From positions 1-32,077 of the forward strand of contig JANWZE010000077.1 in assembly GCA_025054955.1 (NCBI GenBank): a DNA stretch of 32,077 bases. Direction: 5' to 3'. Under the pieces are notes generated by a model. That model had not been told where the DNA came from. It saw only the letters and a list, made by a program, of their open reading frames with translations, and made no database searches. The position numbers were made by a program, and so were the translations under genes. Positions 1 to 32,077 of this stretch are shown in pieces. Source of the stretch: Blastocatellia bacterium. Lineage in GTDB: Bacteria > Acidobacteriota > Blastocatellia > HR10 > J050. Positions within the stretch are counted from its first letter, which is position 1. Each line of letters starts with the position of its first letter.

Positions 1-78
1 CCACGCCAACCTTGGTATTACCTCGATTGTGAAGGGGTGCTGTTCTAGAGCGATTTTCAGTTGCCTTTAGCTAGGGGG

Positions 79-149
79 CCCCACATCTGCGGGCGAATCC
101 ACGCTGGAAGCGGGCGTTCCCAGGGCAAACTCATTCACAAACCGCTCTA
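79..149. repeat. Dispersed hairpin-containing repeat, copy 1
   Basis: This stretch aligns with 23873-23944 over about 71 positions with one single-base gap; I count roughly 51 matches (about 72%). The shared core is an imperfect hairpin, TGGAAGCG-GG-CGTTCCCA here and TGGGAGCG-TG-CGCTTCCA in the other copy, followed by a shared TCATTC and GCTCTA. Both copies lie just downstream of a minus-strand gene. The rest of the 206-base stretch at the window start holds nothing else I can identify. Confidence 0.5.
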
Positions 150-206
150 GGCTATCAACCAATTTACGCCGGTGACTACGCGGCTCCGAGTGTCTTCTCA
201 CTAACA

Positions 207-1334
207 CTACTCCTGCTGCGGCTCCTCATCCTTGAGAATCTTTGACCGCTTTATTCGCTCCCAGAGTTCTGCCTCGTATTGATCGGTTGGCTCCCGTTGC
301 AAAATCTTCTTGAACCCTTCCCGCACTTGCGGTGTGTTTATCTCCTCTAGGAATTTGAAAAACCCGTACCGCAAATTCACATCCTCTGAGGGATCCTCAA
401 TGACCCGAAGGAAAGGAGCCACATTGATGCTTCTGCCAAATTGTTGATAGGCGACGTCCAGCACCTGCCGAACTGAAACTCGAACCTGGCGGGGTCTGGA
501 TGGGTCGCTAGCCACCCGGATGAGTTTTTCAATCTGTTTGTCAGTCAGTCGCTCAAGGGCCGTTCTTCGACGGAAAGGGATGATGCTGCGAAGATCTTCA
601 GCGGCAGAGGCGGCAAAAAGCTCCGGAATCTGCAGGTTTTCGATCAAACTCATCGAGAATTCCAGGAATTCCTGCTCTCGGCGCTCACGATCCCTTATGC
701 TGTCAATCTCGGTATAGCGTTTAATGATTAAAAGGCTGTCTGGATTGGCTTCCAATGCCCAAGTATACGCGTAGAACTTCTTCTTCGGGTAGTACCTCCG
801 TATCCCCGTCACCTCACCTGAACCAATTTCTACGTCTACATCGTCCTTGCCCTCACGTACCTTCTCGAGAAAGAAAATCCATTTCTCGCCAGGCTCAATG
901 TAAGGAAATCTCCATAGCTTATAGCCGCCTTCCATGGGTTCTATCACCACATAGGGTTCTTCGGACTTGGGTAAAGGTATGCCGAAGTCGGCAGGGATCG
1001 AAACGAGTTGTTTAGAGGGCAGCACCAACGCTTCAACGATGGAGCCGGGCACGACCAATCCTTTCCCTTTCAGCACCGCGTGGACCCGAATGGTCATGAT
1101 CTTGACTCTCTCCGTGTTGTACATCAACGTCGGAATTTTGACCTTAATCCCCGGTGCATACTTCATATCAATCATCTCGCCGATGGCAACCACAGGCAGA
1201 GCTGCAACCTGGGAGCCGGGCCTACGATGGGTCCACCAAGCCCACGTGGATAAGACATACCATCCCAACACACTCTGAGTCACCACCAGCCATACTCCAC
1301 AACAAATTGCTAGTTTTAAGTTCCTGTGTTTCAT
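207..1334 (-). CDS. Membrane-anchored or secreted protein of unknown function
   Basis: I do not recognise a family. From the chosen start the protein has about 375 residues: a short basic N-terminus (MKHRNLK), one hydrophobic segment at roughly 8-25 that would serve as signal peptide or anchor, a beta-rich middle part, then a helical, charged C-terminal third from about residue 240 that could be HEAT-like. The frame remains open to an ATG at 1361 that overlaps the stop of the giant upstream gene (ATGA). However, the ATG at 1334 is preceded by AGGAG four bases upstream and gives the better signal sequence, so I choose it. It follows the giant secreted protein gene by 23 bp on the same strand and is probably co-transcribed, which suggests a role at the same envelope or extracellular site. 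Whether it is a partner or processing factor is inference. Confidence 0.75.
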   Translation of the reverse strand: MKHRNLKLAICCGVWLVVTQSVLGWYVLSTWAWWTHRRPGSQVAALPVVAIGEMIDMKYAPGIKVKIPTLMYNTERVKIMTIRVHAVLKGKGLVVPGSIVEALVLPSKQLVSIPADFGIPLPKSEEPYVVIEPMEGGYKLWRFPYIEPGEKWIFFLEKVREGKDDVDVEIGSGEVTGIRRYYPKKKFYAYTWALEANPDSLLIIKRYTEIDSIRDRERREQEFLEFSMSLIENLQIPELFAASAAEDLRSIIPFRRRTALERLTDKQIEKLIRVASDPSRPRQVRVSVRQVLDVAYQQFGRSINVAPFLRVIEDPSEDVNLRYGFFKFLEEINTPQVREGFKKILQREPTDQYEAELWERIKRSKILKDEEPQQE

Positions 1335-1357
1335 TTTACTCCTAAAGTACCGCCTGA

Positions 1358-4300
1358 TCATGGCCGAGGCAATATTGTTTTAAGGTACTCACTGTCTTGT
1401 CGCAGACCAGCCCTAAAAGTCGGTCGCGTTGTAAACACATAGGGGTTCTCTAGTAAGTCACGAGAAGCCAGTTGCGAAGCCATTAGCTCCTCCTCATTCG
1501 CACCCTCCCTCGTGTGATTCAATTCAGTTCCATCAAACATCCAGCCGGTGAACCGATCATCCCGAATTATGTCCCTCTCCTGTTCCGATGAATGTCCAGT
1601 CCTTGGATTCGGGCGGCTGGCCGGATTAGGCACCAACCCAAGCCGATGCCCCACCTCGTGCGCCGCTACGTTGCCAATCCCATTGCCAATCCGTTGCGCG
1701 TCATTGACAACCAGTACTCTGTCCTTGTAGTACGGCAAACGGTTCACAAACACTCCTAACCGATCGTCTTCTGCCACATTCGCATTGTAGATAATATCTC
1801 CACCGAAAGTCAGGTTCAGATGATTGATCTGGGCCTGCCCCAGCATGTAAGTTGGTTGTGTATTCAAGCTGGGATTCTGATCAGGCGCTCGCAGAAAACG
1901 CCCGTTGGCCCCTCGAATCGCCGTAATATCAACCACGATCACAGCATCCTCGTCAGTCACCGCCACTGACCCTTGCGCCAACTCGACAATGACATTGGCC
2001 ATAGCTTCCTCATACAGCTCCTGAACTCGCTCACGCGTTCTCGCCTTGATTTGCTCCACTTTGGTCGTTCCCAGTCCCAAACCACCATCGGCTGTATCTC
2101 TTAAGTAGAGCACCGCATCATTGAGAAACCGAAGTTTGATAGTTATCGGCCCGACCTGAACGCGCGGTGGAGGTCCTGCCACACACCCCTGATGGGCACA
2201 GTAGAGCAGTTGATTATTGGGTAACCTAGCCTGAACGTCGGTTGTACCTGTGGCACGTGCCGTCAGTAAACCGTTGGCGCTCACGGTGGCGATATTGGAG
2301 TTCTGTACACCAAACGTCGTGCCTTGAGGGAACTGTTGCATCGGTTGGCAATGTTGATCTTCGGGCGTCAGTTGCTTGCTCTGCCCAACAGCTAACGACA
2401 TCACGCGCGGCTTGATGTAGCTGGCCAGTTGACCAGGTTGGATGCTGAGCACAGCACTGTCCTGCACGGGACGTAACTTGGTGATGTTCGACGGTAGATT
2501 CACAAGATCAGCTTTCCATGTCGCCGTCCCGGTTGGGACACTACAGCCTGCCGGCACAATGATCGTAAAACGAAAATCAATCAGGCCACTACTACTGCCG
2601 AGCTTCCCCTGCGGATTCGATTCCCCAGGCGCAACGGCTGTCAACAAACCACATCCTACCGACGGCAGACTCAACTCAACATATACCTGAAGAAAATCCT
2701 GGCTTGTGACGTTCTCGGTCTCAACGGTCACCGTCAGCACCGAGCTTCCCCCAGGATTTGTTGTTGTCGGGTTGAACGTGGTGCTTTTGATGCGAGCGGT
2801 TTTCTGGGCAACGCGGCGGACAAGGAGGGTGGCACTGGGTTCAACGCCAGGGGACGTGCATGCGAAGGAATTCACCCCTGCATCCAAGGACATATCGGCC
2901 CTGTATGCCAGCAGTCCGGGTAGCGCACACCCTGGGAGCGCACTCAATTGAACGGCAAACACAAATGGGACCGCCACGTTGTTGGCCGGTACAAATTGGG
3001 TCAAAGAAACCGGCGTCACGTTGCTAATGATACAGGGCAATGAGCGAGCATTGTCTCGATTGACGCGCACTGTAACGTCTTGGCCACCCTCTCCCGTACC
3101 AGGATTTATCACGTATGCCCTCAGGAGCACTGTCGTAGATGCGCCGCCCGGCTCCACCTGGACTTCACTAGGAGAAAACTCCACACGTGTCAACTCCGGT
3201 CTATAACTTGTTAACCTGACTTCCCACGGAATAATCCCTATCTCCTCGGGCCGTGCCCCATTCCCGTCCGGTGCAATTAAACTACTGAAATTCAGTTGCA
3301 GCGTGCCCGGACAACAGCCAATGGCTCTTACCGTAGCGTTGAGATAACCCGGAAGCTGGAATAGATTCCCGACTGCTAAGCAGCCTGTACTCGCATACGA
3401 CATCCCGGTAATTCGGCTCTGAGAGATGGATGGCGGAGGGCCACCATAGCAGAGCCCGACACTGAACGCCGTGGCTGGACCGCCAATGATGCCCGCCCAA
3501 CCGCTGACGCGGGCACAAATACTTAGGCGCACATTAACGCCCAGGCCTCCTATAGGGGACGGAGTGACATATACTACAAACTCCAAACTCACATCGATGG
3601 AGACACCAATAACGAGACCGGTGATATTGACCGGCGTCAGGGGGAAATTATTCAACGGCGGACATACGGTTCCCCGGCAGGCAATTAGACTGGCAAACCA
3701 TCGAAAGTGGAACGGGTTATAACGGGCACCGAAGGCCACGCCTCCCTGGTTTGTCCCGGCTGGTTGGTCGGGAAGTTCATCGAGCACCTTCGGCGTTTGA
3801 AAGTATATCGGTGTGACTAGGTCCGCTGCGATTGTAAATGTCTGAAGACCGTCAGCCGTGGCGGGAGCGTCGAGGGGAACCTGCGGATCAATCACAATCG
3901 GTTCGGTGTCCATCCCCATTGCACCGGACACTCTGATTTCTACCTGCCCGGCGGCATCTTCCGAAATTTGCACCAACCCGTTCATCACAAACAGCGGGAA
4001 TGGCGAGTCTAATTGTCGGACTGAAACGTTGGAAATCTGTAAGCGACTTGGGTCTTCTGAGGTCAGCGTTGCCCCGTTTAAGTGATAACCGACCACCGAC
4101 AGCGCATACATGCTTCCCGGTCGGACAATGGCAGGTGTGTACGAAGAAATCTTTAGTCTGGCCGGCACAACACTAAGATTGAACGCCTGGTATCCATAAG
4201 AGTTAACGAGCGCTGTGGGAACGTAATTTGTGGAGTAGTATTGGTAAAAAACGAAACAGAGATGCGTTGGAACAAACGCATCTAGTTGCATCGTTCGACC

Positions 4301-6742
4301 GGCTGGATCAACACTGACAATGCTGATGCTCGGCGCACAACTAGGTTGTTGGCTGGGAGGAATACTGAGTGTGGCCCCGTTGAGATTCGATCCCGTCAAT
4401 GTCAATCTCGTCGTCATGTTCTCATTGACAAACCCCATCCGCAAGTGGGGCAAATTACCGACAGCAGATGTTACCACGCCCGGCGTGATAGATTCTATTA
4501 GTGGCGGGCCGGTCGGTGGCTGCCGGAGAATGAACACGCCATTGCTGGTGTCACTCACTGACGGCGTCGTGACGCTCGAGATTTTGATGAGCGCGTGGCT
4601 GGTGGGCGGCCCTGTCACCTGCCAACTGACGGAGCCCGTGTTGGGCTGGCTGGCAACCAGCGTCTCGTAGCTGCTGCCGCCATTACGCGACAACTCGATC
4701 TTGACATTCCCCGTGACATTGACCGAATTCCAGCGGATCGTTTGCACCGATCCGATCGGCCAATCCTCGCCGCCATCGGGCACCTGCACGGTGATCTGCC
4801 CCGTCGCGTCCGTCAGCCTCAACGTGGCTGTCAAAACGCGGTCATCACCGATGATAGGCTCACAATTCGGCCAATAGAAATCCGTCGTGAATCGGGCCGT
4901 AACGTCCACCGTGCCGGCCTGAATCCGCGAGATGCGAACAAACCGGTTACCCTCTTGAACAATCTGCCGAATAGTGACCGAATTGGGGGGATTCACAGCA
5001 AATGTCAGTGCACCCGAGGTTGATAAATTGATATTTTCAAACAACGCCCCGGTGTCACACTCCACTCTCTTGCCCCAAACGGGCAGTTCCAAGACTTGAC
5101 CGAGCGGCAGCGATTGGGTCACGGGCGGTTGATTGGGGTCGGGCCCCGACGGACCCGCCACACACGGGCCTTCGCTCCCCTCGACTCCCCAACGAATGCA
5201 ACCCCAAGGTCGGCTAGTTTGATTTCCACCGCCCCATTCATTCGTGCTGGTGTTGATCTTCAGGCGCGGATCATAAATGATCACCCGGCCAATCAAGCCA
5301 CGCTGTGGGCTCACGTCCGTCCACTGCGCCTGCCCCCGCTCGATCCATCGCGGTATCACTTGATCCTGATCGCTGCCAATTTGCCGGTCTCGCAACGCGC
5401 GAATATCCAACGTCACCGTCTCGCCCGGTCCAATCGCCTGCACGCCCCAATCCCACTCGCCAGCTTCATGCACCAGCTTCAACTGAAACTGACCGACTTC
5501 CTGCCGCGTGTTCTTGATCTGCACCACCGAGCGCGTCTGTCCTGTCAATCGCCAGGGAAACGCAAAGGTGTTGGTCGGCAGCGCGTCCGGGTCTTTGATC
5601 AACACGTCGAACGCCATGCTGGCGCTGCGATCGAAACTGACCGCATGGGCGACAACGCTGCCCGGCTCGCTCGTGTAAGCAATTTCCAATCCCGCTGAGT
5701 CAATCCGGCGGGGCAGCCCTGCCCGCGCGAGTGCCTCGTTCAACGCCACTTGTTTCACCTGGTAGGGAGCTAGCCTCAGCGCGGGCAGCGTCGCCGTTTT
5801 CGTCAGTAAGCCCACCGTGTAGGTCACTCGCACAGTCGCTTGGATGTCAGCGCCGGTGGTATTGCCCAGAAGCAATAGCGTATCGAAACTGGTCAAGCTG
5901 ACGCCGGGCACGCTGCTCGGTTTGATGAACAGTCCAGCGCCGTGCAGGCCACGGGAGCGGCGCATGGCCGGGTCCACGCAGCGAATCGTCGTGGAAAAAC
6001 CCTGGTCATTATGTACCATCACGTATGCGAGCACGTCGCCCGGCTCGCCATCATGTTCGATCCGGAGGCCACCGTTGGTCGGCAGCGGAGCGGTCAGATT
6101 CAACGCAGCCAGGGCCTCACCAAGTGACACCTGTCGCACTTGATGCGGCTGAAGCGTTAACGGCGCGAGCGCGCGCGGTTGACCGTTGATGAGCAACGTG
6201 GGTCTGACGGTCACCGGTTGCTCACCGGTATTGGTCAGAATCAACTGGGCCGCACTCGATTCATCCGGCAGCCACCACAGTCCATCGAGTACGGTTGAGC
6301 GATAAAACCAATCGCGGTTATCGAGGGGAAAATCGAACGACCAGCTTGCCTCTGGCTGGGTGACGGTCACCTGCGCAGCAAGTGAAAATTCCTTTCCCGT
6401 ATGACGAAACCGCAAGCTGCCCCAGGTAAACGTCACTTTCTGTGCGCTCAGCCACTGGCGCAGATTGAGGTGCTGCCGTTCGCGCTGGCGCAGCGCCAGC
6501 GCGGGCAGCTCGACCCGTTGCCCATTTGCGGCGAAAAATTCAGGAAAAACTTGAATCGGTTCGTCCGAGGTGTTGCTGACCATCAACCATGACTCGAACC
6601 CCGATTGGACCGTCCAATACGGCCCTTCGATCATCTGACGCGGCACAAATTGCGCGGAAGCACGTGGCGGCGAATGAACTACGACCGGCAACAAAACCGT
6701 CAGTCCAAAGGAGGCGAGAATCGCCAGAATGGTAAACTTCAA
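1358..6742 (-). CDS. Giant secreted multi-domain protein with C-terminal zinc-peptidase-like motif
   Basis: About 1,794 residues. The N-terminus has a signal peptide (MKFTILAILASFGLTVLLPV, then an ASA-Q cleavage-like site near 30). Residues ~40-450 hold about four degenerate repeats of a beta-sandwich type with the recurring pattern 'xxNTxxxxxxxxP...L.P.....V.L..AL'. At ~690-790 is a Kre9/KNH-like segment (DGGEDWPIGSVQTIRW), then IPT/TIG-like and other Ig-like stretches. A BIG_2-like domain lies at about 1490-1560 (SLAVGQSKQLTP, NSNIATVSANGLLTARATG). The last ~230 residues contain HEVGH with His1695, Glu1696 and His1699, followed by RLG, as in HExxH zincins. The third metzincin His is absent at its usual place; His1717 is a possible ligand. 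The annotated start is a TTG at 6742 without a clear ribosome site. An ATG at 6798 with a GGAGGG site is one base out of frame across a G8 tract. It is probably a surface or extracellular protein with proteolytic activity; the substrate is unknown. Confidence 0.85.
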   Translation of the reverse strand: MKFTILAILASFGLTVLLPVVVHSPPRASAQFVPRQMIEGPYWTVQSGFESWLMVSNTSDEPIQVFPEFFAANGQRVELPALALRQRERQHLNLRQWLSAQKVTFTWGSLRFRHTGKEFSLAAQVTVTQPEASWSFDFPLDNRDWFYRSTVLDGLWWLPDESSAAQLILTNTGEQPVTVRPTLLINGQPRALAPLTLQPHQVRQVSLGEALAALNLTAPLPTNGGLRIEHDGEPGDVLAYVMVHNDQGFSTTIRCVDPAMRRSRGLHGAGLFIKPSSVPGVSLTSFDTLLLLGNTTGADIQATVRVTYTVGLLTKTATLPALRLAPYQVKQVALNEALARAGLPRRIDSAGLEIAYTSEPGSVVAHAVSFDRSASMAFDVLIKDPDALPTNTFAFPWRLTGQTRSVVQIKNTRQEVGQFQLKLVHEAGEWDWGVQAIGPGETVTLDIRALRDRQIGSDQDQVIPRWIERGQAQWTDVSPQRGLIGRVIIYDPRLKINTSTNEWGGGNQTSRPWGCIRWGVEGSEGPCVAGPSGPDPNQPPVTQSLPLGQVLELPVWGKRVECDTGALFENINLSTSGALTFAVNPPNSVTIRQIVQEGNRFVRISRIQAGTVDVTARFTTDFYWPNCEPIIGDDRVLTATLRLTDATGQITVQVPDGGEDWPIGSVQTIRWNSVNVTGNVKIELSRNGGSSYETLVASQPNTGSVSWQVTGPPTSHALIKISSVTTPSVSDTSNGVFILRQPPTGPPLIESITPGVVTSAVGNLPHLRMGFVNENMTTRLTLTGSNLNGATLSIPPSQQPSCAPSISIVSVDPAGRTMQLDAFVPTHLCFVFYQYYSTNYVPTALVNSYGYQAFNLSVVPARLKISSYTPAIVRPGSMYALSVVGYHLNGATLTSEDPSRLQISNVSVRQLDSPFPLFVMNGLVQISEDAAGQVEIRVSGAMGMDTEPIVIDPQVPLDAPATADGLQTFTIAADLVTPIYFQTPKVLDELPDQPAGTNQGGVAFGARYNPFHFRWFASLIACRGTVCPPLNNFPLTPVNITGLVIGVSIDVSLEFVVYVTPSPIGGLGVNVRLSICARVSGWAGIIGGPATAFSVGLCYGGPPPSISQSRITGMSYASTGCLAVGNLFQLPGYLNATVRAIGCCPGTLQLNFSSLIAPDGNGARPEEIGIIPWEVRLTSYRPELTRVEFSPSEVQVEPGGASTTVLLRAYVINPGTGEGGQDVTVRVNRDNARSLPCIISNVTPVSLTQFVPANNVAVPFVFAVQLSALPGCALPGLLAYRADMSLDAGVNSFACTSPGVEPSATLLVRRVAQKTARIKSTTFNPTTTNPGGSSVLTVTVETENVTSQDFLQVYVELSLPSVGCGLLTAVAPGESNPQGKLGSSSGLIDFRFTIIVPAGCSVPTGTATWKADLVNLPSNITKLRPVQDSAVLSIQPGQLASYIKPRVMSLAVGQSKQLTPEDQHCQPMQQFPQGTTFGVQNSNIATVSANGLLTARATGTTDVQARLPNNQLLYCAHQGCVAGPPPRVQVGPITIKLRFLNDAVLYLRDTADGGLGLGTTKVEQIKARTRERVQELYEEAMANVIVELAQGSVAVTDEDAVIVVDITAIRGANGRFLRAPDQNPSLNTQPTYMLGQAQINHLNLTFGGDIIYNANVAEDDRLGVFVNRLPYYKDRVLVVNDAQRIGNGIGNVAAHEVGHRLGLVPNPASRPNPRTGHSSEQERDIIRDDRFTGWMFDGTELNHTREGANEEELMASQLASRDLLENPYVFTTRPTFRAGLRQDSEYLKTILPRP

Positions 6743-6766
6743 CCATCGTGACCGGTGAAAATGGTA

Positions 6767-6774
6767 CCCCCCCC
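6767..6774 (-). promoter_or_regulatory. G8 homopolymer separating the best start codon from the giant gene's frame
   Basis: On the minus strand GGAGGG is followed five to six bases later by ATG at 6798. That frame reads MTNRIALRGGGT, crosses eight G and stops at a TGA overlapping the TTG codon used as start of the giant gene. With nine (or six) G the ATG would run directly into the giant frame and give MTNRIALRGGGYHFHRSR ahead of WLKFTILAILAS, a good long signal peptide. This is either a phase-variable slippage site or a one-base assembly error. Confidence 0.55.
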
Positions 6775-6843
6775 ACGCAATGCAATTCTGTTCGTCATAC
6801 CACCCTCCGCGCTTACCGTCGCTTTAACGAGCTTATCGCGCGT

Positions 6844-6944
6844 AAGCGACTGACCGGTATGTTTGTTACCCTCCAACCCCTGTAGATTGGTCAGGCCGTT
6901 CCCATAATACCATGCAAGCGACTGACCAGTATGTTTGTTACCCT
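6844..6944. promoter_or_regulatory. Pair of 29-bp direct repeats, probable operator/promoter modules
   Basis: AAGCGACTGACCGGTATGTT... at 6844-6872 recurs at 6916-6944 with a single mismatch; the offset is 72 bp. The core ACTGACC-GGTATGT is an imperfect palindrome of the kind bound by TetR-family repressors. On the minus strand, each copy is followed at the same distance by a possible -10: TATTAT at 6909-6904 preceded by TG, and GATAAG after the other copy. The pair lies 50-150 bp upstream of the giant gene. No regulator gene that would bind it is in the window. Confidence 0.45.
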
Positions 6945-7079
6945 GCCGTTCGGTTACGCCTGGTTTTCAATACCAAACCTTAAGGGAAACGTGAACTGCG
7001 AGCTTACCTAATCTTGTGAAACTCGCTTCCTCACCCGCTATGTAGACCGGAAAGTTTACTAATTCCCACTACGACTGAC

Positions 7080-7114
7080 CCCCGACCGATATCCTTCAAG
7101 GGGTTCGGTCGGGG
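7080..7114. terminator. 10-bp perfect inverted repeat, possible terminator
   Basis: CCCCGACCGA (7080-7089) and TCGGTCGGGG (7105-7114) form a 10-bp perfect stem around a 15-nt loop. It lies downstream of the small peptide gene read on the minus strand and far from other coding sequence. No long T-run follows on either strand, so it may be a processing or Rho-dependent end rather than a classical intrinsic terminator. Confidence 0.4.
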
Positions 7115-7209
7115 TTATGTCAGTTTCAATCAGTAATAACAAACAAAGGATCGAGATTAGCTTGTTTCTTACCGTCCAAATAATTGGGGGTAGATGTGAG
7201 CTCACTGGT

Positions 7210-7302
7210 TCAGTCAACAATAGTACCCGCCCTTTGCAAAAGCACACCCACGATCAAAGCTAATTGCGACAAGATGACTGTTAACGTCAGCAGCTTGTCC
7301 AT
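7210..7302 (-). CDS. 30-residue single-pass membrane peptide
   Basis: The reading frame encodes MDKLLTLTVILSQLALIVGV and ten more residues ending GTIVD. Almost the whole length is one hydrophobic helix with Lys3 at the N-terminal end and Gln-Arg near the C-terminal end, so a single-pass membrane peptide is expected. AAGGAG lies eight bases upstream of the ATG, and a good promoter lies a further ~50 bases upstream. It is divergent from the sigma/anti-sigma/CHAT operon, sharing about 240 bp of intergenic DNA, and an inverted repeat lies about 95 bp past its stop. I know no family. A toxin-like, membrane-sensor or leader-peptide role is possible, and its position suggests a link to the neighbouring operon, but that is inference. 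Confidence 0.55.
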   Translation of the reverse strand: MDKLLTLTVILSQLALIVGVLLQRAGTIVD

Positions 7303-7357
7303 AGCTTCTCTCCTTCTCGAGCAAATGATGCTGTGTTCCCACCATCAGACAGGCGGC

Positions 7358-7386
7358 ATTGTAACAAAATTCGGCTTGGGGGGCAA
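7358..7386 (-). promoter_or_regulatory. Promoter of the small membrane peptide gene
   Basis: On the minus strand TTGCCC (7386-7381), 17 bp and TACAAT (7363-7358), with a TG one base upstream of the -10, match the sigma-70 consensus well. Transcription would start near 7351, leaving a leader of about 50 bases that includes the AAGGAG site. Confidence 0.5.
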
Positions 7387-7423
7387 TAAAAAATTCAAGC
7401 GGGCGGCTCACAGCAAAAATTTA

Positions 7424-7452
7424 TTGACTCACAAAACGATTCTTGGTATGAT
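7424..7452 (+). promoter_or_regulatory. Sigma-70 promoter of the sigma/anti-sigma/CHAT operon
   Basis: TTGACT (7424-7429), an exact 17-bp spacer and TATGAT (7447-7452) form a near-consensus housekeeping promoter. The start would be near 7459, giving a leader of about 87 bases before the sigma-like gene. It points away from the small-peptide promoter 38 bp to its left. Confidence 0.65.
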
Positions 7453-7545
7453 GGGGCTGCACCGGAAGAAAGCCTCCAGAACCGTTGGCACATCTCCAGT
7501 TAACTCTTCATTAACTACGCGTGTTGTTGGAAGAGTGCATCTGTC

Positions 7546-8115
7546 ATGCAAGCGATTGAACCTTCGCCTTCGGTCTATGCTGGAGCCTACCATCAGCAAG
7601 CTGACGCCGTGCTGCTTCAGCAGTGCCTAGAGAGAAATGAGCAGGCATGTTCAGCTCTATTGCAGCGCTACGGCGATATGATCTACTCGATAGCCTGCCG
7701 ATGGAGCCTCTCACCGGAGGAGGCAGCGCGAGTGTTTCAATCTGTATGGCTAGCGCTGGTTGAAAAACCGGGGTTAGCGTATCAAGAAGATGGATTGAGC
7801 TGCTGGGTGGTGTCCTCGACATTGGCCGAGTGTGTTCGAATTCGTCAACAAAGACACGGCACCTTGCGCTGCGACACGGACGCCGTCCTGTCAGAGGAAG
7901 AGATTGCCAAGCTGGAACAAGAACGGTTACTTCAGCAGGCGCTCTTGACAATGGCGGAGCCGTGTCAGGAGCGGCTCAGGTTCGTCTTGTACGACAAACA
8001 AACGTGGCTCTGCCAGCGTGCCGAAGACCCAACGCCAGCAACATGCGGCATTGAGCCAAAAATTCGTTGTTGCTTAGCAAAGTTATTAGCCATGCTCAAG
8101 GAGTTGGGCTTTTGA
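7546..8115 (+). CDS. ECF-like RNA polymerase sigma factor with a divergent region 4
   Basis: At 189 residues it has the size of an extracytoplasmic-function sigma factor. Residues ~20-75 look like region 2: ADAVLLQQCLERNEQACSAL, then LLQRYGDMIYSIACRWSLSP, then AARVFQSVWLALVE, the place where region 2.3/2.4 contacts the -10. Region 4 (about 120-185) is poorly conserved. The first helix LLQQALLTMAEPCQERLR is present and the end GIEPKIRCCLAKLLAMLKEL has the shape of the recognition helix, but the middle is unusual and rich in Cys. It leads a same-strand unit with an anti-sigma-like gene 39 bp downstream. It may direct polymerase to a small regulon or act only as a binding partner of the anti-sigma. 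Family assignment is good; activity as a true sigma factor is uncertain. Confidence 0.75.
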   Translation: MQAIEPSPSVYAGAYHQQADAVLLQQCLERNEQACSALLQRYGDMIYSIACRWSLSPEEAARVFQSVWLALVEKPGLAYQEDGLSCWVVSSTLAECVRIRQQRHGTLRCDTDAVLSEEEIAKLEQERLLQQALLTMAEPCQERLRFVLYDKQTWLCQRAEDPTPATCGIEPKIRCCLAKLLAMLKELGF

Positions 8116-8154
8116 CGTGTTGCCTGGATACCAAGCCGGCAACGAGCAACAAAA

Positions 8155-8793
8155 ATGGAGACAGAGAACATGACGTGCATACCGATTGAAATGTTACTGG
8201 CGCAAGCACAAGGTACATTGCCTGTCGAGGAGGCCGAGCGAATCACTCACCATCTGCTCACGGCATGCCCATCATGCCGGGACCAATTCGACCTGATTCA
8301 GAAAACTGTGGCGGCCTGTGAGAATCGGAGTTTGGTCAGTCCACCTGATTGGTTGGTCAATCAAGCGATGAGTCTGTTTCGCTGGCGACCAGTGTCGGAG
8401 AAGGCAAATGAGCGGGAGATCATTCCGGCGACGCTGCTGTCTGACAGCACAACCAACAGGCGGCTGCTCGGCTTTCGCGGCGCCGGCGTAGCCGGTCGCC
8501 ATCTGCTCTACCGAGCCGGAAATTATGACATTGACCTATTCATTGACTGCATCGAGCCGGCCAGGGCGTTTGACATCATTGGCCAAACGATGCCGACGGG
8601 ATTAGAGCTGGACGCAGTGGCGCATGGCGATGTGGAGTTATTCAAAGCATCCAGCTTGGCGCTTGCCACCAAGACGAATGAATTTGGCGAGTTCCTGCTG
8701 GAACGCGTTGAAGAAGGCATTTACAGCCTGAAGCTCAAGTTCAAGACTTCGGAAATTGACATCGTTGAACTGAGAGCGTTAGCAGAGGAGTAG
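8155..8793 (+). CDS. Zinc-finger anti-sigma-like protein with beta-type C-terminal domain
   Basis: 212 residues with no membrane segment, so cytoplasmic. The N-terminus resembles the ZAS/zf-HC2 anti-sigma fold: Cys8, then HHLLTACPSC (His32/His33, Cys38, Cys41). The His-Cys spacing is one residue longer than the usual HxxxCxxC. The C-terminal part (~100-205) holds LLGFRG, LYRAGNYDIDL, IIGQTMP and TNEFGEFLLERVEEGIYSLK, which resembles the carboxypeptidase-regulatory-like beta fold. A paralogue with the same order of motifs lies at 23942-24598. It sits between the ECF-like gene and the TPR-CHAT gene (7 bp gap), so it could hold the sigma factor inactive and be a substrate of the protease; that is inference. 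An in-frame ATG at 8170 with GGAG upstream is an alternative start. Confidence 0.75.
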   Translation: METENMTCIPIEMLLAQAQGTLPVEEAERITHHLLTACPSCRDQFDLIQKTVAACENRSLVSPPDWLVNQAMSLFRWRPVSEKANEREIIPATLLSDSTTNRRLLGFRGAGVAGRHLLYRAGNYDIDLFIDCIEPARAFDIIGQTMPTGLELDAVAHGDVELFKASSLALATKTNEFGEFLLERVEEGIYSLKLKFKTSEIDIVELRALAEE

Positions 8794-8800
8794 CAAAAGC

Positions 8801-11734
8801 GTGCAGGTTGAAACGACAACGATCCAGGACTTGGATCAGCCGGCCACAATCCAGGCGGCAGCTAAGCCATCTTGGAGTGACGAACAATTCGTCGAGATGG
8901 TCGAATCACTCGCCGGTAGTGACCAGCTCGATTATTTCTTGCGCTCCCATCAAGAACGAATTAACCGTGACACAATCAAATTATTGAAGGATCGGGTGAA
9001 CTATCTGGTTCAGGCGGACCTGGGTCAAGCGATGCGCTTGGCCGAAGCGATGTGCAACGCGGCTGTGCTTTCCGGCGATCCGGTTTGCGAAGCAATAGCC
9101 CAGCATGCCTGGGGCCAAGCGTTATATTTCTCTGGCCGACATTCAGAGGCACTTGAGGCTTATGAAAGAGCTGCTGCCATCTACGGTGGCTTGGGGATGG
9201 AAGTGGAGAGCGCCCGAATTGCTCGCGCTCAAGTCGCTGCTCTGATGTATGTTGGCAACTACGCTCAAGCGCTCGCATTGGCTGACAAGGCTCGTGAAGT
9301 GTTTCGTCTGCACAATGAGATGGTGCTGCTGGCGGGACTAGAACTCAACGTTGGCAGCATTCATCATCGTTTGGATCAATACCCCGAGGCGCTGGAATGT
9401 TTCAACCGTGCGCGGCATCTGTATGCGGATTATCAAGACGAATTGGGCATTGCCTGGACGAACTATAACTGTGCCAATCAATATACCTGCTTGAACGAAT
9501 TTGAGCGGGCGCTGACGCTATACCAGGAAGCGAAGCTAACATTTGAGAAGCTCAACATGTGGCGCATGGTCAACGATGTTGAGTACAGTCTCGCGTGGTT
9601 GCACTTTCAGCGTGGCAATTTTCAGGAGAGTCTCAAACTATTCTACAAGGTAAATGATCGCGCCAAAGAGTTGAGTGATGTTGTTACTGAGGCGCTCTGT
9701 GATTTGGATTTGTCTGAAGTTTATTTGCGATTGAACGCTCATGAAGATGCGCTGGAATCGGCGCAATCAGCGGTGCAGAAGTTTTCCGCGCTGGGGATGA
9801 CCTACGAGCATATTAAGGCGCGGATGTATGTAGGGATTGCGCGGGCCAATCGGGGCGAGTATGCCGAGGCCGAACAGGAATTGCAAGCGGCGCGGCAGGG
9901 CTTCAAGGATGAAGGCAATGATGTATTCATGGCGTTGACCGACGTGCACCTGAGCGAGCTATACACACGGCAGCACGCCTTGCAGCAGGCGCTCACCTAT
10001 GCGCAGGAGGCCAAGGAGGTTTTAGAAAGGCTGGGGATTGCCTCCAGGACGCAGTATGCGGAGATGCAACTTGCGCAGATTCACTATTTGATGGGCAACC
10101 TGGATGCAGCGCAGCAGCTTTGCCACTCGGTGTTGGCGAAGATGGAGGACATGGAATCGCCGTGGTTGAGGCATCGGTGTTTGTACTTGCTGGGCGCGAC
10201 GCTCGAACGAGCTGGGAAGCCGGAGGAAGCCTATCCGCATTACACGCAGGCGGTGGCCCATCTGGAGAGTTTGCGCAGCACGATCTCTGTGGATGAGTTC
10301 AAAAGCTCGTTCCTGGAGGACAAGCAACGGATTTATGAGGACATCGTCAGATTGTGCCTCAGAAGAGAAAACGAGCCGATGGTGACGGAGGCGTTTTCAT
10401 TTGTTGAGGCGGCCAAGTCGCGTGCCCTGGTTGAATTGCTACTGAGAGGCGACGAGCATCGGATCAAGCGGCGGTCAACTACCGCGGCAGCGGAAGCGCT
10501 CCATCACCAATGGCAACAAGTGCGGGAGCAATTGGATTGGTACTACAACCGCATCAATCATTACGAACTGCGCAGCCAGCAGCCGGCTCTCACGATCACG
10601 CGACAGTTGCGTCAGGAGGTGCGGCGGCGCGAGCGGGAGTTGGCCAAGCTCGATCGGCGCATGCGTGTGGAAGACGCCGAACATGTTTCGTTGCGCACGG
10701 TGACACGACCTGACGTCGCCGAACTGCGTCGGTATCTGGCCGCTGACGAGGTGCTGATTGAGTATTACGTGATGAGTGGTCGGATCAAGGCCTTTGCGCT
10801 GGACCGGGATGGCGTGCAAGTTTCCTCAGACCTTACAACCACGGCGAACATCACCTCTTACTTGCGGCGATTGCGGTTTTACATGGAGAAGTTCACGTTG
10901 AGCGACGAGTACATTCGCGCGCACAGGCAGAGCATACAGCAGCTCACGGAGCAGTGTTTACATGGGCTTTACGCGGAGGTCGTCGAGCCGATTGCCTCGT
11001 GGATTGAAGGGCGCAAGATACTGTTTGTGCCACACAATGTCCTGCACTATGTGCCGTTCCATGCGTTGTACGACGGGCGCCAGCATCTGATTGATCGCCA
11101 TGAAATCTCCTATAGTCCCAGCGCCACCGTGTGGAAGTGGAGTCTGGATAAGGCCCGCAAGCAGTCGCCGGGCGACGATGTGCTGATCATGGGCATTCCA
11201 GACGACGCCATGCCGTTCATTCATGAAGAAGTCGGCACGGTTCACTCGTTGTGGCCGCAGGCGAAGGTCTTTGTGGGTGAGGAAGCGACATTAGATTGTC
11301 TGAAGAGTGAGGCCAGGAACTGCCGGCTGCTTCACCTGGCGTCGCACGCTGTGTTTCGCCGCGACAATCCGATGTTTTCGGCGCTGCGACTGAGCGACTC
11401 GTGGTTGAGCTTTTTTGATATTTTCAACTTGGATTTAACGGTTGACCTGGTGACGTTGAGCGCCTGCGAAACCGGCGTGAACGAAGTCTCGCCCGGTGAC
11501 GAGCTGTTTGGATTGATGCGTGGGTTTCTTTATGCTGGCGCGCCGTCATTGATTGTCAGTCTGTGGATGGTCAATGATCGTTCCACTTCGACATTCATGC
11601 GCTGGTTGTATAACGGATTGAAGGAAGGCCTGACCAAGCGGCAGGCGATCCGGCAAGCGATGTTACAGATTCGCGCCGAGTATGGCCACCCCTATTACTG
11701 GGCGCCGTTTATCCTGATGGGAAAACCAACATAG
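8801..11734 (+). CDS. TPR-CHAT caspase-like protease
   Basis: 977 residues from a GTG start with AGGAG about ten bases upstream; an ATG is not available nearby. Residues ~60-500 are a long array of tetratricopeptide-type helical pairs (HSEALEAYERAAAIYGGLG, YPEALECFNRARHLYADY, FERALTLYQEAKLTFEKL, YAEAEQELQAARQGFKDEG). A charged coiled region lies at ~555-640. Residues ~690-977 are a CHAT domain: LLHLASHAVF gives catalytic-type His849, and TLSACETGVN gives Cys889, followed by GDELFGLMRGFLYAGAPSLI and the terminal YYWAPFILMG. Both dyad residues are intact, so it should be an active cysteine protease of the caspase/separase clan. There is no membrane segment. Its placement after sigma and anti-sigma genes and before a histidine kinase suggests a signalling protease whose target is a local partner. 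Confidence 0.92.
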   Translation: MQVETTTIQDLDQPATIQAAAKPSWSDEQFVEMVESLAGSDQLDYFLRSHQERINRDTIKLLKDRVNYLVQADLGQAMRLAEAMCNAAVLSGDPVCEAIAQHAWGQALYFSGRHSEALEAYERAAAIYGGLGMEVESARIARAQVAALMYVGNYAQALALADKAREVFRLHNEMVLLAGLELNVGSIHHRLDQYPEALECFNRARHLYADYQDELGIAWTNYNCANQYTCLNEFERALTLYQEAKLTFEKLNMWRMVNDVEYSLAWLHFQRGNFQESLKLFYKVNDRAKELSDVVTEALCDLDLSEVYLRLNAHEDALESAQSAVQKFSALGMTYEHIKARMYVGIARANRGEYAEAEQELQAARQGFKDEGNDVFMALTDVHLSELYTRQHALQQALTYAQEAKEVLERLGIASRTQYAEMQLAQIHYLMGNLDAAQQLCHSVLAKMEDMESPWLRHRCLYLLGATLERAGKPEEAYPHYTQAVAHLESLRSTISVDEFKSSFLEDKQRIYEDIVRLCLRRENEPMVTEAFSFVEAAKSRALVELLLRGDEHRIKRRSTTAAAEALHHQWQQVREQLDWYYNRINHYELRSQQPALTITRQLRQEVRRRERELAKLDRRMRVEDAEHVSLRTVTRPDVAELRRYLAADEVLIEYYVMSGRIKAFALDRDGVQVSSDLTTTANITSYLRRLRFYMEKFTLSDEYIRAHRQSIQQLTEQCLHGLYAEVVEPIASWIEGRKILFVPHNVLHYVPFHALYDGRQHLIDRHEISYSPSATVWKWSLDKARKQSPGDDVLIMGIPDDAMPFIHEEVGTVHSLWPQAKVFVGEEATLDCLKSEARNCRLLHLASHAVFRRDNPMFSALRLSDSWLSFFDIFNLDLTVDLVTLSACETGVNEVSPGDELFGLMRGFLYAGAPSLIVSLWMVNDRSTSTFMRWLYNGLKEGLTKRQAIRQAMLQIRAEYGHPYYWAPFILMGKPT

Positions 11735-11758
11735 AGGCTCTGGTGTGGAGGGAGCGAT

Positions 11759-13876
11759 ATGGAGCAAGCAAATTTGACAGCGGAAACCGAGGTCAAGCAG
11801 TTGAGCGTACACGAGCGGATTCTGCGGCGCACAAGCGAGATCGTTGAACGGAATCGGCAGTTGACGGCGCTCAACACGATTGCCACATCGGTCAGTCAGT
11901 CGTTGGATTTATCCTCGGTGCTGGAGAGCGCCACCGACCAGATCATGTACTTGATGGAATTTGAAGCTGGTTGGATCTCGCTGCTGGAGGCTCAGAGCAA
12001 CCAACTGACGTTGAGCGTGCAACGTGGGTTGTCAGACGCAGCGGTTGAGCTGCTGAGGCAGCCGCTTGCCGGCCACATGCTCATGGGGTCGGTGGCCCAA
12101 ACGGGCGAGCCGCTGATCGGGCATCTGCCGACGGGGCATGAGGATGCCTTGAGCGGGCAATTACGGCGGGATGGCTTCTCATTCTTCGTGGCTTTTCCGC
12201 TCAAAGCCAAAGGCAAGACGTTGGGCGTGATGACGCTCTGTTGCAAGAAGACGCGCATTGTGGATCGTGGCAGTAGCGAATTCCTATCTTCCGTCGGCGA
12301 CATCATTGGCGTGGCGGTGGAGAACGCCTCGCTCTATCACAACATTGCCCAGATTGCCGAGCAATTGAAGGTCTCTGAGCACAAGTATCGGTCGCTGATT
12401 GAAAAGGCCAAAGATGCGGTCCTGCTGATCCAGGACGGTCGTATCTGTTACGCCAATCAGAGCGCAGTGACCATCAGTGGATATTCGCTGGAGGAGCTTT
12501 ATCAGCTTGAAAATGTCCTTGATTTGGTCCCTGAAAATGACCGCGAAGCCGTCAAGCAGTGGTGTGAACAGATCGCGCAGGATGAGGAGCTGGCGAGCCT
12601 GGAGGTGGTAGCCCGCCACAAAGATGGTCATGAGATTCATCTGGAGGTGCGTGGGTCAACGGTTGAGGTTGACGGCCGCCCGGCGACGCAATTTGTCGTT
12701 CGTGATGTTAGTGAACAAAAGCTGTTGCGCGAGCAAATTATGCGGTCTGAGAAGATGGCTGCGCTCGGTCAATTGATTTCCGGCGTGGCGCATGAACTGA
12801 ACAATCCGCTGACGGTGGTCATCGGCTACAGTGAACTGCTGACGCTGGCCGGGCAACAGCTTCCCGAGACGGTTCAGCGTGGACTGAGCACCATCCAGGA
12901 TGCGGCGCAACGGGCTGGCAAAATCGTACAAAACTTGTTGACCTTTGCCCGCAAGCATCAAGCGACCCAAGCGCGGGTCAAGATCAACGAGCTGATCGAG
13001 CATACGCTGGCGTTGCGCGCTTACGAGATGAGCGTCAATAACATTGAGGTGGAGAAAGAGCTGGCCGAAGACCTGCCGGAGACAGTGGCTGACCCGCATC
13101 AATTGCAACAGGTCTTCTTGAATTTGATCGTCAACGCTGAGCAGGCGATGTTGAAAGCCAACAATCGCGGGCTTCTTCGGATTCACACGCGGGAGAAAGT
13201 GGGCTACTTGCCGAAGCTTCAAGGCCCGACGCGGCTGATCGAAATCGTGTTCAGTGACGATGGGCCGGGCATTGCGCCGGAGCACATGTCACGCATCTTC
13301 GAGCCGTTCTTCACCACCAAGGATGTGGGTGAGGGCACAGGGCTGGGGCTTTCAATCTCCCACGCGATCATCCGGGCGCACCGAGGGCGGATTGACGTGC
13401 GCAGTGAATTGGGCAAAGGGGCGACGTTCATCATCGAGTTGCCGATTGTGCAAGAGCTATCGGTTGTCGCCAGTGAAGCAGCGGACATGCCGCCGCGCAA
13501 GCAGGTCACACCAAAAGACGTGCTCATCATTGATGACGAGGCAGGGATTGTCAATCTCTTGCGCCGGATTATCACTGACGAAGGGCATCGCGTTGAGACG
13601 GCGTCCAACGGCTCAGAAGCGTTGAGCCGACTGGCGGACAAGGAATACGATTTGATCTTCTGCGATTACAAAATGCCGCAGATGAACGGTCAGGAGCTGT
13701 TTCGCGAGCTTGAGCGGCGCAATGGCCGGCTGGCCAAGAAAATGGTCTTCGTCACCGGCGACACCGTCAGCCCGCAGACGCGCGATTTCCTCGCCACCTG
13801 TGGCAGCAAGGTTTTGGAAAAGCCGTTCATCACCCAAGAAATCGTGCGCGTCGTCCGCACCATGCTATCGGATTAA
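11759..13876 (+). CDS. Cytoplasmic hybrid sensor histidine kinase (GAF-PAS-HisKA-HATPase-REC)
   Basis: 705 residues and no membrane segment. Order: a GAF-like domain at ~40-195, PAS at ~210-320 (DAVLLIQDGRICYANQSAVT), HisKA with GVAHELNNPL and phospho-acceptor His345, HATPase_c at ~435-560 (N box LNLIVNAEQAM, G1 DDGPGIAPEH, G2 GEGTGLGLSI), and a C-terminal receiver at ~580-703 (LIIDDEAG, acceptor Asp636 in FCDYKMP, Lys in LEKPF). GGAGGGAG lies just upstream of the ATG, and the gene starts 24 bp after the TPR-CHAT gene, so it is likely in the same transcript. It would sense a cytosolic ligand or redox state through GAF/PAS and pass phosphate to its own receiver. The final output is unknown, since no phosphotransfer protein is adjacent. 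Confidence 0.93.
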   Translation: MEQANLTAETEVKQLSVHERILRRTSEIVERNRQLTALNTIATSVSQSLDLSSVLESATDQIMYLMEFEAGWISLLEAQSNQLTLSVQRGLSDAAVELLRQPLAGHMLMGSVAQTGEPLIGHLPTGHEDALSGQLRRDGFSFFVAFPLKAKGKTLGVMTLCCKKTRIVDRGSSEFLSSVGDIIGVAVENASLYHNIAQIAEQLKVSEHKYRSLIEKAKDAVLLIQDGRICYANQSAVTISGYSLEELYQLENVLDLVPENDREAVKQWCEQIAQDEELASLEVVARHKDGHEIHLEVRGSTVEVDGRPATQFVVRDVSEQKLLREQIMRSEKMAALGQLISGVAHELNNPLTVVIGYSELLTLAGQQLPETVQRGLSTIQDAAQRAGKIVQNLLTFARKHQATQARVKINELIEHTLALRAYEMSVNNIEVEKELAEDLPETVADPHQLQQVFLNLIVNAEQAMLKANNRGLLRIHTREKVGYLPKLQGPTRLIEIVFSDDGPGIAPEHMSRIFEPFFTTKDVGEGTGLGLSISHAIIRAHRGRIDVRSELGKGATFIIELPIVQELSVVASEAADMPPRKQVTPKDVLIIDDEAGIVNLLRRIITDEGHRVETASNGSEALSRLADKEYDLIFCDYKMPQMNGQELFRELERRNGRLAKKMVFVTGDTVSPQTRDFLATCGSKVLEKPFITQEIVRVVRTMLSD

Positions 13877-13886
13877 CCAGCTTGTG

Positions 13887-13951
13887 CCGGCCTGGACTGC
13901 ATTGCGTCAGTAGCTACAACTCCCACCACACCAGCAATCCCACCAGGCCGG
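13887..13951. terminator. Inverted repeat between convergent genes
   Basis: CCGGCCTGG (13887-13895) and CCAGGCCGG (13943-13951) are a perfect 9-bp inverted repeat enclosing 47 bases. It lies between the end of the histidine kinase gene and the end of the convergent epimerase-like gene, followed on the plus strand by a short ATTTTC. It may be a bidirectional terminator, though the loop is long. Confidence 0.3.
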
Positions 13952-13991
13952 CCATTTTCATGGCTCGCCTGCCGGTTTCCTGTTCACCATT

Positions 13992-14447
13992 TCATTCTGC
14001 TTGGTTCCACACGTAGGAGATGGCGCTGCTTTGCCGATCCAAGTGGAATTCGTCGGGGTCATCATAGTTGTATGGCTCGCTCATCACACTGATGACGAGG
14101 GCCTCGGTCTGGCTCAGGCACATAAGCCCGTAGTAGACGCCTGGCGGCACTTGCACCAATTTTTGATTCCAATCGCCGATGAACCACTCATCCAGTTGAC
14201 CGCGCGTTGGCGAGTCGTCGCGGCCATCATAGAGCACCAGTTTGACCATGCCTCGAATGACCAGCAAGTGGGTCCACTGTTTCAGATGATAGTGCCAGGC
14301 TTTGATGACCCTCGGATAAAGCGTGTTCAGGTTGAGCTGCCCGAACTTGATGTATATTTCGTCATCAGCACGCAACAATTCAACCAGGCATCCTTGTTCG
14401 TTGGGAACCACACGTAACGGTTTAACTTTGACGCCATCAATCATCAT
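13992..14447 (-). CDS. RmlC-like cupin, dTDP-sugar 3,5-epimerase-related
   Basis: 151 residues from the ATG at 14447. The fold signature is that of RmlC-type cupins: IKAWHYHLKQWTHLLVIRG with two His where the family places its active-site base, then GMVKLVLYDGRD, a VQVPPGVYYGLMCLS turn and VSVMSEPYNYDDPDE near the end. The longer reading frame runs 33 residues further upstream but into the preceding nth gene. The ATG at 14447 overlaps that gene's stop (ATGA), so I choose it. Third in a chain bshA-nth-this gene. It could epimerise a nucleotide sugar or only share the fold. No other rhamnose gene is in the window, so no gene symbol is given. Confidence 0.8.
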   Translation of the reverse strand: MMIDGVKVKPLRVVPNEQGCLVELLRADDEIYIKFGQLNLNTLYPRVIKAWHYHLKQWTHLLVIRGMVKLVLYDGRDDSPTRGQLDEWFIGDWNQKLVQVPPGVYYGLMCLSQTEALVISVMSEPYNYDDPDEFHLDRQSSAISYVWNQAE

Positions 14448-15118
14448 GCGCACACCTCGGTTGGTAACCGTGAACTCGCTTGTTGCGCGTAGCGACAGTG
14501 GTCTAACAATGGACAGGCCACGCACCGGGGGTGACGTGGACGACAATAGCGCCGGCCCAAGCGGATCAGGTTGATGTGGGTGGAGTAGTACTTCTTCGAT
14601 GGAATGAGTTGGCCGAGTAACTCATGTGCACGCGCAGCCGAGCAAGCCGGTGGCACCACACCTAGTCGCTTGGCGACCCGCAAGATGTGCGTGTCGGCGG
14701 GAAAAACCGGTCGGCGGCAACCAAACAGCAGCACGCACGCTGCCGTCTTCGGACCGACGCCTTCCAACGATGTGAGAAACGCTTTGGCGTCATCCAGTGG
14801 CATTCGACGCAGGCAGTCCAGATCGAGGGAACCGCAGCGGGCGTGGATGCGCTGGAGGACTCGCTTGATGCGGACCGATTTGATGTTGGCCAGGCCCGCC
14901 TGTCGAATGGCGTCAGCAATGGTCTGCGCGCGCGCGCGACGCGCCTGCTGCCAGTCAGCAAATCGCCGCTTCAGTTGAAGAAACGCTCGGCGGCTATTGA
15001 TGTCGGTGGTGGATTGCGAGAGGATCGTTTCGATCAACACGTCCAAAGGATTTCGCTTCGGGCCAGGGCGAGGCACGCCGAAGACAGCCTCCAGACGCTC
15101 AATGATGGATGTCATCAT
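14444..15118 (-). CDS. Endonuclease III-like DNA glycosylase (HhH-GPD, 4Fe-4S)
   Basis: 224 residues, the usual length for the family. It would excise damaged pyrimidines or a related lesion and may nick the strand by beta-elimination. The helix-hairpin-helix is LEGVGPKTAACVLL with the lyase Lys at 124; the catalytic Asp is 142 in FPADTHILRV. The iron-sulfur cluster ligands are Cys192, Cys199, Cys202 and Cys208 with the C-x6-C-x2-C-x5-C spacing. The N-terminal NPLDVLIETILSQSTTD is also typical. The start overlaps the bshA stop by ATGA and the stop overlaps the next gene by ATGA, so the three are translationally coupled. It is clearly in the Nth superfamily, but the lesion specificity (Nth, Pdg-like or other) cannot be read from sequence alone. 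Confidence 0.9.
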   Translation of the reverse strand: MMTSIIERLEAVFGVPRPGPKRNPLDVLIETILSQSTTDINSRRAFLQLKRRFADWQQARRARAQTIADAIRQAGLANIKSVRIKRVLQRIHARCGSLDLDCLRRMPLDDAKAFLTSLEGVGPKTAACVLLFGCRRPVFPADTHILRVAKRLGVVPPACSAARAHELLGQLIPSKKYYSTHINLIRLGRRYCRPRHPRCVACPLLDHCRYAQQASSRLPTEVCA

Positions 15119-16248
15119 GTCGGCTTGACCTGTTCCAACACGCGTTGATAGAAAGCCTCGTACAGCGGGATGATCTTCCGGCTGGAGAATCGTTCGATGG
15201 CGCGGGCGCGAGCGCGTTGGCCCATGGCCTGACGCAATGAATCGTCTTGCAACAGGTGAATCACCGCCTCGGCCATTGCCGCCACGTCGCCGACCGGTAA
15301 CAAGTACCCGGTCTCGCCGTGATCAACGACTTCCGGCAGCCCGCCAACGCGGCTGGCCACCACCGGGACTTCACAAGCCATCGCCTCCAACGCTGCCAGC
15401 CCAAATGATTCCAGTTCGCTCGGCAGTAACAGCACGTCGGCCAGCGAGAGATATTCCGGCACGTTCGGTTGCTTGCCGACGAAGTGCACGGCATCGGCCA
15501 CGCCGCGCTGCCGCGCCAGCCATTCGGCATTGGCGCGATCGGGTCCATCGCCGACCATGATGAGCCGCGCCGGCACGTGCCGGCGGACACGAGCTAGAAT
15601 TTCAATACAATCAGGCGCGCGTTTGGGCGGACGAAAGTTCGAGACATGGATCAACAACGGCTCATCATGCGGCGCCAAGGCGGCGCGTTTCGCCATATTG
15701 GCTCGGCGCACATAGAACGTTTCGTCAATGAAATTGGGAATGACCTCAACTTGGCAGCGGCCAAAAATCTCACAAGTGGCGCGGCGCAGGTCTTCCGATA
15801 CGGCCGTAACGCCATCGCTTTGATGGATGCCGAAGCGTGTCATCGGCAAGTAAGAACGGTCGCGCCCCACCAGCGTGATGTCTGTCCCGTGCAGGGTCGT
15901 GACAATTGGCAGGTAACGCTCCGGCTTCAGCATCTCGCGAGCAAGAAATGCGCTGATCGAATGAGGAATCGCATAGTGCACATGGAGAATATCCAGTTTC
16001 ACATCCAAGGCGACTTCCAGTTGTTTGGTGGCCAACGCTAGATCGTATGGCACGTGCTCGAACAACGGATAATCCATGATCTCGACTTCATGAAAGTGGA
16101 TACGCTCGGATAACTCGGTGAGGCGCGTCGGCAACGAGGCGCAGATAAAGTGCACCTGATGGCCGCGTCGGCCTAGCTCGATGCCTAATTCCGAGGCCAC
16201 GATTCCGCTGCCGCCATAGGTAGGATAACAGGTGATGCCGATGTTCAT
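15115..16248 (-). CDS. bshA: N-acetyl-alpha-D-glucosaminyl L-malate synthase (bacillithiol biosynthesis)
   Basis: 377 residues, a GT4-family glycosyltransferase with two Rossmann-like domains. The N-terminus MNIGITCYPTYGGSGIVASE is the characteristic BshA start, followed by HVHYAIPHSISAFLARE and TLHGTDITLVGRD, also BshA-type. The nucleotide-sugar site near the C-terminus has the E-x7-E form in ESFGLAALEAMACEVPVVAS. BshA joins UDP-GlcNAc to malate in the first step of the thiol bacillithiol. bshB and bshC are not in the window, which is common because they are often unlinked. It heads the minus-strand chain with an nth-like glycosylase and a cupin. The 247-base stretch upstream (16249-16495) has no other gene. 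Confidence 0.92.
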   Translation of the reverse strand: MNIGITCYPTYGGSGIVASELGIELGRRGHQVHFICASLPTRLTELSERIHFHEVEIMDYPLFEHVPYDLALATKQLEVALDVKLDILHVHYAIPHSISAFLAREMLKPERYLPIVTTLHGTDITLVGRDRSYLPMTRFGIHQSDGVTAVSEDLRRATCEIFGRCQVEVIPNFIDETFYVRRANMAKRAALAPHDEPLLIHVSNFRPPKRAPDCIEILARVRRHVPARLIMVGDGPDRANAEWLARQRGVADAVHFVGKQPNVPEYLSLADVLLLPSELESFGLAALEAMACEVPVVASRVGGLPEVVDHGETGYLLPVGDVAAMAEAVIHLLQDDSLRQAMGQRARARAIERFSSRKIIPLYEAFYQRVLEQVKPT

Positions 16249-16269
16249 AGCAACGTCTCACGTCAGTTT

Positions 16270-16430
16270 CTTAGACCAATGGCTGAGGAATCGCCCGTGA
16301 GCTCCACGCATACGACGATGGATGAACACGAGGCCGCTGAGGTCACCGAGGTCCACTGCGAGCCCGCTGTGCCTTTGTGCCTTCTTGGCCTCTGCGGCCA
16401 TTTTCGGGGAGAGACCACGTTGATAGAGCC
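16270..16430. other. Non-coding stretch with phrase-like G/C-T repeats
   Basis: Between bshA and the next gene I see no convincing coding frame. The stretch holds short reiterated words such as GAGGCCGCTGAGGTCACCGA and TGCCTTTGTGCCTTCTTGGC followed by CTCTGCGGCC, similar in style to low-complexity intergenic phrases found dispersed in some bacterial genomes. No promoter for bshA stands out. Confidence 0.3.
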
Positions 16431-16495
16431 AAAAAGCATAGCGTGGCCTGAGCTGACTGAACGGGACTGTGCGAGCATCACTCGGCATTTGGTAT

Positions 16496-16939
16496 TTAGG
16501 TCATAGCGATGAAATCTTCAAACTCGTCCAGCATCATCAAGCCGCCTTCTTGCGGCGCTTCGACGACGCCATGCGACAACGCAGTCATCACAGCCACCAC
16601 GCGCAGTTGAAATAGGCTGGCTTGCCCATATTCATCGCTGTCGGCCGTAATCGTGTACTTGCGCGCCGCGTTCTTCACCTGGAAAGGCAGTTGATCATAA
16701 TCTTCGGCCATCTGCTGAATATGCTCAGTCGAAGGGATGCTGACCGTAATCCGGCAATGCCAGGTGACGCCATCTTTCTCAGCAGTCAGATGGAGTTGGC
16801 TCCACTGGTTCGGCGCCTGCTCGGTCTCAGGGAGGGCCTGCACGCGACAGGGAAAGCCGGCGGCTGTCAGGGCATTGATAATATCAGTTGTTGCCGGGAG
16901 ACGGTTTTTATTCGACCAGACAAAAAATTCCTGATTCAT
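16496..16939 (-). CDS. Small hypothetical cytoplasmic protein
   Basis: 147 residues from the ATG at 16939, which has GAGGA about seven bases upstream; a TTG two codons earlier is the only longer option. I do not recognise the family. The protein is soluble and mixed alpha/beta: a start NQEFFVWSNKNRLPATTDII, then a strand-rich middle (WHCRITVSIPST), a YTITADSDEYGQASLFQLRV segment, and an acidic end MLDEFEDFIAM. The pattern of an N-terminal 'partially predicted pair' and a tail with a short acidic helix suggests a small binding protein, not an enzyme. It has its own promoter upstream and is not overlapped by its neighbours. Confidence 0.7.
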   Translation of the reverse strand: MNQEFFVWSNKNRLPATTDIINALTAAGFPCRVQALPETEQAPNQWSQLHLTAEKDGVTWHCRITVSIPSTEHIQQMAEDYDQLPFQVKNAARKYTITADSDEYGQASLFQLRVVAVMTALSHGVVEAPQEGGLMMLDEFEDFIAMT

Positions 16940-17025
16940 GCCCAATCCTCATTGATCAGTTCCTCAGGGAGTTTTGGTGTCGTTGGCTGACATGCATGAG
17001 CTATGCTTAACAGTGTGTATCATCG

Positions 17026-17054
17026 GTAATACGTGGCAGTGCCATTGTAGTCAA
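17026..17054 (-). promoter_or_regulatory. Promoter of the 147-residue protein gene
   Basis: On the minus strand TTGACT (17054-17049), 17 bp and TATTAC (17031-17026) match sigma-70 spacing with good -35 and moderate -10. The leader to the ATG at 16939 would be about 80 bases. Confidence 0.45.
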
Positions 17055-17063
17055 GCCTGCATT

Positions 17064-17666
17064 TTATTGCAACAATTTTTCGCTCTGCTCAAGGCTCATG
17101 GGTGGTTCTTTTTTGTTCTTACGCTGCTCGCGTTTGAGTTTGAGTTCCTGTTCGCTTTCCCGCGCGTCCTGGTAGGCCACCTTCACATCTTCGATGATCT
17201 GCTCCAGCCGCTGGTTCGTGGCCGCATCAGAGATGCGCGAGCGGAGCGCCTCCAGTCGTGGCAGGTGCCGGCTCATATGTTCACAGAACAGCGTCAGCGC
17301 CTTGAGCATCTTTTCGTCCGACACACGGCGGTCATAGGCTTCTTCGACATTGACAATGACCTCTTCAATCGCGCGATGATAGTGATTGAGCCAATCGGCG
17401 CGCGTGCCCGAAGCAAGCGCGCCCCACTCCCGCTCCTCGCGCTTGAGCGCGGGCGATTGTGGGTCTTCCGCTGCCAACAACCGACGTTCGGCAATTTTCA
17501 TGAACGTCTTGACGCGCTGGTCAATCACTTGCGCGTTGCGCACATGCTCGACTTCTTCACTCGTCAAATAATCAATGGACGCCTGAGGCAAAATCAGCTC
17601 CGCCTCCCAAAGCGTACCCAGTAGGCTCATTGCAAGAAGTATGACCGCTGCTGGCGTGTAGATCAT
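17064..17666 (-). CDS. Secreted or membrane-anchored helical protein, DUF of unknown role
   Basis: 200 residues if started at the ATG at 17666. This begins MIYTPAAVILLAMSLLGTLW, a clear signal-like hydrophobic segment, then charged helices to the end. The frame stays open 54 codons further upstream, but that extension lacks secondary-structure character and overlaps the region before the divergent ABC gene, so I do not use it. From about residue 40 the protein is rich in Glu, Arg and Leu (SEEVEHVRNAQVIDQRVKTF; RLEALRSRISDAATNQRLEQ) and probably coiled coil. The C-terminal tail is basic (KREQRKNKKE). There is no Cys-based or catalytic motif. It may be a periplasmic helical-bundle protein. The start is uncertain because no strong ribosome site is visible. 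Confidence 0.65.
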   Translation of the reverse strand: MIYTPAAVILLAMSLLGTLWEAELILPQASIDYLTSEEVEHVRNAQVIDQRVKTFMKIAERRLLAAEDPQSPALKREEREWGALASGTRADWLNHYHRAIEEVIVNVEEAYDRRVSDEKMLKALTLFCEHMSRHLPRLEALRSRISDAATNQRLEQIIEDVKVAYQDARESEQELKLKREQRKNKKEPPMSLEQSEKLLQ

Positions 17667-17902
17667 AACCGCTGCACATGCTACGTAATGGGCATTTCGT
17701 TTGTCAACGACACCGGGATTGCTCAGGGCCAATTGGATCAATGCTCGGCGATCCGTCGAGCGCATCCCATCTGAACAACCGGCTGAGCCTGCCGCTTGGG
17801 TCAATGCAGTGGCTTGAGCGCATACCAATTAACAACAGACCACACGTCAGCGCCAACCACTTGCCAATCAATAGCCCTCCCAGCAAAATATCGGCTCGCA
17901 GC

Positions 17903-18679
17903 ATGATTGAGGTCTCAAACCTAACAAAGTGGTATGGCAGTCTGCTGGCTGTGAACGCTGTTTCGTTTCGCGTTGAACGGGGAGAAATTCTCGGCTATCT
18001 CGGCCCGAACGGGGCAGGCAAAAGCACAACGGTCAAAATGCTGACGGGCATTTTATCGCCATCAAGCGGCACGATCCTGATTGATGGGCAAGACCTGACA
18101 ACCAATCCGCTCGCTGTTAAGCAGCGCATGGGGTACGTGCCTGAAGCCGGCGGCTTGTACGAAAGTTTGACCGCTTATGAATTCCTTCAACTCGTTGGTC
18201 GGCTCTACCACCTGCCGGAGCCACTGCTGGAGTGGAGAGCGCAGCAGTTATGCCGGCTGTTTGGATTGGAGGCATTCCAGCATGAACGCTTGTCGGGACT
18301 TTCGAAGGGCATGAAGCAGAAAGTCTTGCTCAGCGCCGCATTGATTCATAATCCAGACATTCTGTTTCTGGATGAACCACTGAGCGGCCTTGATGCTACG
18401 ACGATGCTCATCATCAAAGAACTGCTCAGTCAACTGGCAGCCCGCGGCAAGACGATCTTTTATTGTTCGCACGTGCTGGACGTGGTTGAACGCATCTGCC
18501 GACGCGTCGTCATTCTTGACCGAGGCCGAATCATTGCCGATGCGCCGGTTGAACAATTGAAAGAAGTCACAGCCCAACAATCGCTGGAAGGTGTCTTTAG
18601 TCAACTGACCGAAGCAACTGACGCGAGCCAGGTGGCCCGCGCGTTGACCGAGATTATCGCTGGCGAGGCAGGCCCATGA
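17903..18679 (+). CDS. ABC transporter ATP-binding protein
   Basis: 258 residues from the ATG at 17903, where MIEVSNLTKWYGSLLAVNAV begins exactly as the family does. The frame extends 75 codons upstream but that part has no ABC character. Walker A is GPNGAGKST (34-42), the signature loop is LSKGMKQK (133-140) and Walker B is ILFLDEP with Glu158; the switch His is in YCSHVLDVVE. It resembles ABC-2 export ATPases (ABC-A type). It overlaps the permease gene by ATGA, so the two subunits are made together and should form a heteromeric or homodimeric exporter in the inner membrane. The substrate is unknown. Confidence 0.9.
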   Translation: MIEVSNLTKWYGSLLAVNAVSFRVERGEILGYLGPNGAGKSTTVKMLTGILSPSSGTILIDGQDLTTNPLAVKQRMGYVPEAGGLYESLTAYEFLQLVGRLYHLPEPLLEWRAQQLCRLFGLEAFQHERLSGLSKGMKQKVLLSAALIHNPDILFLDEPLSGLDATTMLIIKELLSQLAARGKTIFYCSHVLDVVERICRRVVILDRGRIIADAPVEQLKEVTAQQSLEGVFSQLTEATDASQVARALTEIIAGEAGP

Positions 18680-20391
18680 AAGCGCTGGAGAGTCTCGTCA
18701 ATCGGTTGATTCGCTGGCTCAGCGGCTGGCTCAGGCATGTCGGCGTTGACGCGGAGCAGTACCATGCTTTGCTGATTGCTTCGCTGAAAATGGACTTTCG
18801 CAGCGAGAACCTCATGCCGGACATCGGCAGACAACGCTCGACCGGCTCGGCGCTGGCCTGGACCGTTGGGCTCTACATGCTGTTTAGCGCCCTGCTTGCC
18901 TGGTTACTGACCTCGATACATCTTGAACGCGAGTTAGTGACCGGGTTGCTGATTTGCTACAGCATGTTCATGCTGGCCACGGCCATCCTGATCGAGTTTG
19001 GCGCAACGATCATCAATCCTAACGATCTGCCGTTCATTCGCTCGCGGCCTGTTTCCTCGCGCACATACTTTGCGGTCAAGTTTTCCAATCTCACTTTCTA
19101 CGTGCTCCTCTTCGGCGTGGCTTTGAATCTGCTTCCGGCGCTGATCGGAGCGCGCGCTGCCGACGTTTGGTGGTCATTTGCTCTGGCCTATTTTTTGGCA
19201 GCGATGCTGTCTTCGTTGTTCACGGCTGGTGTGATCGTCGCGCTCTATGATCTCTTGGCGCGATTGGTGAAACTGGAACGACTCAAGGATTTCGTCACCT
19301 ACGCGCAGATTGGTTTCTCATTTTCTCTTTTCTTCGGCTATCAAGCTCTGTATCAGTACGTCGAGGCGTGGCGTCGAGAAGGCGGAAGCCCAGTAGATAG
19401 CCTGTGGGCTATGTTCGTGCCGCCGTTTTGGTTTGCTGGCTTCATTGAAGTCTCACTTGGGCATATTGATCAGGCAACACTCATGCGAGCGACGGTGGCG
19501 CTGATGGCGGTCGCGCTGTGCGCTCTCATGCTGATCAAAAGCGTCGCCGTGGGCTATACGGAGCGCCAGCATCAGGCGACGCGCGACGCTGAACCGTTAC
19601 CGGCGCCGACCGGCTGGCTGCGGCAGCTCAGCGGCATCATCAGCCGGTGGGTTGATAGGGCTTTGCTTCGAGACGCGGAAGAACGCGCTGTCTACCACTT
19701 GATTCTGGCCATGCTGGCCCGCAGCCGAGGTCTCAAGTTGCGATTGTATCCAACGCTCGGCATGTCGCTGGCGTTACTCGTGCTCTACGTCTGGCAATAC
19801 AAGAAAGTGCCGATACCGCTTGATCACGCGCACCCCTTCTTTGCTTTGTGGTCGTTACTGGCATTCCCGCTTGCGGCCAGTGGTCTGTACAGTGTTTTGC
19901 CCTATTCAGATGAGCATCAGGGTCATTGGATTTTCCGCGTGGCTCCATTGCAGCGACCCGGGTGCGTGGTGGCTGCTATCAGCAAAGCGGCGCTGTTGGG
20001 ACTATTTCTCCCCTTGTGGACGATCAATACGCTGCTGCTCGTGTCTGTATGGCCGATGATGCTGGCAGTCTGGCATAGTCTCTATGGTCTGCTGTTGGGC
20101 TATCTGACATTGCAATTATTGTTGTTGGGATTTTCCACTTGGCCATTTTCACAACCATTCGGCAAGGGACAACAAAATGAACTCATCACGATGTCGCTTG
20201 TCGTGATGGTGATAATCGGCGCGCTTATTTTTGCGGTGCGATGGCTGGTCGCTGACTGGCTTACTATGTCCTGGCCAATGGCGCTGCTGGTCGTTACCTG
20301 CTGGGTGGTGGGCCGACTGAGCAGGCGTTTGTATGCCCGCCGGGTACAGCAGAAGGGTCAGGCCGCCGGGCTACAAGAGGCACTAGGCTGA
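18676..20391 (+). CDS. ABC-2-type exporter membrane subunit
   Basis: 571 residues with about a dozen hydrophobic segments, the first near 52-73 ([18 protein letters not shown]), then pairs around 79-105, 130-190 and 200-225, a break with a charged loop, and six more from about 355 to the end. The length is about twice that of a typical six-helix ABC-2 permease, so it may be a fused pair of half-units. The start overlaps the ATPase stop. The last nine bases overlap the end of the convergent tdk gene. No substrate-specific motif is visible, and no periplasmic binding protein is nearby, which fits export rather than uptake. Confidence 0.85.
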
Positions 20392-20973
20392 TTCTGAGGC
20401 CGCTTTTGGCACAGCGACGCCGGGCACGAAACAACGCCGGCAACGCGCTTCATAAATGCCGCTCGCGCCGACCAACACGCGGTCGGTACTGGCGACAAGT
20501 CGTTGTGTGTAGTTCGCCGGATTGCCACACTGCACGCAGATAGCCAGTGTCTTGGTGATGTATTCGGCGATCGCCAGCAGTTGCGGCATGGGTTCAAATG
20601 GCTGGCCTAAGTAGTCCTGATCAAGCCCGGCCACAATGACGCGCTTGCCACGATTGGCCAACGTATTGCACACCTCGACCAAATCACTATCGAAAAATTG
20701 GCCTTCGTCAATGCCAACCACGTCCGTGTCTTCATGGACGCGCTGCATGATCTCAGCAGCCGAGTGGACAATATCGGCCTCCATGCGCATTTGACTGTGT
20801 GAGACGATTTGATGCTGATCGTAGCGCGCGTCAATGGCTGGCTTGAAAATCTGGACTTTTTGCCGAGCAATCTGCGCGCGCCGTAGACGCCGGATCAGCT
20901 CTTCGCTCTTGCCGCTGAACATGGCGCCACAGACCACCTCGATCCACCCCTGCTGACTTTTCATTACATTCAT
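20383..20973 (-). CDS. tdk: Thymidine kinase (type II)
   Basis: 196 residues, typical length. It phosphorylates thymidine with ATP in pyrimidine salvage. The P-loop is GAMFSGKS (16-23); the catalytic Glu is Glu90 in [10 protein letters not shown]; the structural zinc would be held by Cys146, Cys149 (CVQC) and Cys178, Cys181 (CRRC). The lasso loop region [15 protein letters not shown] is present. GAGGAG lies eight bases upstream of the ATG. It is transcribed divergently from the LeuA-like gene; its promoter lies in the shared 92 bp. Confidence 0.95.
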
Positions 20974-21006
20974 GCTGATGTCTCCTCACATCGAAAATTG
21001 GCTTGG

Positions 21007-21035
21007 TTGACGGTTGACATTCTAGCGGGTTGAAT
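21007..21035 (+). promoter_or_regulatory. Promoter of the LeuA-like gene
   Basis: TTGACG (21007-21012), 17 bp and TTGAAT (21030-21035) fit a sigma-70 promoter; TTGACA at 21014 is a second possible -35. The start would be near 21042, only about 24 bases before the ATG at 21066. Confidence 0.35.
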
Positions 21036-21046
21036 TTGAAAATCAA
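21019..21046 (-). promoter_or_regulatory. Promoter of tdk
   Basis: On the minus strand TTGATT (21046-21041), 16 bp and TAGAAT (21024-21019) fit sigma-70. It overlaps the divergent promoter of the LeuA-like gene, so the two probably exclude each other. Confidence 0.4.
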
Positions 21047-21065
21047 CGGCGGCAGGGAGGAATAT

Positions 21066-22277
21066 ATGAACCAGAGCGCGCTCATCTACGATTGGAATGC
21101 TGTCGGTGGCGATGTCGCCCGATCACTGGACATCGAATTTGATGATGAAACGCTGCGCGATGGCCTGCAATCGCCATCCGTTCGCAATCCGACGATTGAG
21201 CAGAAACTAGAGATATTGCACCTGATGGCGCAATTGGGCATTGAAGCGGCGGATGTCGGCTTGCCTGGTGCCGGCCCGCACGTGGTGGCCGACGTAACCC
21301 GACTGGTCAAAGAAATTGCGGATGCGCGATTGCCAATCAAACCCAACTGCGCGGCCCGCACGGTGCGCGCTGACATTCTACCCATCATTGAAATTTCTCA
21401 AGCAACGGGTCTGGCGCTGGAGGTCGCAGCCTTCATCGGTTCCAGTCCGATTCGTCAGTATGTGGAAGATTGGCCGCTGGACATGATGCTGCGGGCGACA
21501 GAAGAAGCTGTCTCGCTAGCCGTCAAAAATGGGCTTTCTGTTTCCTACGTGACCGAAGATACCACGCGGGCCCATCCCGATACGTTGCGCCGATTGTACA
21601 AGACGGCGATTGAATGCGGCGCCTATCGCGTGGTGATTGCTGATACGGTTGGGCACGCCACGCCGCGCGGCGCGGCAGCCGTAGTGTCATTCATCAAGCG
21701 CATCATCGCCGAAACGGGCGAGCCGGTCAAAGTGGATTGGCATGGTCACAATGATCGCGGGTTGGGCGTGATCAATGCCATTGCCGCTATTGAAGCTGGC
21801 GCTCAGCGCGTTCATGCCACTGCCTTAGGCATTGGCGAGCGTTGCGGCAATGTGCCGATGGACCAATTGCTCATCAACCTGCAATTGATGGGGTACATTG
21901 ATCGTGACTTATCCAAGCTATTGAACTACTGCCAGGCCGTGTCGCGCGCCTGCGGTGTGCCAATTCCCTGTAACTATCCGGCGCTGGGGCGCGACGCGTT
22001 TCGCACGGCCACTGGCGTCCATGCCGCCGCTGTGATCAAAGCCTACAAGAAACGTGACGCACATCTGGCCAACATCGTTTATTCGGGCGTGCCGGCTCAC
22101 TTGTTTGGCCTGGAGCAGATCATCGAAATCGGCCCTGTCAGCGGACGATCTAATGTGATCTACTGGCTGGCCAAACGCGGCATTGAACCGACCGAGGAGC
22201 GCGTCGGACGCATCTTCGATCGCGCCAAGCGATCCACGACCGTGTTGACAGAAGAAGAAGTCCTCGAACTTGTATAG
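21066..22277 (+). CDS. Short isopropylmalate/homocitrate synthase-like enzyme (DRE-TIM metallolyase)
   Basis: 403 residues from the ATG at 21066, preceded by AGGGAGGA; an ATG 12 codons upstream has no ribosome site. The DRE-TIM barrel is clear: DDETLRDGLQSPSVRN at the N-terminus supplies the Asp/Arg ligands, and WHGHNDRGLG gives the metal-binding His226 and His228, with GIGERCGNVPMDQLLINLQL later. The C-terminal regulatory domain of LeuA is missing, so the length fits homocitrate synthase, citramalate synthase or the short LeuA2 type. The motif DGLQ differs from the DGEQ found in the full-length leuA at 28385. It condenses an acyl-CoA with a 2-oxo acid, but the exact substrate cannot be decided here. 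An M20 peptidase follows 14 bp downstream. Confidence 0.85.
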   Translation: MNQSALIYDWNAVGGDVARSLDIEFDDETLRDGLQSPSVRNPTIEQKLEILHLMAQLGIEAADVGLPGAGPHVVADVTRLVKEIADARLPIKPNCAARTVRADILPIIEISQATGLALEVAAFIGSSPIRQYVEDWPLDMMLRATEEAVSLAVKNGLSVSYVTEDTTRAHPDTLRRLYKTAIECGAYRVVIADTVGHATPRGAAAVVSFIKRIIAETGEPVKVDWHGHNDRGLGVINAIAAIEAGAQRVHATALGIGERCGNVPMDQLLINLQLMGYIDRDLSKLLNYCQAVSRACGVPIPCNYPALGRDAFRTATGVHAAAVIKAYKKRDAHLANIVYSGVPAHLFGLEQIIEIGPVSGRSNVIYWLAKRGIEPTEERVGRIFDRAKRSTTVLTEEEVLELV

Positions 22278-22291
22278 CGCAGTAAGGAACC

Positions 22292-23512
22292 TTGAAGAAC
22301 GCACCTGATTCGGCCTTGCTCACATCTGCCTCTGCCGATCATCGGCTGATTCAACGCGCTTTCGCAATGATTGACGCGACGGCCGAGCAGGTGACGCAAG
22401 AGCAGATCACGATTTGTGAGATTCCGGCGCCGCCGTTTGGCGAGCAGCGGCGCGCTGCCTATTTTGAGCAACGATTTCGCCAACTGGGACTGAGCGCCGT
22501 TCATCAGGATGCGGCTGGCAACGTCATCGGGGTGTGGCCAGGCGTTGCCGAGCGCCCCATAGTGGTCGTCTCGGCTCATCTGGATACCGTGTTTGCAGCA
22601 GAGGTGGACACGCGCGTCGAACAGCGCAACGGTCGGCTATACGCGCCGGGCATCGGCGACAATGCCTGTGGGCTAGCCGCGCTCCTGGCGCTGATTCACG
22701 TGATGCAACAGAGCGAAATGCTCGTCAACGGCAGGGTCGTCTTTCTGGCCACCGTCGGGGAGGAAGGCGAAGGCAATCTGCGTGGCGTGCGTCACTTCTT
22801 TAGCCACAGCCTATGGGCTGGGCGCGTTGATGCGTTTGTCTCACTGGACGGTCATGGCGTCGAACGGATTGTCCATCAAGCGCTCGGCTCACGCCGGTAT
22901 CGGGTGACATTCACCGGGCCGGGCGGACATAGCTGGAGCGATTTTGGACTGGTCAATCCCATCCACGCGCTCTCCAGCGCCGTGCGTGAATTGGTCAAAT
23001 ATCCGCTGCCTCAACAACCGCGCACGAGTCTCAACGTGGGTCGCATCTGCGGCGGCCAATCAGTCAATGCGATTCCGCAATCGGCAACTATGGACGTGGA
23101 CGCTCGCTCAACCTCGCAAGATGAACTGGAGCGTATCGAGCTGTTTTTACACGCCACCGTTGAAGCGGCGGCGCAGCAAGAAAATCAGCGGTGCGCCGGC
23201 ACGGGCACGTGCCTGCAAACGATGATTGAGCGGCTCGGTGAACGTCCAACCGGCCAGACACCTGTGGAGTCCCATCTTGTCCAGGCAGCCGTACGAGCAA
23301 CGCGAGCGATTGGTATTGAACCGACCTTCGAGTGCGCTTCGACCGATAGTAATTTGCCAATCTCATTGGGTATTCCGGCGATCACGCTCGGCGCCGGCGG
23401 CAACGGTGGCCAGTCGCATACGCTCGATGAATGGTATGATCCGACTGACCGTGAGCTGGGAATCAAACGCGCGCTGCTCTTGTTGATGGAGCTGGTCGGA
23501 CGGCAAAGTTGA
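22292..23512 (+). CDS. M20-family metallopeptidase
   Basis: 406 residues. The M20 catalytic set is complete: SAHLDTV with metal ligand His96 and Asp98, GIGDNACGLAALLAL with bridging Asp123, GEEGEGN with the base/ligand Glu157-Glu158, LDGHG with Asp186, and a final His in GGQSHTLDEW. The dimerisation-domain motif GGHSWSDFG is also seen. The chosen start is a TTG at 22292 with AAGGA just upstream; the next ATG (MIDATAEQ) would remove part of the first helix. It may be a dipeptidase, tripeptidase or an N-acyl amino acid hydrolase. Coupling to a homocitrate/isopropylmalate synthase-like gene suggests amino-acid metabolism. Specificity is not readable. Confidence 0.85.
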   Translation: MKNAPDSALLTSASADHRLIQRAFAMIDATAEQVTQEQITICEIPAPPFGEQRRAAYFEQRFRQLGLSAVHQDAAGNVIGVWPGVAERPIVVVSAHLDTVFAAEVDTRVEQRNGRLYAPGIGDNACGLAALLALIHVMQQSEMLVNGRVVFLATVGEEGEGNLRGVRHFFSHSLWAGRVDAFVSLDGHGVERIVHQALGSRRYRVTFTGPGGHSWSDFGLVNPIHALSSAVRELVKYPLPQQPRTSLNVGRICGGQSVNAIPQSATMDVDARSTSQDELERIELFLHATVEAAAQQENQRCAGTGTCLQTMIERLGERPTGQTPVESHLVQAAVRATRAIGIEPTFECASTDSNLPISLGIPAITLGAGGNGGQSHTLDEWYDPTDRELGIKRALLLLMELVGRQS

Positions 23513-23520
23513 AACAGCTT

Positions 23521-23626
23521 GTGACAAACGGGTGGACGGCCATTCCTGCCGATGACGACTTCCGGCGCATGTTTCTATTTTGCTTGTTCGGTGACAAACA
23601 GGCGGGCAGTCATTCCTGAAGATGAC
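23521..23626. repeat. Pair of ~36-bp imperfect direct repeats, offset 70 bp
   Basis: GTGACAAACGGGTGGACGGC and on at 23521-23556 recur at 23591-23626 with about 7 mismatches in 36. The 34 bases between are unrelated. The 429-base gap from 23513 to 23941 contains no gene I can support: this pair, then a dispersed-repeat copy at 23873. Confidence 0.45.
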
Positions 23627-23872
23627 CGGCGCAGCGACACCCACTGATGAACCAGCGCCACGCAGGCATCATTGACAAGGGGATGGTGAGGAAGAATGCC
23701 CGCGTAGCCGAGCAGCTCAATCCTTTCGTCTGTGTGTCTCAGTGCGGGCTGTCAGGAGTTGGTTGGAGGGGTGATAAATGAGTCAGCACCGGTTCAAACT
23801 GATCGAAGCGTCCTGAATGGACGCAACCGATTTCAACGGTTGCAGCGATTTCCAATGGCCTTGGCTTGCAGG

Positions 23873-23944
23873 CCTCACATCTTGCAGGCTGCTGCACAGT
23901 GGGAGCGTGCGCTTCCAGCATAAGTTCATTCGCCAACTGCTCTA
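23873..23944. repeat. Dispersed hairpin-containing repeat, copy 2
   Basis: See the copy at 79-149. It carries the hairpin TGGGAGCG-TG-CGCTTCCA and, upstream of it, a direct repeat CTTGCAGGC spaced by seven bases. Its end coincides with the stop codon (complement of CTA at 23942-23944) of the anti-sigma-like gene, so the element starts at the very end of that reading frame. Confidence 0.5.
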
Positions 23945-24598
23945 ATGCCTGAGGACATCGAGCGCGACAATAACCTGGCGGCCTCCCAACTCAAAGCTCA
24001 ACGTGTAGATTCCTTCCGGCACGCCATCTATCACGAATTCACCCCATTCGTTCATTCGCGTGTCGAGCACTATCCGGTCTCCCTGCAAAAGCCGCACGGG
24101 CGCCCCACACAGCGGCACGCCTTCCGCCTCCAGCGGCAGCGATTGACCGATAATCGCGACCCCTTGCCGACCCTCGTGATAGTCGAACAAAAGATCAATG
24201 TCATACTGGCCGGCGCGATAAAGCATCTGTCGTGACATGGCATCCGTGCCACGAAAACCGAGCAATCGCTCATCAGCCCAACTATCCACCAGCAACAACG
24301 CCGGCGCTTGCTCCGTCTGGTTTGCCGATTGGCTACCCAAACGCCACGCAAACAGGCGTTGGACACTGCGCGTGAGCCAGGCCGGGGGAGCTAGCAGCTC
24401 TCGTCGCTCAGCAGCAGCCACAACTCGCTGGAGCTGAGCCAATAACTGCCGACACTTTTCACAACAGCCTAAATGCGCATGAATGGGCTGAGCCTCGCTG
24501 GCCGGCAACGTCTCTTGAACCAAACTTAACAATTGCTCACAGGCCACACACCCGGTCGCATCAACGTTTGGCTCCGGTCCAATGATCTGTGCGTCCAT
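23942..24598 (-). CDS. Second zinc-finger anti-sigma-like protein, paralogue of the 8155 gene
   Basis: 218 residues with AGGAGG eight bases upstream of the ATG. The N-terminal zinc finger has CVAC (Cys17, Cys20) and HAHLGCCEKC, with the canonical HxxxCxxC spacing. The C-terminal domain matches the paralogue motif by motif: LLGFRG, LYRAGQYDIDLL, AIIGQSLP, RMNEWGEFVIDGVPEGIYTL. Unlike the first copy it has no sigma or CHAT gene beside it; upstream on the same strand is an NtrC-type regulator (151 bp gap). No membrane segment is seen. It may bind a sigma factor encoded elsewhere. Duplication is clear; function is inferred from the zinc finger. Confidence 0.8.
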   Translation of the reverse strand: MDAQIIGPEPNVDATGCVACEQLLSLVQETLPASEAQPIHAHLGCCEKCRQLLAQLQRVVAAAERRELLAPPAWLTRSVQRLFAWRLGSQSANQTEQAPALLLVDSWADERLLGFRGTDAMSRQMLYRAGQYDIDLLFDYHEGRQGVAIIGQSLPLEAEGVPLCGAPVRLLQGDRIVLDTRMNEWGEFVIDGVPEGIYTLSFELGGRQVIVALDVLRH

Positions 24599-24749
24599 CG
24601 CATTTCCTCCTAACGAACATGAAAAGAACCCAATGCCAACGCAGGCTCTTTCAATGTGCGCTTCTATTATCTCATGAACGGTGCCAGAAAAACGATTCGT
24701 AGAATTACTGATCAGCTTGCGGAATTATACCTAAGCTTATCGGGATGCC

Positions 24750-26138
24750 CTATCGGGCGGAGAGGTTAAACTTTTTCATCCGACGCCATAATGTGACGCG
24801 ACTGATACCCAGCTCGCGAGCAGCCTGATCCAGGTTGCCGCGATGACGGTTGATCGCGTCCTGGATGAGTGCCCGCTCTCTGGCCGCTAAGACTTCAAGT
24901 CGTGGGATGGAAGCACTGTTGGTTTGGTGCTCCGCCGGCGCTTGCCCAAGCGCCAGTTTCTGCCAGGCCAGCTCGCGCACACGCAACGGCAATGCGCTGA
25001 CGGTGATGAGGGGATCTGTACATACGGCCACCGCCTGCTCAATGATGTGCTTCAACTCGCGGACGTTCCCCGGATAGTCATAGGCTAACAAAACCCGCAA
25101 CGCCTCCGGCTCAATTCCGCGAATCGGTTTACCGTCGCGCCGGCTGTACCGCTGCAAAAAGAATTCGGCCAGCAGTGGAATGTCGCTGCGCCGGGCTCGC
25201 AGCGGCGGCACATGAATCGAGACAACATTGAGCCGGTAGTAAAGGTCTTCACGAAAGTGACGCTGAGCAATAGCCCGCAGCAGGTCGTGGTTGGTCGCCG
25301 CAATGATGCGCACGTCGGCTGTGATCGTTTGATTCTCTCCCAACCGGCGAATTGTGTGATCTTCGAGCACGCGCAGTAGCTTGGCCTGCACGCCGAGCGG
25401 CATCGCGCCAATTTCATCCAGGAAGAATGTGCCGCCATGCGCTTCCTGAATCAATCCGATGCGATCTGCCGTGGCTCCGGTGAATGCACCCTTGACGTGA
25501 CCGAACAACTCGCTTTCCAGCAATTGTTCGGGGAAGGCAGCGCAGTTGATAGAAACGAACGGTTTGTCGGCGCGGCGGCTCAATTGATGTATCAGCCGCG
25601 CGATGAGGTCTTTTCCAACGCCGGTTTCACCCGTGACCAACACGGTGCTCTCAGTGGGCGCCACCTGCTTGACTTTGCTTAATACATCGGCTAGCTCCTG
25701 CGAGACCCCAATAACCGACTCCAACCCGATTCGCTGGTGAACGGCGCCGGCGCAATGCTCATCGAGCTGATTCACGGAGCGCTTTTGCAAAATGGAGTGC
25801 ACCCGCTTGAGTAGCTCGTCGCGACCAAACGGCTTGCATAGGTAATCACAAGCGCCGAGCTTCATGGCTTCGACGGCTGAATCAATAGAAGCAAAGCCTG
25901 TGATAATCATGACGGGCAAGCGAGGCTGCATCACGCGCACACGTTGCAGCAGGCTGAGACCCGACATGACGGGCATTTTCCAGTCAGCAATGACCAAATC
26001 GTATTCAGCGAGCTGGATGAGTTGTAGCGCTTGTTGTCCATTGGACGCTGCCGTGACCTGAAACCCTTCTGTTTCCAGCACACGAGTCAGCATCTGCCCA
26101 ATCTGCGGTTCATCATCAACGACCAGAATGCGCGGCAT
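24750..26138 (-). CDS. NtrC-family sigma-54-dependent response regulator
   Basis: 462 residues in the usual order. Receiver at 1-117: VVDDEPQ with Asp8/Asp9, phospho-acceptor Asp52 in VIADWKMP, Thr80 and Lys102 in LCKPF. AAA+ domain: Walker A GETGVGKD (170-177), GAFTGA at 217-222, which contacts sigma-54, and RIIAATNHDL as sensor I. The end has a Fis-type helix-turn-helix (LDQAARELGISRVTLWRRMK). All catalytic and sigma-54 contact motifs are intact. No cognate kinase is adjacent; the hybrid kinase at 11759 is a candidate only by presence. It would activate sigma-54 promoters elsewhere, since none is convincing in this window. A consensus -10 lies upstream. Confidence 0.95.
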   Translation of the reverse strand: MPRILVVDDEPQIGQMLTRVLETEGFQVTAASNGQQALQLIQLAEYDLVIADWKMPVMSGLSLLQRVRVMQPRLPVMIITGFASIDSAVEAMKLGACDYLCKPFGRDELLKRVHSILQKRSVNQLDEHCAGAVHQRIGLESVIGVSQELADVLSKVKQVAPTESTVLVTGETGVGKDLIARLIHQLSRRADKPFVSINCAAFPEQLLESELFGHVKGAFTGATADRIGLIQEAHGGTFFLDEIGAMPLGVQAKLLRVLEDHTIRRLGENQTITADVRIIAATNHDLLRAIAQRHFREDLYYRLNVVSIHVPPLRARRSDIPLLAEFFLQRYSRRDGKPIRGIEPEALRVLLAYDYPGNVRELKHIIEQAVAVCTDPLITVSALPLRVRELAWQKLALGQAPAEHQTNSASIPRLEVLAARERALIQDAINRHRGNLDQAARELGISRVTLWRRMKKFNLSAR

Positions 26139-26185
26139 ACATACTTCGTCCTGCGGCCAGAGGCGCTCAACTCGGTGCTGGCTCC

Positions 26186-26214
26186 ATTATAAACCGAAGT
26201 GGGAAAAACTCAAA
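26186..26214 (-). promoter_or_regulatory. Promoter of the NtrC-type regulator
   Basis: A perfect TATAAT -10 lies at 26191-26186 on the minus strand, in the 95-bp gap after leuB. The -35 (about 26214-26209, TTTGAG) is weak. The leader to the ATG at 26138 would be about 40 bases. Confidence 0.45.
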
Positions 26215-26233
26215 GGCAAGCCTCAATCTTGGA

Positions 26234-27313
26234 TCAATCGGCTTGGCGCTCAGCAGCAGCAATGGACTGGCAGACGCGCTCACCCATCTGCTGTGTTCCG
26301 ACCAGTAGGCCATCGCCGCGATACAAGTCAGCCGTCCGGTAACCGCGCTCCAGCACCGCCGTTATCGCTTGTTCGATGGCTCGCGCTTCCTGCTCCAGAT
26401 GGAACGTGTACCGAAGCATCATCGCCGCCGAAGCAATCGTGGCCAGCGGATTGGCCTTGTCTTGTCCGGCAATATCCGGGGCTGAGCCATGCACAGGCTC
26501 ATACAACCCAACACCATCACCAAGACTGGCCGAAGGTAGCAAACCGATCGAACCCGTCAGCATCGCCGCCTCATCGCTCAGAATATCGCCAAACAGATTC
26601 TCCGTCAAAATGACATCGAAATGACGCGGGCGTGTGATCAGTTGCATCGCGCAATTGTCCACGTACATGTGCTCCAGCTCAACGTCGGGATACGCCTGCG
26701 CTACCTCGCTAACCACCTGACGCCATAGCCTTGAACACTCAAGCGCATTGGCTTTGTCTACTGAAGTCACTTTGCCACGCCGCCGTCGAGCTGCATGAAA
26801 AGCGATGTGCGCGATGCGTTCGATTTCCAGTCGAGTGTAGCGCATGGTGTTGAAGGCTTCGTGGTGATTGATCCCGCGCGGCTCGCCGTAGTAGAGACCG
26901 CCGGTCAGTTCACGCACAATCAGCACATCGGTGCCGTGAACAATCTCCGGTTTGAGCGAAGAAGCATCCAGCAGCGCCGGATGCAGCATGGCTGGCCGCA
27001 GATTGGCAAACGTGCCAAGCTCGCGCCGGAGCATCAACAAGGCTCGCTCCGGCTTCAACAAGGGCGGATTGTTGTCATACTGAGGAGCCCCGACAGCGCC
27101 CAGCAACACAGCCTGCGCTTGCCGGCAAGCTTGCAACGTAGCCTCCGTCAGTGGCGTGCCATTTTGTTCTAATGAGGCGCCGCCGACCGCATGCTCCTGC
27201 AGACACAACGTATGACCAAACTTAGCAGCTACAACCTTCAACACATTGACGGCCTGTGCCACAACTTCTGGGCCAATCCCGTCACCGGGCAACACGACAA
27301 TGTTCAATTCCAT
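26234..27313 (-). CDS. leuB: 3-isopropylmalate dehydrogenase
   Basis: 359 residues, the usual length. NAD-dependent oxidative decarboxylation of 3-isopropylmalate in leucine synthesis. [10 protein letters not shown] at the start, [20 protein letters not shown]-type substrate loop ([20 protein letters not shown]), [32 protein letters not shown], and [19 protein letters not shown] with the metal-binding Asp in [11 protein letters not shown] are all typical. It lies 9 bp after the LysR gene and is probably co-transcribed with it. leuA is on the opposite side of the divergent promoter; leuC/leuD are outside the window. Confidence 0.97.
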
Positions 27314-27322
27314 AGCTGTTTC

Positions 27323-28228
27323 TCATGGCGCAAACCAGTCGGCCTGGTGATTGTACGACTTGATCAGTTTCAAAAATGCAGCCGCTGCCTGCGACAGCAC
27401 GCGGTCACGCAAATAGATGACCCGCAGCGTCCGGCGAATGTGTAACCCCTGGACAGGCACGGTGACCAGTTGCTTGTTGCGAATCTCTTCCTCCACACAC
27501 AAGCGCGGCACAATCGCCAGCCCCATCCCCATCGCCACAAACCGCTTGATGGTTTCAATCGTGGCCAGCTCGATACTGATATTGAGCGGCACGCGGTGAT
27601 CGCGGAAAAATTGCACCACTTTGTCGCGCGCCGGCGATTTGACGTTGTGCGCCAAGAAACTTTCATCGCCTAATTCCCGAACACTCACTTTGCGCTTCTT
27701 GGCCAATCGGTGCTGCGGATGCATGATCAACACCAGCTCGTCTTCTAAGATCGGAAAGGTGGCAAGCTGACTATCCTGCGGATCATACGCTTGCAAAGCA
27801 AAATCAAGCCGGTGCTCTTTCACTAAGCGGGGCAACTGTTCGGAGAACGTGCGAAACACCTCAAGCTTCACGCCCGGATATTGCTGTCGGTAGGCCAGAA
27901 TGATCCGAGGCAGCAGATACAAGCTGGTACTTTCATTGGCCCCAATGATGACTTTGCCGTGATGAAGCTGTTGGAGCTCCTTGATGGCATTGATTGCTTC
28001 GGCGCGCAGATTGACGATTTTCTGCGCATACTCGAACAAGACTTCGCCTGCGTCCGTCAAGGCGACGGCTTTGCGCGAGCGATCCAATAGCGCGACCCCT
28101 ATTTCCTCTTCGAGTTTTTTGATGGCGATACTGATGGCCGGCTGCGTGCGCGCCATCTGCTCAGCCGCCCGCGAAAAACTCTGTTCTTGGGCAATGGTGA
28201 TGAGCGCCTCAAGTTGAGAGAATTCCAT
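27323..28228 (-). CDS. LysR-family transcriptional regulator of the leucine locus
   Basis: 301 residues from the ATG at 28228 (MEFSQLEALITIAQEQSFSR), the canonical LysR start; the frame continues nine codons upstream through the operator. The N-terminal winged helix-turn-helix is SFSRAAEQMARTQPAISIAI. The effector domain starts near residue 85 (GKVIIGANESTSLYLLPRII). A T-N11-A palindrome (28248-28262) lies 20 bases upstream of its start. It is divergent from leuA and followed by leuB, so it probably controls leucine synthesis in response to a pathway intermediate, as is known for LeuO/IlvY-type regulators in general. The ligand is inferred. Confidence 0.9.
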   Translation of the reverse strand: MEFSQLEALITIAQEQSFSRAAEQMARTQPAISIAIKKLEEEIGVALLDRSRKAVALTDAGEVLFEYAQKIVNLRAEAINAIKELQQLHHGKVIIGANESTSLYLLPRIILAYRQQYPGVKLEVFRTFSEQLPRLVKEHRLDFALQAYDPQDSQLATFPILEDELVLIMHPQHRLAKKRKVSVRELGDESFLAHNVKSPARDKVVQFFRDHRVPLNISIELATIETIKRFVAMGMGLAIVPRLCVEEEIRNKQLVTVPVQGLHIRRTLRVIYLRDRVLSQAAAAFLKLIKSYNHQADWFAP

Positions 28229-28247
28229 AGCGGCGGTGCATTCTATC

Positions 28248-28262
28248 ATTAGCAATGTTAAT
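28248..28262. promoter_or_regulatory. LysR-type T-N11-A operator in the LysR/leuA divergent region
   Basis: ATTAGCAATGTTAAT is a 15-bp palindrome matched at all but one pair and contains T-N11-A. It lies 20 bases before the LysR start and is centred about 65 bases upstream of the predicted leuA start, the usual place of the LysR recognition site for activation plus self-repression. Confidence 0.6.
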
Positions 28263-28283
28263 TGTCACCGAAAAAGAATAAAT

Positions 28284-28313
28284 TTTACAAACTGTCAGCC
28301 TGTTTGATAGAGT
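28284..28313 (+). promoter_or_regulatory. leuA promoter
   Basis: TTTACA (28284-28289), 18 bp and TAGAGT (28308-28313) form a moderate sigma-70 promoter, as expected for one that needs an activator. The start would be near 28320, with a leader of about 65 bases containing AAAGGA. Confidence 0.4.
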
Positions 28314-28384
28314 ATCGGCCAGTGGTGGTAGCCGCGACGAAGGCGGTGTGGGTATCCAAGGCGAGATGAAGAAAGGATCAGGTT

Positions 28385-30001
28385 ATGGAACATCGAATCA
28401 CGATCTTCGATACAACGCTGCGCGACGGCGAGCAATCGCCAGGCGCCAGCATGAACGTAGAAGAGAAACTGAAAATGGCGCGGCAGCTTCAGGCGCTCGG
28501 CGTGGACGTGATTGAAGCTGGCTTTCCGATTTCCTCCGACGAGGATTTTGAAGCCGTTCGCGCCATTGCCCGGCAGATTCGCGGCCCGATCATTGCCGGT
28601 CTGGCGCGGGCGACGCGCATAGATATTGAACGCGCGTGGGAGGCGCTGGCCGATGCCGCTCGACCGCGCATTCACACGTTCATTGCCACCTCTGACATTC
28701 ACCTAGAATACAAGCTCAAGAAAACCCGCGAGCAAGTCCTCGAAGAAGCCCGGCAAGCGGTGCGGCTGGCCAAAAGCTTCACCGAGGATGTGGAATTTTC
28801 AGCCGAGGACGCCACGCGGACAGACCTTGATTATCTCTGTCAGGTCGTTCAAGCGGTGATCGAAGAAGGCGCCACCACCGTGAACATTCCCGACACGGTT
28901 GGCTATACGATTCCCACTGAGTTCACCCACATCATCACCACGCTGCGCCAGCGTGTGCCGAACATTGACCGGTGTACATTGAGCGTGCACTGTCACAATG
29001 ACCTAGGATTGGCCGTGGCCAACTCAATTGCTGCGATTCAAGCGGGCGCCCGACAAGTCGAGTGCACCATCAATGGCATTGGCGAACGAGCGGGTAATGC
29101 GTCGTTAGAAGAGATCGTGATGGCTTTGCGCGTGCGGCATGATTTATTGCCGTTCACGACCGGCATCCATACTGAGCAGATTTACAAGACGAGCCAACTC
29201 CTGAGCAACATCACCGGCATCATGGTTCAGCCCAACAAAGCGATCGTCGGCAAAAATGCGTTTGCGCATGAAGCAGGGATTCATCAACATGGCGTGTTGA
29301 GCAATAAGCTGACCTACGAGATTATGACGCCGGAGTCGGTCGGCGTTCGTCAAAGCACACTCGTGCTGGGCAAACATTCGGGCCGGCACGCGCTGAAGCA
29401 GCGGTTTGAGGAGATGGGCTATCAGCTTTCGCGGGCTGAACTGGATAAAGCCTACAAGCTGTTCACCAAGCTCGCTGACCGCAAGAAAGAAGTGTTTGAA
29501 GAAGATTTGATAGCTATTCTGCAAGATGGTCTGCGTGATATTCCTGAAACATACGCTTTGCGGCTTGTGCAAGCGCTGGCCGGAAATCATAAACCTTCGA
29601 CGGCGACCGTGGTGTTGGAGCGCGATGGGCAAGTCTTCGTTCAATCGGCCACCGGCGATGGGCCTGTGGCCGCTGCGTATGAAGCGATTGACCAAATCAC
29701 AGGGCTGCGCGGGCAGGTAGTGGATTATACGATTCGCTCTGTCTCGCGTGGTCGGGATGCTGTCGGTGAAGTGTTTGTCCATGTTGACTTCGATGGTCGC
29801 ATGTTCACGGGCAAGGCGGCCAGCACAGACATTGTTGACGCCAGCGCGCGCGCCTACTTGCATTCGGTCAATAAATTGATGTATGCTAACCGCCGTCGAA
29901 CAGCAGTTGACACGGACAAGTCGGTTGAGACGATAGCACAGGCAGAGTTGGCAGATGAAACGTGCTCATCACGTCGAGTGACGAGTGATGAGCGATGGTG
30001 A
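28385..30001 (+). CDS. leuA: 2-isopropylmalate synthase
   Basis: 538 residues. First committed step of leucine synthesis: acetyl-CoA plus 2-oxoisovalerate. [16 protein letters not shown] (Arg13, Asp14) opens the barrel; [10 protein letters not shown] holds His202 and His204; [18 protein letters not shown] and [17 protein letters not shown] follow. The C-terminal regulatory domain lies at about 385-505, so the enzyme should be feedback-controlled by leucine. The last ~30 residues ([20 protein letters not shown] onward) go beyond the usual end and are Ser/Glu/Asp-rich. AAAGGA lies about eight bases before the ATG. Divergent from the LysR gene, which probably activates it. Confidence 0.96.
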
Positions 30002-30148
30002 GTATTTGGGGTGTCGCGGAGTTTTATGGACGCGAGAATGAGACAAGGCGTCAATGGCCGGATTTACCGGATTTGCGTGGGCTGGTTGCTTGATAATCAC
30101 AAGAACCAGCAGCCGCCCAGCTCATGAACCCTCCTCCTGCACTCAGCC

Positions 30149-30185
30149 CTGGAGGGAAGAGCCACCCCCGGCTCTTCTCCTCCAG
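30149..30185. repeat. Long imperfect hairpin
   Basis: CTGGAGGGAAGAGCC (30149-30163) pairs with GGCTCTTCTCCTCCAG (30170-30185) with a single bulged base around a six-base loop, giving a 15-bp stem. It directly precedes a second, terminator-like hairpin. It could form in either strand's RNA. Confidence 0.5.
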
Positions 30186-30196
30186 AACCACACGAT

Positions 30197-30235
30197 GGGG
30201 GCGGATAAAGTCCTCCGCCCCCGATTTTGTTTTTT
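30197..30235 (+). terminator. Rho-independent terminator after leuA
   Basis: GGGGGCGGA (30197-30205) and TCCGCCCCC (30214-30222) form a perfect 9-bp GC-rich stem with an 8-base loop, followed by GATTTTGTTTTTT. The shape and T-run are classical on the plus strand. It is about 195 bases past the leuA stop. Confidence 0.65.
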
Positions 30236-30298
30236 GAGCACTGGCCAAGCCGCGATGCTCGGTTCCTCGCCCCAACCCGCCCGCCTCCGAAGACCGTT

Positions 30299-30403
30299 CC
30301 GATACCGCAAACTCGTGTGTTGAGCTGCCGCCTTGACAGCGGATGATGTTGTATCCATTCTTGCGCACTCCGAGACCGCAAACTCGCGTGTCGAGCTGCG
30401 GCC
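30299..30403. repeat. Pair of 34-bp direct repeats, offset 71 bp
   Basis: The 34 bases at 30299-30332 (CCGATACCGCAAACTCGTGT and on) recur at 30370-30403 with four mismatches; the 37 bases between are unrelated. The gap 30002-30728 carries no gene I can support: its long minus-strand frames (for example 30051-30491) run through these repeats and hairpins and look non-coding. Confidence 0.55.
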
Positions 30404-30578
30404 GCATGGTGTCCGATTTTTCCCCAGAAAATCCACGCTGACGCGAAGCAGGAGTCGGGCAACCGCTCATGTACTCCTGGCACGCCACCAACGATCAAAA
30501 AGAGAAATTCTTTCGCATCGGTAGCGCGCTTGATAGGTTAATCTCTCCGGTGAGAATATCCACGAATCCCTGAGTTTC

Positions 30579-30607
30579 TTGACGCCCTCTTACTCGACGG
30601 GTATCTT
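30579..30607 (+). promoter_or_regulatory. Possible promoter of the Rieske ferredoxin gene
   Basis: TTGACG (30579-30584), 17 bp and TATCTT (30602-30607). The leader would be about 115 bases to the ATG at 30729. Confidence 0.35.
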
Positions 30608-30728
30608 ACCATGCTCAACGACGATCTTTCAGGCGTTTGCCCATGAGTTTTCGCGCGCGACGCACTATCAAATGGTGATTTTCGCCTCGTTGGCGCGCTT
30701 CGTGGGCACTTTGGAAGGAGGCGCGTTT

Positions 30729-31037
30729 ATGGGAGAGTTCATCAAAGTCGCCAAGACGAGCGAGATTGCGCCGGGCACAGCCCGGATGGTTCAGGTTCAA
30801 GGTCTTGAGCTGGCTGTCTTCAATGTGGACGGCTGCTACTATGCCATCGGCAATCACTGCACTCACGTTGGTGGGCCGTTGGCCGAAGGACACATCACCG
30901 GTGACGAGGTGACGTGTCCGTGGCACGGCGCTCGATTCAAAATTTCGACCGGCGAGGCACTCGGCGGGCCGGCGCGCGGTGGTGCGACCTCGTATCAGGT
31001 CCGCGTGGTCGGCGATGACATCGAAATTGAAGTGTGA
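30729..31037 (+). CDS. Rieske-type [2Fe-2S] ferredoxin
   Basis: 102 residues from the ATG at 30729, preceded by AAGGAGG; the frame reaches 50 codons further upstream but that part has no ribosome site and no domain. The cluster ligands are Cys44 and His46 (NHCTHVGG) and Cys63 and His66 (CPWHGARF), in the C-x-H-x16-C-x2-H form of soluble Rieske ferredoxins such as those of dioxygenases and of NirD-like proteins. It would carry one electron to an oxygenase or reductase. No partner enzyme is adjacent. Confidence 0.92.
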   Translation: MGEFIKVAKTSEIAPGTARMVQVQGLELAVFNVDGCYYAIGNHCTHVGGPLAEGHITGDEVTCPWHGARFKISTGEALGGPARGGATSYQVRVVGDDIEIEV

Positions 31038-31181
31038 TGAGCGTACCCTCCTGTACAGCGGGTTTCGCTTGCGGGTTCGTCTCTGACGGTCATGCTGCCC
31101 ACGACCGACCTGCCTTTGCTCCCGAACGTCCATCTGAAAACCGCTGTCATGGGCGGACGAAAGCTGTCACTGAACGCCGCA

Positions 31182-31288
31182 TCAACAGCACACGGTAGCA
31201 ATGCAACAACAACACCTTTACCGGAACGATCAGCCAATCACGCACCTTGAGCCTCAACAGCACACGGTAGCAATGCAACAACAACACC
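31182..31288. repeat. Pair of identical 35-bp direct repeats, offset 72 bp
   Basis: The 35 bases at 31182-31216 (TCAACAGCACACGGTAGCAA and on) recur without any mismatch at 31254-31288. The 37 bases between are unrelated. Each copy contains the same ATG (31201 and 31273), so the DUF1232 gene has two identical possible starts 24 codons apart. Confidence 0.85.
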
Positions 31289-31653
31289 GCCGCCGATCCA
31301 TCCGACGTTATATCACGCTGATTCCAAACTTCATCAGGTTGATCGGCCGATTGATGCGTGATCCACGTGTCTCGAAGGCTGATCGCGCTATTCTTTTGGC
31401 GACCATCCTCTACACGCTGACGCCACTAGACCTGCTGGCTGATTTCATTCCTTTTTGGGGCTTAGTTGACGACACCTTTCTGATCGGAGTGGCTTTGACG
31501 CGCTTGCTGTTGCGGGCTGGCGAGGAACCATTGCGAGACAATTGGTCTGGAGAGGGCGACATCGTCGGATTGATCAACGCCATGCGTCGCGTGGCAGAAG
31601 TTTTGCTGCCGCGGCGCATTCGTCAGCAATTGTTGGGAAAAGTTCAGGACTGA
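31201..31653 (+). CDS. DUF1232 (YkvA-like) membrane protein
   Basis: 150 residues from 31201, or 126 from the in-frame ATG at 31273. The family motif lies in YTLTPLDLLADFIPFWGLVD, a short hairpin-like hydrophobic region typical of DUF1232, with a charged Arg-rich stretch before it (RRRSIRRY). The remaining part is helical (GLINAMRRVAEVLLPRRIRQ). Both candidate starts lie in identical 35-bp repeats and have no clear ribosome site, so the first 24 residues may not be translated. Molecular function of the family is not established; it is found in many bacteria near envelope genes. Confidence 0.8.
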   Translation: MQQQHLYRNDQPITHLEPQQHTVAMQQQHRRRSIRRYITLIPNFIRLIGRLMRDPRVSKADRAILLATILYTLTPLDLLADFIPFWGLVDDTFLIGVALTRLLLRAGEEPLRDNWSGEGDIVGLINAMRRVAEVLLPRRIRQQLLGKVQD

Positions 31654-31799
31654 CAGCCAGCGGCATTTTACTAGCGCCAAAAGCGATTACGGATTGAAAC
31701 AACGCAGCGTGACAAGTAGCCACAATCAAACTGCACATGGCGTTTTCAAAGGAATCGCTCCTATACAACAGCACGCCAGGAAGCATGAAAATACAATTC

Positions 31800-31826
31800 T
31801 TTCGTGAGTTTCGTGTGTTTCGTGGG
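31800..31826. repeat. Three 9-bp tandem units TTTCGTGNN
   Basis: TTTCGTGAG, TTTCGTGTG and TTTCGTGGG follow one another without gaps. The 198-base gap between the DUF1232 gene and gmhA (31654-31851) holds only this and AT-rich sequence. Confidence 0.6.
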
Positions 31827-31851
31827 CTATTTTCAAGGAAGGTTATGCCGC

Positions 31852-32077
31852 TCAACCGGACGACTGCGAGTAAAGCGATTGCTCGACTAACTCGCACACG
31901 ATATGTCCGATGGTGATATGCACTTCTTGAATGCGCGAGGTCGAATCGCTCGGCACGATGATGGCCAGGTCAACCAAATCCTTGACTACGCCGCCATCTT
32001 TGCCCAGCAAGCCAATGGTGTGTAATCCACGTTGCCGTGCTGCCTGAACACCCCGAACCACATTGGGCGAGCGACCG
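31852..32077 (-). CDS. gmhA: Sedoheptulose-7-phosphate isomerase, C-terminal part (runs off the window)
   Basis: The frame is open to the window edge; about 75 residues from GRSPNVVRGVQAARQRGLHT to the stop are visible. GRSPNVV, IGLLGKDGGVVKDLVDLAII, VPSDSTSRIQEVHITIGHIV and CELVEQ match the SIS-domain isomerase GmhA, which makes heptose phosphate for lipopolysaccharide. The N-terminal half is outside. The stop is at 31852. The presence of this gene suggests an LPS-bearing, Gram-negative envelope. Confidence 0.88.
   Translation of the reverse strand, partial: GRSPNVVRGVQAARQRGLHTIGLLGKDGGVVKDLVDLAIIVPSDSTSRIQEVHITIGHIVCELVEQSLYSQSSG

What the first reader, a model, noticed from the sequence alone, without database searches (positions are those of the whole stretch)
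23942..24598. Second copy of the anti-sigma-like protein without a sigma gene
It shares the order of motifs LLGFRG, LYRAG-YDIDL, IIGQ, NE-GEF, EGIY with the copy at 8155, and keeps the canonical zinc-finger spacing that the operon copy has lost. Two copies of a zinc finger joined to a carboxypeptidase-regulatory-like domain in one window suggest a larger family used with CHAT or NtrC-type signalling.
Basis: partly seen in the sequence, partly recalled or inferred. Interest (0 to 1): 0.5.

Follow-up and report, generated by a model that had tools for sequence, protein, structure and literature searches.

The report
Anti-sigma-like gene split from protease operon
This gene encodes an intact zinc-finger, anti-sigma-like protein of a bacterial family that normally sits beside a sigma factor and a caspase-like protease; it most likely stands alone because a piece of DNA flipped and parted it from its operon.

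Summary
ORF 23942-24598(-), 218 aa, is 43% identical to the protein at 8155; the C-terminal 110 residues alone are 42% identical. The genome has seven copies; six lie in an ECF sigma / zinc-finger protein / TPR-CHAT gene order. Of 48 family proteins in 46 examined regions, 45 have CHAT on the same strand within 5 kb, 40 the sigma gene and 33 a subtilase. Two of the three without CHAT lie at contig ends, so this copy is the one clear exception.

Synteny explains it. In two sister-genus genomes the second copy follows the CHAT-histidine kinase cassette; one inversion (about 13.9-24.6 kb) turns that order into the window's and leaves the gene beside NtrC by accident. The direction of the inversion is not shown.

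The protein has a ChrR-like anti-sigma zinc finger, a beta sandwich and no membrane helix. Inferred mechanism: it holds an ECF sigma and TPR-CHAT (His/Cys pair intact) cuts it, a CRISPR-free analogue of Csx29/Csx30/CASP-sigma and near the described ECF54 gene context.

The parts
23942..24598 (-). Orphan second copy (ZF2): zinc-finger anti-sigma-like domain (about residues 17-64) plus C-terminal beta-sandwich domain (about 120-218)
7546..8115 (+). ECF sigma of the operon (SIG), degenerate: 24 of 37 conserved residues against a median of 34
   Evidence: Sigma70_r2 16 bits, below the cut-off of 24
8155..8793 (+). Operon copy of the zinc-finger protein (ZF1)
8801..11734 (+). TPR-CHAT protein, 977 aa; His849 and Cys889 conserved
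   Evidence: CHAT E 7.9e-62
11759..13876 (+). Hybrid histidine kinase (GAF, PAS, HisKA, HATPase, receiver) after CHAT; in G014 and G033 its homologue is followed by ZF2
13877..14443 (.). Inferred left inversion breakpoint, between the kinase and the HhH-GPD gene
   Evidence: gene order; inference
14444..23512 (.). Block collinear with G014 and G033 (HhH-GPD gene, glycosyltransferase, 16496, 17064, 20383, HMGL-like, M20 peptidase)
24599..24749 (.). Inferred right inversion breakpoint, between ZF2 and NtrC
   Evidence: gene order; inference
24750..26138 (-). NtrC-type response regulator; neighbour, judged not part of the system

Best explanation
The ORF is an intact second copy of a soluble anti-sigma-like protein from an ECF sigma / zinc-finger protein / TPR-CHAT operon, parted from that operon by one inversion of about 10.7 kb. 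Shown here: homology; the operon context of nearly all examined relatives; and a gene order in two sister-genus genomes that one inversion converts into the window's. Inferred: (1) the inversion happened in the window's lineage, so ZF2 used to follow the histidine kinase; (2) the N-terminal zinc-finger domain holds an ECF sigma inactive; (3) on a signal read by its TPR repeats, CHAT cuts the zinc-finger protein and frees the sigma, as Csx29 cuts the sigma inhibitor Csx30; (4) the orphan still works in trans, as an extra inhibitor or second substrate for another of the operons, since the local sigma is degenerate. Rough odds: displaced operon member 0.8; anti-sigma role of the family 0.6; CHAT cleaves it 0.35; orphan still functional 0.6. 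The figure below is for displaced member plus anti-sigma role of the family.
For: Homology. Six of seven own copies and 45 of 48 examined copies stand with CHAT; 40 of 48 with SIG; 33 of 48 with a subtilase. Block synteny in G014 and, as far as its contigs reach, G033, with ZF2 beside M20 on the same side and strand in both arrangements and HK and NtrC exchanged. ZF2 dN/dS 0.14 between G014 and G033. Family profile matches the solved anti-sigma domains of RsiW (E 6e-7), DdvA (1.2e-5) and ChrR (0.008); the model's residues 14-70 align to ChrR (Z 8.4, rmsd 3.6, 57 aligned). No hydrophobic 19-residue stretch with mean of 1.6 or more in any of 48. CHAT His849 and Cys889 in 42 of 44, the other two cut by contig ends. 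Precedent: Csx29 cleaves Csx30, which inhibits CASP-sigma (PMC10028731, passages).
Against: The tree does not resolve ZF2 as one clade (17 rows: free tree 1.0 log unit better than ZF2 held together, p-AU 0.379; joining the two window copies instead is equally allowed, p-AU 0.406). Direction of the inversion unpolarised: the outgroup stretches examined lack ZF2 and the block. Some family members lack the finger (2 of 48; 13 match rows begin at model position 41 or later, which may be partial matches or loss), so zinc is not essential to the module. Single-sequence and curated-library support for the orphan's finger is weak: DdvA E 0.0021; best NCBIfam anti-sigma model 15 bits against a cut-off of 100; no zf-HC2 row in Pfam. 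[quoted passage not shown] No binding or cleavage was tested.
Confidence: 0.5

Rival explanations
1. The family protein is not an anti-sigma but an adaptor or substrate of CHAT: the C-terminal beta sandwich is the working part and the zinc finger an optional docking element.
For: 2 of 48 members lack the finger yet keep SIG and CHAT beside them (L079, L087), and further matches begin after it. Some members have CHAT but no SIG found (L065, L066, L071, L049).
Against: Finger residues H42, C46 and C49 are invariant in the 32-member alignment A1 (A1 did not include the two finger-less members). The domain matches anti-sigma structures, and 40 of 48 have SIG nearby.
Confidence: 0.25
2. The inversion ran the other way: ZF2 was already separate from the operon and was brought next to the kinase in the sister genus.
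For: No outgroup polarises the change; G019 has SIG, zinc-finger protein, CHAT, S8 and kinase but no ZF2 in the stretches examined and no third strong family match in its genome.
Against: In 45 of 48 examined cases the family lies by CHAT; a tandem copy at the end of the operon is the simpler origin (inference).
Confidence: 0.2
3. The orphan is a decaying relic without function in this genome.
For: No partner gene of its own: 6 long CHAT matches, all in zinc-finger clusters; 6 family sigmas, all in clusters. The cluster's sigma is degenerate. No sigma-70-like promoter found by a simple scan of 23500-24800.
Against: Intact frame, conserved finger and C-terminal motifs; purifying selection on ZF2 in the sister genus (dN/dS 0.14), which speaks only indirectly for this copy.
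Confidence: 0.2
4. The orphan works with the neighbouring NtrC-type regulator.
For: Same strand, 151 bp between the NtrC stop and the orphan's start.
Against: In G014 the best NtrC match is about 8.7 kb from ZF2 at the opposite end of the block; NtrC-like ORFs were labelled in only 3 of 45 other regions.
Confidence: 0.05

Closest known systems
ECF54 sigma group gene context (as summarised in PMC8999054; passages seen)
   Same: Genes with carboxypeptidase-like, subtilase and CHAT domains next to an ECF sigma.
   Different: The review proposes control without an anti-sigma and lists an actinobacterial model sigma (Geodermatophilus amargosae). Here the carboxypeptidase-regulatory-like protein carries an N-terminal anti-sigma-type zinc finger, in Acidobacteriota. 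Membership of SIG in ECF54 was not testable.
Type III-E CRISPR module Csx29 (TPR-CHAT) / Csx30 / CASP-sigma
   Same: TPR-CHAT protease, sigma inhibitor and ECF sigma encoded together; the CHAT domains are related (NCBIfam Csx29 model E 3.5e-17; PDB CHAT chains E about 1e-13).
   Different: The Csx29 model scores 62.5 bits against a cut-off of 300. The inhibitor here is a short zinc-finger/beta-sandwich protein; no Csx30 chain appeared in the family's PDB profile matches at E<=1. No Cas7-11 or other CRISPR gene was looked for in the neighbourhoods.
DdvA (anti-sigma of DdvS, Myxococcus xanthus)
   Same: Anti-sigma zinc finger similar to the family (E 1.2e-5). The first residues of DdvA entry 8rlz and of the 991-aa 'CHAT domain-containing protein' 8rot are identical, so finger and CHAT appear to exist in one chain.
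   Different: Here finger and CHAT are separate proteins. That 8rot is full-length DdvA is my inference from the shared letters.
ChrR (soluble zinc anti-sigma of Rhodobacter sphaeroides)
   Same: Soluble two-domain anti-sigma with N-terminal zinc finger; best structural match of the orphan's N-terminal domain.
   Different: [quoted passage not shown] here a carboxypeptidase-regulatory/transthyretin-like sandwich.

Membership tests
Zinc-finger anti-sigma (ZAS / zf-HC2 type) | Finger residues H-X3/4-C-X2-C near the N-terminus | tested here: met
   Orphan H42, C46, C49; 46 of 48 family proteins have one of the two spacings
Zinc-finger anti-sigma (ZAS / zf-HC2 type) | Curated model score above cut-off | tested here: not met
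   No zf-HC2 row for the orphan; operon copy 10.4 against 22.2 bits; best NCBIfam anti-sigma model 15 against 100 bits; zf-HC2 at E<=1 in 13 of 32 members
Zinc-finger anti-sigma (ZAS / zf-HC2 type) | Anti-sigma helical fold | tested here: inconclusive
   Model mean pLDDT 78.6, pTM 0.54; residues 14-70 align to ChrR, Z 8.4, 57 aligned; Foldseek E 3.9e-4 but TM about 0.22 for the whole model
Zinc-finger anti-sigma (ZAS / zf-HC2 type) | Binds and inhibits a sigma factor | not testable with these tools
   Needs an experiment
CarboxypepD_reg (PF13620) | Score above the gathering cut-off | tested here: not met
   20.1 against 32.3 bits for the orphan; 25 of 32 members match at E<=1
ECF54 module | Carboxypeptidase-like, subtilase and CHAT genes around an ECF sigma | tested here: met
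   Family-level: SIG 40, CHAT 45, S8 33 of 48. The orphan itself has none of them, and no S8 of the family was found in the window
ECF54 module | Sigma belongs to the ECF54 phylogenetic group | not testable with these tools
   No ECF group models; the classification paper is not held
Csx29 (type III-E TPR-CHAT) | Score above the NCBIfam cut-off | tested here: not met
   62.5 against 300 bits for the window CHAT protein
CHAT protease | CHAT domain with conserved His and Cys | tested here: met
   E 7.9e-62; His849 and Cys889 in 42 of 44, two truncated. That this pair is catalytic is recalled

The most novel reading that the evidence does not exclude
Acidobacteriota carry, in some genomes in several copies, a CRISPR-free protease switch in which a TPR-CHAT protease cuts a two-domain zinc-finger anti-sigma to free an ECF sigma; the orphan is a second substrate or decoy that escaped its operon and now couples the switches to one another in trans.
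Probability: 0.25. Interest if true: 0.7.

Novelty: new variant of a known kind. Interest (0 to 1): 0.42.

Why it matters
If the module works as inferred, the sigma-inhibitor/TPR-CHAT logic known from type III-E CRISPR would exist outside CRISPR in many Acidobacteriota, the protein noted in the ECF54 context only for its carboxypeptidase-like domain would be the missing anti-sigma, and the natural substrate of a large set of CHAT proteases could be tested directly. The orphan itself is a modest case: an operon member most likely displaced by an inversion.

Tried and rejected
Considered and rejected. (1) Chance similarity: excluded. (2) An NtrC partnership: synteny argues against it. (3) 'Lost canonical spacing' as a special feature of the operon copy: X4 is the commoner spacing, 28 of 48. 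(4) A sigma remnant beside the orphan: tblastn of the window sigma at E<=1e-3 finds only its own place in the window. Upstream of ZF1 in G014 and G033 a sigma profile gave nothing convincing (its best row, E 0.006, is in L065). (5) A spare CHAT or family sigma elsewhere in the genome as a private partner: 6 long CHAT matches, all in zinc-finger clusters, the rest being a continuation, an end piece at a contig start and three weaker matches; 4 well-matched (276-299 bits) and 2 poorly matched (117, 102 bits) family sigmas, all in clusters, then other sigmas from 86 bits down. (6) Inverted repeats at the two breakpoints: only chance 7-8 base matches. (7) Defence-model library: no row for sigma or either zinc-finger protein; weak rows for the TPR and receiver parts of CHAT protein and kinase.

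Led nowhere: the family tree does not resolve ZF2; two papers tried by id are not held; the promoter scan found none. Apart from ChrR, which Foldseek aligned over the whole length with a poor TM of about 0.22, no row printed by the fold searches covered both domains.

Sampling. Of 73 match rows, 7 are this genome's own; of the 66 others I fetched the regions of 41 (40 regions). The 25 not fetched are weaker or partial matches. The census thus describes the better matches. One search listed 49 zinc-finger rows; one 1344-aa protein (L050) was left out as a different kind of protein, leaving 48. In one search only 7 candidates per genome were scored, so its counts are lower bounds.

Full report
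What is there. The ORF at 23942-24598 on the minus strand is intact (218 aa, ATG start). It is 43% identical to the protein at 8155-8793 over 202 columns (E 4e-53).

Seven copies in this genome. A search of the window's own genome (4.69 Mb, 152 contigs; the window is the whole of contig C77) gives seven clear homologues, the weakest at E 1.2e-24, and six further rows at E 0.01 to 0.33. The C-terminal 110 residues find the same seven. Six of the seven lie in the gene order sigma (SIG), zinc-finger protein, TPR-CHAT on one strand; in one of these (L018) about 2.7 kb lies between the zinc-finger gene and CHAT.

Class and phylum. In 118 genomes of the class, 42 have a match at E<=1e-3, part of them weak or partial. 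With a 32-member profile at E<=1e-12, 38 of 396 phylum genomes match, 21 in the class and 17 outside it (only 7 candidates per genome were scored). Contigs of the same lengths as G014:C105 and G033:C84 are records of a Blastocatellia bacterium (JALSQX010000105.1) and of Acidobacteria bacterium J050 (RFHM01000070.1).

Neighbour census. I fetched 45 regions (5 of this genome, 40 of others) and examined them with the window. They hold 48 family proteins. CHAT lies on the same strand within 5 kb of 45 of 48, SIG within 4 kb of 40 of 48, and a subtilase (S8) within 6 kb of 33 of 48 (gene orders; five of the nine neighbour proteins scanned were S8). The three without CHAT are L048 and L051, at contig ends, and the orphan, 7.5 kb from the nearest contig end. 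The eight without SIG are the orphan, L048, both copies in L049, L052, L065, L066 and L071. The regions were chosen by their zinc-finger match, not by their neighbours; 25 weaker matches were not fetched.

Why this copy stands alone. The block 14444-23512 of the window (HhH-GPD gene, glycosyltransferase, 16496, 17064, 20383, HMGL-like, M20 peptidase) is collinear in G014 and, as far as its contigs reach, in G033 (gene names). In G014 the order is NtrC(+), block, M20(+), ZF2(-), kinase(-), CHAT(-), ZF1(-). In G033 one contig holds block, M20(+), ZF2(-), kinase(-), CHAT(-); ZF1 and NtrC lie on other contigs. In the window it is SIG, ZF1, CHAT, kinase (all +), block, M20(+), ZF2(-), NtrC(-). One inversion of the block together with ZF2 turns one order into the other; the breakpoints lie between kinase and HhH-GPD gene and between ZF2 and NtrC. 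ZF2 keeps its place beside M20 in both; what changed is whether the kinase or NtrC stands on its other side. The NtrC neighbour is then an accident. The direction is not proven: G019 has SIG, zinc-finger protein, CHAT, S8 and kinase, but the two G019 stretches examined show neither ZF2 nor the block.

Tree. The tree of 48 proteins puts the orphan in a group with the window's operon copy and the G014/G033 copies, with weak support (81/32). A 17-row tree leaves it unresolved: holding the three ZF2 copies together costs 1.0 log unit (p-AU 0.379), joining the two window copies costs 1.3 (p-AU 0.406). The tree neither supports nor rejects the orthology that synteny suggests.

Is it alive? Between G014 and G033 dN/dS is 0.14 for ZF2, 0.32 for ZF1 and 0.05 for the kinase (Nei-Gojobori). 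This speaks for the sister genus only. The window copy keeps finger and C-terminal motifs. The window's own sigma is degenerate: 24 of 37 conserved residues against a median of 34, and 117 bits against 276-299 for the four good ones in this genome. G014 and G033 show no SIG next to ZF1 or ZF2. In this lineage the sigma partner seems to be eroding while zinc-finger, CHAT and kinase genes persist.

What the protein is. The family profile matches solved anti-sigma domains over its N-terminal part: RsiW (E 6e-7), DdvA (1.2e-5) and ChrR (0.008); the C-terminal part matches beta-sandwich chains. The orphan alone is weaker (DdvA E 0.0021). The AlphaFold2 model (9 rows, mean pLDDT 78.6, pTM 0.54) aligns best with ChrR over residues 14-70 (Z 8.4, rmsd 3.6, 57 aligned); residues from about 120 on give many beta-sandwich matches with Z up to 8.0, which is middling. 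Pfam at E<=1 finds CarboxypepD_reg in 25 and zf-HC2 in 13 of 32 members; the orphan's only row is CarboxypepD_reg at 20.1 bits, below the cut-off of 32.3. No member of 48 has a 19-residue stretch with mean hydropathy of 1.6 or more, so it should be soluble. H-X4-C-X2-C occurs in 28, H-X3-C-X2-C in 18 and neither in 2 of 48. Thirteen match rows begin at model position 41 or later; these may be partial matches or members without the finger, and count against zinc being essential.

The protease. The protein at 8801 has CHAT at E 7.9e-62. His849 and Cys889 are conserved in 42 of 44, the other two being cut by contig ends; that the pair is catalytic is recalled. The best CHAT matches among solved chains are 8d9f/8d9g, 7x8a and 7y83 (E about 1e-13); that these are type III-E CRISPR complexes is recalled, while 7y9x is labelled Csx29. 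NCBIfam's Csx29 model matches at 3.5e-17, 62.5 bits against a cut-off of 300.

How it probably works. By analogy with Csx29, which cleaves the sigma inhibitor Csx30 (PMC10028731, passages seen), I infer that the zinc-finger protein holds the sigma and that CHAT cuts it on a signal. Neither step was tested. DdvA gives a second precedent: the first residues of the anti-sigma entry 8rlz and of a 991-aa chain called CHAT domain-containing protein (8rot) are the same, so finger and CHAT appear in one chain. In PMC4374960 (passages) I read that DdvS becomes active when its anti-sigma DdvA is inactivated.

What is in print. PMC8999054 (passages) says that ECF54 members have carboxypeptidase, subtilase and CHAT genes nearby and proposes proteolytic control without an anti-sigma. 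The module here has the same company, so in outline it is not new. In the searches I did not find a paper describing an anti-sigma zinc finger on the carboxypeptidase-like protein, or this module in Acidobacteriota; I judged most listed papers by title and abstract start only. The library is partial, and the ECF classification paper is not held. PMC8195603 (passages) describes other caspase/ECF systems.

Verdict. The family reading is right and understated. The CHAT link is strong; the NtrC link is not supported; the spacing argument is weak. The orphan is best read as an operon member displaced by an inversion. The surrounding module is a new variant of a known kind.

Noticed in passing
window 7546-8115: The operon's sigma is degenerate (24 of 37 conserved residues against a median of 34), and no sigma was found at the matching place in G014 and G033, while CHAT and zinc-finger genes persist.
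   Followed up: partly
L175 6878-7468 (G014:C83) and L176 99-719 (G033:C291): A well-matched family sigma without a zinc-finger gene beside it. In G014 the ORFs that follow read, by eye, like a type I methyltransferase and a transposase near a contig end; in G033 it lies at a contig end.
   Followed up: partly
L079 6503-7084 and L087 6374-6856: Family members without the zinc-finger pattern that still stand between SIG and CHAT-S8.
   Followed up: partly
L059 7356-9803 and L060 7256-8809: In one family of the class an extra gene (CusF-like or DUF5666) lies between SIG and the zinc-finger gene, with a second ECF sigma upstream.
   Followed up: no
window 17678-20391: An ABC transporter gene pair inside the block has no counterpart in the G014 and G033 stretches compared.
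   Followed up: no
window 1358-6742: A 1794-aa protein with only a Big_2 domain recognised at E<=1e-5.
   Followed up: no
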